A stretch of 64,000 nucleotides of DNA. It comes from Colwellia sp. M166 (GTDB lineage Bacteria > Pseudomonadota > Gammaproteobacteria > Enterobacterales > Alteromonadaceae). The translations under genes and the position numbers were made by a program. Numbering within the stretch: the stretch's first letter is position 1; every line of letters starts with the position of its first letter. The DNA is taken from contig NZ_CP040755.1 of the NCBI RefSeq assembly GCF_024585285.1, positions 806,001 to 870,000 on the forward strand, written 5' to 3'. The notes below the pieces were generated by a model. The model was not told where the DNA came from, did not search any database, and worked only from the letters and a program-made list of their open reading frames with translations. This document shows, one piece after another, positions 1 through 64,000 of this stretch.

Positions 1-597
1 TATTTCATCAAATGCTTTCAATGGAACTAAATCTACTCTACTTAAAGATTCACCATCGTCTGGCATAGACATCCTTTTTTGAACACCACCTATCGCAAAA
101 CTATCATTTAGTAGCTTTAAAATGCCCCCACCTGACTGCCCTACAATTTCACCATGGTTAACTGAACTATTTATTTCAGCTTCAACATAACCGTTAGCTG
201 TTTGATTCTGAATTGATAATTTATTTTGTCTATATGAAGATGTGTTTTCACGTCTAACATCAGGAAACCCACATAAATAATAATCTTCCGTCTTATTGAA
301 AAGATTATCTATTCTTAAATGCTTAGGAAGCTGACTAATGAAAGGGACTTTTAAAATTGCTGCGTCTATACCTTCATTTGCATGATAATACGGCTCACCA
401 ATAACATCCATTGACTCAATCTGTATTACTTCATTTTCACCAATTAGCTCTCTTTGCACTTGAGTTACATTAGTTCCTTCTACAACATGTCTTGCTGTTA
501 AAACATAAGTGTAGCTTTCTGATGTAGGTTGAAATAAACAACCGCTACCTTCTCCAACTTTTACTGAAAAGAGCCTAAATTTATCTATAGTACTCAT
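1..597 (-). CDS. Trypsin-like serine protease, 3' part outside window
   Basis: The first 199 codons of a chymotrypsin/trypsin-fold (S1-like) peptidase are visible; the rest lies left of the window. The triad can be read directly: His37 in TARHVV, Asp78 in GIDAAIL, and Ser155 in GQSGGGI. There is no signal peptide, so it probably acts in the cytoplasm. The ATG (597-595) shares one base with the TAA of the upstream metallo-beta-lactamase gene, which indicates translational coupling. Intracellular trypsin-like domains fused or linked to effector modules are known from bacterial conflict systems; a function here is inferred from that and from the neighbours. The missing C-terminus may carry another domain. 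The fold call is firm, the role is not. Confidence 0.8.
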   Translation of the reverse strand, partial: MSTIDKFRLFSVKVGEGSGCLFQPTSESYTYVLTARHVVEGTNVTQVQRELIGENEVIQIESMDVIGEPYYHANEGIDAAILKVPFISQLPKHLRIDNLFNKTEDYYLCGFPDVRRENTSSYRQNKLSIQNQTANGYVEAEINSSVNHGEIVGQSGGGILKLLNDSFAIGGVQKRMSMPDDGESLSRVDLVPLKAFDEI

Positions 598-1655
598 TAA
601 AATTCCATCGTATGTATTTCTGAATATTTAAAATTAGGGAAGTCAGAAACATCTTGCTCAGAGAAAACTTTTAAATTGTAATTGAATAAAAGCTCTGCAT
701 TATTGTTATGGTTTATTATTCTTGCCAAGCATTGCTTATGCGGAAGCTTATGCTTATCTCCATTTGAGCTAAGTATAAATTTGGACGTATCAACCAATTC
801 TAATAATTCGTAGCAAGTATTACTCTTACTACCATGATGAGATACCTTCATAAATTCAGCCTTTATAGGATTATCCTTACTGTAACCTAACTCATTCAAG
901 CTTTTTATTAGAAGTAAAGGATGAGCATCGCCGAGAAACAACATATTTTTCTCATTAAAGGTTAGAATAAAGGCAATTGAGCTACCATTATGAATAGATT
1001 TATCTTCTGTAAATTGATCTTGAAGTAGTAATTTCTTTATCGTTTTGTCGTAATCATCTGACTTTGCAGTATCTAGATTCTTATCCTCAGCAGTCCATTT
1101 TTTTAATAATGATTTGAGTTTCACTTCATCTGGAGAAAGTATTGTAAAACTCAAGCCAAGTTCATGTAATACTGTTTTATTTTCTAATTTTCTAATTAAC
1201 TTTCTGTCCCATATTCCATGCTTTTCAATATAGTCTTCAAATGAGATACCTTGCTTAATACTTGTATCCAAACTGCTACTGTCTTTAACTATTTGTAGAT
1301 TAGAAGAAACTTCAGGAACAGCTTTATCTTCAAAAATTAAGCGACCAGAATTAAACCAAACTTTTTTAACTAAGTCTTTAGCTAAGGGATCTTTCTCAAA
1401 CCATTTTAAAATGCCACCTATATGATCATCATCAACATGAGTTAATATTAATAAATCAATGCTCTCTTTACTCTTATGTATCTCTTGAATAGCTAGTTGT
1501 AAAGCACCAGCTTCGGGTTTACCTCTTTTATTTTTAAATTGGTATGCTCTTCCCGTACCACCATCAACTAGAATGTTTCTATTAATACCTTCTTTGTCTA
1601 CAAATGAAATAAGTATTGAATCACCATTAAATGCTTTTAAAAATTGAATTTTCAT
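597..1655 (-). CDS. ComEC-like metallo-beta-lactamase-fold hydrolase
   Basis: This 352-residue soluble protein has the metallo-beta-lactamase fold typical of ComEC/Rec2-like stand-alone enzymes. The metal motif is THVDDDHIGG (His73, Asp75, Asp77, His78), followed by FLGDAHP (about residue 243) and VSHHGSKSN (about 269), which supply further ligands. No membrane segment or ComEC competence domain is present, so it is not a DNA-uptake channel. In this family the substrate is usually a phosphodiester, nucleic acid or nucleotide, but it cannot be told here. It sits 13 bp downstream of a small membrane-protein gene and overlaps the protease gene by one base, so the three probably form one operon. 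MBL-protease pairing recalls bacterial conflict systems (inference). Confidence 0.85.
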   Translation of the reverse strand: MKIQFLKAFNGDSILISFVDKEGINRNILVDGGTGRAYQFKNKRGKPEAGALQLAIQEIHKSKESIDLLILTHVDDDHIGGILKWFEKDPLAKDLVKKVWFNSGRLIFEDKAVPEVSSNLQIVKDSSSLDTSIKQGISFEDYIEKHGIWDRKLIRKLENKTVLHELGLSFTILSPDEVKLKSLLKKWTAEDKNLDTAKSDDYDKTIKKLLLQDQFTEDKSIHNGSSIAFILTFNEKNMLFLGDAHPLLLIKSLNELGYSKDNPIKAEFMKVSHHGSKSNTCYELLELVDTSKFILSSNGDKHKLPHKQCLARIINHNNNAELLFNYNLKVFSEQDVSDFPNFKYSEIHTMEF

Positions 1656-1668
1656 ACTTCCTCCAAAA

Positions 1669-2070
1669 CTAGGCTTTAAATATATTCAAAGCTAAATAGA
1701 TGCTGATACATAACATTCCAATACCGAGAGTAAGATATGAAAAATGAATAAGTTTATACCTCAACCTTTTATACTTTTCATTTAACTGCCACTGTTGATC
1801 TTCTTTTGGTTTCTCAAGTTGTTTAGCTAAGTCAAAAAACCTTTTCGCATCTATGCGTAATTCATATAGACAAATAGCTACAGTGGTTACAAAGGCAATT
1901 AATGCACAGAGTAATAACCATTTTTCAGAATGGGTAAATTTGCTAACATCAGACTTTGTAAGAGCAAGGAAAAAAACACCCGTTGCACCTGTGGACATTG
2001 AGAGAATATAAGCGCGTAGTTTATTGCCAGCATCCTTTGCTAAGGAATGGTAAGATTTAATCTCTTCCAT
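1669..2070 (-). CDS. Small membrane protein with three predicted helices
   Basis: A 133-residue protein with hydrophobic stretches at about residues 21-38, 48-68 and 108-130 and a charged segment of about 40 residues (rich in K, R, E) between the second and third. I do not recognise a family with certainty. The overall shape, short N-terminal helix, membrane helices and cytoplasmic linker, is like small membrane effectors in defence operons such as SLATT or Pycsar TM proteins, but no diagnostic motif is seen. It is the first gene of the operon with the MBL hydrolase and the trypsin-like protease. A pore-forming effector role is only a guess from context. Confidence 0.65.
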   Translation of the reverse strand: MEEIKSYHSLAKDAGNKLRAYILSMSTGATGVFFLALTKSDVSKFTHSEKWLLLCALIAFVTTVAICLYELRIDAKRFFDLAKQLEKPKEDQQWQLNEKYKRLRYKLIHFSYLTLGIGMLCISIYLALNIFKA

Positions 2071-2245
2071 AATAAAAGTTCCGTTTAAAATTTATAATAA
2101 TTTAATAAGTTACATTGAGTTGAAATCATATAACTTTATCACTTTTAATTCCATGATTTAGATACCGATACTGTTATTTGATGACTAGTTATCACGCCCA
2201 TGAAATTAAAGGTTCAGGTGTAATCGTAATGAGTAGCATTAATGT

Positions 2246-2293
2246 AACTCGTTTCCTAAAACTCGTTTCCTAAAACTCGTTTCCTAAAACTCG
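2246..2293. repeat. 14-bp tandem repeat, three copies plus a half copy
   Basis: The unit AACTCGTTTCCTAA occurs at 2246-2259, 2260-2273 and 2274-2287, with a partial fourth copy to 2293. It overlaps the last codons and the stop of the recombinase gene. Because 14 is not a multiple of 3, loss or gain of one unit shifts the reading frame and changes the C-terminus. Confidence 0.95.
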
Positions 2294-2818
2294 ATAAACA
2301 GTTGTTCTTGAACAGCCAAGTGTTTTAGATATCAAGTTTTTATTCATTCCTTTAGCAAAATAATCTTTTATTTGAGAATGGAGTTTTTCATTTTTGTAAC
2401 GGCCTAAGTGGCCTCCTTGAGATTTTTTTAGTGCTCTTCCTTCTGCACAACGTTGTAATATGCGTTTTCGTTCCATCTCTGCAAATGCTGAAATGGTCGT
2501 ATAAATAACACGACCAATATCTGAGTTGATATCTACATCACCGAGATCATGCAAGATCAAACCAACACCTTTAGTTTCTAATTTATTAGCTATTTGTAAT
2601 GCATCTATTGTTGAACGAGCCAACCTGTCTGTTTTAGTCACATGAATAACATCACCAGCCCTAGCAAACTCAATCATTGAAATTAATTCAGGTCTATCCG
2701 CAGACTTACCACTTATCTTCTCCTGATATATTTTTTCACACCCCATCTTTTCCAATTGCTGTGATTGCACCTCCAAACTTTGTTCAGTTGAACTTACCCT
2801 TGCGTAGCCTATTTTCAT
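2270..2818 (-). CDS. Serine recombinase (resolvase/invertase family)
   Basis: A 182-residue small serine recombinase. The N-terminal catalytic domain starts MKIGYARVSSTEQS, with the nucleophile at Ser9 and the usual arginines in the TDRLARST segment (about 61-68). The long E helix carries AEMERKRILQRCAEGR, and the C-terminus is a helix-turn-helix ending in LISKTLGCSRTTVYRVL. Length and layout match Tn3-type resolvases and plasmid multimer-resolution or invertase enzymes. A candidate recombination site lies directly upstream (2817-2892). No cognate transposase is seen, so plasmid-type resolution or a relic of a transposon are both possible. The last three residues (NEF) are encoded by a tandem repeat, so the C-terminus may be variable. 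Confidence 0.9.
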   Translation of the reverse strand: MKIGYARVSSTEQSLEVQSQQLEKMGCEKIYQEKISGKSADRPELISMIEFARAGDVIHVTKTDRLARSTIDALQIANKLETKGVGLILHDLGDVDINSDIGRVIYTTISAFAEMERKRILQRCAEGRALKKSQGGHLGRYKNEKLHSQIKDYFAKGMNKNLISKTLGCSRTTVYRVLGNEF

Positions 2819-2892
2819 AAAGTGTCCTTAAAGTTACTTACTATCACTGTTACATGTAACTATTTAAAATCAAGACCTTAAGAACACTTTAT
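2817..2892. promoter_or_regulatory. Inverted-repeat region, possible res site
   Basis: Fifteen-base arms at 2817-2831 and 2878-2892 are inverted copies with one mismatch. Between them sits a perfect 12-bp palindrome GTTACATGTAAC (2849-2860). The region abuts the start codon of the serine recombinase, where res sites and autoregulatory operators of this family commonly lie. The assignment as recombination site is inference. Confidence 0.45.
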
Positions 2893-2956
2893 TTAATATT
2901 ATTCGTACTGTTCACAAACATAGGTCTTTTAGTACACTCAAAAAAACACAAAAGGA

Positions 2957-4093
2957 TCAAACTCTATTTTTAATTGATTCGATAACATCTAGCTCTATTT
3001 TCGAGATTCGAGCCACTCTTGTTGCACTCGCTAAACTATATTCAAATACTTTTTCAACTTTATCTAATTGTGAATAACCAGTTAACTCCCAAGTTTTTAA
3101 AGAATCACTATAAAATTCTTTTTCTGTTTTTAGTTCACCCGATTGAATATGTTGCTTGAATAAATCTTCAATAGATAAACTTTTCCCAAAATTATAATGA
3201 GTCTGTTTTGTCTCTTTCACCTGAAACTCAAAGTAACGTTTTGACATATGTACATCAGAGTTACCTTTCGATCTAAATGCAATTTCTAGTAATGGATTTG
3301 TCTTGCCTTGAATATATTTCTTAACAATATTCTGAGCTACGGTGATTTCCCATAAATTAATACCAAATGTATTTTTAATTTGAGTAACTTCTGTTTCTGT
3401 TAAAGTTACAAGTTCTTTTTCTGCAATCCCTTTAGCTAATTTGAAGAAAGCTTCTACCGCAATATCCTGATCTTTACTGTATTTTATATAACCATTATCT
3501 TTGTTATTTTCTATCGAATTTAATAGCCCTCTTTTTTTGCATTCTTCTAGTAATTCAGCATCGTTATATTTTGACATTGTAGATATTGAATTAGGTTTGA
3601 TCATAGATTCGTTAATAATTTCAAGTTCAATACCATCTACTTTTTCTATGTCTTTAATTAGTGTTTTTATTAACTTTGTTACTTTGAACTTAGCCCCTTC
3701 TTTAACAATAGATTCCCAATTTTTTGCAGAGCCACCTGAAGAAATTTCTCCCTCAAGTAATGCAACCCCCTCTCCTGTTGTTGCTCCACCATCTCTGCCA
3801 TTAGCCCTAGCAAAAACAAGCCCAGCAACTCCAATTGGTTTTCTCTTCTCAATTTTATTTTCGGTGAAAGTAACATAAGCACTCACTGTTTCGACTTCTG
3901 TACTACCGTCTGATCCAAATGTTTTTATCAGTTTTTGGCTAATTTCATTCTCAAAATCAGCATCAATAAGCCAACCTTGTTGTGATGCATCCCATTTAGC
4001 GTTACCTAAATTTTTTAAATAAGTACTAACTCTTGCTAAATATGGGGTAATAACCAGTATCTGAGCGTCTTGCTTTATCATTTTTATTGGCAT
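2957..4093 (-). CDS. Uncharacterised protein with HARP-like N-terminus
   Basis: A 378-residue protein of mobile-element type. Residues about 10-60 (ITPYLARVSTYLKNLG, then AKWDASQQGWLI) resemble the small module in which a Trp-Asp plus a following Trp mark a HARP-like or plasmid-protein DNA-binding fold. The rest has a Gly-rich stretch (about 95-120) and a helical, charged C-terminal half. No catalytic motif is seen. It overlaps the upstream acidic gene by one base (4093), so the two are probably co-translated. The HARP comparison is pattern recognition at moderate to low certainty; beyond that I do not know what it does. Confidence 0.55.
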   Translation of the reverse strand: MPIKMIKQDAQILVITPYLARVSTYLKNLGNAKWDASQQGWLIDADFENEISQKLIKTFGSDGSTEVETVSAYVTFTENKIEKRKPIGVAGLVFARANGRDGGATTGEGVALLEGEISSGGSAKNWESIVKEGAKFKVTKLIKTLIKDIEKVDGIELEIINESMIKPNSISTMSKYNDAELLEECKKRGLLNSIENNKDNGYIKYSKDQDIAVEAFFKLAKGIAEKELVTLTETEVTQIKNTFGINLWEITVAQNIVKKYIQGKTNPLLEIAFRSKGNSDVHMSKRYFEFQVKETKQTHYNFGKSLSIEDLFKQHIQSGELKTEKEFYSDSLKTWELTGYSQLDKVEKVFEYSLASATRVARISKIELDVIESIKNRV

Positions 4094-5352
4094 TATTTCG
4101 CTCCTTGCTGATTAGCAGCATTTTCATTAACCTCAAACTCTAACCAAGAAAGCGCAGCCAATCTGATCTGCTTCTTCAACACTTTTAAAATTAATTCACT
4201 ATCAAAATCAAACTTTTCCCCATTTATTTCATAGCATTTGAGCAATATTTTCGTTTCCAATACGTAAAGTGAAATAAATTGTTCCGCAATTCTCTCTTCA
4301 ATTTTTTTAATATCATCGTCAAATTCATCAATATCATAATTTTCTTTAACTGAGCTGAGTGACACATCAATAAAATGATCGACTTTAGTGCCATTAATAA
4401 AGTCTTGTGTGAATTCGTTCAAAGAAGGCTTTAGCAAATTGTTAGGAACAAGCGTCAGTGATTCGATTAATAATTTTGGGTTTGAATCTAATAAATTTTC
4501 AAATAAAAAACCATAACCGTCTTCATAATCAATTATCTCGTAATCACTGATTTCATTAAAAAATAATGTTTTAAACTCATCATAAGAGTCAAAATCCAAT
4601 TGATTGAAACTTTCATCAAGATATATTTGTGCAATACTCGGTAAATCACAGTAATGAATATAATTTTCTTCATTATTTTCCGTATGACTTACTTTAATTA
4701 TGTGCTTTGGTAATTTGTTGTGTATCTCAATTAAGCGATCCTCAATAGCTGGAAACAATGTTCTTGGTGGTTCGAATGAATATTCATGTTCAAATTTAGA
4801 CTTCACGTCATCGTCAGTAACTTGATAAAAAACAAAACTTTTAAATTTCAAAGTTAGCTTGTTTTTTCGAACAATAAATTCAATTTGCATATCTGCATCA
4901 TCTTCAGTGATAATTTGACAAAATATTTCCCTATCAGTATTCCCAAACTTCATTGTTTGAATCTGATTAATGAATTTCATTTCACCTTTTATTGCAAAAT
5001 CTTCATATGCTTTAAGCGTTCTGTCGACATCAAAACAATTTAAAGCTTCGAAAACTATTTTATCCAAAAAATTTACTATTTGAGTAAAAGTTGCTTGTTG
5101 CTGTTCCAACAGATATCCATCATCAACATTTTTGAGTTTCTTTAATAATATTTCTTTCGCGTCACCATAAATACTTGCGTCAATTTTGCTTCGGCACTCT
5201 TCTAGAAACTTAAGTGAATTCAGTTTTGATAACTTGTGATCTGGTTGAAGCCTATAATTGACTTCATTAGTTAATTCTTCTCGTAATAATTTACTCATTT
5301 CTTCCAAAATGGCTGAAAATGTTTGTTGTTGATCTTTTCTTAAATTATTCAT
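4093..5352 (-). CDS. Uncharacterised acidic protein, first gene of a two-gene unit
   Basis: A 419-residue, strongly acidic soluble protein (runs such as YDIDEFDDDIKKIEE near 350-365) with no signal peptide, membrane segment or known catalytic motif. It begins MNNLRKDQQQ, close to MNNLTNEQQQQ of the next acidic gene (5564-6541), and both are preceded by a near-identical leader of about 110 bp. The stop overlaps the start of the following gene. Shared leader and N-terminal residues suggest the two acidic genes are coordinately expressed or arose by duplication of the leader. Acidic composition beside an anti-CRISPR homologue invites the idea of a DNA-mimic inhibitor, but nothing in the sequence proves it. 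Confidence 0.6.
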   Translation of the reverse strand: MNNLRKDQQQTFSAILEEMSKLLREELTNEVNYRLQPDHKLSKLNSLKFLEECRSKIDASIYGDAKEILLKKLKNVDDGYLLEQQQATFTQIVNFLDKIVFEALNCFDVDRTLKAYEDFAIKGEMKFINQIQTMKFGNTDREIFCQIITEDDADMQIEFIVRKNKLTLKFKSFVFYQVTDDDVKSKFEHEYSFEPPRTLFPAIEDRLIEIHNKLPKHIIKVSHTENNEENYIHYCDLPSIAQIYLDESFNQLDFDSYDEFKTLFFNEISDYEIIDYEDGYGFLFENLLDSNPKLLIESLTLVPNNLLKPSLNEFTQDFINGTKVDHFIDVSLSSVKENYDIDEFDDDIKKIEERIAEQFISLYVLETKILLKCYEINGEKFDFDSELILKVLKKQIRLAALSWLEFEVNENAANQQGAK

Positions 5353-5500
5353 ATTAATATTCTCCGTTGTATTTTTGTGTTTTTGTTAAATTTTGGGTGC
5401 AGAAACCCTATTCAGGCTTCTGCTGAATTACTGTTATTATTTATTTACGTTTAAATTATCTAAGTCTTTCGCTGATTATTAGCGTTATTAATAATTTATA
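5353..5500 (-). promoter_or_regulatory. Structured leader, copy 1
   Basis: Upstream of the 419-residue gene. The minus strand can form a hairpin at 5423-5399 (arms GCAGAAGCCT and GGGTTTCTGC, loop GAATA, including G-T pairs) and, further upstream, a small hairpin CGCT-AATAATC-AGCG. The Shine-Dalgarno sequence is GGAG just before the start. About 110 bp match copy 2 at 6542-6655. No U-run follows the main hairpin, so it is not a simple terminator. Confidence 0.6.
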
Positions 5501-5563
5501 TAATCAGACATTTAGAAAGATCCATCTTATCCAGACAGCTTACAAACTATAATTTCATAGGCT

Positions 5564-6541
5564 TTAGGTATTACAGGACAGAATAGCCTCTACGACTCCA
5601 TCTGTGATGTCATGCTGACTACCTCGCATGTAATCAATATCAATATTTTTGTCGCAATTAAAAAGCATACTGTAGCCATCATCAGTACATAACTCATCCA
5701 AGAAACCCACATTACGTGAAAAGTCGCTCTCAAATTCAGAACCAAACACATACTCAGAAATATGTTCATACAACTCATCTTCATTACTATGTGAAACATC
5801 CCCTTCAGGAATTTCGTCATCTGTATACTGCTCAATTAATTTATTTTTACATTCATTTTCAAAGACCCATATTTTATGTTTTTGAAAATTTGACAATTTA
5901 AAAGTACTTACTAAATTATGAGCACAAAGCAACTGCATTAATTCGGCAAAGTCATCATCATTAATATTCCTTGGTCGAAATTCTGTTACTGCGGTCAATA
6001 AGCCACAACGATATGTATGTCTACTGAATGATTCATTAATTAAAGATTTTGTTAATGCTTTAAAATCATCAAAGATGCTAAAACTGTTTGTATCTGACTC
6101 CAGAACGGATTGTTCTAATAATTGAGAACGTATTTCTTCTATTAGCTTGTTTTTATCATCCGCACCGATACATTGAATTGCTTTCAGAACTGGTAACATA
6201 AATTCGAAATCATAACTTTCACTTAATTGTAGATATGTAGATTCATATAAATAGACATGTCCAGAATTAGGCGTTTCTAAGCAAATAATGGTTTTATCAA
6301 AATCTGGGTATTCTATTTGATTTAACTGCTTATTTATAAACTCATCAATGTTTTCATTATTGACGCTATAGGATTTTTCACTAAATAATGAATAAAAAAC
6401 ATCATCATTAGAAAAACCTTCTTCAAGGAATGTAATCAAAAGATCAATCTGTTTATTTTTTGAAATTTTAGACCACTGTTTTACTAAAAAATCTTGTTGC
6501 TGTTGCTCATTAGTTAAATTATTCATATTAATATTCTCCAT
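5564..6541 (-). CDS. Uncharacterised acidic protein sharing leader with 4093-5352
   Basis: A 325-residue, very acidic soluble protein beginning MENINMNNLTNEQQQQ; a second start at MNNL (five codons in) corresponds to the start of its neighbour. No recognised motif. It carries many Asp/Glu clusters such as NINDDDFAEL (about 195-204) and VSHSNEDELYEH. It lies between the AcrVA2 homologue and the other acidic gene, all on the same strand, each with its own leader. I do not recognise the family. A mobile-element accessory or counter-defence role is suggested by neighbours only. Confidence 0.6.
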   Translation of the reverse strand: MENINMNNLTNEQQQQDFLVKQWSKISKNKQIDLLITFLEEGFSNDDVFYSLFSEKSYSVNNENIDEFINKQLNQIEYPDFDKTIICLETPNSGHVYLYESTYLQLSESYDFEFMLPVLKAIQCIGADDKNKLIEEIRSQLLEQSVLESDTNSFSIFDDFKALTKSLINESFSRHTYRCGLLTAVTEFRPRNINDDDFAELMQLLCAHNLVSTFKLSNFQKHKIWVFENECKNKLIEQYTDDEIPEGDVSHSNEDELYEHISEYVFGSEFESDFSRNVGFLDELCTDDGYSMLFNCDKNIDIDYMRGSQHDITDGVVEAILSCNT

Positions 6542-6660
6542 TATTTTGTGTTTTTGTTTAATTTTGGGTGCAGAAACCCTATTCAGGCTTCTGCTGAATT
6601 GCTGTTATTGATTATTTACGTTTTAAATTATCTAGATTTTTAGCTGTTCATTAGCTTTAC
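6542..6660 (-). promoter_or_regulatory. Structured leader, copy 2
   Basis: Near-identical to copy 1. The main hairpin lies at 6594-6570 with the same sequence, and the upstream small hairpin reads AGCT-AATGAAC-AGCT. Relative to copy 1 (CGCT...AGCG) the outer pair has changed from C-G to A-T, a compensatory change that keeps the stem. The Shine-Dalgarno GGAG and following bases up to the ATG are identical. This supports selection for a folded nucleic acid. Confidence 0.6.
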
Positions 6661-6669
6661 TAGTTAATT

Positions 6670-7689
6670 TTATGCAGCGGCATTAATTACCGTTGGGTGC
6701 CACCAGTTATAGATAAACTTGCGGTCAGGGCTATTTCGTTTACCTGTCCAAACACCGTGATAATGACCACGCCTAATATGTGGTGTGGGGCTATTGTGAG
6801 ATTTACCTTTGGCTTCCTCAGGAATAATTATTTGTTTCGCGAGTCTTTTGCCAACTTGCCATACTGTAGAATGCTTAGGTGGTATTAGAGTTTGATTTTT
6901 CTTCCCTTTTTTAACGCGAGGTCTGCATGGCAGTTGATTTTGAATTCTTTCAATGTCGGGTTCGTCAATACAAAGATATAACAGCAATGAAAGACATTTT
7001 TGAACAATTGGTAATCTTTCATCTACCATCTCTTTACGCAATATTTCACAGTCAATCTCATTATGTTGTTTTGAAGATTCAACAAAAAAACGATTAAGCC
7101 CTTCTTTAATTGTCCATTCTCCTAAATGCATAGTTAGCGGAAATAAATCATTTTCAATATCAAGCAAAAAACGTATCTGTGTTCTATCTCTCACATGATC
7201 GTATTCTAAGTGAGCAAAGAACCCATCTATGTTCATAAAATTGGGGGTTTTAATATAAACAGACCATTCTGGTATCCTATGAAGCACTGCAACTGGGATA
7301 TTGCCTTTTAATTCATTTTTACCTATTGATTCATAAACACTTGACTCATACTCGTAGATACTCTTGGTCAGCCGCCACGGGGCAAGCGCAGCGAGCTTTT
7401 CAACCACACCAAAAGTAATACTCTGAATATTTTCAAATTCTTTGTAAATCGTTGAAACAGCATCATATGCTTCTACAGGAGCAAAACACCAAGCAGGTCT
7501 GGTTTTTGAACCATATATAGGATGCTTACGCACAGTATCAATCATTTTCCATGCCTGAGGATAACGTTTAGTTAAAGCGTTTAAATGATCGATTGGTTCA
7601 AGTTTTTTATTTGACTCTTGAAAAGAGTAAATTTGACATTCACTATCATCTTGATTTGTGAATATAGAAGGAGTTAATTTTTTATTCAT
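6670..7689 (-). CDS. AcrVA2-family anti-CRISPR homologue
   Basis: A 339-residue soluble protein that I match to AcrVA2, the type V-A (Cas12a) anti-CRISPR first found in Moraxella bovoculi. Shared features in the same order are a Trp-Arg segment LAPWRLTKSIYEYE (about 105-118), PEWSVYI (about 145), LLYLCIDEPDIE (about 238-249), WQVGKRLA (about 281) and the C-terminal block PHIRRGHYHGVWTG, then a W.P.V.N ending. AcrVA2 lowers Cas12a levels co-translationally by recognising the nascent Cas12a N-terminus; whether this distant homologue does so is unknown. AcrVA2 relatives are known to occur widely on plasmids, also in hosts without Cas12a. No cas12a gene is visible in the window. Confidence 0.8.
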   Translation of the reverse strand: MNKKLTPSIFTNQDDSECQIYSFQESNKKLEPIDHLNALTKRYPQAWKMIDTVRKHPIYGSKTRPAWCFAPVEAYDAVSTIYKEFENIQSITFGVVEKLAALAPWRLTKSIYEYESSVYESIGKNELKGNIPVAVLHRIPEWSVYIKTPNFMNIDGFFAHLEYDHVRDRTQIRFLLDIENDLFPLTMHLGEWTIKEGLNRFFVESSKQHNEIDCEILRKEMVDERLPIVQKCLSLLLYLCIDEPDIERIQNQLPCRPRVKKGKKNQTLIPPKHSTVWQVGKRLAKQIIIPEEAKGKSHNSPTPHIRRGHYHGVWTGKRNSPDRKFIYNWWHPTVINAAA

Positions 7690-7695
7690 TTTTAT

Positions 7696-7738
7696 AGCCT
7701 TATTTTTAGGTAATAGAAGGCTTATGGCACAGATTACC
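7696..7738 (-). promoter_or_regulatory. Hairpins over the ribosome site of the AcrVA2-like gene
   Basis: The likely Shine-Dalgarno (AAGG, within AAGGCT at 7701-7696) six bases before the ATG can pair with AGCCTT at 7722-7717, which would hide it. A second possible stem pairs GGTAAT (7738-7733) with ATTACC (7714-7709) in the loop of the first. The two pairings are interleaved, as in attenuators or pseudoknots. Function is inferred from sequence pairing only. Confidence 0.4.
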
Positions 7739-7753
7739 TCAACGGTCTGTACA

Positions 7754-7819
7754 CCTCCTGATTTATGCTAACTAGCATTATGTCTTTCATTTATTTTTCC
7801 AGTTTTTTGGAATGTTCAA
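7754..7819 (-). promoter_or_regulatory. Putative promoter and operators of the AcrVA2-like gene
   Basis: On the minus strand a -35-like TTGAAC (7819-7814) is followed by an inverted repeat TTCCA-N6-TGGAA (7812-7797), an AT-rich -10 region, a second inverted repeat ATGCTA-GT-TAGCAT (7778-7765) and a strong purine box AGGAGG (7759-7754). Two inverted repeats in a promoter are typical of regulated anti-CRISPR and plasmid genes. The -10 is weak, so the promoter call is tentative. Confidence 0.35.
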
Positions 7820-7976
7820 GTCGGAGTAATTAGCTCCATATGTTTTTTAGAGATAAGTTTGCAAGTCATCTCTAACGTGTAGAAGTATACAAGATCTAAA
7901 TATGAAAAGCAATCGCTTTATAAAAAAACTCGTTACTAATCAGTCGTGTAACACGATAATGAAAATATCCCGCCAT

Positions 7977-8228
7977 TTAAAAAGTGTAGCTAGGATATAA
8001 AAAGTTACGTTTCATTTGCCATATATCAGCTTTATCTTCATTGGTAATTCTCTGTATGCCATTACCATATCTGCTATTTATTTGATCTATAATATGTGAA
8101 ACTGCCGCAGCCATTTTCTGGAAGTTATTGGTTGCGGTTGGAAACTCAAAGATTAATAATTTCTCTACTAAAAAGTTATATAGCAATAAGTTTAGTCTCA
8201 ATAAACAGGTAACTATTTCATTACCCAT
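7977..8228 (-). pseudogene. UmuC (DNA polymerase V) C-terminal fragment
   Basis: An 83-codon ORF whose second half, from AAAVSHIIDQINSRYGNG to WQMKRNFLYPSYTF, matches the end of Y-family polymerase UmuC (compare the family pattern ID.IN.RYG...WQMKR..LSP.YTT). The polymerase catalytic part is absent; the first 25 residues do not resemble UmuC. It also stops short of the usual DELP-like end. It is best read as a relic of a plasmid- or element-borne umuDC operon. The gene upstream on the same strand (8248-8673) is unrelated. A small real gene made from the fragment is not excluded. Confidence 0.6.
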
Positions 8229-8247
8229 TTATATGTAACAACTGACG

Positions 8248-8673
8248 CTAATCTGAAATAATTTCAAGGTAATTAATAGTCTGATCACATATGGACTCGA
8301 TTTCACTTGCTTGCGCTAAATGTAATAACTCTACGTAATTATCCCCCTGATATTCATTCAAAGTGTCATTAACTAAATATATTCTCAGCCTATTTGAAAC
8401 TGACCATTCAGTGAGATTGTAAACATTGATATCAGCTTTAACTTCTTCAAGAACGCTGTCTAAACATTCGCTTCCATTAGCGACCGATTCAATGCAGTCA
8501 TATATGATTTTGTATATAAAGTCGTCAGGTAAGAGTTCGCCATGAACTTGTCGGATGAAGCTTTTGAGGTGAGTCAGTGGCTGGCAAATAATGATCTTTT
8601 TGCCATCTGCATTATTTTTTACTTCGAACTTTTCTAATAAATTTTTTGCCACCATATTTTTTTTGTTAATCAT
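8248..8673 (-). CDS. Uncharacterised 141-residue protein
   Basis: A soluble protein starting MINKKNMVAKNLLEKFE; a second start at MVAKN is seven codons in. It is mostly alpha-helical by pattern, acidic in the second half, with no recognised motif. The Shine-Dalgarno AAGGAAAAT is close to the first ATG. It lies upstream of the UmuC fragment on the same strand, and 19 bp separate the two, so they may be remnants of one transcript. I do not recognise the family. Confidence 0.55.
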   Translation of the reverse strand: MINKKNMVAKNLLEKFEVKNNADGKKIIICQPLTHLKSFIRQVHGELLPDDFIYKIIYDCIESVANGSECLDSVLEEVKADINVYNLTEWSVSNRLRIYLVNDTLNEYQGDNYVELLHLAQASEIESICDQTINYLEIISD

Positions 8674-8995
8674 TAATATTTTCCTTTTGTTTGATTAAAA
8701 GGAAGCCTATTTTTACAACTTTTATAACCTCTATTAAATAAATTAATGCTTTGTATATTGTCAGTAAATTAGTCTTCGTAAAAAGAAGAGTACATCTAAA
8801 AAGCAATCTGTCTATAGAAAAACCAATAAATAATTAGTATTTTTCAATAAATATATAAAAGTAATTAAATTCTATATAATCATACAGATAATTGCTTTTA
8901 ATTATATTTAAGACAATAAAAAAGGCACTTCTAAAATGAAGTGCCTTTAATTAAAAAATTATTTTAAATATGTTTTTTATATTTATTTTTTAAAT
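8674..8995. other. AT-rich intergenic region
   Basis: No ORF is credible on either strand. It holds the terminator at 8921-8948 and the upstream region of the 141-residue gene. The rest is A/T tracts without clear repeats. Confidence 0.6.
8915..8950 (-). terminator. Rho-independent terminator of the metalloprotease gene
   Basis: A perfect 11-bp stem (arms 8921-8931 and 8938-8948, AAAGGCACTTC and its complement) with a six-base loop. On the minus strand it is followed by a run of T, so it ends transcription from the metalloprotease gene. Confidence 0.85.
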
Positions 8996-10981
8996 TTATT
9001 TTTTAAATAATCTCAATCCTGCAACTAACAAGAGAAGATAACCAAAAGAGCCACCACCACTACTTTCTTTTTTAGGTGGTTCAACAACTGCTACATCTGT
9101 ATTATTCACTGTAACAGTTCTTGTTTCACTTACTTCATCAATACCATCTGAAACAAATACTGTAACTGTTAATGTTGTTGTACTTGTAACGCTTGGAGCA
9201 TTAAATGTAACAGTGTCACTATCATCACCAGTTAGTGTTACTGTTGCACCATCTACAGTCCAACGGTAGGTTAAAGCATCATTATCAGCGTCAGTTGCAG
9301 TAACTGTTAGTGTAACTGCTGTGCGTTCATCAACAGTTTGGTCTGCCGTAACATCTGTGATAACTGGTACAGTGTTAGGGATAACTACAACTGAGATAGA
9401 ACTTGTTACTGTATTTACACTATCTGTAACTTCTAATTGTAAAGTAATTGTTTCTTGAGCATCAACACTTGGAGCAGTAAGGGTAACACTTAATGTATCA
9501 GCATTTGTTAAAGTAACATCTGTACCATCAAGTTGAGTCCAAGTATAAGTAAGAGCATCATTTTCAGCATCTACAGCCGTTGCTGTAATGGTTGTTTGTA
9601 ATGTCTCTCTTACTGTAATAGTTTCTGCTAAGGTAACTACAGGAGCTTGATTAAGATTAACAACTTCTGCTGTACTAAGGTCTGAAAAGTCTGTAACAAA
9701 GTTTAAAAACTCAACATCTGTTAGTGTATCTTCATCGTCCGTATCAGCAATCGAAGTAACTACAACTGTATAAGCATCAATAAAATCAATAGTGTAATCA
9801 GCTTTAGTACCTGCAAACATTACTGTATCTGTGCCATCACCGCCATTCATTGTATTAGCTACTGAGTTAGCAATTAAAGTATCATCACCAGTACCACCCG
9901 TTGCATTTTCAATAACAGTGTTAATATCAATAGACAAACTGTTATGACTACGGTTTAAATGTTCGTGTGGATTATCACCACAACCAGTAGATGAACCATC
10001 ATCACAAATTTCATAAAAACCTACATAGTTAGGAGCAATTGAACTAAATTTGCCACTACGCAAGTCAATAACATTATCTCTTTCGCTATTTTCAACACTA
10101 ATAGTATCATTACCGCCAGCATCAGCAATTACTTGATGAAAACTATAAGTATCATCATATTCATAAAGAGTATCTTCTAATTTGTTATCTGCGTTTACAC
10201 CATAAAGATTTTGTAAAGCGATAATGTCATAAATCTTAAAACCTGAAGACCTATATGTCTCAGAACTAACATTACCAATTTGGTAAGACATTACAGTATT
10301 AAATTGATGATTATCTTCATCATCAAGAGGAAAAGGTGCTGCATTACTACCAATTACATTAAATGGGTGAAACAATCCTAAAACATGACCAATTTCATGA
10401 GCAACAAACCATTTAGAACGAGAAATATCATGTTTATAATCAACATCATAAGTTTCATAGCGTACATAATTGGTTTCACGATCAGGGTTTAAATAACGTA
10501 AGTTATGGCTTTCACTAAAAGAGACTGCTTTATAGCCAGTATCACTAGGAGTTTGTGGAGGTAAAGATGCGCCATTACCTTCACCAGCACTAATTCTAAA
10601 TACAAAATTGGTAATAGAAATATCAGTGGTTTCAATAAGAGTAATGTTAGTAAAGCTCATAACATCATCTAATTGTTCAACAATTGCATCTTTTTCATAT
10701 TGATGAAAACTACGTTGAACATCACTTGGAGAAATATAACCAAGTTCTTCACCTGCAAAAGCATAATAAACGGTAACAGGAGTTCCTAAAGGACTTGCGT
10801 TATTCCAACGAGATAAGCCATAAGGAGCTAAAGCATCGGTGATATATTGAGTTTCAACTTCATTACCAAAATAATGAACTTGTGTGAAATCTTGAACAAC
10901 ATCTGCTGTTGCCATTGTTGCAAATGCCGATGTTGCCATGAGAGATATACATAGTGCAGAACGCATAACTTTTTTATACAT
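8996..10981 (-). CDS. Secreted M10-type metalloprotease with GlyGly-CTERM tail
   Basis: The start at 10981 is chosen because MYKKVMRSALCISLMATSAFATMATA is a clear signal peptide and AAAGGA lies just upstream; an upstream in-frame ATG (11047) has neither. The zinc motif HEIGHVLGLFHPF (about residue 188) with a downstream Met-turn region (TVMSYQIG) fits the serralysin/matrixin clan. A Gly-Asp-rich segment (GGTGDDTLIANS) resembles an RTX calcium repeat. Two PKD/REJ-like beta-sandwich domains follow (about 450-540 and 545-635). The end, SSGGGSFGYLLLLVAGLRLFKK in pattern, is a GlyGly-CTERM sorting signal handled by rhombosortase and type II secretion. It is probably an extracellular protein-degrading enzyme. 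No inhibitor gene is adjacent. Confidence 0.88.
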   Translation of the reverse strand: MYKKVMRSALCISLMATSAFATMATADVVQDFTQVHYFGNEVETQYITDALAPYGLSRWNNASPLGTPVTVYYAFAGEELGYISPSDVQRSFHQYEKDAIVEQLDDVMSFTNITLIETTDISITNFVFRISAGEGNGASLPPQTPSDTGYKAVSFSESHNLRYLNPDRETNYVRYETYDVDYKHDISRSKWFVAHEIGHVLGLFHPFNVIGSNAAPFPLDDEDNHQFNTVMSYQIGNVSSETYRSSGFKIYDIIALQNLYGVNADNKLEDTLYEYDDTYSFHQVIADAGGNDTISVENSERDNVIDLRSGKFSSIAPNYVGFYEICDDGSSTGCGDNPHEHLNRSHNSLSIDINTVIENATGGTGDDTLIANSVANTMNGGDGTDTVMFAGTKADYTIDFIDAYTVVVTSIADTDDEDTLTDVEFLNFVTDFSDLSTAEVVNLNQAPVVTLAETITVRETLQTTITATAVDAENDALTYTWTQLDGTDVTLTNADTLSVTLTAPSVDAQETITLQLEVTDSVNTVTSSISVVVIPNTVPVITDVTADQTVDERTAVTLTVTATDADNDALTYRWTVDGATVTLTGDDSDTVTFNAPSVTSTTTLTVTVFVSDGIDEVSETRTVTVNNTDVAVVEPPKKESSGGGSFGYLLLLVAGLRLFKK

Positions 10982-11119
10982 TTTAAATCCTTTAAGTGGA
11001 AAGTCCCTATCATTATTGGAGAGTTTCCAGTCCAATATAGACAGCAATGATAAACGTAAAATGAATAATAATCATTTTTAATTTCAAACAATTACCATAA
11101 AAAACAAAGCTAAGTAAAT

Positions 11120-11470
11120 TTAGTAATACTGTTCACCAACAACTTTTAAATCACCATCAATCTCTTTAACTTCATAACTATTGTGTTTTTTGAAGCTGAC
11201 GACAAAACCACCACCTTCTAATGCTTCCGTGTTTTTTAAATCACAGTTAAGCATTTTTAATATGTTTTTCATTAGCGGATCCGCGCTTTCATGCATGGCC
11301 TTGTTCATTTCAAACATTTCATCGTTCATCAAGTCACTTAAGGTGTCTATATCGCTATTTTTATCGGCAATACACGCTTGTTGTGCTATTTCACTGGCTT
11401 CGTCTTTTGGGTCGCCACAAGCGCTTAATACTAAGATTGCTAAAACCGATAATATTATTATTTTTTTCAT
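11120..11470 (-). CDS. Small lipoprotein
   Basis: A 116-residue lipoprotein: MKKIIILSVLAILVLSACGDP has a signal peptide and the lipobox LSAC, so it is anchored to a membrane in the envelope. The mature part is acidic, with a short helical pattern EIAQQACIADKNSD that is similar in position to EIAVLACNAYKN of the next lipoprotein (11478-11855), suggesting an old duplication. Seven bp separate the two genes, so they are likely an operon. Function unknown. Confidence 0.75.
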   Translation of the reverse strand: MKKIIILSVLAILVLSACGDPKDEASEIAQQACIADKNSDIDTLSDLMNDEMFEMNKAMHESADPLMKNILKMLNCDLKNTEALEGGGFVVSFKKHNSYEVKEIDGDLKVVGEQYY

Positions 11471-11477
11471 TATGAGC

Positions 11478-11855
11478 TTATCCTTCTACTGCTATTTGAT
11501 ACTGACCATCTACTTTAAATACTTTAATAGCATCGAATTTTTCAAAAATAATACGAGTCGAATCTATCTTTTTATAGGTTATTGATTCTGTATTTTTAAC
11601 TTCACAATTTGCATCTTTTACATGTGCAGCAAACTTCTCTGGATACTTACTTGTCTTACTAACAAATCTTTTGTACGTTTTTTCAGGAAATAAAAACTGA
11701 AGCTGCTCTAATTCAATGTTTTTATATGCATTACACGCCAGTACAGCGATTTCTGTTGGTGACATTTTTGCAATATCCTCTTGGCTTTTAATACCACCAC
11801 ATGCCGTAAGAGATAACGTTATAGCAGCCAAACCAAGTGTTTTTATACATTTCAT
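11478..11855 (-). CDS. Small lipoprotein, related to its neighbour
   Basis: A 125-residue lipoprotein with lipobox LTAC in MKCIKTLGLAAITLSLTACGG. The mature part shares with the 116-residue neighbour a helix containing one Cys, a Cys further on (DANCEVKNTESI and LNCDLKNTEALE align) and a C-terminal beta pattern ending in the same kind of short tail. The two Cys could form a disulfide in the periplasm. It is the upstream gene of the pair. Function unknown; the family resemblance between the two is visible, no outside family is recognised. Confidence 0.75.
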   Translation of the reverse strand: MKCIKTLGLAAITLSLTACGGIKSQEDIAKMSPTEIAVLACNAYKNIELEQLQFLFPEKTYKRFVSKTSKYPEKFAAHVKDANCEVKNTESITYKKIDSTRIIFEKFDAIKVFKVDGQYQIAVEG

Positions 11856-11904
11856 AAACCAGTCCTTTATTATATTTTTTCATTCGTTATAGATTATTTA
11901 AAAA

Positions 11905-12726
11905 TCAAAAAATGATGAGATAAATTAGAACCACCATTACGCCAAATAATGCCATTTTTACTTGTTCACGTTTCAAGCTGGGTTGTTGTTTACAAATAAT
12001 ATCTGCACCTTTATCTAGCAGTGAATTAACTAAGGGTTTAACGATTTGATAAGCATATTTGATGAATGCTATAGCCTTTGTAATGGCTAAGCTAAATGTG
12101 CTTTTTAGTTTGGTTACAAATGAAGATGCTTTAGCACTATTAACTTCTGTATTATCTACAGTTGAGGTTGAATCACTTTCTTCAATTGGCTGACCTAGAA
12201 TTGATGATTTAAATTGTTTGTTTTCTTTATAACGAGGAGAAAATATACACGCTGTAATACCAACAAAAGACAACGCTAATAAAAAACTAGCAGGTGAAAC
12301 AAGATCCCTGCCCCGAATTGGCAATGCCCCAATCATTTCTTTAAATGAGCGAGCAAAGTGTTTCCATTCAAAATCACGTCCTCGTAATTCTCTAGCACTT
12401 TTTGCTAAATCATAGATATCGTAGAGTTGTGATAAAAACCAGCCTAAAACAAGTACTGTAAATAATAACGATATTACTCGGCCTGTAAAACGACTTATGC
12501 CAGTTAAATAAACCACAGCACCACTTGCAGCCAGAACTATTAGAAAGACTGGCTCAGCAAGGGTATAGAGGTTAAAAGTTTCTTTAGACCAGCCCCCTAA
12601 ATTTGCTAAAGGTAAAAATGCGCCAATTAAAAATAGAATAAAAAAAGTAGCACCTAGTTTATTCATCACTTTAAAGTGATTCAAAGCATCGGCTCGGTTG
12701 TAATTAATCAGTTGTTGATTTTCCAT
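11905..12726 (-). CDS. Multi-pass membrane protein, unknown function
   Basis: A 273-residue protein with hydrophobic helices at about 25-45, 58-77, 82-103, 145-165 and 255-272, and a charged cytoplasmic or periplasmic segment at 105-140 and 170-200. No transporter or enzyme motif is recognised. It lies between two lipoprotein genes and a secreted small protein, all on the minus strand with gaps of about 50-60 bp, so they may be functionally linked. I cannot assign a role. Confidence 0.65.
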   Translation of the reverse strand: MENQQLINYNRADALNHFKVMNKLGATFFILFLIGAFLPLANLGGWSKETFNLYTLAEPVFLIVLAASGAVVYLTGISRFTGRVISLLFTVLVLGWFLSQLYDIYDLAKSARELRGRDFEWKHFARSFKEMIGALPIRGRDLVSPASFLLALSFVGITACIFSPRYKENKQFKSSILGQPIEESDSTSTVDNTEVNSAKASSFVTKLKSTFSLAITKAIAFIKYAYQIVKPLVNSLLDKGADIICKQQPSLKREQVKMALFGVMVVLIYLIIF

Positions 12727-12786
12727 ATTTTCATCTATTCCTGTAATAAATCATTAATTTTTGAAAGGCGCTATTGAAGAAATTAA

Positions 12787-13203
12787 TTAACAGCTTGGCG
12801 CTGAAATAAGTAGTTTAGGTTTTATCTTATCGGGCGTGTTTTTTGATGAAATACCAATAATGTTAACGGAAATTGAACGTCCACATAGTGTTTCAACGGC
12901 AAGAGAATAGGTATATCCATCATCGACATCACTTTTAATGGCAACGGTTTTTCCTGAAGATTTTATTTCTACCTTCATGTAAGTAGTATTTTTTGTATAG
13001 CTTAAAAACCTATCTTGTCCTGTTATATCAAGCACAGCCACTCCTCCATCTGGCACATACATATTAACCACATTTTTTTGTACTTGCTCAATCGTTGCGT
13101 TGTAAGAGCCTTGGAGCTGGACTACATCAGATACTGTTTTTGGTGTCTGAGCTAAAGTTAAGCCAGAACTAAGTAATAAAACGGGGATTAAAAGTTTAAG
13201 CAT
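12787..13203 (-). CDS. Small secreted protein, unknown function
   Basis: A 138-residue protein with a signal peptide MLKLLIPVLLLSSGLTLAQT and a beta-rich mature part (alternating hydrophobic residues, VAVLDITGQDRFLSYTKN). Two Cys (near residues 108 and 138) could pair in the periplasm. The pattern of a short secreted beta protein with a central TYMKVEIKSSGKTVAIK stretch is reminiscent of conjugation-pilus or TraK-like secretins, but the similarity is weak. It opens the minus-strand group 11120-13203. An XRE regulator diverges upstream. Confidence 0.6.
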   Translation of the reverse strand: MLKLLIPVLLLSSGLTLAQTPKTVSDVVQLQGSYNATIEQVQKNVVNMYVPDGGVAVLDITGQDRFLSYTKNTTYMKVEIKSSGKTVAIKSDVDDGYTYSLAVETLCGRSISVNIIGISSKNTPDKIKPKLLISAPSC

Positions 13204-13351
13204 GTTCTCTCCATGAATAATAAAATAGTGTTTTTTAGTTGTTTTTATACAAACTTGTTATAAATAAACAACCTCCAACCTAGGGTTGGAGCGTTACTTT
13301 ATAAATAAATTTAGTCTAGCTGTCAATAATAGACTGATTAAATTATAAAAA

Positions 13352-13606
13352 ATGCAAAAAATTGATAGTGTTAAAGCTGATGAATTAATCTGTAAAAACC
13401 TAAAATCACTACGCTTGAAGCTAGGAAAAAGCCAACAATGCTTTGCTGATATTTTAGAAATTACTAACCAACAATATTCAAAATTCGAAACAGGTCAAAA
13501 TAGCATTAATGCAAATCAGCTATTTCTTATTGCTCAAGAATATTCCGTTGATATGAATCAATTTTTTAATGAAAATTATTTTGATACAACAGAAAACAAA
13601 GATTAA
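13352..13606 (+). CDS. XRE-family transcriptional regulator
   Basis: An 84-residue protein consisting almost only of a Cro/C1-type helix-turn-helix (residues about 13-68): LKSLRLKLGKSQQCFADILEITNQQYSKFETGQNSI in order. It lacks a C-terminal sensory domain, which is usual for phage and plasmid repressors or antitoxin-like regulators. It is transcribed divergently from the secreted protein at 12787-13203 and may control it or itself. No toxin-like partner follows. Confidence 0.8.
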   Translation: MQKIDSVKADELICKNLKSLRLKLGKSQQCFADILEITNQQYSKFETGQNSINANQLFLIAQEYSVDMNQFFNENYFDTTENKD

Positions 13607-13987
13607 TTTATTATTGTTTTATCTAACTTTTTTTATAAATAATCATTTTTAGTCAACAAAGATATTTTATAAAAAGTGGAGCGATAGAGGAAGGTACGTA
13701 TTTTAAATAAAAACCCGTAAAATCATTTAGATAATTTAATGGTATAGGTTATTAAGGTATGATTTATTATTAAAAGTGAGTGTATTTAATCTAACACTCA
13801 CTTTTGTGGGATCGGATGATAAAGAAGTAATTTGTATTAACTCAGACTAGACCTAACAATTCAAAACCTCAGGGTTTACTCAATCTGACTGCCAGCATTA
13901 AGCTCAAAGCTGCCGATCGTATTAGATCTTCATATCAACTTTAAAGAATATTAAACAAATATGTAGTATGTAACAAACCATATAAAG
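13607..13987. other. Intergenic region with one strong hairpin
   Basis: A hairpin with 11-bp arms at 13772-13782 and 13795-13805 (AAAAGTGAGTG and its complement, 12-base loop) lies between the convergent XRE gene and the gajB-like gene and probably terminates one or both. The remainder holds no credible ORF. Confidence 0.55.
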
Positions 13988-15895
13988 TTATTCTTTATTT
14001 AAAACAATAACTTTATATCCATTCTCTCTAATTTGATCCAAATCTTGATCACTTAATTTGACTAGGCTATTGGCTGAGTTAGTAAAACTCCTGTGAATTG
14101 CGAAACATAGTAAGTGTGTAGGCCTCGTCATGCCCACATAAAGCACTTTTTTCTTTGCTATAGCGCTCTTTTGACGTTTTCCTTTTAAAAGTGGCAAAAG
14201 TTGATGTAAGTCGTAGGTTCTATTATATGTTTCCAAAATCAAAGTTGCAGTATGGGTTTCTCCTTTAGCTTTATGTATTTTTGAAAAATAAATATCTATA
14301 GGTGAACCGTCAACAATGAATGAAGTTTTATTTGGTTCTTCTTTAATTTTTGCTGGTCTATAATTTATAAGTAAGCTGGTTAGTAGAGTTTTCTCGTACT
14401 TAAAATTTAAGAATTTAGCAAGAGATTGAATTGATTTTTCAAGGTATAGATTAAGATCTGTCTCATAGGGCAATTCTTCAAATATATTAAGAGAGTTTAG
14501 TTTGAGTTCATCGTGAAGCACTTTACTATTGAGCTTAATGTAGTGTATTAATGTCCTTACGGAAAAAGCCTTATCTTCATTCTTTATCCCTATTTCATCA
14601 ACGTATTGAACTAGCAAGTTCCAATAAATATTATTAATAAAGCAAGGCGTAACTTCACAGTGACTATTGGAAAGTATATATCTAAGATTGTCTCCACCGA
14701 CTAATTCAGGAGGTTTTACGGTATGTGAATCAACATAGCTCGGTATTGTATGACGATCATTAACTTTTCCTATATTTCCAACCGCTTTGAATATAGGGTT
14801 ATCTTCCAAATGTAAGTTGTGACTCTTAATTAACTCTGCAAATTTAGGTAAGACTTCATCAATATCTTCATCATCGAATACTATGACTACAGGATCAATT
14901 TCTACTTTGCTATAGCTAATAAGTTTATGGTCTGTTATTGAAAAACTGCTGGCGACCTTACATATTTTTGGCGATAATCTCTTTGTGTTTGGTATATTAA
15001 TATGATCATCATCGACATCCCATGTCAATACATCTGAACTTTCAAAATTGAATATAGATTGGTCGTTATCACCAATTCTTTGAATGATAGAGTCCGAGTT
15101 TTCAAAAATCATTCTCAACAGTTCAAATTGTTTATTATCTGTATCTTGTGTCTCATCAACAAAAACATATTTGAATCTTGCACTAATGACACTCGCTATC
15201 TCAGGAACTTCTTCTAAGTATGATTTTCCAAATTCATAGCAATGATTATATGTCAAATAACCTCTTGAGATTATTTCATTTACAACTTGATTTTTAAGGT
15301 AAGATTTCATTTGGGCATAAAATGGCTTTTTGCTGTAAACCATTATTTTTTCCCTTCCTCCAGATAGCTTTAACGAAATTTTGGTGTCATGTATCTCCAA
15401 GTTATCAAGAAATTTCTCAACATTTTTAAACTTATTCTCTTGGCATCGCTCTAATAAAATCCTTCCTATCCAATGAGAGGTCATTAAAGAAACTAACTTT
15501 TCATGAAATATTTCAGAATCTATTGTTTTCGGTTTTTTACCGAAAAGTTTTACATACATTGGGATTGCCAAGTATTTATTCACAAAAGATTGAAATGTAC
15601 CTACATGATTGGGATATCCTAAAAGTTTACTCCCATTAAGTCCGAGCTTATGTTTGATCTCATCAACAGCAACATTGGTGTGAGTCAGAACTAAAATTCC
15701 ACTTTTATTCGGAAATGGCATTTTGCAAGCAAGTATATCCAGCTTAGCTACCAGAGAAGTAGTTTTGCCTGCGCCAGGACAAGCCTGTATATCTTTTGTA
15801 ACAGCACATTTGATAAACGCCTTACTTCCGTCATCAAACTTTAAGGATAGTTTTTTCTCTACATCTAAAATATCTTGATCTGTTATCAAGTTCAT
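13988..15895 (-). CDS. gajB: Gabija GajB-like UvrD/PcrA helicase
   Basis: A 635-residue superfamily 1 helicase: Walker [10 protein letters not shown] (about 37-45), motif Ia [12 protein letters not shown], Walker [10 protein letters not shown] (about 250-258), motif III region IGDNDQSIF, motif [11 protein letters not shown] (about 549-558) and motif [15 protein letters not shown] (about 598-610). Such helicases paired with an OLD-type ATPase nuclease make the Gabija anti-phage system, in which GajB senses DNA ends or nucleotide changes and works in a complex with GajA. It starts two bp after the stop of the GajA-like gene, as expected. It is longer than the Bacillus cereus GajB of about 494 residues. 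Confidence in the pair is high because both partners and the order agree. Confidence 0.85.
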
Positions 15896-15897
15896 AC

Positions 15898-17772
15898 TTA
15901 TTTGCCCGTCACATTCTTAATAGCATCTACAAGATAGGAAAGGTTTTCATCTGCTTCTACGCCATCAAAGTCAGCGTCAATGATCAAATCTGCGAAAACT
16001 TGAGCTACTACAGCTTTTGATAACTGCTTGTCGAGCATGGTTTTCTTATAGATATTGTAAGCTATTTCATCATCGCTTAATTCATCTTTCCACATTTTAA
16101 ATTCGACTTTCGCATCTTCAATGAATATCACCTTTTCATCTTCTTGATATACATAGTCCTTTGACTTTGTTTTATGGCAAATATAAACAGCTTGGTGGAA
16201 TAACTCACTCAAGCAACTTTTAGCAATGCTATATTCAAGAGTCCAATGAGGTGCAACAAAAGTAGTTACTGGTGCTTCAAATTTATTTCGAATGTCTTGA
16301 GCTGTCATTATTCTTTTAGCTTCAATTTCTTCTGGGGTCATATCTACTTTAATATTCTTACCTTCTCCATCTTTAATATTCCCCCCTTCTGCGTCTTTTT
16401 TATTTTTGGTTTGTTTATCTTCATGAATAGACGGTTTTACATCTACATCTGTTATCAATGAAATATCGAGATTTAACTTTTTGTCATCCTTTCTCAAGAA
16501 GATATTTGAATAGCGTAAAAATGCTGTACTACCAACGTTTACGATAGAAACACCATGTTGTGAAAGGTCACGACCTAGTTTTTTTGCAAAAGAAGGCAAA
16601 AGAATGTTTTCTGCATCTCCTTCGACTAGAATCACTCCATTAGCAAAAAACAAATTAGACTTAGTTGAATCAAGGAAACGTTCAAGAAATAGATAGTCTC
16701 CTTCCCTCAGCATCGTGTACTCTTTGCCCATTGGATAAAGGTTCCCTCCCTTGCACAAGATTATACTTTTCAATTTGACTTTAGACGCCAAGCTAGTGCT
16801 ATGTGTTGTGAGTATGAATTGAATTTGACTATCATCACTAATTTTTTGGATAGCTTCAATTAATCTGATTTGTGTTTGTGGATGTAAATGAGCTTCAATT
16901 TCTTCGATTAGTCCCAATTTCAAACCTTGATAGGTGCTCTTTTTTAGTAGTAATAGCTCTGCGGCTATGTACAACAGGTTATGTGAACCAAGACCATGGT
17001 TGTTGTTCTCAGATAGAGGCTGATTGAATAGTTTGAGAGATAGTTTCTCTAAAACAGATTTTAGGGAGCTATCACTTACATTAAACCTTGAATTTAGTTT
17101 GTTGTTTTCAAGGGAGAAACCATCAAGATATGTGTTTATATCTTCAAGTAAGTCTTTCCCTTTATGTGTTGTAAAAAACTTCTCGATGGCCTTATTAGTT
17201 AAGGACATTATTCGAAGTAATCTATTGTTCTCTTCATCCTCGAAAATATCATGGTTATAAAGTATTTGAGATAGGCGAGAGCCTTTCTTAGGTGTTAGTT
17301 CGCTCTCAGCATCACGAAGTGGTTTTAAGTATGTTGCTCTTAGCAAATCACGAGCTTCGCCATGAATTGTAGACCCTTCATCGTCACTACCCGCTTTAAA
17401 ATCGTAAAAGACCCTACCATTTTTTCTTGAAGCTGAAATCCATACATTTAAAAAATATTTTTTGTCATTATCTGTACCAAGCCACTCAATAAAGTGCTTT
17501 GCTTCGTGTTTATCAAATCCCTTAAATGTACACTCAATGCGAAATTCTGTGGTTCGTTGGGATTCACCTTTACTTGATTCTAAGTAAAAGTCCTCTAGGC
17601 AAGGTCTGAAATACTCATAACTTTGAGTGTTTAACACATATTTAATCGCATCAACGATCGCCGTCTTGCCTGAATCATTTTCACCGACTAATAAATTTAA
17701 ACCAGAATTGAACTCAACCTCTAGTTTTTCATATCTTCTAAAGTTATCTAATTTTAAACTATGTAAAAACAT
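15898..17772 (-). CDS. gajA: Gabija GajA-like OLD ATPase/TOPRIM nuclease
   Basis: A 624-residue class 2 OLD protein. Residues 1-350 form an ABC/SMC-type ATPase: Walker [12 protein letters not shown] (about 29-39), Walker [12 protein letters not shown] (about 286-296) and H-loop LTTHST (about 321). The C-terminal TOPRIM nuclease shows the Glu of ILVEGDAEN (about 383-391) and the Asp pair of [10 protein letters not shown] (about 435-444). A charged insert rich in Lys, Glu and Gly (about 450-475) lies inside the TOPRIM part. In Gabija, GajA is a nickase inhibited by nucleotides until phage replication depletes them. It is the upstream gene of a two-gene operon with gajB. Confidence 0.87.
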
Positions 17773-17944
17773 TTCATTCCTTTATTAATAAACCTTATAA
17801 ATAACAACGACGTATATAATAAAGTCATCTCTGTTGAGTCATTAGGTTAAAGCAACTCCAATTTATATTCACTTAGTTATGCAAAATGACATAACAGTAT
17901 CGGTTTAAAACCCATGTAGTTGACCAATGCATTAACTATTCACT

Positions 17945-18250
17945 TTATTGAGTAACCAGACTAGCTGTATCATGACTGATTGAAGTTATTTTGTAGCTTT
18001 TGAGTTGACCTGACCTGCTTGTTATTTTATGCACGACACAATATAAATCTATCCATTCATCATCAAAATTATTTCGTGTATATGCACTTAAACTCGCAAT
18101 TATTAATTGTAGTGAATAGTCACCCTTTGCCGATGGCTGTAGCTCGAAGGAAATGGGACGCCCCTCTTCAGCCGAATATATTCGCCCCTTAAAAGTGTTA
18201 CTGTTGTAACTAGAAATCCTACCTTTTATGATACAAGGTGCTGTATTCAT
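17945..18250 (-). pseudogene. C-terminal part of a gene split by IS21
   Basis: A 101-codon ORF starting MNTAPCIIKGRISSYNSNTF. The ISSYNSNTFKGRIYS segment followed by PISFEL and a C-terminal beta pattern looks like the second domain of a larger protein whose first domain is the 199-residue ORF at 20885-21484. If the IS21 element and one copy of ATATT are removed, the two ORFs join in the same frame, with a single TAA at the joint. The stop is not explained, so the ORFs could also have been neighbours. No good ribosome site precedes this ATG. It lies 172 bp upstream of the Gabija operon. The protein family is not named here; function unknown. Confidence 0.5.
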
Positions 18251-18456
18251 GAATACTGCATATTCTCATGCATCGCGATCACCTAATACCATCTAAGCCG
18301 ATCACTTAATACTATCCATCGCGATCACTCAATACCATCGATGCAGATCACTTTTTGGTCAAAATGGTATTGAGTGATCGGCTTGAATGGTATCGTTCAA
18401 TTTATACTCATTTTTGTCTATCCAGTAGGTGTTTCTAACCGTTATTCTTTTCATTT

Positions 18457-20019
18457 TTGATGATGAGAATAACCATGCCAACGGCACCTATTTCAATGCG
18501 TAAACTTAAAGAGATTTTAAGACTAAAATACGACTGTAAACTCAGTCATCGAAAGATAGCAAACAGCTTATCTATTTCACCTTCAATTGTTTCTAAATAT
18601 GCCTGTAAATCAGCAGAGTTAGGTATCACTTGCTGGCCGCTTGATGAAAAATGGGATGATCATTCTCTGCAACGAGCATTCTTCAAAACAAAGCCCCGAC
18701 TAAAAGGCTTTAGTATTCCTGACTGGTTGTTAGTTCAGCAGGAGCTGCGACCCAAAACCATGACGCTATTGCTGCTTTGGCAAGAATACAAAGAGCGACA
18801 CGAGGAAGGATTTTACAGTTACACCCACTTCTGCCGACAGTACAAGGCATGGCTTAAATGTCAAAAACCGTCCATGCGACAAAACCATAAAGCAGGTGAA
18901 AAACTGTTTGTTGATTACTGCGGCCCAACTATGAATATTGTTGATGCTAGTACAGGTGAATACCGTACAGCTCAAGTGTTTGTCGCAGTTATGGGCGCAT
19001 CTAATTATACGTATGCGGAGGCAACGTATAGCCAAAAGCTAGAAGATTGGGTGATGAGTCATGCTCGCTGTTTTGAGTTTCTTGGTGGTGTGCCAGAGCT
19101 GGTAATCCCTGACAACTTAAAAAGTGCGGTAACTAAACCTTGTCGATATGAGCCTGATTTAAATCCAACCTACCAACAATTGGCGACACATTATGATACG
19201 GTCATTGTGCCTGCTAGACCTTATAAGCCCAAGGATAAAGCCAAAGCAGAAGTGGGTGTGCAAATTGTCGAACGCTGGATAATGGCACGGCTTCGCAATG
19301 AAAGCTTCTTTAGCTTGCGCCAATTAAACCTAAAGATACAAAAACTGCTTGTCGACTTAAACCAGCGGAAAATGAAGAAGCACCCTGGTTCAAGGCTCAG
19401 TCAGTTTGAATCCATTGATAAACCTGCTCTCAAACCACTACCCACACAGGCTTACAGTTACACCTTAGTCAAACAAGTAAGCGTGCATATTGATTATCAT
19501 GTCGAAGTTGAAAAACACTACTACTCAGTACCTCATACCTTGATCAAACAAAAGCTTGAAGCCCATGCCACAGGTCAACTGGTGACACTTTACCATCAGG
19601 GTGTTCAAGTAGCCGTTCACCCAAGATCACACCGAGAAGGTGCACACACCACGCTTGATCTACATATGCCAATAGCTCATCAAAAGCAGCAGCAATGGTC
19701 ACCACAACGGTTCGAACGTTGGGCAGCTAAGTTCGGTGGTTCAACGGAGCAGTTTGTTATGCAATTGATGCAAGCTAAAAAGCATCCAGAGCAAAGCTAC
19801 CGTGCTTGTATGGGGTTATTAAGCCTAGGTAAGAAGTTTACTGACCAACGTCTTGAAGCAGCCTGTCATCGCGCATTAGCCACAGGTGTTACTCGCGTAA
19901 AACAAGTAAAAAACATTTTAGAAAAGGGCTTGGATAAGCAACCCTTGCCACAAGCTCAAGGTGATTTACTACAAGATATTGATCATAAAAATATCCGCGG
20001 CAACAACTATTACCATTAA
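18457..20019 (+). CDS. istA: IS21-family transposase IstA
   Basis: A 520-residue DDE transposase. An N-terminal helix-turn-helix (MRKLKEILRLKYDCKLSHRK, then SISPSIVSKYA) is followed by the retroviral-integrase-like core: Asp in LFVDYCGP (about 152), Asp in VIPDNLKSAV (about 219) and Glu in KAKAEVGVQIVERW (about 266-272). It ends with the usual basic C-terminus. The istB gene follows 28 bp downstream, as in other IS21 elements. The ORF appears intact, so the element may be active. Confidence 0.95.
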   Translation: MMMRITMPTAPISMRKLKEILRLKYDCKLSHRKIANSLSISPSIVSKYACKSAELGITCWPLDEKWDDHSLQRAFFKTKPRLKGFSIPDWLLVQQELRPKTMTLLLLWQEYKERHEEGFYSYTHFCRQYKAWLKCQKPSMRQNHKAGEKLFVDYCGPTMNIVDASTGEYRTAQVFVAVMGASNYTYAEATYSQKLEDWVMSHARCFEFLGGVPELVIPDNLKSAVTKPCRYEPDLNPTYQQLATHYDTVIVPARPYKPKDKAKAEVGVQIVERWIMARLRNESFFSLRQLNLKIQKLLVDLNQRKMKKHPGSRLSQFESIDKPALKPLPTQAYSYTLVKQVSVHIDYHVEVEKHYYSVPHTLIKQKLEAHATGQLVTLYHQGVQVAVHPRSHREGAHTTLDLHMPIAHQKQQQWSPQRFERWAAKFGGSTEQFVMQLMQAKKHPEQSYRACMGLLSLGKKFTDQRLEAACHRALATGVTRVKQVKNILEKGLDKQPLPQAQGDLLQDIDHKNIRGNNYYH

Positions 20020-20047
20020 TCAAAACTAACAAACCAAAGGAAATCTT

Positions 20048-20812
20048 ATGCAAAATATCAATCAACAAGTCAATAACCAGTTAAGTAACTTAAAGCTAAG
20101 CGGTATACGTGATGCACTATTGCAGCAATATGAGCAACCCAATCTCTACGTTGAACAAAGCTTCGAAGAGCGACTAAGCTTATTGCTTGACCATGAAATA
20201 ACTCAGCGTGATCAGCGTAAAATTGACCGCCTAACTCGACAAGCAAAGTTCAGAGTTGGCGGTACGCTTGCTCAACTCAACTATGGCGCAGCACGACAAC
20301 TAGATAAAACTCAGATCCGTTCATTAGCACAAGGTGAATGGCTACGCCTTCACCAAAACATTTTGATCACGGGAGCAACGGGGTGTGGCAAAACTTACCT
20401 CGCTTGTGCTCTTGGTCAAAACCACTGCCAACAAGGGAGTAGCGTTTATTATTTTAGGCTTAAAGAGCTATTAGAAAAGATGTTCTTAGCGCAAGCCGAT
20501 GGTAGTTATCGAAAACTGATCAACAAGCTTAGCTCTGCCAATTTACTGATCCTAGATGATTGGGGATTAGAGCCATTAACAGCTCAACAACGCAGTGATT
20601 TACTGGAATTAATTGATGCGAGATATGACACAAAATCGACCTTAATTGCCAGCCAATTACCGATAGAAAATTGGTATGAAATGATCGGAGAATCGACACA
20701 TGCTGATGCGATCCTAGATCGGCTTGTTCACGGAGCAATAAAGTTGGAATTAAAAGGCGAATCGATGCGAAAAAAACTAAATTCCTTGACTGATGGCGAT
20801 CACTCAAGTTAG
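20048..20812 (+). CDS. istB: IS21-family ATP-binding protein IstB
   Basis: A 254-residue DnaC-like AAA+ ATPase that helps IstA by target selection. Walker A is GATGCGKTY (about 110-118) and Walker B LLILDDWGLEPL (about 166-177); the N-terminal helical region and the C-terminal ELKGESMRK tail agree with the family. The Shine-Dalgarno AAAGGAAA precedes the ATG. Length is normal and no frameshift is seen. Confidence 0.95.
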   Translation: MQNINQQVNNQLSNLKLSGIRDALLQQYEQPNLYVEQSFEERLSLLLDHEITQRDQRKIDRLTRQAKFRVGGTLAQLNYGAARQLDKTQIRSLAQGEWLRLHQNILITGATGCGKTYLACALGQNHCQQGSSVYYFRLKELLEKMFLAQADGSYRKLINKLSSANLLILDDWGLEPLTAQQRSDLLELIDARYDTKSTLIASQLPIENWYEMIGESTHADAILDRLVHGAIKLELKGESMRKKLNSLTDGDHSS

Positions 20813-20884
20813 ATTTTACTAAGGTCTACTGGCAGACAAAAAAGTGATCGGCTTGAATAGTATTGACCGATCGGCTTCATGATA

Positions 20885-21484
20885 TTACGCAAATACTTCA
20901 TCAATATAGTTATACGAATCGATCGAAAAATTAGCATTAATAGGTTTGATACTATTACCAAGTTTGGCTGTAATTGAAGCTGATGTTGCTGATTCTGTTT
21001 TAAATATTGGTCTATGAATTTCTTTAATTGCCGTAGAACATTTTTCTATTAAAGAGTCGGCTTGATGTTGCTTTATGATTGGTATATTTAAATTGTTAAC
21101 TTGATTTTCTTCATACAACTTACCTAAGGACTTATTAAAATCCACATGAAACCCCAAGCTTTCGGAAACGACATAATCATACAAAGAAAAGACAACGTGA
21201 CCTAATACAGTATTTTGTGGGATAGTTGTAGCAAAGTAAGCTCCTGTAAGTACAACACCAGCCTTTATTTTCCAGCTTCCTTCTTCCGCTGGTGACGCTA
21301 ATATTTTGGCATTCTTTAATGCAGGAGCTTGGGTAATTATTTTATTATTAAGAACGAGGTGTGTTGTCAGTGCTAAGGTTCTTTGAAAACCAATCAATGC
21401 TTGCGATACATCGTAAAGATCTATTTCATGATTATTTGCATCATTTCCATTGTAAGAAAGAGTTAATTCTAACATTTCACTCAT
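20885..21484 (-). pseudogene. N-terminal part of a gene split by IS21
   Basis: A 199-codon ORF beginning MSEMLELTLSYNGNDANNHE, with helical and beta segments (YDVSQALIGFQRTLALTTHL; PLGHV-like LGHVVFSLYDYVVSE) and a final YNYIDEVFA directly at the right border of IS21. It looks like the first domain of a protein of about 300 residues, the rest being the ORF at 17945-18250 on the other side of the element. The in-frame TAA at the joint leaves room for doubt. Upstream of a Gabija operon on the same strand; relation to it unknown. Confidence 0.55.
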
Positions 21485-21588
21485 ATACCTAGTTCCTTCT
21501 AATAAGCTAAATCACGAACGATTACACTATAATGTACTGATTAAAAAATGTAGTAAATAGAAATGAGTAAATAAGACATAAGTTTAAT

Positions 21589-21626
21589 AATGACTGACGG
21601 CTATGGTGGCGTTGTTGCCAGTCATT
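21589..21626. repeat. Short imperfect hairpin repeat
   Basis: Eight-bp arms AATGACTG (21589-21596) and CAGTCATT (21619-21626) enclose a GC-richer core with GTGGCGTT. The core resembles the GTGGC(Y)TTTGCG motif of the 20-bp direct repeat at 21968 and 35795. Confidence 0.5.
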
Positions 21627-21693
21627 GGATGAATTGTTGGATAGGTAAAACCTGTGTTTTATGAAATGTTCATTGTATGGCTTAAAAATGATG

Positions 21694-21864
21694 TTAGTCG
21701 CTTTTAAGAATATTATTATGAAGGCCACTAAATAAATTCAACTCTACAGATAGATTCCAATCATTCAGCAGTTGAGAGAATTCTTCTAATTCATTATCGG
21801 TAGCCATTTCTTGAAGAGCTTTTTCTGAGAGGTGGTTTAAACGATCAAATTCATCCTGATTCAT
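21694..21864 (-). CDS. 56-residue helical protein downstream of nothing, upstream of unknown
   Basis: MNQDEFDRLNHLSEKALQEM and following residues form an acidic two-helix protein. AAGGAATGT is a good ribosome site 8 bp before the ATG. The helix-plus-LEEFSQLL pattern resembles the first 40 residues of proteins encoded next to sigma-factor modules (for example the N-terminus of FecR/LamG-type partners). It lies 197 bp downstream of the kinase gene on the same strand, so it may belong to the sigma/kinase module. The assignment is tentative. Confidence 0.5.
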   Translation of the reverse strand: MNQDEFDRLNHLSEKALQEMATDNELEEFSQLLNDWNLSVELNLFSGLHNNILKSD

Positions 21865-21967
21865 AGTAAAACATTCCTTGTTTATTTGTATTTAAACTAT
21901 GGTTCAAAACTTTAGACAATACAAATTATATAAGAAAAACCATTACTTGTGATTCTAGAAAGCAATG

Positions 21968-21987
21968 GTGGCTTTTGCGACTGTCAG
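21968..21987 (+). repeat. 20-bp direct repeat, left copy
   Basis: GTGGCTTTTGCGACTGTCAG, matching 19 of 20 bases at 35795-35814. The pair flanks the block from the kinase gene to the Pycsar pair (13.8 kb). Candidate element boundary or dispersed repeat; see findings. Confidence 0.5.
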
Positions 21988-22061
21988 GTTTCATTCCAAC
22001 TTATAGATCCAAAGTGACAGTTCAAGTTTTAGCTACTACAAGCAATTACTACTATAAGCAA

Positions 22062-24920
22062 TTACAGTGAATAAATCTGATTTATAACATTTTCGTCTTC
22101 TACAATATCTTCCCACTTTGTTGCATTAGGGCAAGTATCAAATGGCTCTATACCAAGCTCTTTTTTGAAGCGTCTGATTTCTTTTAATCCCGAATGGTCA
22201 TAAGGCCACATTTTACAAAACTTAGAAATATCAATTGATATAGCTTCTCTTGCCTCATCATCACGCCCTTCGGCATGCATTACATGAGAATTATAAAGTC
22301 TTTGCACAATGCCGTATTTACGAGAAAGTTCAACAACTACTTTATTATATTCATCTAAAAAAATGCGCGCTTTTTCAACTTCATCAATACCCAGATGATA
22401 CATAACAAAATTAGCCATCAATGCCATTTTCCAAGTACCTTTAAATTTATCTTTAGCTGCATAAAGTTCTTCAAATGACTCTTTTGCTTGATCTGTCATC
22501 TTAGCTGTTCGGTAATATTTCAACATTGTGCCTTTGGCTTCTAATGTCCAAAAGCTGTCTTCTCCATATAGCGCAACCGCATCATCAACAGCCTTTTTAC
22601 AGTTATTTTCTACTTTACCGACTCCTTTACTAACGAGGAAATAACAAAGCTCAGAGTTGTAATGAGAAGATGTTGATAAGTCATTATTTTTTTCTGCGAG
22701 TTTTATTATTTTGTAGTGGTTGTTATAAACTAAGTCATAACGACTAAAGTCATGCACAAAGTATGAAAAAACTTGATATAAAGGAATAGAATCCGCTGAT
22801 GCTAATGGGATGCGATCAGATAAAACCTGAATTAAGCTATACGCTTTTTCATACTGAGAGTTGTCTATATAAGTATTGAGATCTTGTATGCCTTTATCAA
22901 TTTGAAACAAAGGCACTAACGCTTCTAATTTAATGTCTTTAAAATGCTCAATTAAACTGTTTATTGCTTTATTTTCACGAGCTGAGAGACGGTTAATAAC
23001 AGTTAACGCAAGTGCTGTTACTACGGGGTGATTTTTATCTAGCAAGACTTCCATATCATCTAGACCTTTCATCACATTAGCCTCAAATAAACTAAAGTCT
23101 GACGGTTCATCATGTGCGTTTTGAATGGTATCCCACATAATCAACTGCCTCACCCAATAACGGATCGGAATATCCTTAATATGTTTTTGAGCAAATGTTA
23201 ATGTTTGTTCTGATGATTTAATAGCCACCATAAACTCACCTTTTGCAGTCAATTCATACGTATCAAACATTTGTATATTAAGTTGCTGAATGGTGGTTTT
23301 TGCAGATAAAAATGGTTTGATGTCACGGTAAACCTTAAGAGCATATTTGACTAAATAAGGATCAAGTGTTCTCATTTCCCAATCCAATAATTCAATTAAC
23401 CTTGGATCATTTTTATCCTCAAGCTCTTTTATCTGCTCTACTAAAGCAATGACATTTAGTTTAGCTTGGTCAAATTTTTGATATAAAACGCCCACTTCTA
23501 CCAGCATTTTTCTCGCTAAAACATGCTCTATTTTATAATCACTCTTACCTTGAGTAAGTTGGTATAGGTTATTAGCATATACCTTATATGCATCATAATT
23601 ACCGATTGCTTTAGATGCATCAGCCAGTGATTTGGTTAATCTAACAGCCTGTTTTTCTGGTAATAATTTAATATTTATACTTTGTGCAACATCCACTAAT
23701 GATTGCTGACGTTCTGTTTCTGTTGAAAGTTTCACATCCACTTGCTTGAGCATGTTTTCAGCAAGCTTTAAATTAGCATCAGCTAAAATAGCCTGTTTTT
23801 GTGTCTCCACGGATGAGCTATAAACTTTAACGCCACTCAAGGTAATTGCTGTAAAAATAGCAGCAGAAGCAGCTATAGCAACTTTATTGCGTTTAAACCA
23901 CAACTTAAAGTTGTGTAATTTATTTTCATAAGCTTGGGTCGGTTTATTCTGTATAAATAAAATAATGTCTTGTTTAAACTGGGCGACTGTTTCATATCTT
24001 TGCGCCACATTTTCACAAGTCGCTTTTTTAATGATAGCTTTAATTGATTCAGGCAGTTTTTTATCGGTGTAATCCTCCTCTATTAATAAATTTGGATCTT
24101 GCTCTGTCATGATAAATTTTAACACCTGACCTAGACTAAAAACATCCGAAGCAGTGGTAACTTTACCGCCTGATTTTTGTTCAGGGCTGGCATAGGCAAA
24201 AGATAAAGCTTTTAAATATGCTTGATTAATAGGGTTTGTACCATCATCAATTAAACGTGCAATACCGAAGTCAACTAACGATGGTTCACCTTCTTTATCA
24301 ACCAGAATGTTTTGAGGTTTAATATCTCGGTGTATAATTTGGTTTGCATGAGCATGACTTACAGCATCTAATAATTTAATAAACAGTTTTAATTTTAAAT
24401 TATCATCAAGAGAGTGCTGTTTGATATAGTGATTTAATGACAAGCCATCTAAATAACGCATTACAATATAAACCGCACCTTGATCAGTTTTTCCTGCATC
24501 AAATATAGGCACGATATTGGGATGGTTTAGTTGAGCTAAGCTTTGCGCTTCATGATTTAAGTATTGCTCTGAGGTTTGTTGAAATAACTCTTTAGGAATA
24601 ACCTTAATAGCAACTTGTTGCTCAAACTCACCATCAACACGACTAGCTAAAAATACGCAACCCATGCCTCCCTGACCAATCAATGATGTAATTTCATATT
24701 TGCCAATGTTCTGGCCTATAAAGTTATCACCATTTACCAAATCATTACTCAGTGACATACCATCTGAAAATAATGCCGTAAAATCGAATGCTTGATTAGA
24801 TAACATAGACTCTAATGCTTTTCGGATAGTTTTATCAGAAATATTATTATCTAAATATTTTTTTTGCTCATCTGAAGTCAGTGAAATTAATTCACTAAAG
24901 TATTGATATAGGTTATTCAT
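22062..24920 (-). CDS. Ser/Thr protein kinase with TPR-like C-terminal part
   Basis: A 952-residue membrane-bound Hanks-type kinase. The kinase domain (about 75-320) has the glycine loop IGQGGMGCVF, the lysine in VAIKVI, catalytic loop HRDIKPQNIL and metal loop VDFGIARL. One transmembrane segment follows (about 347-367), then about 580 residues of helical, TPR-like repeats. The gene lies 24 bp downstream of an ECF-type sigma factor. ECF factors of the STK-linked group are activated by phosphorylation by such a kinase, as with EcfP and PknT of Vibrio parahaemolyticus. A stimulus sensed by the C-terminal part is assumed. The spacer holds a simple repeat (24922-24949). Confidence 0.88.
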   Translation of the reverse strand: MNNLYQYFSELISLTSDEQKKYLDNNISDKTIRKALESMLSNQAFDFTALFSDGMSLSNDLVNGDNFIGQNIGKYEITSLIGQGGMGCVFLASRVDGEFEQQVAIKVIPKELFQQTSEQYLNHEAQSLAQLNHPNIVPIFDAGKTDQGAVYIVMRYLDGLSLNHYIKQHSLDDNLKLKLFIKLLDAVSHAHANQIIHRDIKPQNILVDKEGEPSLVDFGIARLIDDGTNPINQAYLKALSFAYASPEQKSGGKVTTASDVFSLGQVLKFIMTEQDPNLLIEEDYTDKKLPESIKAIIKKATCENVAQRYETVAQFKQDIILFIQNKPTQAYENKLHNFKLWFKRNKVAIAASAAIFTAITLSGVKVYSSSVETQKQAILADANLKLAENMLKQVDVKLSTETERQQSLVDVAQSINIKLLPEKQAVRLTKSLADASKAIGNYDAYKVYANNLYQLTQGKSDYKIEHVLARKMLVEVGVLYQKFDQAKLNVIALVEQIKELEDKNDPRLIELLDWEMRTLDPYLVKYALKVYRDIKPFLSAKTTIQQLNIQMFDTYELTAKGEFMVAIKSSEQTLTFAQKHIKDIPIRYWVRQLIMWDTIQNAHDEPSDFSLFEANVMKGLDDMEVLLDKNHPVVTALALTVINRLSARENKAINSLIEHFKDIKLEALVPLFQIDKGIQDLNTYIDNSQYEKAYSLIQVLSDRIPLASADSIPLYQVFSYFVHDFSRYDLVYNNHYKIIKLAEKNNDLSTSSHYNSELCYFLVSKGVGKVENNCKKAVDDAVALYGEDSFWTLEAKGTMLKYYRTAKMTDQAKESFEELYAAKDKFKGTWKMALMANFVMYHLGIDEVEKARIFLDEYNKVVVELSRKYGIVQRLYNSHVMHAEGRDDEAREAISIDISKFCKMWPYDHSGLKEIRRFKKELGIEPFDTCPNATKWEDIVEDENVINQIYSL

Positions 24921-24921
24921 T

Positions 24922-24949
24922 TATTATTATTCTTATTCTTATTCTTATT
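24922..24949. repeat. Simple repeat between sigma factor and kinase genes
   Basis: TTATTATTA followed by three TTATTC-type hexamers fills the 24-bp gap and touches the last codons of the sigma gene. On the minus strand the hexamers read GAATAA, so they overlap the ribosome-binding region of the kinase. Confidence 0.7.
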
Positions 24950-25571
24950 TTGAAAGTTTATTGGATAGTTGGCTTTTAACAAACAGTAAATCTTTTTCAA
25001 CCGTGGATGCTGAAACTTGCTGAATATCGGTTATTTCAGCATGAGGCACCGCACAAACGTATTTAAGTAAAAAAGTTCTGACTTGTCTGCTATGTGATTT
25101 AGCTAGAAATTTCAATTCAGAATCGAGTTCAATTAAGCGTTCCAATTGAATCACTTCTTTCTCTTCAATTTGATGAGATGAATCTGTTTTTTGATAGTTA
25201 TTCTGTCTTTTTCCAGCAAGCAACTTACGAGAATGGTCAATTAAAATAGAATATATTGATTGGCTAAAATGACTATAAAAGGCTTGTCGGGATGGGTGGT
25301 CAATTTCTTTACTTTGACTTATTTTTATATAAGCATCATGGACAAGCGAAGTTGTATTCGCGGCAACATCCATTAAAGAAAATTGCTCTTCCCCGTGCTT
25401 TTCCACTACTTTATTTTTTACTTTACGAGCTAGTTCTTTAAACTTTTGGTATGAAAATAAATAAAGTTGCTCTTGAGCATGTTTATCACCCTCTGACCAT
25501 TTTACTATTAAGCTTGTAACATCAGGGTTATTACTGATTGAATCCATTCGATTGTGTCCTTTTGAATTCAC
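24945..25571 (-). CDS. ECF-type sigma factor linked to Ser/Thr kinase
   Basis: A 208-residue sigma-70 family protein with region 2 (about 20-110: VKWSEGDKHAQEQLYLFSYQ, then LVHDAYIKIS) and region 4 (about 150-205, with HAEITDIQQVSASTVEKDL as the helix-turn-helix). It belongs to the ECF group first described in Rhodopirellula and found beside Hanks-type kinases; these lack a classical anti-sigma factor and depend on phosphorylation. It is the first gene of the operon with the kinase. The promoters it controls cannot be told from this window. Confidence 0.85.
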   Translation of the reverse strand: MNSKGHNRMDSISNNPDVTSLIVKWSEGDKHAQEQLYLFSYQKFKELARKVKNKVVEKHGEEQFSLMDVAANTTSLVHDAYIKISQSKEIDHPSRQAFYSHFSQSIYSILIDHSRKLLAGKRQNNYQKTDSSHQIEEKEVIQLERLIELDSELKFLAKSHSRQVRTFLLKYVCAVPHAEITDIQQVSASTVEKDLLFVKSQLSNKLSK

Positions 25572-25737
25572 TACTTAAGTGAATTCTTTGTTATACATTT
25601 TATTGTACACCTAAAATAAAATATTAAAATCAGTAAGTTGTTAATAATTAAACCTAGATATTTTCTGCCTGAATAATTTCTTTTGCTCTTTTGTATTCAA
25701 TTCTTTGCATGAAAGCATGCCCTGCTTCTCAATTAAT

Positions 25738-26703
25738 CTAATTATTCTTTGGATCAAATGGGAAATCATCATCTTGAGCCGATTTCGATTTTTTGAACTT
25801 AACTTGCTTAATTTGTTTTATATTTGATTTTAGCTTGTGAATATCTATATCTTGAACAATATCGGGATAATACTCCGTTTGTAGCATTCTGTAGTGGCCA
25901 AGTTTTGCATAGTAATGAAAATCAGCAATCATTCCATTACTTTTCAAGATGTTTAATGCCTCTTTTATATATCCACGTTTTTTCGAATCTTTAAGCGGTA
26001 TTTTTCTCTCTTCTGGTTTTGCATTTCTCTTACCTGCTACAGTCCTATAGTGATAACCTAAAACCATTGAGAGACGCTCAAAAGTAAAATCTATATACCC
26101 TTTAGATTGAGTTACTAGAAACTTATATAGTGCCTTTGCTCCCTCAGTATCTATTTCGGTTAATTGCTGGATGTTCATAAATTTTACTTCAGATTCTTTT
26201 ATCGACTCTAGATTATATAAATCTAAAATTAATTGCGTAAAATGAACAGTTAACGACTTATTTTTAAAATCTAAATCAGAGTTAATAATTAATGTTCCCT
26301 CAACCACTTTTTTAGATATTTGGTTCATATATGAAATTTTGGTATTTTCTAATCGAGCTAAGCTACCATAAATTTTTTTAAAATTAGCATCTCGATTACC
26401 TGCACCTGAAACACCGATAGAGTCAACAATTATGCTTAAAGGTATAGTTGTGATTATAGGATTATCAACTTCATCAATCACGTTATTGATATACTGAGCG
26501 ATTAAAATTGCAAACAGTGGATAATCAACACTACAATTTAGGTAACAACCTTCTATAAGAACCTTGTAAACTGTGTCGGAATATTCTCTTTTTCTAAGTA
26601 ACGATTGGTTGTTTTTGACCACGGGTTCAAAAATACAAGTTCTATTGAACACATTATGCATGGGTAAATTTTTTAAAGTGGTCGTTTTATATAACATTTC
26701 CAT
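25738..26703 (-). CDS. Plasmid-type replication initiator-like protein
   Basis: A 321-residue soluble protein with two winged-helix-like parts, the layout of RepC/TrfA/Rep_3 initiators. The motif IVDSIGVSGAGNRDANFKKI followed by YGSLARLENTKI (about 95-125) is typical of the first winged helix; a second is seen around ALYKFLVTQSKGYIDF to ALNILKSNGMI (about 190-250). It lies upstream of the mobilization genes and next to possible iterons. Rep-like genes occur on integrative mobilizable elements as well as plasmids. Probable but not certain. Confidence 0.6.
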   Translation of the reverse strand: MEMLYKTTTLKNLPMHNVFNRTCIFEPVVKNNQSLLRKREYSDTVYKVLIEGCYLNCSVDYPLFAILIAQYINNVIDEVDNPIITTIPLSIIVDSIGVSGAGNRDANFKKIYGSLARLENTKISYMNQISKKVVEGTLIINSDLDFKNKSLTVHFTQLILDLYNLESIKESEVKFMNIQQLTEIDTEGAKALYKFLVTQSKGYIDFTFERLSMVLGYHYRTVAGKRNAKPEERKIPLKDSKKRGYIKEALNILKSNGMIADFHYYAKLGHYRMLQTEYYPDIVQDIDIHKLKSNIKQIKQVKFKKSKSAQDDDFPFDPKNN

Positions 26704-27045
26704 CTACATATGATATGAATTTAGCAAAGGAAAACAGTGTAATGTAATTTTCGTAGGAAGAAAACGCTTAAACATGTTATTTTCGTAGGGAACCAATTTA
26801 AGTAAAAAAGACTGAACATTTAGGTTTTATACTACTTATTAACACACGAAAGTCTTTTAAGATTAAGACCGTAAGCTAAAAATTTATTTTTTTAAAGATT
26901 ATTGGTTTTCGTTAATAATAATTAGCACTACGTAGAAAACAAAAAACACACTTAATGATCTCTCCTTTATTTCTGTATTTTTTGTTTTATGATTAACAAC
27001 GTTACTGATTAAATATGGTTATTGCTAATATACATTTTCTATAAA
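26704..27045. other. AT-rich intergenic region with possible iterons
   Basis: The 11-mer ATTTTCGTAGG occurs twice in the same orientation, at 26747-26757 and 26779-26789 (32 bp apart), just upstream of the Rep-like gene. The remainder is very AT-rich. Two copies are few for an origin, so the iteron reading is tentative. Confidence 0.4.
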
Positions 27046-27612
27046 TTATTTTTTCTTATACTTTTTACCAATTCGCTTAAACTCATAACTTTTAGACTTC
27101 GAGTTGTACCATATAAATGTTGGATGGTTCGGTGCTAATCTTTCCATTAATACTTGATGTTCAGACTCAATTGCTGCTAGATCCATTGCTTCAAGTTGTA
27201 ATTGTTCAAATTTTCTTTTCAAATCTACATGTAAATTAAAAATATTATCTTTAACTCTTTTTCTCATTTTTGGAGACATAAACTTTTTTAATCTTTTAAA
27301 AAGATCAGTTAATCTATTTATTTTAGCTGATAATTTTTTCGTTTCAGCACCTTCTATACAAAACCGAACTATCTGTCTTTTTATCTTAAGCAATAAACAT
27401 TCAAAACGTGATTGTTGATCGTGGGATAACTCACCACGCTCATAAAGCTCTTCGCAAATTTCAGAATAATCCTGTGTCATAACATAAATAAATCTGTCAA
27501 TTATTCGGTTCTGTAAGTTGTATCTCTGCGTTAATTTTTCAAATGCCTGTACTGCTTCTTCATCTGAAACAGTAAAGGCTCTTATTTGTTTTTGTATATT
27601 CATAAGTACCAT
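27046..27612 (-). CDS. Uncharacterised basic helical protein
   Basis: A 188-residue protein with long helices, strongly basic in the middle and at the end (KKLSAKINRLTDLFKRLKK; FKRIGKKYKKK). No motif is recognised. It is transcribed divergently from mobC across a 124-bp AT-rich gap that could hold the transfer origin. Position next to the mobilization genes suggests an element-specific DNA-binding accessory protein, as an inference. A second ATG three codons in (MNIQKQ) may be the real start. Confidence 0.6.
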   Translation of the reverse strand: MVLMNIQKQIRAFTVSDEEAVQAFEKLTQRYNLQNRIIDRFIYVMTQDYSEICEELYERGELSHDQQSRFECLLLKIKRQIVRFCIEGAETKKLSAKINRLTDLFKRLKKFMSPKMRKRVKDNIFNLHVDLKRKFEQLQLEAMDLAAIESEHQVLMERLAPNHPTFIWYNSKSKSYEFKRIGKKYKKK

Positions 27613-27736
27613 CCTTAGTTACTTATCACTCTTGCAAAAAATTAAAAAACTGCAATAGCTAATAGATCTTAAAAAATAAAAAGCGATAAGCTGCTGGATT
27701 ATTTTTTATTAATTTGAATTAATTTTTTATTAGGAT

Positions 27737-28390
27737 ATGTTTTTAGTAAAGGCAAGAGTAAACAATGGCACACGTATCGGCTTCGCCTGTGTGCCATTTC
27801 TTGATGAGGATAGTCCTCATGCTCCTTTAAGAATTACGAAAAGGATTTTCGAAATGAAGAAATACAAATATCAGATAAAAACAGCAAAATACAACAGCAA
27901 GAATAGTGAAATACTGTGTGAATTGAGCTTTAAAGCTCAAGACAAATCAGAATACAAAAAAATAAAAAGTTTTATTGCCACAACTTTTTTGAACCAGATA
28001 AAAAGATCAAAACAGCATTTAGTCCCCGATACAAAAACACAGCGATTGACGATGCGTTTTTCTGAGGATATGCATTTATTCATAACCTCTTTAAAACATG
28101 CTTCTGGACTTAATTATAATGATTTATTCGAAATATTAATGCGTAAAGCAAAGATCATTATTACAGAACCAGACCCTGTAATGGCAGTTCTGGAACAGCA
28201 AAGGCTAAGTGAAATAAACAAACTCAGAGCAGAATTAGCAGCAACATTTAAAAATATGAATCAAATAGCCAAACACATAAATACAGTAGCAATTGACGAT
28301 TATAAAGATTTTGACCCGAATGAGATTAATGCCACATTACTAAGTATTGATTGTGCCTTATGTGATATTAGAGGTGTTTATGATCGCTAA
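27737..28390 (+). CDS. MobC-like mobilization accessory protein
   Basis: A 217-residue protein. The C-terminal half carries the MobC-type helix EINKLRAELAATFKNMNQIA, continuing KHIN (about 162-185), which matches the NNLNQIA.N pattern of relaxosome accessory proteins. A ribbon-helix-helix-like segment TQRLTMRFSEDMHLFITSLK precedes it. It overlaps the relaxase start by 11 bp, the normal arrangement in mobilization operons. It should bind the transfer origin and help the relaxase nick. Confidence 0.78.
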   Translation: MFLVKARVNNGTRIGFACVPFLDEDSPHAPLRITKRIFEMKKYKYQIKTAKYNSKNSEILCELSFKAQDKSEYKKIKSFIATTFLNQIKRSKQHLVPDTKTQRLTMRFSEDMHLFITSLKHASGLNYNDLFEILMRKAKIIITEPDPVMAVLEQQRLSEINKLRAELAATFKNMNQIAKHINTVAIDDYKDFDPNEINATLLSIDCALCDIRGVYDR

Positions 28391-29597
28391 ATTTTGCTCA
28401 GCAAAGGCTAAACCTACAGTCATGGCAAACTACCTGTTAAATGACCGTTTAGATGATCATACCGCTCAATGTATTTATGGTGATAAAAATGTTTGGCTCA
28501 ATAAAATGCGTGGATTTAAAGCTAATCACCCGTATTTATCATTTGTTTATGCTTTTTCTGGTATTGATTCTGAAAAACTGACACCTGAAATAGAACAAAA
28601 TGTTATTCAGCAGTTTTTAGATGTTTATTGTCCAGAAATTCCAAAGCCATTTCTCAATATTTTAGCGGTGAAACATGAGGATAAGGGGAATAATGAAATT
28701 CATATTTTATTATCAAATATGCGGTATGACAGTAACAAAATGGTTAGATTCAGTCCATCTCATAAAGGGGAATATTTAAAAAAGTTACAGCTATTACAAA
28801 AGAAAATTAATAACCAGCATGGTTTTGAAAACCCAAATGATATCAAACAAACCAATACCATCATTGATACATTTAAAATGCTAAAAACCAGTAAAGAAAG
28901 ATTAAGTTGCCTTACAACTTTGATAGAAGAAAAGGTTGCTGATAATCAAATTGGTTCAAGGGATGAAATTATAAAACATCTCAACCAGCTTGGCTTTAAT
29001 GTTAATCGCATTGGTAAGAACTACATTTCGATTAAAAACGATGAGATGCGCGTATCAGTAAGATTAAAAGGGGTTTTCTATGGAGAGGACTCAATAAATG
29101 AAATGATCCGTTACAGGCACAATTTGAAGTCTTCTAAGACTGGTTCAGGTTTTTCACTTGATGATGAAAAGGAACTGACGAGAATAGTAGATAAGCATGC
29201 CCAAAAACTGAAACAGTCATTTTTAAAATATCAGAACAGTACTAAAGCATTAAATAAACAAAATGATATTCAACGTCAAAAAAATACTAAAGCACAAAAT
29301 ATAAAAATAAAATCAAGGAAGAAAAACAATGGAAAATTTAGTAACGCAATTAACAAAATATCAAGAGCAATTAAAAATATTGCACGATTTGCAAAAGATC
29401 ATTTCAAGCAATCAGATGCTAATAAACAAACGAAACTCACAGATAGACGAATTACTAAAGCAAAATCAGAAACTTCAAAACTGCTTGCAAGATTCTTTAA
29501 TTCACAACCAGCACCTTATACAACAACTACAGGAGTCATCATAGAAACGAATAAAATAAACAAAAATGAGTCACATACCAAAATAAATAAAAATTAA
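28380..29597 (+). CDS. Relaxase (MobA/VirD2-like mobilization protein)
   Basis: Start chosen at 28380 (MIAKFCSAKAKPT), which overlaps mobC by 11 bp; an upstream ATG at 28347 lies well inside mobC. The metal motif is KHEDKGNNEIHILLS (about residues 97-111), with the H.D....H.H-like arrangement of MobA/VirD2 relaxases in a variant form. A Tyr near the N-terminus (Y18 or Y33) is a candidate nucleophile. The last 130 residues are basic and low in complexity, and they overlap a nested small gene in another frame (29329-29544). Confidence 0.78.
   Translation: MIAKFCSAKAKPTVMANYLLNDRLDDHTAQCIYGDKNVWLNKMRGFKANHPYLSFVYAFSGIDSEKLTPEIEQNVIQQFLDVYCPEIPKPFLNILAVKHEDKGNNEIHILLSNMRYDSNKMVRFSPSHKGEYLKKLQLLQKKINNQHGFENPNDIKQTNTIIDTFKMLKTSKERLSCLTTLIEEKVADNQIGSRDEIIKHLNQLGFNVNRIGKNYISIKNDEMRVSVRLKGVFYGEDSINEMIRYRHNLKSSKTGSGFSLDDEKELTRIVDKHAQKLKQSFLKYQNSTKALNKQNDIQRQKNTKAQNIKIKSRKKNNGKFSNAINKISRAIKNIARFAKDHFKQSDANKQTKLTDRRITKAKSETSKLLARFFNSQPAPYTTTTGVIIETNKINKNESHTKINKN
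29329..29544 (+). CDS. Coiled-coil protein nested in the relaxase gene
   Basis: A 71-residue ORF in a different frame inside the relaxase 3' end. It starts MENLVTQLTKYQEQLKILHD after an AAGGAAG ribosome site and is a Gln/Leu-rich coiled coil (QNQKLQNCLQDSLIHNQHL). A related start (MDTLIKQLS, then NLQQII) appears in the degenerate cassette at 30878, also behind a relaxase 3' end and a good ribosome site. That recurrence argues for real translation. ColE1-type plasmids likewise carry mobB/mobD inside mobA. Its role is probably relaxase accessory (inference). Confidence 0.6.
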   Translation: MENLVTQLTKYQEQLKILHDLQKIISSNQMLINKRNSQIDELLKQNQKLQNCLQDSLIHNQHLIQQLQESS

Positions 29598-29687
29598 TTC
29601 AGTTTTACTATTGAAAAATAATTTTCTTATGTAATTGTGTAGGTATAGGTTAAAAGTATATAACCTACTATTATATAAGGTAAAATA

Positions 29688-30644
29688 ATGAAACCCACAA
29701 ACTACGCATCTCAATTAAGAGGACACAATAAGAAATATCAACAAGACACTATTTCAATACTTAAGACGGATTTTAAGTTAATAGTCAATAAAGAGAGTAA
29801 TCCCATACCGTCACTTTATAAGCTATTTTTTAGGTCAATCGCACTTATTCATATTGAGCTTGAAGAGGAAGCAATTGAAATAAAAACTGATAATGATGAA
29901 CAGTACAATAAATATGTTTATCACCTTTCTTCTGACGATCATCAAAAAAATTTCAATATTGTGAAACTAATAAAACTCCAGAAAATGATCCATGATTTTG
30001 CAGTTTCTTATACTGAAGATTTAGATCAGGGAGATGAAAAAACACGCTTGAAAAAACCAGAATTTAGATCGTTAAAACCAATTCAGATCCTTGAATCATT
30101 CCAGCCTGACACACAAATATATATAAATAAAGGTAGAGCGAAAAGCGTAAGAAAGCTTGGCCTTACTTCATACACAGAAATGATAAAATACTCTAAAGAC
30201 ATTGAAATTCAAGGTAAAGATCGAATTCATAACTGTGATACTCATTTCGATAAAATTCAATTAATTTCAGATTTTGTTAAATCTCACCGTAATTTTATAA
30301 AAACAATGCACGAACTTAATGCTATTGATCCACAAAACAGTCTATTAAAACACTTCAGAATAATCCTAGAGTCTCACTCATACCGTGTACGCTACATTGA
30401 TTCAACTAATAATGAGAGCACCTCAAATATCTGCAATGGCGTTATTTTATTAGATAGTCCAGTAACAGCGATAGAACCAAACAAACCAGCAAGAAAAAGA
30501 AGGAATGATACGAAAGTCAATTTACCCGTTTATTTAACCAAGGTCTTTGTATCTGGGACTTGTTCTGACGAGAATATTCATTTTTGTTTAAGTGATGTTG
30601 AAGATTTATCAATAAGGGATAAATTAGAAAATATTATTTATTAA
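29688..30644 (+). CDS. Uncharacterised protein of the mobilizable element
   Basis: A 318-residue soluble protein; ATAAGGTAAAATA gives a weak ribosome site before the ATG. The body is charged, with a basic stretch NKPARKRRNDTKVNLP (about 264-279) that could contact nucleic acid. No motif is recognised. It sits between two relaxase 3' ends (one complete, one degenerate), so it may belong to the duplicated mobilization cassette. I do not know its function. Confidence 0.65.
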   Translation: MKPTNYASQLRGHNKKYQQDTISILKTDFKLIVNKESNPIPSLYKLFFRSIALIHIELEEEAIEIKTDNDEQYNKYVYHLSSDDHQKNFNIVKLIKLQKMIHDFAVSYTEDLDQGDEKTRLKKPEFRSLKPIQILESFQPDTQIYINKGRAKSVRKLGLTSYTEMIKYSKDIEIQGKDRIHNCDTHFDKIQLISDFVKSHRNFIKTMHELNAIDPQNSLLKHFRIILESHSYRVRYIDSTNNESTSNICNGVILLDSPVTAIEPNKPARKRRNDTKVNLPVYLTKVFVSGTCSDENIHFCLSDVEDLSIRDKLENIIY

Positions 30645-30704
30645 GAAATAACAAACGGAGTTAATTTAGTCGGTTAACCTGACACAAAAAAATAATGCGT
30701 CTAG

Positions 30705-30860
30705 CTATTCGCCAGTGATGAATCTGAACTTACCAGAATAACCAACAAGCACTCAGAAAAACTACAACAGGGTTATGTAAAGCATAAAGCTTGTTTAAAA
30801 GCATTAATTAATAATAAACAGACTCAGTTTCTTAGTGATGATAAGCCGATTAAAAAATAA
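30705..30860 (+). pseudogene. Degenerate second relaxase, C-terminal fragment
   Basis: The frame starting at 30705 reads LFASDESELTRITNKHSEKL and on to IKK before TAA (30858). It aligns with DDEKELTRIVDKHAQKLKQS and the following residues of the intact relaxase (about 260-290). The rest of the gene is absent. A small coiled-coil ORF follows 17 bp later, as with the intact copy, so a whole mobilization 3' end was once duplicated. Confidence 0.75.
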
Positions 30861-30877
30861 TAAAGGGAGAAAATCGT

Positions 30878-31066
30878 ATGGACACATTAATAAAACAATT
30901 GAGCAACTTACAAAACCTGCAACAGATCATTTTCAAAAATCAACAATTAATCGTGTTGCGAGATCAGTAGCTAGAAGAATTGCTTGAACGATATTTTAAG
31001 TCAAATAAATTAGATATAAATCCCAAAAGTACAATAAACATACGCAATATTCCAAAATATAATTAA
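30878..31066 (+). pseudogene. Second copy of the nested coiled-coil gene, with amber stop
   Basis: MDTLIKQLSNLQNLQQIIFK continues to RDQ, then an in-frame TAG (30968), then LEELLERYFKSNKLDINPK and on to TAA (31064). With a 7-residue gap it aligns with the 71-residue protein at 29329. GGGAGA is a good ribosome site. The TAG probably marks decay; read-through is possible. Confidence 0.6.
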
Positions 31067-31586
31067 TTTTCAGTACATTCAATTGGTCACTTTATAAACA
31101 ACCCAATAGTAATTAGATAATGCAAACATTAATTTCAAAATAAAACATACAAAAGTGTAACAAAATATTTCAAACTTGCATAAATAATAAAAAAAACATC
31201 AAAAACAAACTAATAAAACGTTCAATAATCAACATAAGGCGTTGTTAAAAAACATAAAAATAAATACCATTTTTTTTATTTAATTGTCAATCAATTTCTA
31301 CCACTGAAATAAATAAAATGTCAATAAAAAAGTTGTAAAAGCCCCGTATTTAAAGATAAAAACCAACAAAATCAGTCGACTGTGATTTCATTTTTAAAAA
31401 AAACTCTGTTAAGATCTATATCGAATTAACTAAGGCTTCACTTTAAATAATTTCAGTAAAGTCTTTTTATAAACGTTTATAAAACAGGAAATATGAACAT
31501 GACGATGTTCTATCAACTTAAAAACTAAGAGGTCAAATTTTTTGGCTTCTTGAATAAAATTTAATTTTTACATAGGAAATCAAAAA
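31067..31586. other. AT-rich non-coding region with a 20-bp palindrome
   Basis: About 520 bp with no ORF. It carries a perfect 20-bp palindrome at 31465-31484 (TTTTATAAACGTTTATAAAA) about 100 bp before the ATG of the 167-residue gene, a likely operator or origin feature. No further repeats are clear. Confidence 0.5.
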
Positions 31587-32090
31587 ATGAATACAAAGAA
31601 AAAAGATTTTAGACATCACACGAGTAAAATTTCGGTAATAACACCTGAGGCGAAAACATTTATAGATTACGAAAGAATGTTGAAGCAAGTTACAAAAGCT
31701 ACTTCAGAAAAAGCAATGGAAAAAATTAGCGTTAAACATCGTAAATACATAGGCACTAAGGTAATTACATCTGACAGGGTTGTTAATTTAATGATGCATG
31801 GTTGCGAGTTAATTACAGAAACTTTTCAGAATATGCCAATTGAGCTAATAGAAAATAATAAAGAAATAGAAAACATAATAACCATGCTACATGTTCTATT
31901 TGATGAACTCGACTTAGCGGAAGTTGATAAGAAAGCCATTGGGTGCTTTTCATATCTAGTCAGAGGTTACACTCAGGTATGTACAGAGTTAGGTATGTCC
32001 GTAAACAACGAACATGGTGATGTTACAGGATTGCTAACTATCTATTTGCTCATAGCATATGAGTACATTAACTTAAACCAAGCAGCTTAA
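31587..32090 (+). CDS. Uncharacterised 167-residue protein
   Basis: Helical, soluble protein starting MNTKKKDFRHHTSKISV, with a Cys/aromatic-rich C-terminal part (AIGCFSYLVRGYTQVCTELG). The ribosome site ATAGGAAAT is good. No family is recognised. The long upstream region with a perfect palindrome suggests its own regulation. It belongs to the integrative element by position. Confidence 0.6.
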   Translation: MNTKKKDFRHHTSKISVITPEAKTFIDYERMLKQVTKATSEKAMEKISVKHRKYIGTKVITSDRVVNLMMHGCELITETFQNMPIELIENNKEIENIITMLHVLFDELDLAEVDKKAIGCFSYLVRGYTQVCTELGMSVNNEHGDVTGLLTIYLLIAYEYINLNQAA

Positions 32091-32124
32091 GCTCATTATT
32101 TAATAAATTAACGAGGTAATTATA

Positions 32125-32406
32125 ATGATTTCACTTGAAGAAATTAAAAATCAGCTCGAAAAAAATGGACGATGTTCGTCTAATCACTTACTAGCATAGG
32201 TAGCAGCCTCAGGTTGTAATGAGAATTATGGTGTCAACCTTTATCAAGCATCATATAAGTTGGACAAATATGATAAAAAACTAATGTGGGGCTTAACGAA
32301 TATCACTTTACAGCCTGATTTCAGTAATAAGGCACAGTACGAAATGATGGTATGGCTTGAAAGTGAGGGATGGCTAAAGAGTGCTACAAAATACGAAAAA
32401 TCATAA
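32125..32406 (+). pseudogene. Small gene with in-frame amber codon
   Basis: Starts MISLEEIKNQLEKNGRC behind ACGAGGT; codon 25 is TAG (32197), after which the same frame continues VAASGCNENYGVNLYQASYK to the TAA at 32404 (93 codons in total). The continuous, protein-like second half shows the gene was once whole. Either a recent nonsense mutation or suppressed. No family recognised. Confidence 0.55.
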
Positions 32407-32527
32407 ATAACACAACTTAAAAAATACTGGAGAACCGAAAATGTAGATAAATTAGAAGATAAACAAACAAAACTTTTTTACATAAAACAGGAGTTTGCAA
32501 ATGCAAGCTTTTAAACAAAATCAAGCA

Positions 32528-32579
32528 GAATATAGGAGGGCAAAAAACTAATAATTTTGTTCTACGCCCTCCTATATTC
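32528..32579. promoter_or_regulatory. 14-bp perfect inverted repeat upstream of xis/int
   Basis: Arms GAATATAGGAGGGC (32528-32541) and its complement (32566-32579) with a 24-base loop. It lies about 40 bp before the first small gene of the xis-int group. It could be a terminator of the preceding transcript, an Xis/Int binding region or an operator. Confidence 0.45.
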
Positions 32580-32615
32580 AAATTTTATAAAATTTCAATA
32601 TTAGAGGTCTAAAAA

Positions 32616-32798
32616 ATGAAAAACTTTAAACATCCACCCCCACTATCTAGCTATTCAATAGCTAACCCTACGTGTAGAAAAAACCACAAACCTGGACAAA
32701 ATCAGTTAGTTACAATTAAAAGGTGTATACTTAATTTAATTAAGTTATTAGGTAATGCAAATCCATTTACTTTTTTAAGTAAGAGGTATCATCAATGA
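32616..32798 (+). CDS. 60-residue basic protein before the excisionase gene
   Basis: Begins MKNFKHPPPLSSYSIANPTC behind AGAGGT (7 bp before the ATG). Basic, with two Cys (residues 20 and 38) and a C-terminal hydrophobic patch. Its TGA overlaps the excisionase ATG (ATGA), which argues for translation and coupling. It may be a leader or a small DNA-binding protein. No family recognised. Confidence 0.45.
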   Translation: MKNFKHPPPLSSYSIANPTCRKNHKPGQNQLVTIKRCILNLIKLLGNANPFTFLSKRYHQ

Positions 32799-33064
32799 AA
32801 CAAATTACATTACTTGAATGGGCTGAAAAAAATTATAGTAAAAAATTCGGTATAGGCACTTTGAATAAATGGGCGAGAAATAATTTGATAACTCCTGCTC
32901 CAGTAAAAATAGGAGGAAGTTGGCTAGTTCATCCTAATGCTACTTATGTTCAGAAAACTATTGAATGTAAAAGAACAGAACATGCTTTAAAAGAGTTAAA
33001 ACAGTCAATACCAGTAAACTTTAAGCTAAATAATAGAACTCAAAGGATTATAAATAATGGCTAA
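32795..33064 (+). CDS. Excisionase-like protein
   Basis: An 89-residue winged-helix protein. MKQITLLEWAEKNY, GTLNKWARNNLITPAPVKIG and a following Trp-Leu-Val (SWLVHPNA) match lambda-type Xis proteins (HTH MerR-like with a beta wing). It overlaps the integrase start by 8 bp. Together with the integrase it forms the excision/integration module of the element. Confidence 0.8.
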   Translation: MKQITLLEWAEKNYSKKFGIGTLNKWARNNLITPAPVKIGGSWLVHPNATYVQKTIECKRTEHALKELKQSIPVNFKLNNRTQRIINNG

Positions 33065-34322
33065 ACCACGTAACAATTTAAACGCGCACAATATAAAAAA
33101 CCTATATATTAAAAAAGACAAACGTAGCAAGACAGGCTTTTCTTGCCAGTATAAAGATCCTCGCTTTAATGATCCTAGGTTCCCTGACGCAGTAAAGCAA
33201 TTTCACAGTCTTGGGTCTGATATTGTTGCAGCTAAAGAAGAGGCTATTGAGCTAAATGCAGTTTTATATGGAAAGATCGCCAATGCAAAAGTAAATAGAG
33301 TTTTAACTCCTCCATCAAATACCTGCACAGGTATTCAATTAAAAGTGTGGCTTGAACAATATCTATCTTATTGTAGAAAAAAGTTAAAAAATGGAGAAAT
33401 CAAGCCGAATACTTTCAAAATTAAGAAAAATATTACTATGGCTATTCATAAGGCTCATGGTGATTTATTTTTCGCAGACATTAATGTCCGTAAAATTGCT
33501 GAATTACTTAATAGTTATATAAAATTAGATCAAAATCGAATGGCTCAATCTGTTCGATCTATATATATTGATATTTATAAAATAGCTATTGGCAACGGTA
33601 TTGATAACATAACCGTTAATATTGCATCTATGACAATAAACCCTGATGCAAAAGTCAAACGTGAACGCTTAAGCTTTCCTCATTTTGAAAAAATTATTGA
33701 GGCTTATAAATATGAACCTCATAGACTATCGGCTTTACTCGCTGTTATAACAGGGCAACGAAGAACTGATTTATGTTTAATGAGAAAACGTAAAGGTAAA
33801 GATTGGGATGAACGTTATAAGGCATACAGGCTAAATCCAAACCACTTTGTTAATAATGATTACACAAGCTTTGCTGATTTAGTAAAATATGCACCTTATT
33901 CATTCGTTGAAGATGATCAGCTTTGTGTATTTCAACTGAAAACAGGAAACCTATTAAGAATACCCTTAAGTTTAAGTCTGGAAAAACTCAACTTATCTGT
34001 CGGTGATGTGATTAATAAAGCTAACTTATTTAAATTCTCACCTTTCGTACTTCACCATACTACGGCTAGAGCAGTAAATAAATTGGGTGATCCGTTACAT
34101 GCAGATACAGTTTCAAGAACTTTCGCCAAAGCTATTATAGCAACTGGTATTGAATATATTTTGAAGCCTCCTTCATTCCATGAATTAAGATCATTATCTG
34201 AACGGGAGTATAAAGATCAAGGAGTAAATACAAAAAAACTATTAGGGCATAAACATGAGAAAATGACTGATGAATATGATGACCTTCGTGGTTGTGATTG
34301 GGAAAAAGTAGATAGTATTTAA
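33057..34322 (+). CDS. Tyrosine integrase
   Basis: A 421-residue phage-type tyrosine recombinase. The N-terminal arm-binding and core-binding domains (about 1-200) lead to the catalytic domain, with Arg in ITGQRRTDL (about 231-239), HELRSL (about 382-387), LLGHKHEKMTDEYDD (about 399-413) containing the last His and the nucleophile Tyr. All expected residues are present, so it may be active. It reads toward the end of the element. The attachment site is not obvious; no tRNA lies here. Confidence 0.9.
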   Translation: MAKPRNNLNAHNIKNLYIKKDKRSKTGFSCQYKDPRFNDPRFPDAVKQFHSLGSDIVAAKEEAIELNAVLYGKIANAKVNRVLTPPSNTCTGIQLKVWLEQYLSYCRKKLKNGEIKPNTFKIKKNITMAIHKAHGDLFFADINVRKIAELLNSYIKLDQNRMAQSVRSIYIDIYKIAIGNGIDNITVNIASMTINPDAKVKRERLSFPHFEKIIEAYKYEPHRLSALLAVITGQRRTDLCLMRKRKGKDWDERYKAYRLNPNHFVNNDYTSFADLVKYAPYSFVEDDQLCVFQLKTGNLLRIPLSLSLEKLNLSVGDVINKANLFKFSPFVLHHTTARAVNKLGDPLHADTVSRTFAKAIIATGIEYILKPPSFHELRSLSEREYKDQGVNTKKLLGHKHEKMTDEYDDLRGCDWEKVDSI

Positions 34323-34462
34323 TAAGGTAGTAACAAATTAGACTATATTTCTAGTAGCTAAATATAAGAGCTTAACTAAAACTGACAGGCAATAATAAGC
34401 TCATAGCTGTCCATGAATTGATGCTAACTTTTAACCTAAAGCGGAAATTCAGTTTAAAGGTA

Positions 34463-35155
34463 TTAGCTTACTGACCAATGCCAAGTTGACCTGTAGATGG
34501 TTCTATTCATTGGATTCCAAGTCACTTGCTCCCACATAGGTTTTCCATTAGTAAACTTACAGTCATCACTTAGCTTTTGATAAACTTCTTGTGTTATCCT
34601 TGTAGGGTAATCATTCGAAAGACTGCCAAGTTTTGCTGCATGATTTGCTGCACGCCCAACCCAAACTAAATCATTTGACCCTCGTATACCTGTTCTTGCT
34701 ACAAATAAGTCAGAACTATCTATGCCAATGGTATGCTGTACTTCATAATTAGAACTTTGATAGTTCTTTTTCAAGATGGGATTTATAATATTCAATCTTG
34801 CATCATTAATTTGAAGAGCCGCTTTTGCTGCCCTAGAGTTCATTCTATCACCAATAAAAACAGCCATAATTCTATCGCCATCGTAAGAAGTTATTTCCCC
34901 TGATTGTGATCTAATTATTTTGGCTGAACAGTGTAAGTAAGTCTTATAAACTTCTGCTGCGAAAAAGTCATTTTTAGTATCAACCAACTTTGTAGATTCG
35001 GATAAATCTGCATATAAAACGACTGCGTGAAGTTTAACGGCATCATTCGATAATCGCAGAGCTTCAGCTGAAGGAACGTTTTGGCCTTTACGTTCTGACC
35101 ATTGTTCACTAAAAATTTTATTAACTTGGGCTTCCAAGTCGTTTCTGAGAGTCAT
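34463..35155 (-). CDS. Pycsar-type pyrimidine cyclase (PycC-like)
   Basis: A 230-residue class III nucleotide cyclase. First metal-binding Asp in VVLYADLSESTKL (about residue 50) and second in SYDGDRIMAVF (about 94). The following GRAANHAAKLG (about 177-187) supplies further active-site residues. Pycsar cyclases make cCMP or cUMP in response to phage; base specificity cannot be read here with certainty. It lies 6 bp downstream of a two- to three-helix membrane protein of PycTM type, which should be the effector. The pair directly abuts the integrase of a mobile element, which fits a defence cargo. Confidence 0.82.
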   Translation of the reverse strand: MTLRNDLEAQVNKIFSEQWSERKGQNVPSAEALRLSNDAVKLHAVVLYADLSESTKLVDTKNDFFAAEVYKTYLHCSAKIIRSQSGEITSYDGDRIMAVFIGDRMNSRAAKAALQINDARLNIINPILKKNYQSSNYEVQHTIGIDSSDLFVARTGIRGSNDLVWVGRAANHAAKLGSLSNDYPTRITQEVYQKLSDDCKFTNGKPMWEQVTWNPMNRTIYRSTWHWSVS

Positions 35156-35161
35156 AATTAT

Positions 35162-35632
35162 CTATGTATAAATTAAATAAATTGAAAGCAGCCATATAGG
35201 AAAGCTCAATAATAAGTAAACCGATGACTTCTTAATATACCCATACTTACTTTTTGCTATTTCAGCATTTCTGTATGCTTGATTAATTAAATCATCTAAA
35301 TATTCATCATCACTTAATTGTTTTATTTTTTCATGAAAATCTTCATTACTTTGTTTTGCTATTCCACCAAAATATAAATTGGAAGTATTTGGGCCGAGCA
35401 ATGAAGGGAACATTGTAAATGCCATATTGCCAATACTATAAATTAATAGTGAAGCACAAATAACTACAAATATGCCTGAAACTAGTGACCATGAGGTGGC
35501 AGCTTTCGCTAAAGCTGAAAGCACTCCTAGCATAGATATATTTATTGCAAATAGAGCTGGAACCTTTGCATCAGCGGTTTTGACCCAATCTAATTGAAGT
35601 TGTAAAATTTTTTCAGCACGCTCTATTTTCAT
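35162..35632 (-). CDS. Pycsar-type membrane effector (PycTM-like)
   Basis: Start taken at MKIERAEKIL (35632); an upstream ATG at 35659 adds nine residues. The 156-residue protein has the helix QLQLDWVKTADAKVPALFAI, two membrane segments (about 27-45 and 50-72) and a cytoplasmic stretch FGGIAKQSNEDFHEKIKQLS, then a last hydrophobic helix. This order, ADxK helix followed by membrane helices and a helix with LYFGGIA, matches PycTM effectors, which damage the membrane on sensing the cyclic pyrimidine. It precedes the cyclase by 6 bp. The effector role is inferred from the pairing. Confidence 0.72.
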   Translation of the reverse strand: MKIERAEKILQLQLDWVKTADAKVPALFAINISMLGVLSALAKAATSWSLVSGIFVVICASLLIYSIGNMAFTMFPSLLGPNTSNLYFGGIAKQSNEDFHEKIKQLSDDEYLDDLINQAYRNAEIAKSKYGYIKKSSVYLLLSFPIWLLSIYLIYT

Positions 35633-35794
35633 TCTAGAAATCAATATAATCGAAAACATGTACTTTATAAGACTAAATATATTATAGCTATATAAGAATA
35701 TGGAAATTGATGAATGGTGGATTAGTTGTCTATTAGGGTAAGGTTAGGTCTAGCTATTCTGTACACTGCCCCCCTGTTGTTGACCGCTTCTATT

Positions 35795-35814
35795 GTGGCC
35801 TTTGCGACTGTCAG
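35795..35814 (+). repeat. 20-bp direct repeat, right copy
   Basis: GTGGCCTTTGCGACTGTCAG; differs from the copy at 21968-21987 in one base. It lies just outside the Pycsar pair. Confidence 0.5.
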
Positions 35815-35938
35815 ATTCAATAAATTAATATTTAATTACTTTATTACATTCAGGTATGCACCCCAATATTTATAAACTTTTAAACATTCATTTAAAACAG
35901 TAATGAAATATATAAAGTTTACAAATAAAGTAGCTCAT

Positions 35939-35970
35939 TTGGGGAATCGTTGGGGAATCATTGGGGAATG
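35939..35970. repeat. 11-bp tandem repeat, three copies
   Basis: TTGGGGAATC(G/A) at 35939-35949 and 35950-35960, then TTGGGGAATG to 35970. Helically phased (11 bp), so the copies face the same side, as for protein-binding arrays. Confidence 0.8.
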
Positions 35971-36168
35971 CACGTAAGCCATTGATTTATATGCAACGAC
36001 AGATATTGCCCATACAAATAAACAATATCGATTTCACAGTTGATAAGTCAGGTTGGTTAGCCACAGATAAATTCCTATTTTTTCTTCAAATAAATCGACG
36101 GATGATAAATACTATAACAATAAACCATTATTCAATGACTCTGGTTTGAATTCAAGTATTGAAAACAA

Positions 36169-36822
36169 TTAGCCTTGAGTTAAATGGCCGGTTTTAACCC
36201 AAATCAATGTATCTTGCTCTACAAATGGTTGATGCTGACTCAAATGTGGGCTTCTAATCCAACACCCAGTAGGATAACGGCCAAATTCATCAATTAACTC
36301 ACCACTAATAACATATATTTCTTCACCGCTATAATGACGATGTAAAATAAATTTTTCACCTGCCGGCCAAAAAACTAAAGCAACAGATTCAGTTTCAAAG
36401 CAATGCAAAGGTTTAACTTTTAAATTACCATTACCCTGTTGCCACTTTTGTTGTTGTGTATCAACAGATATGCGCTGGGTATCTAACGGGGAAAATTGGT
36501 GAAGTTTTACCAATAGTTCACAGCCATCTCTACTAAATGGTGCATGGATAAAGCCTTGAGGATTACGAAAATAGCTGCCGGCAGGAAAGTCACCGGTTTC
36601 ATCCGAAAAAATACCTGAAAGGACAAAAATTTCTTCTCCTAAAGGATGGTTATGAGAATGAAAACTTGCTCCTGCATCATATTTAACCATACTGGTTGCA
36701 TGACCACTTTCACGGTTTTCACGCGCTAACGGTTTGCGCCATACTCCAGGTAAAGGACTCGCTTGCCAATGTTGCTCTTGAGTGTGAATAACTACGCGCT
36801 TTGTGAAATCCATATTCAACAT
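36169..36822 (-). CDS. Bicupin protein, ChrR-like
   Basis: Start at 36822 (MLNMDFTKRV), because AGGAAG lies four bases upstream; the ATG at 36843 has no ribosome site. Two cupin domains are present: the first with SFHSHNHPLGEEIFVLSG (about 53-70), the second with FILHRHYSGEEIYVISGE (about 160-177). The His/Glu pattern gives a metal site in each. The layout is that of ChrR-type cupins, known as anti-sigma or oxygen-stress proteins, but the N-terminal zinc anti-sigma domain of ChrR is missing. It may be an enzyme or sensor; no sigma factor lies next to it. A 14-bp inverted repeat stands in its upstream region. Confidence 0.75.
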   Translation of the reverse strand: MLNMDFTKRVVIHTQEQHWQASPLPGVWRKPLARENRESGHATSMVKYDAGASFHSHNHPLGEEIFVLSGIFSDETGDFPAGSYFRNPQGFIHAPFSRDGCELLVKLHQFSPLDTQRISVDTQQQKWQQGNGNLKVKPLHCFETESVALVFWPAGEKFILHRHYSGEEIYVISGELIDEFGRYPTGCWIRSPHLSQHQPFVEQDTLIWVKTGHLTQG

Positions 36823-37245
36823 AATGCTTCCTGTTCCTTGCATTTATACTTATTTAAAATAATTTAATAACAAGCAATCAATAATCGCTTGTTATTAAAT
36901 CGATAGCCATAAAATAGCTAATTTGGTATTTACATTAAAAAATCAACTAACTATTTCATAAAACTATGCCTTGATATGAATATTTCTGCTACATTATTTT
37001 ATATAGGAAGATTATAATCTTACAAAAGTATTAGTCTTTACCGTTTTTACATTATTTGTCTAAGATAAGGTATGTATAGGCTAAACTCCACTTAAAAGAC
37101 AACGCTAGTAACAACATAGTCCAAAAACGAAAAGTTAGGTACTGAATTTCATCATAGGTCATGTTTATGAGAAAATATTTACCATCTCAAAACATTATTT
37201 ATAATACACCAACACTTTATCATTCACTCAGATGAGCATTTATTT
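36823..37245. other. Divergent intergenic region, cupin gene and EAL gene
   Basis: Holds promoters for both directions. The only strong structure is the inverted repeat at 36862-36900. No small ORF is credible. Confidence 0.5.
36862..36900. promoter_or_regulatory. 14-bp perfect inverted repeat upstream of the cupin gene
   Basis: Arms ATTTAATAACAAGC (36862-36875) and its complement (36887-36900), loop 11 bases. In a divergent intergenic region this is more likely an operator or leader hairpin than a terminator. Confidence 0.45.
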
Positions 37246-39858
37246 TTGATATTTTCACAGTTAAGCAAATGGTTCTCTACAGTATTAATTACTACGCTAT
37301 TAGTCGGCATCGTTATTAGTTTTTCTCTTCTTATCTATGATATTGACCAAAAAAACATTACTGAGAACAATAGTCGCTTTACTATCACGAGTAGTTATTA
37401 CATAGATGAAACTAACACCATTACGCTCAATAGTGTTTTGAATGATGTTAACTTCACCGACAGTGATTTAAATGCAATACCTTATGCACTAGCAAAGCAA
37501 AGTTATTGGATAAAATTATCTCTGCATTATCCTATTGGTGAAATATCAAGGTCAACGAGTGAAAATCAACAAATTTTAATGAAAAATAATCACAATGAGC
37601 CAGTGATACTGATGGCTGAGCACAGTAGACTTGAAACCTTTACCATCTACGAACTCAATGCATTAACACCACCAACAGTAATATATAATAAGCAGTTAGT
37701 TTTAGAAGATTTAAATCAACAGATATCCCCTTACGCCCGTTTACAGCTCAATCAATTCGGTCATAGTGAATACCTTATTCAGCTTAAGAACTCTGGACCA
37801 CCTAATATTCCTTTACTGTTATTTACTGCGCAAGACTTTGAACAGCGGCAAATGCTATCGCAACTGGTATATGGGGCATTTATCGGTATATTGATCATTA
37901 TGGCAATATATAACTTAGTGCTATTTTTTGCTGGTAAAGACAAAGTTTATTTATTGTATATTGGCTACTTAATTTCTGCTTTTGTGGTACTTTCTTCATT
38001 AACAGGTTATGGCTACTTTCTGTTTTCCAATCAGGTAATGCAGCTATTTAACCAGTACCTGATATTTGCAGACTTCTTGCTTATTGCATTTTTATTGCTG
38101 TTTACCCTTTATTATCTCCGTTATGACCGCTTAAAGCACTGGGCTTATAAATGCTCACTTATAGTAGCGGGCATTTTAATTTTATGTGCGTTTTATTCCC
38201 TTGTACTTGATGAATTAGCACAAACCAAACTGTTTTTTTCCTTACAGCCAGTTTTTTATATCGTTGCACTCTTTCTGATTTTTAATCGTTTAAAACATGA
38301 TTTTTCCTGGGCACGTTTTTACTTTTTATCTTGGTTACCGTTATTAATTGGCGCTGTTATTCAACCTATGGTGCTACTAAACAAACTTGAATATAGTTTT
38401 TTAACCGCTAATGCTTTCCTGTTCGGTATCATGATTGAAGTAACATTTATGGCATTTGCTTTGGCTGATCGTATTCGTCGAAATGAACAAGAAAAACTGA
38501 CTATGATTGCTTATCATCAAAGTAACCACTTACCTAGACAGACAAATTTAGATCATAAAATCAGCCAAATTTTAGAAGCAGATAATCAAGACTTTACGGT
38601 TATAGTGATCAAACCAGAACAGTTTCAACGCATCGAGCTGTACATTGATGAACAAACTCGTATTGAATTTTTTCAACACTTAAACCAAAAATTATCATCA
38701 CTGTTTAGATTTAATGATGCAGTGTTAAGTATTACTGATCAATATGAAAAGCTCTGTTATTTAGAAAATTCTAGCCTAGCTATGGTGATTGATAACACAC
38801 GTAATGAACAAGATATTAAGTTAACCGTTAATTCAATCCAACTCGCCGCTAATGAGGCTTTTTACATTAAAGACCTTAAACTGCCATTATCAGCCTATAT
38901 CGGCTTAGCCGACTTTCCTGAACACGGCAGTTCAAGTGCTAGCCTCATTAGTAATGCATCAATCGCCGCAAATGATGCAGAATCAAAACAGTATAAGTGG
39001 TCTTACTTTTCACCACAAAATAACCAACACAATCACTCTTCAATTCAGTTGGCTATTGATCTTCAGCAAGCAATAACTGCTCAGGGCTTCGAGTTATTTC
39101 ATCAGCCACAGATAGATTTAAAAACAAATAAAGTTTGCAGTAGTGAATGTTTAATTCGCTGGCAGCATCCTGTACTTGGCAATATTTCACCTGATGTCTT
39201 TATTACCATTGCTGAAGACTTTGGCTTAATGCCATCGTTAACATTATGGATAATAGAAACAGCACTTCGCCAACAAGCAGCACTCACTGAAAACACCGGG
39301 CTTAACCATATGGTATCTATCAATATCAGTGGTAAAGATCTTATTCAAGCAAACTTTATTGACGATGTATCTACAATAATTAAACGCTGTGATATTAGAG
39401 CAGAGAAGATGATTTTTGAACTAACAGAGTCAATATCTTTTGCCCAAAGCAATATAGCGATAACGACCATAGAACAACTTATTGCCCTTGGCATTACCAT
39501 TAGTATTGATGATTTTGGTACTGGCTATTCTTCAATATCACAAATTAATAAACTCCCTTTCCAAGAGTTAAAAATAGACCGAGAATTTGTTGAGAACGTT
39601 TGCAGTGATGAAAAGCGTAAAGTTATTGCTGAAGCGGCAGTAAAAATGGCTAAAGGGCTGGGCTTAGAAGTTGTTGCAGAAGGCATAAACAGTAGCTTAG
39701 ATGAAGCAACATTACGCAGTTTTGGCTGCGATATTGGTCAAGGTTATTACTATGCTAAACCCATGTCATATGATCATTACCTAACATGGCTTAATAACTT
39801 ATCTAATGGCCAAATACCAGCAAGTTTAGAAGGTGAATATATACCAGCAAGTAAATAG
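37246..39858 (+). CDS. EAL-domain c-di-GMP phosphodiesterase with 7TM sensor
   Basis: An 870-residue inner-membrane signalling protein; start codon TTG, since no ATG lies near. Order: membrane anchor (about 10-30), periplasmic 7TMR-DISMED2-like domain (about 45-200), seven membrane helices (about 210-410), a degenerate GGDEF-like region without the GGDEF motif (about 430-600), and an EAL domain (about 615-865). EAL catalytic residues are retained: the EAL motif is ECL (ECLIRW), followed by NISGKD, ELTES, SIDDFGTGYSS, LKID, AEG and GQGYYYAKP. It should break down c-di-GMP. No partner gene is adjacent. Confidence 0.88.
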   Translation: MIFSQLSKWFSTVLITTLLVGIVISFSLLIYDIDQKNITENNSRFTITSSYYIDETNTITLNSVLNDVNFTDSDLNAIPYALAKQSYWIKLSLHYPIGEISRSTSENQQILMKNNHNEPVILMAEHSRLETFTIYELNALTPPTVIYNKQLVLEDLNQQISPYARLQLNQFGHSEYLIQLKNSGPPNIPLLLFTAQDFEQRQMLSQLVYGAFIGILIIMAIYNLVLFFAGKDKVYLLYIGYLISAFVVLSSLTGYGYFLFSNQVMQLFNQYLIFADFLLIAFLLLFTLYYLRYDRLKHWAYKCSLIVAGILILCAFYSLVLDELAQTKLFFSLQPVFYIVALFLIFNRLKHDFSWARFYFLSWLPLLIGAVIQPMVLLNKLEYSFLTANAFLFGIMIEVTFMAFALADRIRRNEQEKLTMIAYHQSNHLPRQTNLDHKISQILEADNQDFTVIVIKPEQFQRIELYIDEQTRIEFFQHLNQKLSSLFRFNDAVLSITDQYEKLCYLENSSLAMVIDNTRNEQDIKLTVNSIQLAANEAFYIKDLKLPLSAYIGLADFPEHGSSSASLISNASIAANDAESKQYKWSYFSPQNNQHNHSSIQLAIDLQQAITAQGFELFHQPQIDLKTNKVCSSECLIRWQHPVLGNISPDVFITIAEDFGLMPSLTLWIIETALRQQAALTENTGLNHMVSINISGKDLIQANFIDDVSTIIKRCDIRAEKMIFELTESISFAQSNIAITTIEQLIALGITISIDDFGTGYSSISQINKLPFQELKIDREFVENVCSDEKRKVIAEAAVKMAKGLGLEVVAEGINSSLDEATLRSFGCDIGQGYYYAKPMSYDHYLTWLNNLSNGQIPASLEGEYIPASK

Positions 39859-39869
39859 TCAAAAATAAC

Positions 39870-39903
39870 AACCTTGGTTCAAGATAACACTCAAACCAAG
39901 GTT
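39870..39903 (+). terminator. Hairpin after the EAL gene
   Basis: Ten-bp perfect arms AACCTTGGTT (39870-39879) and AACCAAGGTT (39894-39903), loop 14 bases. It lies 12 bp after the stop codon. No T-run follows, and the next base starts a MITE-like repeat, which may have split off the tail. Confidence 0.45.
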
Positions 39904-40250
39904 ATACCAAGTCTATTAAGTTTGTTCCCACTCAGCGCTTACCAGCGTTTTGAGAACAACGATCATTTTGTGAATATAGTTATTCTATACGAAGGAAATT
40001 ATCGGCCTGGTAAGCTCCCTGAGGGTGATTTTAAAAGCCTGACAGGCCGTGTTATTGATTTCGATAAGGTTCTTACAGGGATGTGAGTCATTAGAACAAC
40101 GCCGGAGCAGTTGTCGAGAATAACCATTATCTTCAACCAATGCCTTGCCTGCATGGATGTCGGTACTTAGGTTCAGTCTGGAACTATGAACCTGTGCCGC
40201 TAAACCTTTTAAATTTCACTGAGTGGGAAGAAACTTAGTAAAATTGGTAT
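39904..40250. mobile_element. MITE-like repeat, full copy
   Basis: A 347-bp repeat without a transposase gene. Its left end, ATACCAAGTCTATTAAGTTT, matches the complement of its right end, ATACCAATTTTACTAAGTTT; the imperfect terminal inverted repeat extends through TCCCACTCAG for about 32 bp. Three other copies are in the window (42120-42354, 46236-46431, 61904-62190). An apparent 70-codon ORF inside is chance. Confidence 0.8.
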
Positions 40251-40317
40251 TATTGATAGGTAATTACGTTGTGCATAGCTACGTTCTAGCCCAGTACAAC
40301 AATATCAGTATAAGCGA

Positions 40318-41217
40318 TTAAAACAATTGATTTTCTAGCGTTTTGCCATTAATTAGTTGCGCATATAACCAATTATTTTTTTGCAGAAGCAGGAGTAAAT
40401 CCATTTCAATACTCGCATTGTCTTGTCCGTTCATTACGGTCAGTAAGTATTCTTTATCTTGTGTCATAGTGACTTGATTCACCCCTTGCAATTGTAAAAC
40501 TGTCGCGATAATTTCAGGATAGTCTTGTTTCATTCTGAGGGTGATAAACCTAACGCTATCATCAATATTAGCTGAACGATGCTGCTTTAACTGACCTGCT
40601 TCAAGATAAAGAACTTGGTCACATAAACGTTCCAGCTCACTAAGATCATGAGAGCTTAAAATAAAATTAACATCACCAGCTTGCTCAGAAACAATAGCAC
40701 GGATCTCTTTCGCGTTTGCAGGGTCAAGACCTGCCGTTGCTTCGTCCAACATAACAATTTCAGGACTACCTAATAAAGCTTGTGCAATGGTCGCACGTTT
40801 TCGCATTCCGTGCGATAGCTCACTTGGCTGGCTGTTACTGGCATCGGTTAATGCCACCATTTCTAAAACTCTCGCCGTATCGTGTTTTGCGCGCTTACTA
40901 CTCATCCCCTGTAAACGTGCATAAAAACTTAATTGAGTTGCAATAGAAAATCGAGGATCTAATTGAGCATCTTGTGGTAAGGCCGATAAGCGGCCGAATA
41001 ATGCTGAATTCCCTGGTGCATGTCCTAGAACACTAATGCTGCCTGATGATGGCTGAATGTAGCCACACAACAAACTAAATAGTGTCGTTTTACCTGCACC
41101 ATTGGGGCCAACTAAAGCCACTGGTGCACCTTTTTCTAAACAGAACTCAACATCAGTTAGGGCAATTTTGTCACCGTATCGTTTGGTCACATGCTTAACA
41201 TCGATAATTAAACTCAT
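40318..41217 (-). CDS. ABC transporter ATP-binding protein
   Basis: A 299-residue ATPase: Walker A GPNGAGKTT (about 37-45), Q-loop ALPQDAQ, signature LSHGMRKRATIAQALL (about 136), Walker B IVMLDEATAGLDP (about 159-171) and H-loop SSHDLSE. It is followed by about 80 residues of the type seen in ABC-2 exporters. It overlaps the upstream permease gene by 4 bp (ATGA), so both are co-translated. The substrate is not known; NosF-like and antibiotic or polysaccharide exporters share this architecture. Confidence 0.92.
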   Translation of the reverse strand: MSLIIDVKHVTKRYGDKIALTDVEFCLEKGAPVALVGPNGAGKTTLFSLLCGYIQPSSGSISVLGHAPGNSALFGRLSALPQDAQLDPRFSIATQLSFYARLQGMSSKRAKHDTARVLEMVALTDASNSQPSELSHGMRKRATIAQALLGSPEIVMLDEATAGLDPANAKEIRAIVSEQAGDVNFILSSHDLSELERLCDQVLYLEAGQLKQHRSANIDDSVRFITLRMKQDYPEIIATVLQLQGVNQVTMTQDKEYLLTVMNGQDNASIEMDLLLLLQKNNWLYAQLINGKTLENQLF

Positions 41218-42029
41218 ATTGATGCCCTCTTCATAACTAAGTTACTCGCAAAAAGTAACACAAGTGTTTGTATTAAAGGCAACCAATACTGACTTGCTAC
41301 AACACCACTTTGAGATAAAATACTCTCTATTTGCTCACCTGGAAATAATAAATTGAGATAAAACTCCTGTCCGAATTGATAGTTAATAAAAGCAATAACT
41401 AACGGACCTAAGCTAAAAAAAAGTACGGCTGCGACTATTGCAAACCTAGCCGAATGAACCCAAGTATTTAATAATGTCATAAGGGCAATAAATGGCATCA
41501 CAACAATAATCACTTCAAATGACAATTTAGCGCCCAACTGTAAGCTTGCTAACAGTAGGCTTAAATCACGAATACTGGCTAAAACCGCCGTAGCTAATGC
41601 GGTCATCACGATTAATACCGCAATAATAAACAGTTGGCCTAAATATCGCCCCAAAATAATTTCTGTTCGAGTTGAACGCAAAGTCAAAAACCGTAATGTG
41701 CCACGGTGCTTATCAGAACAAATCTGATCACTACAGACTGATAAGGCAAACATAGGGAAAAAATAAACTGCCACTAGCCAATAAATGGCATATTCTGATA
41801 CTGGCCACTCTAATAAAGAAGATAAGCCTAAAGCACCAAAGAGATCTGATGCCATACTCTCAAAGGAATTAGAATTGACGATATCAGCTGCTGAACTGAT
41901 AAAATAATAAAGGATAATAAACCAGATAGTAGCAAATGCTAATAACGATAATAAACCGCGTTTAGTTTTAAATAAGCGGACCATTTCAAAGCTAATGATA
42001 TTGAACAGTCTAGATAGATTAATATTCAA
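41214..42029 (-). CDS. ABC-2 type permease
   Basis: A 271-residue integral membrane protein with about six hydrophobic segments (about 25-48, 85-105, 125-150, 165-185, 195-215, 245-265) and the ABC-2-like motif CSDQICSDKHRGTLRFLTLR following the second segment, where the coupling helix lies. It is partnered by the ATPase directly downstream. A two-gene exporter with NosY-like permease is the best description; its cargo is not known. Confidence 0.88.
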   Translation of the reverse strand: MNINLSRLFNIISFEMVRLFKTKRGLLSLLAFATIWFIILYYFISSAADIVNSNSFESMASDLFGALGLSSLLEWPVSEYAIYWLVAVYFFPMFALSVCSDQICSDKHRGTLRFLTLRSTRTEIILGRYLGQLFIIAVLIVMTALATAVLASIRDLSLLLASLQLGAKLSFEVIIVVMPFIALMTLLNTWVHSARFAIVAAVLFFSLGPLVIAFINYQFGQEFYLNLLFPGEQIESILSQSGVVASQYWLPLIQTLVLLFASNLVMKRASI

Positions 42030-42119
42030 TCGGCACCAATTATATTTAGTATTTTTAATACCTTAAAAGTAAACGTCATAAAAAGCGAGCTTTATCCTAA
42101 GCAGTAATGTTAAATAATT

Positions 42120-42354
42120 ATACCAAGTCTATTAAGTTTGTTCCCACTCAGAGCTTACAGGCCGTGTTATTGATTTCGATAAGGTTCTCACAGGGATGTG
42201 AGTCATTAGAACAATGCAGGAGCAGTTGTCGAGAATAACCATTATCTTCAATCAATATAGGTGTAGGTATTCAGGTTCAGTCTGGAACTGTGAGCCTGTG
42301 CCGCTAAACCTTTAAAATTTCACTGAGTGGGAAAAAACTTAGTAAAATTGGTAT
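42120..42354. mobile_element. MITE-like repeat, internally deleted copy
   Basis: Same ends as the copy at 39904-40250, but about 110 bp of the left interior are missing (ACTCAGAGCTTACAGGCC joins directly). It lies in the 512-bp gap between the ABC permease and the DUF748 gene, which otherwise holds no gene. Confidence 0.8.
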
Positions 42355-42541
42355 TAATACCTTAGTTAACAACATAGCGATGTACCTAAGTGTTTGCAGA
42401 CTCGAAGGTTAGTGTTGAGCACAACAAAGAATGCAGTGCTTAACGTTGGAATATTGTGCAACCATAAATAAAATAGCGACATAGTCAGAATTGCATTCTG
42501 ACTATGTCAATAAACGACAAGTCGCTTTTAATGGCCTTATT

Positions 42542-44944
42542 CTAAATAACAAATTTTATTCTGGCTTTAGCACCTTTCGAGCTGTCTATTTGCGGTGTAC
42601 AAAATAATAACCGCGCAGAAGGCACGTTTAATTGCTCAACCATGTGTATTTTAAAATTTTCAGCACGCTGTCGAGATATGGCTTTTAAGCGTTCAATATT
42701 CTCAGCTTGATGTATTGTTGATACATCTTCTAGTTCAATATCACTTGCCGTTGCGATAGCACAAAGCTTGACGTTAACATCACCTCTATCTGCCAACATC
42801 ACCGACATCTGACGACTAAACTCTAACTGTTCAGTCGTTAACTCTGTTTCACCGGCCGCGTAATTTAAATCATTTATTCTTAATTTAAGAGCAAATTCAC
42901 CCGCCGCCATTGCTACTTTCATCACACTCGCATAAGGAACAAATGTTGTAATTAAATAATCTTTAGCCGCTGACATAGTCGCTTGTTTAACCAGTAAGGT
43001 TAAAAAGCCTGAAAAGCCAAATGAGGGGGCACTAGTGTCACCGGCTAATGGCAACGATAGCTCAACATTACCATCTGAGTCTTTTAACATCCCTAAAGCG
43101 ACATTAAATGGTACGCTAGTTTGATCAATTATCGTGCCTGTCTCATGATCATCTGCAGCAGTAAACTCTATACCTCTGAGCAACAAATCGACATCGCCAT
43201 CGAGTTTAGTTGCTATTAAGCTAGCTTTAATAACGACATCAAGCTGTCCGCTCTCAATTTCATACCTTAACGCATCTTTAATATAACTAGAGACACCAGG
43301 TAAACTGACTTCTTTAGCTGCTGCATCTAAAGTAAATTTTTGCTCAGATGCAAAAGGAAAACCACGCCCTTTTATATCTAGATATGCATATTTATCACTT
43401 TTTGCTTTCATGCTAAACAACACTTCTTGCTCTGGTTTTCTGCTATCAACATCAGATAAAGAAAGCTGACTAATGACAAGGTCACGTTCATAGTTAGGTG
43501 TAACACTAGCATCTTTAAAATTTATAACCGCCGGATCGATAACGGTAAATTGGCCAAGTTTAAACGCTAGTTCAGGTGCTTGATTTGCATCATCAAGCTC
43601 AGGTTTATTATGCTCTGGAACAGTATCAAGGTTGTCATTTTTCTGATTAACTTTTTCAGGGGCGGTCGACAAAGCAACTAAGGTTGCTAGCTTCTTGTCT
43701 TTATCTAATAGAAGATGACTAACAAGCCCAGATAAAGTAATACTATCAACAGCAATAAGCTCAGGTGCATACACTAGATCATTAATGACAAGTTGATTGA
43801 AAGCAGCCAGTGCTGGCATCTTTATTTGTTGATTTTTCGAAAACTGACCATCACTAAATTCACTGCGCTCAATATTTATTTTTGCAATGTTATTATCAAA
43901 ATCTAGCGCAATATTGTCAGCCTTGATACGCGATATATCTGCTAAGATTGACTCATTGACTTGCGACTTGGCATAAATACCATTGGCAATATAATCTAAC
44001 CTAGTATTAATGCTAATAGGCTTATTCGGTTGTAATGAAATAGTGAGTAACTCTGCTTGAATTTTTTGCTTCTTAACAGCAAGGTTAAAATCTTCTTGCG
44101 CAATATTGAGCTCTTCAATAACCAGTAATAAATCACTAACCTCGGTTGAGGTTCTGTCATTAGCTAGCTCGATAGCAATTTTGCTGGAATAACTAATTTG
44201 CCCATCAAGCGAAGATATTGATGAAGGCAAAAAAGCTTGTGCAGATTTTAATGCTACCTGCTGGGCTTTTACATTTATATTAAGCTTACCTTGTTGCTGT
44301 AATAAACGTCCATCTAGCGCAATTTCTATTGGCGCACCATTGAACTGACTCAGTAAATTTAATTTAAGATCTTGCTCATTTTTTGAAAGCAAAATATTTT
44401 CCAAAACAAGTGAATCAAGCTGAATATTATGCGTCTCTGAAAAGTATAATAACGCTATATGCGCATCGGTTAAGCTAAGCTCAGGTAAAATAACTTGATA
44501 AGGAAAGTCGGCACCCGTTTGCTCTGTAACTGCTTCATGTTCAGTTGCTGTAGAGGTTGCCTTTTCAGCCATTAATTCAATGCCAGCAACATTAAATGAT
44601 GATGCATTCACCGTTACAGGAATAAAAATACCCTTAAGATTAAATTCAGAGATATAAATTTTATCAAACAATAATTGATGTAAATCCACCTCTGCCTCTA
44701 GGCTTTGTAATTTCAGCGCACTACTTTGCTCGTTAATTTTCACTTCTAAGTCGCTAATGGTTAAATGAGCAGTAAATGGGTTATAGCGAAGACTAGAAGT
44801 AGAAGTGAGTGATAGAGATTTTGGCAAACCGTAATGATTAACTATAGAGCGAATAACAAGTGGAGACAGTAACCAAATAAGACAATAAAGAGCAATAAAA
44901 CCAATAATTAATACTTGACTAAGGCGTTTGAAATAACGACCCAT
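42542..44944 (-). CDS. DUF748 / AsmA-like envelope protein
   Basis: An 800-residue protein with one N-terminal membrane helix (about 10-30, VLIIGFIALYCLIWLLSPLV) and a very long beta-rich periplasmic part with repeating hydrophobic strands, as in AsmA/DUF748 proteins. These form extended grooves that are thought to carry or hold lipids between the membranes. The C-terminal segment (about 700-800, ITLSPAQ-like, SARLLFCTPQIDSSKGAKA) is helical with a final beta hairpin. It is a single-gene transcript; a DUF2959 lipoprotein lies upstream on the same strand. Confidence 0.8.
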   Translation of the reverse strand: MGRYFKRLSQVLIIGFIALYCLIWLLSPLVIRSIVNHYGLPKSLSLTSTSSLRYNPFTAHLTISDLEVKINEQSSALKLQSLEAEVDLHQLLFDKIYISEFNLKGIFIPVTVNASSFNVAGIELMAEKATSTATEHEAVTEQTGADFPYQVILPELSLTDAHIALLYFSETHNIQLDSLVLENILLSKNEQDLKLNLLSQFNGAPIEIALDGRLLQQQGKLNINVKAQQVALKSAQAFLPSSISSLDGQISYSSKIAIELANDRTSTEVSDLLLVIEELNIAQEDFNLAVKKQKIQAELLTISLQPNKPISINTRLDYIANGIYAKSQVNESILADISRIKADNIALDFDNNIAKINIERSEFSDGQFSKNQQIKMPALAAFNQLVINDLVYAPELIAVDSITLSGLVSHLLLDKDKKLATLVALSTAPEKVNQKNDNLDTVPEHNKPELDDANQAPELAFKLGQFTVIDPAVINFKDASVTPNYERDLVISQLSLSDVDSRKPEQEVLFSMKAKSDKYAYLDIKGRGFPFASEQKFTLDAAAKEVSLPGVSSYIKDALRYEIESGQLDVVIKASLIATKLDGDVDLLLRGIEFTAADDHETGTIIDQTSVPFNVALGMLKDSDGNVELSLPLAGDTSAPSFGFSGFLTLLVKQATMSAAKDYLITTFVPYASVMKVAMAAGEFALKLRINDLNYAAGETELTTEQLEFSRQMSVMLADRGDVNVKLCAIATASDIELEDVSTIHQAENIERLKAISRQRAENFKIHMVEQLNVPSARLLFCTPQIDSSKGAKARIKFVI

Positions 44945-45058
44945 TCTACATTCCTATAAATACGTCGACGGTAAAATAATCGCGTATTTTACCTGATTTA
45001 AAATAAAAACGGGCGACCATCACAAAAATTACAGTAGCCCATACGAAAACCTAACAAA

Positions 45059-45700
45059 CTATTCTGGCTGTAACAAATCAATAAACTGTTGTGACTGCTC
45101 TATCGCTTTATTCATTTCAGCAACTAACGACTCAACATCGCGTTTAATGGTTTTATATTCGCCTTGCAAGGCACCAATAGCTTGAGCATTTAAATTATGC
45201 TTAAGATATAAACTATTATCTTTTAAGGCTGATAATACCGGAGCCATTCTATCTTTAGCCCGATGCATAGACTTAATTAAGCTTTGATAGTTGCGCTGCG
45301 TTTTTTTCAACTTTTGTTGACTCTGCTGCTTTAAGTTGTTGCTAGAATATTGCTGAATCTCATCATTCCATTCATCAAACAAAGCATCTGCCACACTCTC
45401 AATCGCGGCAATACGAGAGGCAACTTCTTGTGCAGACGACTCACTGGCTTCATATTGGTCATTAATTAATTCATACTGAGCTGCTAAATCCCCCCCTTCA
45501 TAACTTATCAGTTGAGATAATTGTTCTAATGCCGATGTAAACTGCTGTTGAGCATCTTGCTGTGCAACTTGCGCACTCTCAACCCTGTTCAACATAATAT
45601 CACGCTTATGAACACCGACTTTTTCCATTGCAGAATAATAGGCTGACTGACAGCCCACTAGTAATACAAGCATGATGATGGTGGAATATAATTTAGCCAT
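45059..45700 (-). CDS. DUF2959 lipoprotein
   Basis: Start at 45700 (MAKLYSTIIMLVLLVGCQSAYY): AGAGG lies seven bases upstream, and the ORF start at 45733 has no signal peptide. The lipobox is LVGC. The 213-residue protein continues with a long coiled coil (SAQVAQQDAQQQF and many Gln/Glu heptads), typical of DUF2959. These proteins are periplasmic lipoproteins of unknown role in marine gammaproteobacteria. The small membrane protein gene upstream overlaps the unused longer ORF. Confidence 0.82.
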   Translation of the reverse strand: MAKLYSTIIMLVLLVGCQSAYYSAMEKVGVHKRDIMLNRVESAQVAQQDAQQQFTSALEQLSQLISYEGGDLAAQYELINDQYEASESSAQEVASRIAAIESVADALFDEWNDEIQQYSSNNLKQQSQQKLKKTQRNYQSLIKSMHRAKDRMAPVLSALKDNSLYLKHNLNAQAIGALQGEYKTIKRDVESLVAEMNKAIEQSQQFIDLLQPE

Positions 45701-45729
45701 GTCAGTACCTCTATTTATGTTAAGCTTAT

Positions 45730-45960
45730 TCACAGACCGTTTCTGTTAGAGTACCTTGCCGCATCAATTATTGCCCATAAATGGGTAATCACTGCAAATG
45801 CTATCGGGAAAATTAACCACGAAAGTCCCCAAAAAATACTAGCAAAAACAAAGAATAAAATTGCTGGTAATATACGGCCTTGCACTAACTGCCCTAAACC
45901 AGGAATAAAAAAACTACATATTGCCGCTAAAACATTTCCGCCCGAACCTTGCTGTGCCAT
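45730..45960 (-). CDS. Small TM2-like membrane protein
   Basis: A 76-residue protein with a Gly-rich start (MAQQGSGGNVLAAICSFFIP), then two hydrophobic segments (about 14-38 and 42-64) and a short charged tail AARYSNRNG. PGLGQLVQGR before the second helix is the turn seen in small TM2-domain and Pmp3-like proteins. It is upstream of the DUF2959 gene and probably cotranscribed. Function unknown. Confidence 0.7.
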   Translation of the reverse strand: MAQQGSGGNVLAAICSFFIPGLGQLVQGRILPAILFFVFASIFWGLSWLIFPIAFAVITHLWAIIDAARYSNRNGL

Positions 45961-46235
45961 ATTAAACCTCCAAAGTGTAAAATAGTTATTAATAATATAT
46001 TTTTATGGTCAAAAGTATAACACTACCTTTCTTGGTAAACTGCTGTTATTGACTTTAGCTAACTTCAATTTGTAAAAATATATTTTATTGTACCAAGCCA
46101 TTAAGTTTATGATCTTTTTTTGCAAATAAACACACATCAAAAACAGCATTTTGACCACTTAGAGTTAAAAACTAATAAAGTAAAGATAATATAAATTAAA
46201 ACGTATTGTACTTTTTGAACAATACTGAAGACAGG

Positions 46236-46431
46236 TATGAGTTTGTTTTCTCTCAACGCTTACCAGCGGTTTGAGAACAACGCAGGAGCAGTTGTCGAGA
46301 ATAACCATTATCTTCAACCAATGCCTTGCCTGCATGGATGTCGATACTTAGGTTCAGTCTGGAACTATGAACCTGTGCCGCTAAACCTTTTACATTTCAC
46401 TGAGTGGGAAGAAACTTAGTAAAATTGGTAT
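46236..46431. mobile_element. MITE-like repeat, short copy
   Basis: Left end partly worn (TGAGTTTGTTTTCTCTCAAC), interior shortened, right end intact to GGTAT. A second worn right end follows at 46432-46447. The 60-codon ORF inside is chance. The surrounding gap (45961-46542) holds no gene. Confidence 0.75.
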
Positions 46432-46474
46432 TAGTAGAATTGGTATTAACCAACGAATCAAATAGCGCAAATAA

Positions 46475-46504
46475 AAAAGCCAGATGCAAAGGCATTTGGC
46501 TTTT
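46475..46504 (-). terminator. Terminator of the PEP-CTERM gene
   Basis: Arms AAAAGCCAGATGC (46475-46487) and its near-complement (46492-46504) with a four-base loop and an A-tract on the left, which gives a U-run on the minus strand. Confidence 0.8.
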
Positions 46505-46542
46505 CAAAAAATTTATTTTCAGTTACATGCTAAGTTATAAAA

Positions 46543-47334
46543 TTAAGCAGATAATAAATTGCTCTTAGCTCTCTGACGATATGCTATACCCGCCAAGGCA
46601 AGTAACATAAGTATAATTGTAGCCGGTTCAGGTACATCAACTACCGGACTATTGCCACGATTTACAGCAAAGGTCTCATGGACAGCATCGTTATAACAAG
46701 ACATTGCCCAGCTTAACGATAAAGAAGTAGCCTCTCTAAATGCATCTAAGCCACTAACATTAAAGCTAAAACTTATTTTTTCATTGGTAGATGACCACGT
46801 AGAAGCATTTTCATTCAATTCATGCCCTTTTGTTTGACCAAATACAGCACCACGATCATCAGAATAACCATGGTAACTGCCGGCAGAGGTGGTGCCATTA
46901 ATTTTATAAAGTCCACCATTAGTTTGATCAAGTCGCTCTATTCTACTAAAACGCGTATTCCAACCGCTGTAAAGATCACCTAATGAGAAAGCATAGTTAA
47001 AGCCAGAATTACTAGCACTATTGGCTCCTATAAGGAGATCGCCAAAAATAATATTTTTATGATTACTACCATCACTGTATGTATTGTTACTATTTCTACC
47101 GCGATATGAAGATGCAAACTTAGTGAAAACATCAACAGTAATAGTATCATCATCTCCCCAAGAAACATCCATCTGATCAACATTATAAATCCAGCCACCT
47201 TGACCAGCGTCTGCTCGATCATTTACTGAAACTGTTGTCCCATCTAAAGCTATATCTGTAGCATATGCACTCGTAGTGGCTAATAAAGCACCGAAGGTTA
47301 ACATTTTTAAACTGTTTGTAATTATCGACATCAT
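46543..47334 (-). CDS. PEP-CTERM exported protein
   Basis: A 263-residue protein with a signal peptide (LTFGALLATTSAYATDI) and a PEP-CTERM sorting signal at the end: VPEPATIILMLLALAGIAYRQRAK. The mature part is beta-rich with Gly, Asn, Ser and one Cys (MSCYNDAVHETF), a typical extracellular matrix or surface protein. Processing needs an exosortase (XrtA type), which is not in this window. The gene is divergent from prsT, a component of the same export system. Confidence 0.85.
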   Translation of the reverse strand: MMSIITNSLKMLTFGALLATTSAYATDIALDGTTVSVNDRADAGQGGWIYNVDQMDVSWGDDDTITVDVFTKFASSYRGRNSNNTYSDGSNHKNIIFGDLLIGANSASNSGFNYAFSLGDLYSGWNTRFSRIERLDQTNGGLYKINGTTSAGSYHGYSDDRGAVFGQTKGHELNENASTWSSTNEKISFSFNVSGLDAFREATSLSLSWAMSCYNDAVHETFAVNRGNSPVVDVPEPATIILMLLALAGIAYRQRAKSNLLSA

Positions 47335-47726
47335 AATTTTCCAATTAACGTATTTACAAGTTTCGCATCAACTATTTAAGTGATGGCTTTTGTTGTCTTT
47401 ACACCGTATTTAACCATAAACAAAAGCAAATATCGAACCAACAATATAAAATCAAAATAAAACAATGACTTAGACTATTACAGATATTGTTATTATTGAT
47501 AAGTATCTCAAGTGTAAATTTTACTGACAATGCTATTTAAAACAACATTTTAAATAGCATAACCAATGCAACTTTATCTGTATAGATAGTATACGAAACT
47601 AAAAGTTTATTAAATGATTGTTTGTAAACGCCCCCCCAAATAAAGTAATTTTGCTAGCCTAGTTTAATAAAAGTATTTACCATATTTCAAACTGATCATC
47701 ATTACTTAGCTAATCTTTTAAATTTA
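47335..47726. other. Divergent promoter region, PEP-CTERM gene and prsT
   Basis: No ORF and no clear repeat. It must carry both promoters; a run of eight C near 47635 is noticeable. Confidence 0.5.
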
Positions 47727-50591
47727 ATGTTACCAACGGGCCCAATAATGAAAAGAAATATACCTGCAAAGCTAACAACAGTCTCAAACCGGAAAGCAAC
47801 ATTGAAAACAGTTACTGCCTTTTTCATTATTTCTAGTCTACTTTCCTGGCAAGCAAATGCAGATGAGAACGCTGATAAACTTTATGAAAATGCCTTAATT
47901 TCGTACCAAAATAAAGATATTACAACCTCAATAATTCATCTAAAAAATGCTCTACAAAAACAACAAGATCACTTAGCCTCTCGAATTTTATTGGCACAAG
48001 CTTTAATAGCAACAGGTGATGGTGCATTAGCAGAAGTAGAATTAAACAAAGCTAGGGCTTATAACGCAGATCAAAATAGATTAGTAACCCTATTTGCACA
48101 TGCTTATTTATTACAGCATAAGTACGATGAAGTTTTACGTGTAACTAAACCTAGTACTCGGGGAAATAAAATTGAGGCTGAATTATTAGTTTTTAAAGGT
48201 CAAGCATTAATCGGGCAAAAGCTGTTGCGCTCAGCAGACAGTGCATTTGAAGAAGCGTTATCCTTCTCTCCTGATAATCAAATGGCATTACTTGGCAGAG
48301 CACAAATAGCCCTTAATACATTAAAAATCGATAGCGCACTAACCTTTGTTGAGCAAGCCATCGCAGGACCTCTACCTTTCATTAATGGTTGGATATTAAA
48401 AGCGAATATATTAGCACAGTCAAATCAACTACAAGGGGCAATGACGGCGATTGAACAAGCATTGGAAATTGACAATACACATTTAGCAGCACGATTAACC
48501 AAAGCCATGTTGCACATTAGCTTACAAGAATATGCCTTGGCTGAAGCACATGTAGACTACATCATTAGTGAAATACCTAATGAGCCAAGAGCAGGCTATT
48601 TGAAAGCAATAATTAATGCTAACTTAAACAAAGAAGGTGATAAGTCTGCTAATATAAAATTAACTGAGGTCATTGCTACTTTAGCTGCAGTTCCTGATGA
48701 AATAATGAAAACAACACCTGATTATTATTTTCTCGCGGGATTGACAAACTTTCAATATGGTAACCTTGTTGATGCCAAAAGGTATCTAGAAAAATATCTC
48801 AGCTATGTAGAGCTGCATTTACAGTCGGTCAAAATGATTGCTCAAATTGATTTGCAACAAGGCAATACAATATCAGCCAAAAACCTCTTATCAAAAACCA
48901 ACTTATCTCAACCTGATGATCCTGACATATTAACACTCTTAGGTATGACCTACCTGCAGCTAGGGGATGTAAAAAAAGCCGAAAATTACTTTAAGCAAGT
49001 CTTAGTATTAAAGCCTAACTCTGAAATTGGTATAACAAATCTAGCACGTAGTAAAATGCAGTCGGGGGAGTATCAATTAGCAATAGATGCATTACTTACC
49101 ATAAAAGATAATAAAGTTAATAACATTCAAATAAAGTTATTATTGATTGATTCATACGAAAAAGGAAAGCTTTATGATGATGCGATCGCTATTGCACAAG
49201 AACTCGTTCAACAATATCCAAACGATAGTTACTTTCAGCAAAGATTAGGTGCATTATTAGGCTGGAACAATAAAATAATCGCCGCAAGAGTAGCCTTTAC
49301 TAAAGCATTGCTACTTGATAACACTAACATTGCTGCCATCATACATTTAGCCAGAATGGATATCATTGAAAACGATCTCGAAAGTGCAAAAGTTTTTTTA
49401 AATGAAAAACTAAAACAATTCCCTCAAGATCCACTGATAATGACAGAATTATCGAATATATTTTTACTTGAAAATAACTATGATGAAGCCCTACTCTGGG
49501 TTAATAAAGCACATGTCCAAGCACCTAACAATTTCTATGTGTTATCTAAACTTGTAAATACCTTAGTTGCTAATAAACAACTCACTGAAGCTACTGAGTT
49601 TGCCGATTTGTATATAGGTCAAAATCCTAGCTCTTTAGACAGCTTAAAATTGATCGCCAGATTATATCAACAACAAAATAAACACCAACAAGCCATAATG
49701 GCGCTTAGAGATTATGTTAAAAAATCTACCGATAAATCTTCAGCTAATATAACGCTTGCACAAGCCCAATTGAAAGCAGGAGATAATGTCGGGGCGATGC
49801 AATCATACAAGAAAGCAATTGTTGCAGACCAAAAATCAGTATCTGCTCATATCGGTTTGGTAAACCTTGTTATTAGTAATAAAGATGAGGCCTTTGCATT
49901 AAGCTTAATTGAAAACATAGCTAAATTAACAGCCAGCAAAAGCTTAGAGCAAGTATTATTAGGTGATTTATACTATACCTTAGATAATATCGTAAAAGCC
50001 AAGAAGCATTACTTAACAGCACTGAGTTTTTCTGATCAAAAGCAGGCTATTTTAGGGCTTTACCGCAGCTTTAAAAAAATCAATGAATTAGAGCAAGTTA
50101 TTCCTTATTTAAAGGATTGGCTTAAAAAGTATCCGGATGATATTGCTGTAGAAATATCATTAGCTGATAGTTATAAAAGTTCAGGACAGCTACAACAGGC
50201 CGCGGATAATTATGAAAAGCTATTAAGTAAGCATGGTCAACTGCCGATATTACTGAATAATGCAGCAAATATTTATTTTTCACTTAACCAACAAAAGAAA
50301 GCCCGTCAATACGCTGCTCAAGCATACTCTTACTTAAAAGATAATGTTGCTATTATAGACACCTATGCATGGATTGAAAGTCGCTTAGGAAATCACCTAG
50401 AAGCACTAGCATTATTCAGATACGCACTGACTAAAGATTATGACAATGCCGAAATAAAATACCATTTAGCCGTCACGTTAGATAAGCTTGGTAGGACAAC
50501 AGAAGCCAAAGGTCACCTCATTGAAGCAATTAATAGTCAGCAGTTATTTCAAGGAAAAGAACAAGCAAAGCGACTATTAGCAACGTGGTAA
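47727..50591 (+). CDS. prsT: PEP-CTERM system TPR protein PrsT
   Basis: A 954-residue protein with a signal-like hydrophobic segment (about 30-50, VTAFFIISSLLSWQANADEN) and about 20 TPR repeats to the C-terminus (for example ALLGRAQIALNTLKIDSALT, ALEIDNTHLAARLTKAMLH). The length and the N-terminal ENADKLYENALISYQNKDI fit PrsT, the large TPR component of the XrtA/PEP-CTERM system associated with exopolysaccharide export. A second ATG, MKRNIPAKL (47748), may be the true start because the first has no ribosome site. A PEP-CTERM protein is divergent next to it; exosortase and polysaccharide genes are not in the window. Confidence 0.85.
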   Translation: MLPTGPIMKRNIPAKLTTVSNRKATLKTVTAFFIISSLLSWQANADENADKLYENALISYQNKDITTSIIHLKNALQKQQDHLASRILLAQALIATGDGALAEVELNKARAYNADQNRLVTLFAHAYLLQHKYDEVLRVTKPSTRGNKIEAELLVFKGQALIGQKLLRSADSAFEEALSFSPDNQMALLGRAQIALNTLKIDSALTFVEQAIAGPLPFINGWILKANILAQSNQLQGAMTAIEQALEIDNTHLAARLTKAMLHISLQEYALAEAHVDYIISEIPNEPRAGYLKAIINANLNKEGDKSANIKLTEVIATLAAVPDEIMKTTPDYYFLAGLTNFQYGNLVDAKRYLEKYLSYVELHLQSVKMIAQIDLQQGNTISAKNLLSKTNLSQPDDPDILTLLGMTYLQLGDVKKAENYFKQVLVLKPNSEIGITNLARSKMQSGEYQLAIDALLTIKDNKVNNIQIKLLLIDSYEKGKLYDDAIAIAQELVQQYPNDSYFQQRLGALLGWNNKIIAARVAFTKALLLDNTNIAAIIHLARMDIIENDLESAKVFLNEKLKQFPQDPLIMTELSNIFLLENNYDEALLWVNKAHVQAPNNFYVLSKLVNTLVANKQLTEATEFADLYIGQNPSSLDSLKLIARLYQQQNKHQQAIMALRDYVKKSTDKSSANITLAQAQLKAGDNVGAMQSYKKAIVADQKSVSAHIGLVNLVISNKDEAFALSLIENIAKLTASKSLEQVLLGDLYYTLDNIVKAKKHYLTALSFSDQKQAILGLYRSFKKINELEQVIPYLKDWLKKYPDDIAVEISLADSYKSSGQLQQAADNYEKLLSKHGQLPILLNNAANIYFSLNQQKKARQYAAQAYSYLKDNVAIIDTYAWIESRLGNHLEALALFRYALTKDYDNAEIKYHLAVTLDKLGRTTEAKGHLIEAINSQQLFQGKEQAKRLLATW

Positions 50592-50637
50592 GTAGCGTAG
50601 CAGTCTAACGAAGATACCTACAGAACATAGTAAAAAT

Positions 50638-50669
50638 AAAAGCCAACCTTAAATTCGGTTGGCTTTTTT
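50638..50669 (+). terminator. Terminator of prsT
   Basis: An 11-bp perfect stem (arms AAAAGCCAACC at 50638-50648 and its complement at 50657-50667, loop eight bases), followed by a T-run. The fadL-type gene is convergent, so it may serve both. Confidence 0.85.
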
Positions 50670-50728
50670 GTCATCATTGTGCTTAAAGTTATGTCTTTAA
50701 TACCAAAAACATAAAGTTTTATAATTAA

Positions 50729-52045
50729 CTAAAAGCTTTTGTTATATTGAATAGCAACAATTAAGGCATTACCTTCCGAGCTAAAACCCCAATCCTTATT
50801 GCCAACAACGCCATCTAAAGAACTAGGTAATTTACCTAATAATGCATCTTCTTCAGTAACAATCACATTATCGCCATTGATATAAGAAATACCAAAATCG
50901 ATACTGTCATTACTTGCTAGTTGATAAGTAGCACCGGCGCTATACCACAATCGGTCACTGTCAGGAATTGAGATTGAACGATAGTCTTCCGCAGCTGACT
51001 GATCAAAGGCAATACCAATTCTTAAAACAAGATCTTGGTTCACATCATAAGTTGCACCTAAAGCAAAACGATAGCTGTCTTCAAAATTTTCTTGTTTTTC
51101 AAATGCTAGCGTATCACCGATAAATGCCTCAAGCTTTTCAAAGCTCGACCACTGAGTATACATAATACTGTAATGTGTTGCCCACTGTTCGGTAAGTTGA
51201 TGAAAACCTGAAAACTCAGCTATTGCAGGCATATCAACAGACAAGCTCGCTGCTTGCTCCTGCACACCCAGTCCAGAAAACTCACCATCAAATGCTAATT
51301 CGACTTCACTACGGTAAGTAAGCGCAAAACGGTGGTTTTGATTAATTTCATAAACAAGGCCAATATTCCAGCCATAACCAAAATCATCACCTGCCATATT
51401 GACAACCTCAGTGCTGCCTTGCACTGGTGCAACGACTAGGCCAACACCAGGAATTGATACGCCATTTTCCAGTACACTGCCCGCATGTCTAATTAATTCA
51501 GCTTCACCATAAACAACATTTAACCCCAAACCTAAGCTAAGCTGCTCATTGATTCGATACGAACCACTAATATTAGCATTCATGGTTTTTAAATCGGTTT
51601 TACCGCCAATAGAGCCTGCCTCATAGTCGTTATCGTATTCACTTTTTAGGCCGAAATTCGAATTAAAAGCAACACCATAGGCAAATGTATCGTTGACCGG
51701 ATTAATAAAATACATTGCTGGAATAATAGCTGTTGGTACGACACCATCTTGTTTAAGTTGGCTAACATCATAATCAGCCCCAAGGATATCTGGCGCATCA
51801 ATGCCTTTTATATTTACACCAGGATCAACATAGGTTGCGGCAAGAGAGAAAGCTGCTTTGTCAAACAAAGCCATTGCGGCAGGATTACGAGCTAAAACAG
51901 CAGCATCATCTGCTATCACAGCATCACCAGCAAAGGCTCGGCCTAAGCCTGAAGCGCTTGTTTCATTTAATTGAAAAGATGCAGAGTAACTATTAAAAGT
52001 TGCCAATGTAATGGCCGCTGCAAGAATTGATTTTTGTAATGTCAT
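50729..52045 (-). CDS. FadL/OmpP1-family outer-membrane porin
   Basis: Start at 52045 (MTLQKSILAAAITLATFNSYSA), a normal signal peptide; an upstream ATG adds 34 residues that do not belong. The 438-residue protein begins with the FadL-type N-terminal segment (SASGLGRAFAGDAVIADDAA, NPAAMALF), which forms the plug, followed by about 14 beta strands and the terminal Phe (YNKSF). FadL-type porins take up fatty acids or other hydrophobic compounds. It stands alone. The synteny with tRNAs and pgsA begins 270 bp beyond. Confidence 0.88.
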   Translation of the reverse strand: MTLQKSILAAAITLATFNSYSASFQLNETSASGLGRAFAGDAVIADDAAVLARNPAAMALFDKAAFSLAATYVDPGVNIKGIDAPDILGADYDVSQLKQDGVVPTAIIPAMYFINPVNDTFAYGVAFNSNFGLKSEYDNDYEAGSIGGKTDLKTMNANISGSYRINEQLSLGLGLNVVYGEAELIRHAGSVLENGVSIPGVGLVVAPVQGSTEVVNMAGDDFGYGWNIGLVYEINQNHRFALTYRSEVELAFDGEFSGLGVQEQAASLSVDMPAIAEFSGFHQLTEQWATHYSIMYTQWSSFEKLEAFIGDTLAFEKQENFEDSYRFALGATYDVNQDLVLRIGIAFDQSAAEDYRSISIPDSDRLWYSAGATYQLASNDSIDFGISYINGDNVIVTEEDALLGKLPSSLDGVVGNKDWGFSSEGNALIVAIQYNKSF

Positions 52046-52314
52046 ACTAAGTTCTCGGAAATTGTTGAAAATAATAAATTTTTTAATAAAAACACTTAAT
52101 AATACGCGACAAAACGCAGCCACTCTGTTAAAAAATGTAACTTTCACATCGAATAAACAGCGGACACTTCATAAAAAATATTAAAGCCAAGCAATAGCAT
52201 TATTAATACAAGAATATTGAAAAAATCATGGCAAAGCGATAAGTTTTATTAAAAAATAAAATCTGATACAGATAAAATGATAGTTATTGAGCAAAGAATT
52301 GAGATTTTCTAAGG

Positions 52315-52400
52315 TGGTACCCGGAGACGGACTTGAACCGTCACGCTCTATGAGCGAGGGATTTTAAATCCCTTGTGTCTACCAATTCCACCACCCGGGC
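52315..52400 (-). tRNA. tRNA-Leu (UAA), copy 1
   Basis: 86 bases including encoded CCA. Acceptor GCCCGGG pairs with CCGGGTA; the anticodon loop has TAA. Variable arm present, as usual for Leu. Confidence 0.96.
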
Positions 52401-52479
52401 AACGAGGAGTATTTTTAACGTAATCTTGGTAACTACGTTCTTCTTATTTGCATGATAATGAAATAAGAGATTGAAATAT

Positions 52480-52555
52480 TGGAGCGGCTAACGAGACTCG
52501 AACTCGTGACATTCACGTTGGCAACGTGATGCTCTACCAGCTGAGCTACAGCCGC
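52480..52555 (-). tRNA. tRNA-Gly (GCC), copy 1
   Basis: 76 bases with CCA: acceptor GCGGCTG, anticodon loop TTGCCAA, T-loop TTCGAGT. Same sequence as the other three Gly copies. Confidence 0.96.
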
Positions 52556-52589
52556 TTCGTAGAACTTTAAATACATCTCTAAACAAAAG

Positions 52590-52675
52590 TGGTACCCGGA
52601 GACGGACTTGAACCGTCACGCTCTATGAGCGAGGGATTTTAAATCCCTTGTGTCTACCAATTCCACCACCCGGGC
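52590..52675 (-). tRNA. tRNA-Leu (UAA), copy 2
   Basis: 86 bases, identical to copy 1. Confidence 0.96.
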
Positions 52676-52743
52676 ATCGAGAAGTATTTTTATAGTAAAT
52701 ATTGATGATTTACTTTTTCTTTTTACACTAACACTATCAAATT

Positions 52744-52819
52744 TGGAGCGGCTAACGAGACTCGAACTCGTGACATTCACGTTGGCAACGTGATGCTCTA
52801 CCAGCTGAGCTACAGCCGC
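52744..52819 (-). tRNA. tRNA-Gly (GCC), copy 2
   Basis: 76 bases, identical to copy 1. Confidence 0.96.
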
Positions 52820-52871
52820 TTCATTTGCTTAATTAACACCTATTAATTAAGACTACACATCATTTGAAATT

Positions 52872-52947
52872 TGGAGCGGCTAACGAGACTCGAACTCGTG
52901 ACATTCACGTTGGCAACGTGATGCTCTACCAGCTGAGCTACAGCCGC
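52872..52947 (-). tRNA. tRNA-Gly (GCC), copy 3
   Basis: 76 bases, identical to copy 1. Confidence 0.96.
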
Positions 52948-53012
52948 TTCATATATCAAACTGACTCTATACATATGCCAATATGTATTAACAATCTTAC
53001 TAAGTAGGCAAA

Positions 53013-53098
53013 TGGTACCCGGAGACGGACTTGAACCGTCACGCTCTATGAGCGAGGGATTTTAAATCCCTTGTGTCTACCAATTCCACCACCCGGGC
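53013..53098 (-). tRNA. tRNA-Leu (UAA), copy 3
   Basis: 86 bases, identical to copy 1. It lies next to tRNA-Cys, the usual order in this locus. Confidence 0.96.
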
Positions 53099-53101
53099 AA
53101 A

Positions 53102-53175
53102 TGGAGGCGGGTCCCGGAGTCGAACCGAGGTAAACGGATTTGCAATCCGCTGCATGGCCACTCTGCCAACCCGCC
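53102..53175 (-). tRNA. tRNA-Cys (GCA)
   Basis: 74 bases with CCA: acceptor GGCGGGT, anticodon loop TTGCAAA, T-loop TTCGACT. Only three bases separate it from Leu copy 3. Confidence 0.96.
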
Positions 53176-53232
53176 CTTTATTTACAAACTACCGTAAGAT
53201 AGTATTCCCTAGATTTTCTCTTAAAGAGAAAT

Positions 53233-53308
53233 TGGAGCGGCTAACGAGACTCGAACTCGTGACATTCACGTTGGCAACGTGATGCTCTACCAGCTGAGCT
53301 ACAGCCGC
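53233..53308 (-). tRNA. tRNA-Gly (GCC), copy 4, first of the operon
   Basis: 76 bases, identical to the other Gly copies. It is the promoter-proximal gene. The order Gly-Cys-Leu next to pgsA matches glyW-cysT-leuZ of Escherichia coli, with extra Gly and Leu genes here. Confidence 0.96.
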
Positions 53309-53341
53309 TTCATCTGCTGACTCCCTGTCAACTGGAAACGC

Positions 53342-53369
53342 ATTCTACATTGAAAAACTTATGAGTCAA
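53342..53369 (-). promoter_or_regulatory. Promoter of the Gly/Cys/Leu tRNA operon
   Basis: Minus-strand -35 TTGACT (53369-53364), 16-bp spacer, -10 TAGAAT (53347-53342), then a GCG discriminator, about 33 bp before the first tRNA. Confidence 0.7.
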
Positions 53370-53455
53370 CCCTTTAATATCAATTTTATTTCGACTGCTC
53401 AAAAAGCGACTAATATGGTGTTTTTTTAGCTAAAAACAGACAATTTAACGATAAA

Positions 53456-54034
53456 TTACTTGGTTAATTCTGGCCAAGCCGCTTTAAAATAGATCACCAT
53501 AGACCAAAAAGTGAGCACAGTGGCTACAGCATAAAAGCCATAAGCAGCAAAAATTAATATTTCATGTGGAAATTCAAATAAAATTAATGGAATATCATAA
53601 GTGGGGTACCAAATTAAGCCCATAATGCCTAACATTTGCGCCGCAGTTTTATATTTACCCATTTGTGAAACCGCAATAACATCTCGATGACCACGTGAAG
53701 ACATAAACTCACGCAAGGCACTGATAAAGATTTCACGTGAAATCATTAATATCGCCGAAATTGATATCCACCACACTTGTAAATCTTGAATTAAGATAAC
53801 TAATGCGGCAACCACCATCAATTTATCAGCAACGGGATCGATAAAAGCACCAAAGGCTGAAGACTGATTAAGTTTTCGCGCTAAATAGCCATCAAGCGCA
53901 TCACTTATCGCGGCAAACCAAAAAACCACAAAGGCGCCAAAATGATTCCACGACACAGGTAAATAAAATACCAGAATAAAAACCGGAATTAAAATAATTC
54001 TAAATAATGTAATTTGGTTGGGAATTGTCCACAT
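53456..54034 (-). CDS. pgsA: CDP-diacylglycerol-glycerol-3-phosphate phosphatidyltransferase
   Basis: A 192-residue inner-membrane enzyme that joins CDP-diacylglycerol and glycerol-3-phosphate, the committed step to phosphatidylglycerol and cardiolipin. The CDP-alcohol phosphotransferase motif SDALDGYLARKLNQ followed by GAFIDPVADKLM (about 44-72) is complete. Several membrane helices follow. The neighbours (uvrC and uvrY upstream, tRNA Gly/Cys/Leu downstream) are the same as in other gammaproteobacteria. Confidence 0.96.
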   Translation of the reverse strand: MWTIPNQITLFRIILIPVFILVFYLPVSWNHFGAFVVFWFAAISDALDGYLARKLNQSSAFGAFIDPVADKLMVVAALVILIQDLQVWWISISAILMISREIFISALREFMSSRGHRDVIAVSQMGKYKTAAQMLGIMGLIWYPTYDIPLILFEFPHEILIFAAYGFYAVATVLTFWSMVIYFKAAWPELTK

Positions 54035-54108
54035 AATATGTCTAATATTCTTATCGTTATCTAATCAAAGGTGAGCCGAGTTAAAACACATTTTACACAG
54101 ATCGCGTT

Positions 54109-55962
54109 CTAATTGTCATGCAAGGCGTCATAAATATTTTCCGCCAAGAGTTTACTGATACCTGGTACTTTTTCTAAGGTCGCTTTGTCTGCTTTTAGCA
54201 CTTCTTGTAAGCCACCTAAGTATTGTAGAAGTGCTTGTCTTTTCTTTGCCCCTATTCCTGGTATAGTTTCCAATGTCGACTTTTTACTGGCCTTTTGTCG
54301 TTTAGCCCTATGTCCTGTGATAGCAAAGCGATGTGACTCATCTCGGATATGTTGCACTAAATGTAATGCTGGAGATGTTGCTGGTAATGAGATCAATTGA
54401 TGACTACCCGCTAAAATTAAGGTTTCCAATCCCGGCTTTCTTGATTCACCTTTAGCAACCCCAACTAATAAAGGTGTTTTAACTTTATCTACACCGGCAA
54501 AAAACTCTTCTGCTTTTGACAGCTGCCCTTTGCCACCATCAATAAAAATAATATCAGGCATTTTTTCTTCACTGGTGACTTTGCTATAGCGTTTATCTAA
54601 AGCGAACGCCATCGCGGCATAATCATCACCGGGGGTGATGCCGTGCACATTATAGCGCCTATAATCACTTTTTAATGGCCCTTCTTGGTTAAATACCACA
54701 TTCGAGGCCACGGTTTGTTGCCCCATGGTATGGCTGATATCAAAACATTCAATGCGGGATATGCCATTAGCTAGTTCAAACACTTCATTAAGCGCTGAAA
54801 ACCTTGCCTGCATAGATTCTTTATGGGAGTTTCGGGTCATTAATGCCGTGGTTGCATTAGTGCAGGCTAGCTTCAAATATTGTGCTCGTTCGCTACGCAC
54901 ATTATGCGACAGCTTTACCTCTCGCTCCGCTTGGCTTGAAATGACTTGCACAATATCTTGTTGATTATCGATTGCCTGCGAAATAATAATTTCTTTTGGA
55001 ATAGCACCTAAATTCAGCTCATTACCAATATAATGCTGACTAATAAATGCAGCAATTATTTCCGCATCACTGGTATCAATCGGCACCGTTGGAAAGTAAC
55101 TTTTACTGCCTAATATTTTTTGCTCTCGAACAAACAATAAATGAATACAAGCTTGAGATTTATGACGATACAAACCAATCACATCCATCTCAGCAACACT
55201 ACCGCTAACAAACTGTTGCTGCTGCACTTTTCTTAAGGTCGCAATTTGATCTCGATATTTTGCCGCATGTTCAAAGTTCAGCGCTTTACTGGCGCTTTCC
55301 ATATTCTCGACCAAGTGCTCAATCACAGTTGAACTTTTACCTTTGAGGAACAACTTAGCTAATTGGACTTGTTTTTGGTAATCTTCTGGTGATATTTTAT
55401 CAACACAAGGCGCCGAGCATCGCCCTAACTGATACTGTAAGCACGGTCGGCTTCGCGCTCGATAATAACTATCTTCACATTGCCTTAATGGAAAGATTTT
55501 CTGCATTAAGCGCAAGCTTTCCCATACCGCACCTACCGTTGGGTATGGGCCAAAATAGTCACCTTTAACTTTTTTTCCACCACGATGTAACCCTAATTTA
55601 GGGTGTTTATGGTCGGTGATCAATAAATAAGGATAAGACTTATCGTCGCGCAACAAAATATTATATTTAGGCTGGTATTTCTTAATATAATTATTTTCGA
55701 GGATCAGCGCTTCGCCTTCGGTATGCGTTACGGTCACGTCGATCGCGGTAATTTGTTTTACCAGTGCGCGAGTTTTATTACTACCAAGATCTTTGCGGAA
55801 GTAACTTGCTAATCGCTTTTTGAGCTGCTTCGCCTTGCCAACATAAATCACTGTTTGGTTTATATCGTACATACGATATACCCCAGCTTGTTCAGAAACA
55901 GCAGCTAGAAAAGCTTTATGATCAAAGACTACCGCATCATTTGACAAGGTTTTTTCAGACAA
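54109..55962 (-). CDS. uvrC: Excinuclease ABC subunit C
   Basis: A 617-residue nucleotide-excision-repair nuclease. Order: GIY-YIG domain with GVYRMYDINQTVIYVGKAK (about 27-45), Cys-rich UvrB-like region with RARSRPCLQYQLGRCSAPC (about 168-186), UVR motif (about 205-240), RNase H-like C-terminal nuclease (about 380-540, ISRIECFDISHTMG and FIDGGKGQLSKA) and tandem helix-hairpin-helix (about 560-612). UvrC makes both incisions around UvrB-bound lesions. It starts three bp after the uvrY stop, so the two are one operon, as in Escherichia coli. Confidence 0.97.
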   Translation of the reverse strand: MSEKTLSNDAVVFDHKAFLAAVSEQAGVYRMYDINQTVIYVGKAKQLKKRLASYFRKDLGSNKTRALVKQITAIDVTVTHTEGEALILENNYIKKYQPKYNILLRDDKSYPYLLITDHKHPKLGLHRGGKKVKGDYFGPYPTVGAVWESLRLMQKIFPLRQCEDSYYRARSRPCLQYQLGRCSAPCVDKISPEDYQKQVQLAKLFLKGKSSTVIEHLVENMESASKALNFEHAAKYRDQIATLRKVQQQQFVSGSVAEMDVIGLYRHKSQACIHLLFVREQKILGSKSYFPTVPIDTSDAEIIAAFISQHYIGNELNLGAIPKEIIISQAIDNQQDIVQVISSQAEREVKLSHNVRSERAQYLKLACTNATTALMTRNSHKESMQARFSALNEVFELANGISRIECFDISHTMGQQTVASNVVFNQEGPLKSDYRRYNVHGITPGDDYAAMAFALDKRYSKVTSEEKMPDIIFIDGGKGQLSKAEEFFAGVDKVKTPLLVGVAKGESRKPGLETLILAGSHQLISLPATSPALHLVQHIRDESHRFAITGHRAKRQKASKKSTLETIPGIGAKKRQALLQYLGGLQEVLKADKATLEKVPGISKLLAENIYDALHDN

Positions 55963-55965
55963 AGG

Positions 55966-56610
55966 TTACAGGGCTTCAGTTTTCAACATACCATGGCGAA
56001 TAGCCAAGTGCGTCAACTCAACATCATTACCGACATTGAGCTTTTCAAACATTCGATAGCGATAACTGTTAATCGTTTTCGTACTCAAGACTAATTGCTC
56101 AGAAATATCCGGGACTTTTTCACCACGTGTGATCATTAACATGATTTGTAATTCACGTTCAGATAGAGTGCTAAAGGGGTTTTCATCGACTGATTTAAAT
56201 TGGCTTAGCGCCATTTGCTGAGCTATTTCAGGCGTAATATAACGTTGGCCGCTATTAACTGCACGAATGGCATTGATCATTTCATCAGGCCCCGCGCCTT
56301 TGGTAAGATAACCCGCGGCACCTATTTGCATTACTTTAGTGGGAATAGGCTCTTCACAATACACCGTTAACACGATAACTTTAACATCAGGTGCATAACG
56401 AATAATTTTTTTAGTTGCCTCTAAACCACCGATGCCCGGCATATTCATATCCATCAGCACGACATTAGGTTCGTTCTTTCGGCAAAACTGTACGGCTTCT
56501 TCACCTGTTTTAGCTTCACCAACCACCTTAAGTCCTTTTACTTCGTCTAGGATTTTTCGTATTCCAGTACGAACTAACTCATGGTCATCAACTAGCAAAA
56601 CATTTATCAA
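55966..56610 (-). CDS. uvrY: Response regulator UvrY/GacA
   Basis: A 214-residue NarL-family response regulator: receiver domain with the phosphorylated Asp in VVLMDMNMPG (Asp54), conserved Lys in VLTVYCEEPIPTK region, and a LuxR-type helix-turn-helix at the end (about 150-205, LSERELQIMLMITRGEKVPD). UvrY is the partner of the sensor BarA/GacS and turns on Csr-type small RNAs. It is immediately followed by uvrC. The sensor gene is not in the window. Confidence 0.95.
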   Translation of the reverse strand: MINVLLVDDHELVRTGIRKILDEVKGLKVVGEAKTGEEAVQFCRKNEPNVVLMDMNMPGIGGLEATKKIIRYAPDVKVIVLTVYCEEPIPTKVMQIGAAGYLTKGAGPDEMINAIRAVNSGQRYITPEIAQQMALSQFKSVDENPFSTLSERELQIMLMITRGEKVPDISEQLVLSTKTINSYRYRMFEKLNVGNDVELTHLAIRHGMLKTEAL

Positions 56611-56740
56611 CGTAGAATTACCTTATAATTACTTTATAAAAAACAGTAGCATTAAGACAAAAATAATATAGTTAATTGCCCTTTAACACAATCTAATTTT
56701 CTGCTTTTTATTTTCCATGCTTTACAGGAAATACGCCTTG

Positions 56741-56998
56741 TTAAAGCTCATTTTTGTTTAACCAGCTATTTAATAAACCAATTTGACCATTTTTATAGGC
56801 CGCATAAGTCAAGCGCACGGCATTGCTTAAAATAATACTGTCATTCCATTTTGTTTGTTCAGCAATCAATTCGTAGCATTTTTGCGCTTCTGGCGATAGA
56901 TAACCACGCATTTCTTTTTTACCTCTATCTTTTTGTCTTTCACGATAGCGCTTTTGCTTTTCAGCATTAGTTAATGCCTTCTTTTCAATATTCATCAA
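56741..56998 (-). CDS. Small basic protein, possible ribbon-helix-helix
   Basis: An 85-residue protein: MMNIEKKALTNAEKQKRYRE and RQKDRGKKEMRGYLSPEA form a highly charged N-terminal helix and a beta-like start of a ribbon-helix-helix, followed by two helices (CYELIAEQTKWNDSIILSNA). It resembles small DNA-binding regulators of plasmids and phages. It lies between uvrY and fabA on the minus strand. Assignment by pattern only. Confidence 0.5.
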   Translation of the reverse strand: MMNIEKKALTNAEKQKRYRERQKDRGKKEMRGYLSPEAQKCYELIAEQTKWNDSIILSNAVRLTYAAYKNGQIGLLNSWLNKNEL

Positions 56999-57171
56999 TA
57001 ACTTACCTGTTTTATTTTTTTAAACCGCAGTGGTTACGCATAACTAATACTGACAAATTTTTTACTCTTTGTTAAGCAAAAACAATATTTATTTAACTGT
57101 TCGGAGTTGTTTAGCGTACAACTGTTCGCTAAAGTAACGCCTTTAAATTCTCAATAAATGTAAGTGAACCC

Positions 57172-57687
57172 ATGGAACAAAAAAATTCGTTCTCAAAAGA
57201 AGACTTAATAAAAGCGGGTACTGGCGAAATGTTTGGTGCTGGTAACAGCCAATTACCTTCTGACAATATGTTAATGATGGATAGAATTGTTAGCATTACT
57301 GACGATGGTGGCGAACATGGCAAAGGAGAAATCATTGCCGAGTTAGATATTAACCCTGACTTGTGGTTTTTTGATTGTCATTTCAAGGGTGATCCAGTCA
57401 TGCCAGGTTGCCTTGGTCTAGATGCTATGTGGCAATTAACCGGCTTTTATTTAGCATGGTCAGGTGGCCCAGGCCATGGCCGTGCTTTGGGTGTAGGCGA
57501 AGTGAAATTTACTGGACAAATTCTGCCAACGGCAAAAAAAGTAACTTATAAAATTACCTTAAAACGTGTTATCAAACGTAAGTTATTTATGGGTATTGCT
57601 GACGGTACAGTTTCTGTTGATGGCCGTGTAATTTACACAGCAAAAGATTTAAAAGTTGGTTTATTTACCGATACAACTAAGTTCTAG
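57172..57687 (+). CDS. fabA: 3-hydroxydecanoyl-ACP dehydratase/isomerase
   Basis: A 171-residue hot-dog enzyme of anaerobic-type unsaturated fatty acid synthesis: it dehydrates 3-hydroxydecanoyl-ACP and isomerises the product to the cis-3 form. Active-site His in [15 protein letters not shown] (His71 or nearby) and Asp in [10 protein letters not shown] are present, and the C-terminus AKDLKVGLF is normal. Length agrees with the family. It is a single-gene transcript ending in a shared terminator; FabB is not in the window. Confidence 0.97.
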
Positions 57688-57754
57688 TTACGGTTAACTA
57701 ACACTGCTCGCTTTGCACTGCCCTGTGAGCGTGACATTGCCTACAAGGACATAA

Positions 57755-57780
57755 AAAAGCCAGCGACTACGCTGGCTTTT
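57755..57780. terminator. Bidirectional terminator between fabA and gltX
   Basis: An 11-bp perfect stem (AAAAGCCAGCG at 57755-57765, complement at 57770-57780, loop four bases) with A and T runs on either side, so it can serve fabA (+) and gltX (-). Confidence 0.9.
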
Positions 57781-57813
57781 GTTTATCAAACGTTCAAATA
57801 AACTATCACGACA

Positions 57814-59226
57814 TTAGCTATTAGCGATACGCGCTTCAACAACGTCGATAGCTTGATCGATACGAGCTAATACTTTCTGCTGATCTAATAACGCTAACGT
57901 TATATCTAACGACGGTGAATTACCACCACCAGTGGCTGCAACACGTAATGGCATACCCACTTTACCCATACCTACTTCAAGTTCAGTAGCGGTGTCGTTA
58001 ATCGCAGCATGAATTGACTCAGGTGACCAATCAGTCAGTGCGGCTAACTTAGCTTTAACCAATAATAACGGTTCTTTAACTACTGGTCGTAGATGCTTTT
58101 TAACGGCGCCGGCATCAAGCTCAGTAAAGTCTTCATAAAAATAGCGACTAATTTGCGCCATTTCTTTTAGAGTATTCACCCGATCGGCTTGTATTTTGAC
58201 AATTTCTTCTAGCGCTGGCCCATTTTCAATGTTAATGCCCTGCTCTTTCATGTGCCACTCGAGGTGAGAAGCCACATAAACAGGATCGAGTGTTTTCATG
58301 TAATGTTGGTTGACCCAAATCAGCTTATCAGTATTAAAACCTGATGGCGCGCGATTACAATCTTTAAGATCAAATAGCTCAATCATTTCTTCACGAGAGA
58401 ATATTTCTTTATCACCATGTGACCAACCCAAACGTACTAAATAATTAAGTAATGCTTCAGGTAAGTAGCCGTCATCACGATACTGCATGACACTAACAGC
58501 GCCATGGCGTTTTGATAGACGTTTGCCATCATCACCTAATATCATTGGAATATGCGCATACTCAGGTACTGTTGCACCTAATGCTTTTAAGATATTAATT
58601 TGTTTTGGTGTGTTACTAATATGATCATCACCACGAACCACATGCGATACTTTCATATCCCAGTCATCAACAACCACAGTAAGATTATAGGTTGGAGTAC
58701 CATCTGAACGTGCGATAATTAAATCATCAAGCTGTTCATTACTGATAGTGATATCGCCTTTAACCATATCTTTGATAACAACATCGCCAGCTAATGGATT
58801 TTTAAAGCGAATAGCATAAGGCTTATCTGTAGGGTGATCTGTGCGTTCACGCCAAAAACCATTATATTTCTCGATTTCACCTTTAGCTTTGGCTTCTTCA
58901 CGCATCGCGTCAACTTCTTCAGCGGTGCTATAACAACGATAAGCATTACCTGATGCTAATAGCTGCTCAATTACTTCTTTGTAACGATCAAAGCGTTGCG
59001 TTTGAAAGTACGGGCCATGAGTCCATGTTAAATTCAGCCAGTTCATACCATCCATAATGGCATCAACAGACGCTTGTGTTGAACGCTCAAGATCAGTGTC
59101 TTCTATTCGAAGAATAAAGTCGCCGCCATTTTTTTGTGCATAGAGCCAACTATATAAAGCAGTACGAGCACCACCAACGTGTAAATAGCCCGTTGGGCTC
59201 GGGGCAAATCGAGTTGTTAAAGTCAT
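57814..59226 (-). CDS. gltX: Glutamyl-tRNA synthetase
   Basis: A 470-residue class I aminoacyl-tRNA synthetase that charges tRNA-Glu. HIGH-type motif in [13 protein letters not shown] (about 9-21), KMSKS-type motif GKRLSKRHG (about 236-244), [11 protein letters not shown] and the anticodon-binding C-terminal half (about 330-470). Complete. It is convergent with fabA and divergent from the tRNA-Val cluster about 270 bp upstream. Confidence 0.97.
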
Positions 59227-59456
59227 AAAAGTCTCAATGAAATATATCTATTTGCCAAAATCAGCAAATAAAAGTTATTAATAAAGTTGGCAACATTTTA
59301 TCAGGCAAGAGCAGGAAATACACCTTTTAGCAGCTTAAATTTATTAACAAGCGATAACAGCAAAGCAAAGAAAGCTCAGAAAACCACCAGCCTGTCGAAA
59401 TATAGAACGTTTAAGCTAAATAGTTAAAAAAATAATAAAAAATTGCTGAGTTTTGG

Positions 59457-59484
59457 TTGACAGCTTTTTCGATCTCCCTATAAT
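59457..59484 (+). promoter_or_regulatory. Promoter of the tRNA-Val cluster
   Basis: Perfect consensus -35 TTGACA (59457-59462), 16-bp spacer and -10 TATAAT (59479-59484), then a GC-rich discriminator CGCCCC, typical of strong, stringently controlled stable-RNA promoters. Confidence 0.9.
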
Positions 59485-59500
59485 ACGCCCCCACAGAGAA

Positions 59501-59576
59501 GGACGATTAGCTCAGTTGGGAGAGCACCGCCCTTACAAGGCGGGGGTCACTGGTTCAAGCCCAGTATCGTCCACCA
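59501..59576 (+). tRNA. tRNA-Val (UAC), copy 1
   Basis: 76 bases with CCA: acceptor GGACGAT, anticodon loop CTTACAA (anticodon TAC), T-arm GGTTCAAGC. Confidence 0.96.
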
Positions 59577-59657
59577 CTTCTTTCGAAGTGAGGTAGACAT
59601 TCAGCGTTGGAAAAGAAATAAGGTCAACACCTTCACCTCTTAATCACCCGCGCCGAA

Positions 59658-59687
59658 TCACTGGTTCAAGCCCAGTATCGTCCACCA
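59658..59687 (+). pseudogene. 3' fragment of tRNA-Val
   Basis: TCACTGGTTCAAGCCCAGTA and on to CCACCA, the T arm and acceptor end of the Val tRNA. The 5' half is absent. The preceding bases CACCCGCGCCGAA are not tRNA and recur before the other fragment. Confidence 0.85.
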
Positions 59688-59723
59688 CTTCTCTGTTTGT
59701 AGTTTTAATATGTTAGTTATATT

Positions 59724-59799
59724 GGACGATTAGCTCAGTTGGGAGAGCACCGCCCTTACAAGGCGGGGGTCACTGGTTCAAGCCCAGTATCGTCCACCA
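59724..59799 (+). tRNA. tRNA-Val (UAC), copy 2
   Basis: 76 bases, identical to copy 1. Confidence 0.96.
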
Positions 59800-59854
59800 C
59801 TTATTTTATAAGTGGTAATATAATTAAAATATAAAAAGTACATGTAATATAACT

Positions 59855-59930
59855 GGACGATTAGCTCAGTTGGGAGAGCACCGCCCTTACAAGGCGGGGG
59901 TCACTGGTTCAAGCCCAGTATCGTCCACCA
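59855..59930 (+). tRNA. tRNA-Val (UAC), copy 3
   Basis: 76 bases, identical to copy 1. Confidence 0.96.
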
Positions 59931-59968
59931 TTTATATTACATTGATTCATATACTATCTAATAGTTAT

Positions 59969-60044
59969 GGACGATTAGCTCAGTTGGGAGAGCACCGCCC
60001 TTACAAGGCGGGGGTCACTGGTTCAAGCCCAGTATCGTCCACCA
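59969..60044 (+). tRNA. tRNA-Val (UAC), copy 4
   Basis: 76 bases, identical to copy 1; start of a 114-bp tandem repeat with copies 5 and 6. Confidence 0.96.
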
Positions 60045-60082
60045 TTTATATTATATTGATTCATAAACTATTTAATAGTTAT

Positions 60083-60158
60083 GGACGATTAGCTCAGTTG
60101 GGAGAGCACCGCCCTTACAAGGCGGGGGTCACTGGTTCAAGCCCAGTATCGTCCACCA
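60083..60158 (+). tRNA. tRNA-Val (UAC), copy 5
   Basis: 76 bases, identical to copy 1; exactly 114 bp after copy 4. Confidence 0.96.
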
Positions 60159-60196
60159 TTTATATTATATTGATTCATAAACTATTTAATAGTTAT

Positions 60197-60272
60197 GGAC
60201 GATTAGCTCAGTTGGGAGAGCACCGCCCTTACAAGGCGGGGGTCACTGGTTCAAGCCCAGTATCGTCCACCA
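60197..60272 (+). tRNA. tRNA-Val (UAC), copy 6
   Basis: 76 bases, identical to copy 1; exactly 114 bp after copy 5. A short non-tRNA trailer follows, and its copy lies after the fragment at 60345. Confidence 0.96.
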
Positions 60273-60344
60273 TCTTAAAAAATTCAGTTTAAAGGTTAAT
60301 CCTTAAAACAAAATCACCTTCTGCTCTTTACCACCCGCACCGTG

Positions 60345-60373
60345 TCACTAATTAAGCCCAGTATCGTCCACCA
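60345..60373 (+). pseudogene. Second 3' fragment of tRNA-Val
   Basis: TCACTAATTAAGCCCAGTAT to CCACCA: worn T arm and acceptor end. The bases after it (60374-60399) repeat those after copy 6 (60273-60298), so a short duplication produced it. Confidence 0.8.
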
Positions 60374-60486
60374 TCTTAAAAAATTCAGTTTAAAGGTTAC
60401 AATGGTCGTCGAGATTAATACGTCAACGACATCACGCTACAACTAAGCTATAATGAATTTTTTCGTTAACTACAAGCAAACCTTAC

Positions 60487-60834
60487 ATGTCCTCAAATTT
60501 AGCGCTTATTGATATTTCAACCCAACCGATTGAACTTTGCAAATTATTAAAAATTGCCAATATGGTTAGTGGTGGTGGTGAAGCTAAAATAGTGATCAGC
60601 GAGGGCTATGTTTTATTAAATAACGAAGTTGAGTTTCAAAAACGAAAAAAAGTTTATCACGATGACATTATAGAATTTAATGGTGAAACCATTCAGGTTA
60701 ACCTTGCTAAAGCTAGTAAAACTACACAAACATCACTCACGCCAGCCAAGGCTAAAAACAACACCAACCTTAAGCCAAAAGCAGCTCAGTCAACTGATAT
60801 TGTTCGTGCTAAACGTAAACCTATTAGCTTTTAA
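60487..60834 (+). CDS. S4-domain RNA-binding protein, YbcJ-like
   Basis: A 115-residue protein with an S4 RNA-binding domain (about 16-80): PIELCKLLKIANMVSGGGEA, KIVISEGYVLLNNEVEFQKRK in order, as in YbcJ/YaaA-like stand-alone S4 proteins. A Lys-rich, Thr-rich tail (about 85-115) follows. These proteins bind structured RNA or ribosomes; an exact role is not known. It lies just after the tRNA-Val cluster. Confidence 0.85.
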   Translation: MSSNLALIDISTQPIELCKLLKIANMVSGGGEAKIVISEGYVLLNNEVEFQKRKKVYHDDIIEFNGETIQVNLAKASKTTQTSLTPAKAKNNTNLKPKAAQSTDIVRAKRKPISF

Positions 60835-61225
60835 GAATTATGTTGTTTACTTTCTCTAAAGTAAGCAAAAATTATAATAATATCTGCTCAAACTCCAATT
60901 TAAAAGTGATGAAATATTCTTGAGGATACTTCAATACTGAAAAACAGCTAACGCACTTATATTCATCACAAATAATGATTAAATCGACAACTGATCTTAT
61001 ATATAGTTTCATCCCGTATCACAAGGTTTAACTCATCGGTAATAGGGACTGGATTGCTGCCATATGTACGGCCTTTTAATTAAATTTATTGCTTCTGACT
61101 CCGGTGTATTCCACACATATTGGCCTTATCAGCTCGTCAAAATAATCGTTATTTAAGGTTATCAGGTTTTACTTGTTATTTCATCGTTTCGTTATACCCC
61201 CGCATTACTTTGAAGTGAGTTTTAC
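60835..61225. other. Non-coding region
   Basis: A weak hairpin (about 60846-60866, arms around TTTACTTT and AAAGTAAG) follows the S4 gene and may end its transcript. Otherwise nothing recognised before the IS110 remnant. Confidence 0.45.
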
Positions 61226-61351
61226 TTATACTGGTGAGTATTCCTCACCAGAGACTGTAATAGCCCAAGCCATTCTTGCCATTTTGTTGACATAAACAAC
61301 ACATGCTCGCTTCTGGCTACTAGTTTGAACAATATGACTAATCCACTGACT
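61226..61351 (-). pseudogene. IS110-family transposase C-terminal remnant
   Basis: The minus-strand frame reads SQWISHIVQTSSQKRACVVY, then VNKMARMAWAITVSGEEYSP and a stop. The NKMARMAW.....GEEY pattern is the usual C-terminal end of IS110 transposases. The rest of the element is missing. Confidence 0.75.
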
Positions 61352-61418
61352 CAGCTATATATGCTTCTTAGAAGTTATGCCAAAAATAGTGTTCCCCCAA
61401 CATACAACGTACGATTGT

Positions 61419-61844
61419 ATTGCCCATCGAGGTAAAGTAACAATGAGCTGGTTCTATGGTTTCATAGCTGCATATTATTAGTAATTGCCTAGATGAAATT
61501 GTAGCAAGTAAACTGACAACAGGTAATGTACATGATACGAAACCCGTACCTAAATTAACGTCGAACTTTGCGGTAAACTATACGCAGATAAAGGTTATAA
61601 AATTTAAACCATCTCTACTTGAACGAGGCGTTGATTTAATGACAAATGTTGGAATAACATGAAAGCAAAAGCGCTATTATTGGAGGGTAAAACGATGCTA
61701 TCTAGGCGATTTATCATTGATACGATATACAACCAACTTAAAAACACATCTCAAATTGAGCACTCAAGACACAGAAGTCCAAACGGTTTTATGCTGAATT
61801 TAATAGGTGGCTTATTGTCTAAAAGGAAACAAACCAACCCCTAA
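61419..61844 (+). pseudogene. IS982-family transposase remnant
   Basis: Pieces in shifting frames: HRGKVTMSWFYGF (from about 61427), SKLTTGNVHDTKPVPKL (from about 61505), LLERGVDLMTNV, and then a 61-codon ORF with SRRFIIDTIYNQLKNTSQIE and HSRHRSPNGFMLNLIGG. These match the DDE transposase of IS982 (LTTGN.DDRKPVPKL, QLKNI.QIEHSRHRS). Frameshifts and stops show it is dead. Confidence 0.85.
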
Positions 61845-61903
61845 CATCAATGACCTATAGATGAGTTCGATGGTAAAAGCTTAAACCGATTTTAAGTTAA
61901 CTA

Positions 61904-62190
61904 ATACCAATTCTACTAAGTTTCTTCCCACTCTGTGAAGCTTAAAAGGTTTAGCGGCGCAGGTTCACAGTTCCAGACTGAAGCTAAGTACCTACATCCA
62001 TGCAGGCAAGGCATTGGTGAAGATAATGGTTATTCCCTTATCGAACAATAACACGGCCTGTAAGCCTTTTAATATCACCCTCAGGGAGCTTACCAATGGT
62101 TCGATAATTTCCTTCCTATAGAATAAAATGAGCGTTGTTCTCAAACCGTTGGTAAGTTCTGAGTGGGCAGAAACTTAATAGACTTAGTAT
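61904..62190. mobile_element. MITE-like repeat, inverted copy
   Basis: Same ends as the other copies in opposite orientation: it starts ATACCAATTCTACTAAGTTT (right end) and finishes in the complement of the left end. Length 287 bp. It lies between the IS982 remnant and the TonB receptor. Confidence 0.8.
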
Positions 62191-62208
62191 AAAGTAGTTT
62201 ATTTAAAG

Positions 62209-62250
62209 GTTAAAAAAAGAGCGATAATAAAAAGTATTATCGCTCTTTAA
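62209..62250 (-). terminator. Terminator of the TonB-dependent receptor gene
   Basis: A 14-bp perfect stem (arms AAAGAGCGATAATA at 62216-62229 and its complement at 62235-62248, loop five bases) with seven A before it, which gives a U-run on the minus strand. Confidence 0.9.
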
Positions 62251-62291
62251 ATACACTTAAAGATTTACAGATTTAAGTTAACTTGCTTTCA

Positions 62292-64000
62292 TTAGAACTT
62301 AACATTAACACCTGCAAATGCTCTACGACCCACTAAGTCGTATATAGCATTAGCAGTATAACCAGGTGCTAGCTTGTCTGTTAAATTTCTAATACCTGCA
62401 CTTACAGATACAACATCATTCACTAAGTAATTAAATGATACGTCATGTGTAGTCACAGAGCCAATATAAGCTGGAGAAGTATCCTCTGCTGTATCACCTG
62501 TTGGAGAAATATCCATAGTGAAACTACGATCAATATAACGAGTTGACCAACTTACTACTAAATCATCAATTTCATAATCTAAACCAAAGCGGATTTGTAA
62601 AGCTGGATCACCTACTTCACCATCTTCAACATTAATTTCATCCGGGCGATCTTGAAATTCAAACTGTTCTAGTTCTAGTAATTTACTTACCAATAAGTTT
62701 GTTGTTATTTCGCCAGGAAGTTCAAATGAACTAAGATCGGTAGAATATCTAACTTGTGCTTCAACACCCTTAGTATTTAATGCCGCAGCATTTAAATAAC
62801 CAGAACGAACAAGTGAAATATCATTCGTGATTGGATCACGATCGATTTGACTACAGAATCCAGCATCTGGGCCACCCGTAGCATCTACACAGTTGTCAGC
62901 AACATTTTGTGCTGCAACAAATGTAATCGCATCAGTGATTTCAATATCATAGTAATCAACAGTAACAGATAAGTTTTCAATAAATGATGGTGTCCAAACA
63001 AAACCAACGGTTAAAGATTCTGATTCTTCAGATTCTAATTCAGAGTTACCACCGGATAGTAGATCAATAGAAACGTTATCATTTGCTTGGAATCCAGCCG
63101 GAATACCTAAAGCAGCACAGTTTGCTGCGCGATCTGGATCATCCGAAATATTATCAGCATCACATGGATCACTCACACTAGCAAAACCTGGAGAAACAGG
63201 ATCAAATGCTTCTGTAATATTTGGAGCTCTTACAGCTTCACCTATCGTACCTCGAATACGTAAGTCTTCAAATGGTGCATACATTAATCCAACTTTCCAT
63301 GCTTCAGCTTTACCGGCATGTGAATAGTCAGCTGTGCGGAATGCCGCATCTAAAGTTAATTCGTGAGCAAAGTCCATACCGGCAAGTAAAGGAAGACTTA
63401 CCTCAACAAAAAACTCAGTCACATCGTATTCGCCATATGAATCTGGTGTAGCAGCACTTGTTAAGAAGCCACGTTTAGTAAATTCATCAGTGATTGATTC
63501 TGATGATTCTTCACGATATTCAAAACCTGCTGCAAGACCAATAGCACCACCTTGTAACTTAACAAACTCTGCTGTATCAAAAGTAACTACTCCACCAATA
63601 AACTCTTGCTTAATAACATCTTCACGCGTTACGTCTGCTGATACAAAATCACGAGCTTCTTGCGAAGAACTTTGACCAAATGGATTAAAGGCAACACAGT
63701 CACTACCATTTACTGATGCCGGATCGCTATAATCATCGCCTTGAGCACTTGCTACTTGGCTGCGACATGCTGCTTCACCAGTCGAGGGATCAATAACCGA
63801 GTCAACCGCTGCAAAAAGGTTATCTGGAATCAAATCATTAAGCGTTTGACGTTTATTAGTAGTTTCACCATTTACGTAGTATAACTCCCAATTAACATTC
63901 GTGTCACTTAAGGCAAATGTGCCTTCAAACCCTGCTGTATATCTAAATAAGTCACGACGATTAGCTGCAGAACGATTACCAAGCTCATCGAAAAACTTAG
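62292..64000 (-). CDS. TonB-dependent receptor, N-terminus outside window
   Basis: The last 569 codons are visible; the frame runs open to the right edge (KFFDELGNRSAANRRDLFRY near 64000). It is a 22-strand outer-membrane barrel for TonB-driven uptake. Features are a barrel N-part with a Cys pair (FNPFG, GEAACRSQVA), AVRAPNITEAF (the conserved loop strand), ITVDYYDIEITDA, NTKGVEAQVRY and the terminal Phe in FAGVNVKF. The motif combination is that of large receptors of Alteromonadales for oligosaccharides or similar. Substrate not known from this part. The plug and TonB box lie outside. Confidence 0.88.
   Translation of the reverse strand, partial: KFFDELGNRSAANRRDLFRYTAGFEGTFALSDTNVNWELYYVNGETTNKRQTLNDLIPDNLFAAVDSVIDPSTGEAACRSQVASAQGDDYSDPASVNGSDCVAFNPFGQSSSQEARDFVSADVTREDVIKQEFIGGVVTFDTAEFVKLQGGAIGLAAGFEYREESSESITDEFTKRGFLTSAATPDSYGEYDVTEFFVEVSLPLLAGMDFAHELTLDAAFRTADYSHAGKAEAWKVGLMYAPFEDLRIRGTIGEAVRAPNITEAFDPVSPGFASVSDPCDADNISDDPDRAANCAALGIPAGFQANDNVSIDLLSGGNSELESEESESLTVGFVWTPSFIENLSVTVDYYDIEITDAITFVAAQNVADNCVDATGGPDAGFCSQIDRDPITNDISLVRSGYLNAAALNTKGVEAQVRYSTDLSSFELPGEITTNLLVSKLLELEQFEFQDRPDEINVEDGEVGDPALQIRFGLDYEIDDLVVSWSTRYIDRSFTMDISPTGDTAEDTSPAYIGSVTTHDVSFNYLVNDVVSVSAGIRNLTDKLAPGYTANAIYDLVGRRAFAGVNVKF

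Follow-up and report, generated by a model that had tools for sequence, protein, structure and literature searches.

What does a protein of the AcrVA2 family do in a host in which no cas12a is found by a profile model? The question is raised by the gene at 6670..7689 of the window (here the whole 64,000-nucleotide stretch of Colwellia sp. M166 that was analysed), which a first-pass annotation described as an AcrVA2 anti-CRISPR homologue on a plasmid-like island. AcrVA2 is reported to recognise the nascent N-terminal LSKT peptide of Cas12a, whose mRNA is degraded during translation, and the crystal complex contains a different Cas12a peptide than LSKT (available excerpts of PMC13131331). Tagged Cas9 and Cas12f can also be lowered via degradation of their mRNA, according to part of a meeting report (PMC12908700). 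A second relative comes from classical plasmid genetics. FinQ is counted among the fertility-inhibition factors, which seem tied to conjugation-transmissible plasmids (excerpt of PMC5696584). It is described as a Rho-independent transcription terminator rather than an mRNA-decay factor, and acts on a different plasmid, at F tra.

The window protein and its family

The gene and its most conserved segment are as follows.

6670..7689, minus strand: AcrVA2/FinQ-family gene, 339 aa
6757..6783, minus strand: codons P303-H311, family motif PH[IL]RRxH[WY]H (here PHIRRGHYH), from the conservation count

The homology itself is borne out: the checks first proposed for it, a profile search and structure prediction against AcrVA2, gave a significant match and an AcrVA2-like predicted fold. 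The protein matches the AcrVA2 crystal sequence 7ci1 at E 2e-17 (66.5 bits) and the phrog_6160 profile at E 6.8e-54. Sequence similarity, predicted fold and the C-terminal motif, a family criterion defined in the present analysis, all place it in the AcrVA2 family (PF26125/phrog_6160). It is the only copy in its genome (4,844,971 bases, one contig). Identity to Moraxella AcrVA2 (PDB 7ci1/7ci2) is 18-26% and, unlike AcrVA2, the window protein has a low-confidence N-terminal segment of ~25 residues in its predicted structure and resides in a host without detected Cas12a or Cas1.

FinQ is matched by the window protein at E 5e-18 in BLASTP (27% over 265 columns) and at E 7.8e-33 in profile comparison (hhalign). 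As FinQ scores 65.3 bits against 7ci1, the two are equally remote from the crystal sequence. On this sequence evidence AcrVA2, FinQ and the window protein are one protein family. FinQ of IncI1 plasmids (UniProt FINQ_ECOLX) shares with the window protein its family, predicted fold, motif and carriage on a mobile element. The carriers differ: 517 of the 546 FinQ-matching records are conjugative plasmids (30 of them at <60% identity), whereas the window gene lies on an integrated, defence-gene-bearing element whose host has no detected F-type TraC. A further gammaproteobacterial member, from Shewanella phage vB_SbaS_Y11, was named AcrVA2 by homology and structure (excerpt of PMC10846135), its Cas12a inhibition being putative. 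Unlike the window protein, it groups with the Moraxella proteins (7ci1 E 1.5e-72).

Conservation is concentrated at the C-terminus. Among 74 selected rows, to which the counts are limited, H304 and R306 are kept in 74/74, H309 in 73/74, H311 in 71/74 and R307 in 68/74, and these five are the sole charged or histidine positions kept in at least 67 of the 74. Mean identity between four clades is 6-15% over residues 27-90 and 33-49% over residues 301-339. The residues of FinQ that correspond to H304, R306, H309 and H311 are H312, R314, H317 and H319. This pattern of conservation suggests that the C-terminal motif is a conserved effector site and that the recognition part changes. Among members left out of the count, L012, L014, L015 and L034 end or change frame before the motif, or are without it, and P0017 resembles the L015 protein. 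The reviewed UniProt FinQ (P0078), likewise left out of the count, differs from the 829-member FinQ cluster at the motif. In another record (L053:7728-8819) the annotated FinQ begins late, at a length of 259 aa, although the open frame gives 363 aa.

Two trees place the window protein in a clade with Shewanella, Marinomonas and Vibrio proteins, as an 18-row set in the 86-row tree (support 100/99) and as a 12-row set in the 74-row tree (SH-aLRT 99). A separate AcrVA2 clade, from which it is absent, unites the Mcat5, Shewanella-phage and M. osloensis proteins (100/99; 100). The FinQ clade proper (7 rows, SH-aLRT 99 in the 74-row tree) excludes it too, so that it groups neither with Moraxella AcrVA2 nor within FinQ. 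FinQ joined the AcrVA2 clade in the 86-row tree (97/58, long branches) but not in the 74-row tree; no sister relationship is claimed for FinQ, the deep order of the family differing between the two. The crystal sequence is represented in the trees by the Mcat5 (7ci1 E 6.7e-127) and Shewanella-phage (1.5e-72) proteins. Alignment A1 comprised the window protein and 32 of 38 hits (leaving out P0001, P0026, P0028 and P0036-P0038). The 86-row tree omitted P0017, P0026, P0028, P0037, P0038 and loci L016, L018, L023, L025, L035 and L046, with four identical rows merged; the 74-row tree, a quick search without bootstrap, used the same analyst-chosen rows as the conservation count. Shuffled-score z values put the window protein at like distances from FinQ (32.3) and the Mcat5 protein (31.5), and nearer to the two other AcrVA2-clade proteins, from Shewanella phage Y11 (50.7) and M. 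osloensis (44.2).

The name FinQ has already met AcrVA2 in databases: one Kosakonia protein is called "protein finQ" by NCBI and "AcrVA2 family anti-CRISPR protein" by UniRef, and the name FinQ is also given to some Acinetobacter members. Because the names are mixed in this way, curators may already have noticed the link. In the PubMed Central collection searched (without bioRxiv and with few subscription papers) no paper mentions FinQ together with AcrVA2 or with anti-CRISPR. "Fertility inhibition" and "anti-CRISPR" co-occur in three papers there, and the excerpts of one of them do not draw the link. One possible reason for its being missed in print is the difference at the motif between the reviewed FinQ sequence and its large cluster.

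A defence-bearing carrier element

The family gene is carried by an integrated element of 55.5 kb, so the island of the first-pass annotation is real, and it holds several defence-type gene sets which that annotation lacked. Its features are listed with window coordinates, or with those of locus L057 for genes elsewhere on the element.

L057:3747-7424, minus strand: Upx-like protein, 1225 aa (PADLOC E 3.5e-186)
L057:15587-18313 and 18313-18759, minus strand: LmuB-like ATPase in two adjacent ORFs (same PADLOC profile, positions 142-1004 and 1-130)
597..1655, minus strand: LmuA-like (Lamassu) metallo-beta-lactamase-fold protein (PADLOC LmuA E 1.9e-113)
2270..2818, minus strand: serine recombinase (resolvase; PF00239 E 2.5e-36)
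2957..4093, minus strand: 378-aa protein of phrog_18108, a function-unknown family (E 2.4e-17)
4093..5352, minus strand: 419-aa acidic protein, no family beyond a chance-level Pfam match (E 0.092)
5564..6541, minus strand: 325-aa acidic protein, no family found; next gene downstream of the family gene
13988..15895, minus strand: GajB-like helicase (Gabija; PADLOC E 5.3e-164)
15898..17772, minus strand: GajA-like ATPase/nuclease (Gabija; PADLOC E 4.6e-220)
28347..29597, plus strand: relaxase-like protein, nearest MbeA (NCBIfam NF047848 E 5.8e-18, PF03432 E 1.3e-4, both below cut-off)
33057..34322, plus strand: tyrosine integrase of the element (PF00589 E 3.2e-10, over cut-off)
34463..35155, minus strand: Pycsar cyclase PycC (PADLOC E 7.1e-100)
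35162..35659, minus strand: Pycsar-type membrane effector, PycTM/2TM (PADLOC 2TM effector E 3e-40, PycTM E 1.3e-34)
35995..36013, unstranded: right 19-bp att repeat (direct repeat; empty sites in relatives)

The left 19-bp att copy lies outside the window (C1:786489), inside a phosphatase gene at its MGNICR loop, and the right side retains an old 5' end of that gene. From its sequence motif we take the gene to be a low-molecular-weight tyrosine phosphatase. Of 16 other genomes searched, four (G014, G010, G007 and G002) show an empty site, at which the two flanks joined together align without a break; in another 11 the match is fragmented or limited to the left side, and one genome (66% complete) has no match. 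Both relaxase matches fall below curated cut-offs, and the element is therefore called only probably mobilizable.

The family gene sits between the Lamassu-like and Gabija-like genes. The LmuB-like gene may be broken or split. The Pycsar pair (34463-35659) lies directly inside the right att site. Four adjoining minus-strand genes at L057:7491-13205 encode proteins of 183, 476, 979 and 265 aa, the third of them SMC-like by eye, in a layout like that of the JetABCD/Wadjet set; PADLOC gives the 979-aa protein a weak LmuB match alone (E 2.9e-4), and the set is a candidate SMC-type defence. An IS21-type pair inside the element occupies window 18457-20812, its first gene 88-89% identical to Pseudoalteromonas and Alteromonas plasmid copies. 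At DNA level, the first 20 kb resembles plasmids solely in IS21 and the GajB region, in 6 records. Repeated tRNA arrays stand to the right of the element, at 52315-53308 (Leu-taa, Gly-gcc, Cys) and 59501-60272 (six Val-tac).

The "unknown acidic genes" described beside the family gene are present as the 325-aa and 419-aa proteins, for which no family was found; the latter has no relatives in the viral contigs searched. On the other side, a short ORF (7977-8228) that matches DUF4113 (E 1.2e-7) and, weakly, the UmuC C-terminus is likely a umuC remnant adjoining the family gene.

Relatives elsewhere keep varied company. Counting the window's own genome, members occur in 1/17 genomes of the genus, 4/394 of the order (two being partial matches) and 3/369 of the class; they are also found on phages (46 records), viral contigs (36 loci), bacterial contigs (15 loci) and plasmids. 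An earlier survey placed AcrVA2 homologues in two phyla, none adjoining an Aca gene in RefSeq (as given in an excerpt of PMC6739104). Clustering of 1023 ORFs around family loci gave no conserved partner gene in more than five loci, and among the window neighbours within 9 kb only the resolvase has a counterpart close to other members, at two loci. L006, L019, L026 and L033 share genes of 430 aa and 170-210 aa upstream of the family member, both absent from the window. Eleven annotated family loci were fetched (L053-L055 and L058-L065), and in four of them (L055, L058, L059 and L060) the record labels name restriction, antirestriction or DGQHR/PAPS-reductase genes in the same stretch. We take the DGQHR/PAPS-reductase genes to be phosphorothioate-like.

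Candidate targets and rival readings

If not Cas12a, what would the target be? In the host's own genome neither cas12a (profile model silent in all controls of that search) nor cas1 (model positive in 9/14 controls) was found, against the suggestion that the host has a type V-A system. The cas12a model was likewise silent in all 394 genomes of the order and in the 15 genomes with a family member, own included (that of L015 not among them), with controls silent in both searches. It was positive in 1/369 genomes of the class, and so does work. As far as these models reach, Cas12a is excluded as a target in this host, where it is improbable. The label "anti-CRISPR" is thus unsupported and unlikely to apply here, given these searches and the protein's place outside the AcrVA2 clade. 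The presence of the fertility inhibitor FinQ in the family favours the other suggestion, that of a wider target.

The reading we favour, and on balance consider probable, is that the window protein lowers gene expression of a competing mobile element, an incoming conjugative one or a phage, via translation-linked mRNA loss. It would be cargo of an integrated, probably mobilizable element with defence-type gene sets; the rival's mRNA would disappear while being translated, as reported for AcrVA2 on cas12a mRNA, and the same activity, directed at another target, may underlie the block of F tra transcription reported for FinQ. The reading draws on homology, predicted fold, the C-terminal motif, the defence-island context and the lack of detected Cas12a in the host; from these we infer the mRNA-loss mechanism and the competitive role. 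That FinQ acts by translation-linked mRNA loss may be so, and is our own proposal.

Several observations count against it. FinQ is described as a transcription terminator, and the higher z scores to the Shewanella phage Y11 and M. osloensis proteins, though not the score to the Mcat5 protein, point away from FinQ. Among 33 F transfer-region proteins none has an LSKT-like motif within its N-terminal 45 residues, so a simple transfer of the AcrVA2 recognition rule to FinQ was rejected. With a looser search pattern of our own, derived from the published motif (excerpt of PMC13131331), LSKT-like sequences were found only deeper inside F proteins, in TraN (137), TraG (613, 744) and TraS (169). Two models detected no TraC_F or VirB4-type conjugation ATPase in the host, so no resident conjugative rival is visible. 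A mobilizable element would, moreover, need a conjugative helper, so that blanket fertility inhibition would harm it. Nor are a shared fold and motif proof of a common mechanism.

A stand-alone defence gene, which would clear phage mRNAs by the translation-linked route as a further defence system of the island, is unlikely. The location between Lamassu-like and Gabija-like genes, on an element also carrying Pycsar- and Upx-like genes, speaks for it, yet PADLOC 2.0.0 assigns no family to the window protein, and the many relatives on phage contigs make a counter-defence or competition role more natural. That the protein is a functional Cas12a inhibitor, of benefit when the element resides in other hosts with type V-A, is decidedly unlikely. 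Mobile elements do move between hosts, in P. aeruginosa both AcrVA2 and the orthologous AcrVA2.1 inhibit MbCas12a (excerpt of PMC7556299), and beyond the homology and fold, two of three AcrVA2-clade proteins outscore FinQ when compared with the window protein. Against this stand the cas12a counts, its position outside the AcrVA2 clade and a distance from 7ci1 equal to that of FinQ. Regulation of transfer, replication or cargo genes of the element itself, with no outside target, is very unlikely: the gene lies 5' of three uncharacterised same-direction genes, and the minus strand showed no terminator-like site between them, but no gene accompanies the family, the resolvase alone recurs and FinQ acts on another plasmid.

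FinQ and AcrVA2 as a possible single machine

A wider interpretation than competition by the window protein is plausible, though we hold it at somewhat less than an even chance. FinQ and AcrVA2 would be one machine that recognises a chosen nascent peptide and has its mRNA destroyed, and with which plasmids, phages and defence islands silence each other. A near-invariant C-terminal effector site would be joined to a changeable recognition part, FinQ's "transcription termination" of F tra, reported in 1989, would be translation-linked mRNA loss, and the Cas12a inhibitor would be a specialised offshoot, with the window protein as a third, defence-island branch.

The surprise lies at the level of the family, in which an anti-CRISPR and a classical plasmid fertility inhibitor are brought together by sequence. 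AcrVA2 homology alone is insufficient to infer CRISPR inhibition. A mechanism new to bacteria, an anti-CRISPR that brings about destruction of the mRNA of a nascent protein, is tied to FinQ, which was sequenced in 1989 and called a transcription terminator. If the two act alike, some "AcrVA2 family anti-CRISPR" database names would be wrong as to target, and FinQ with F in E. coli K-12 would be a simple, classical system in which to examine nascent-peptide-guided mRNA decay. Both the old mechanism of FinQ and the origin of AcrVA2 become directly testable.
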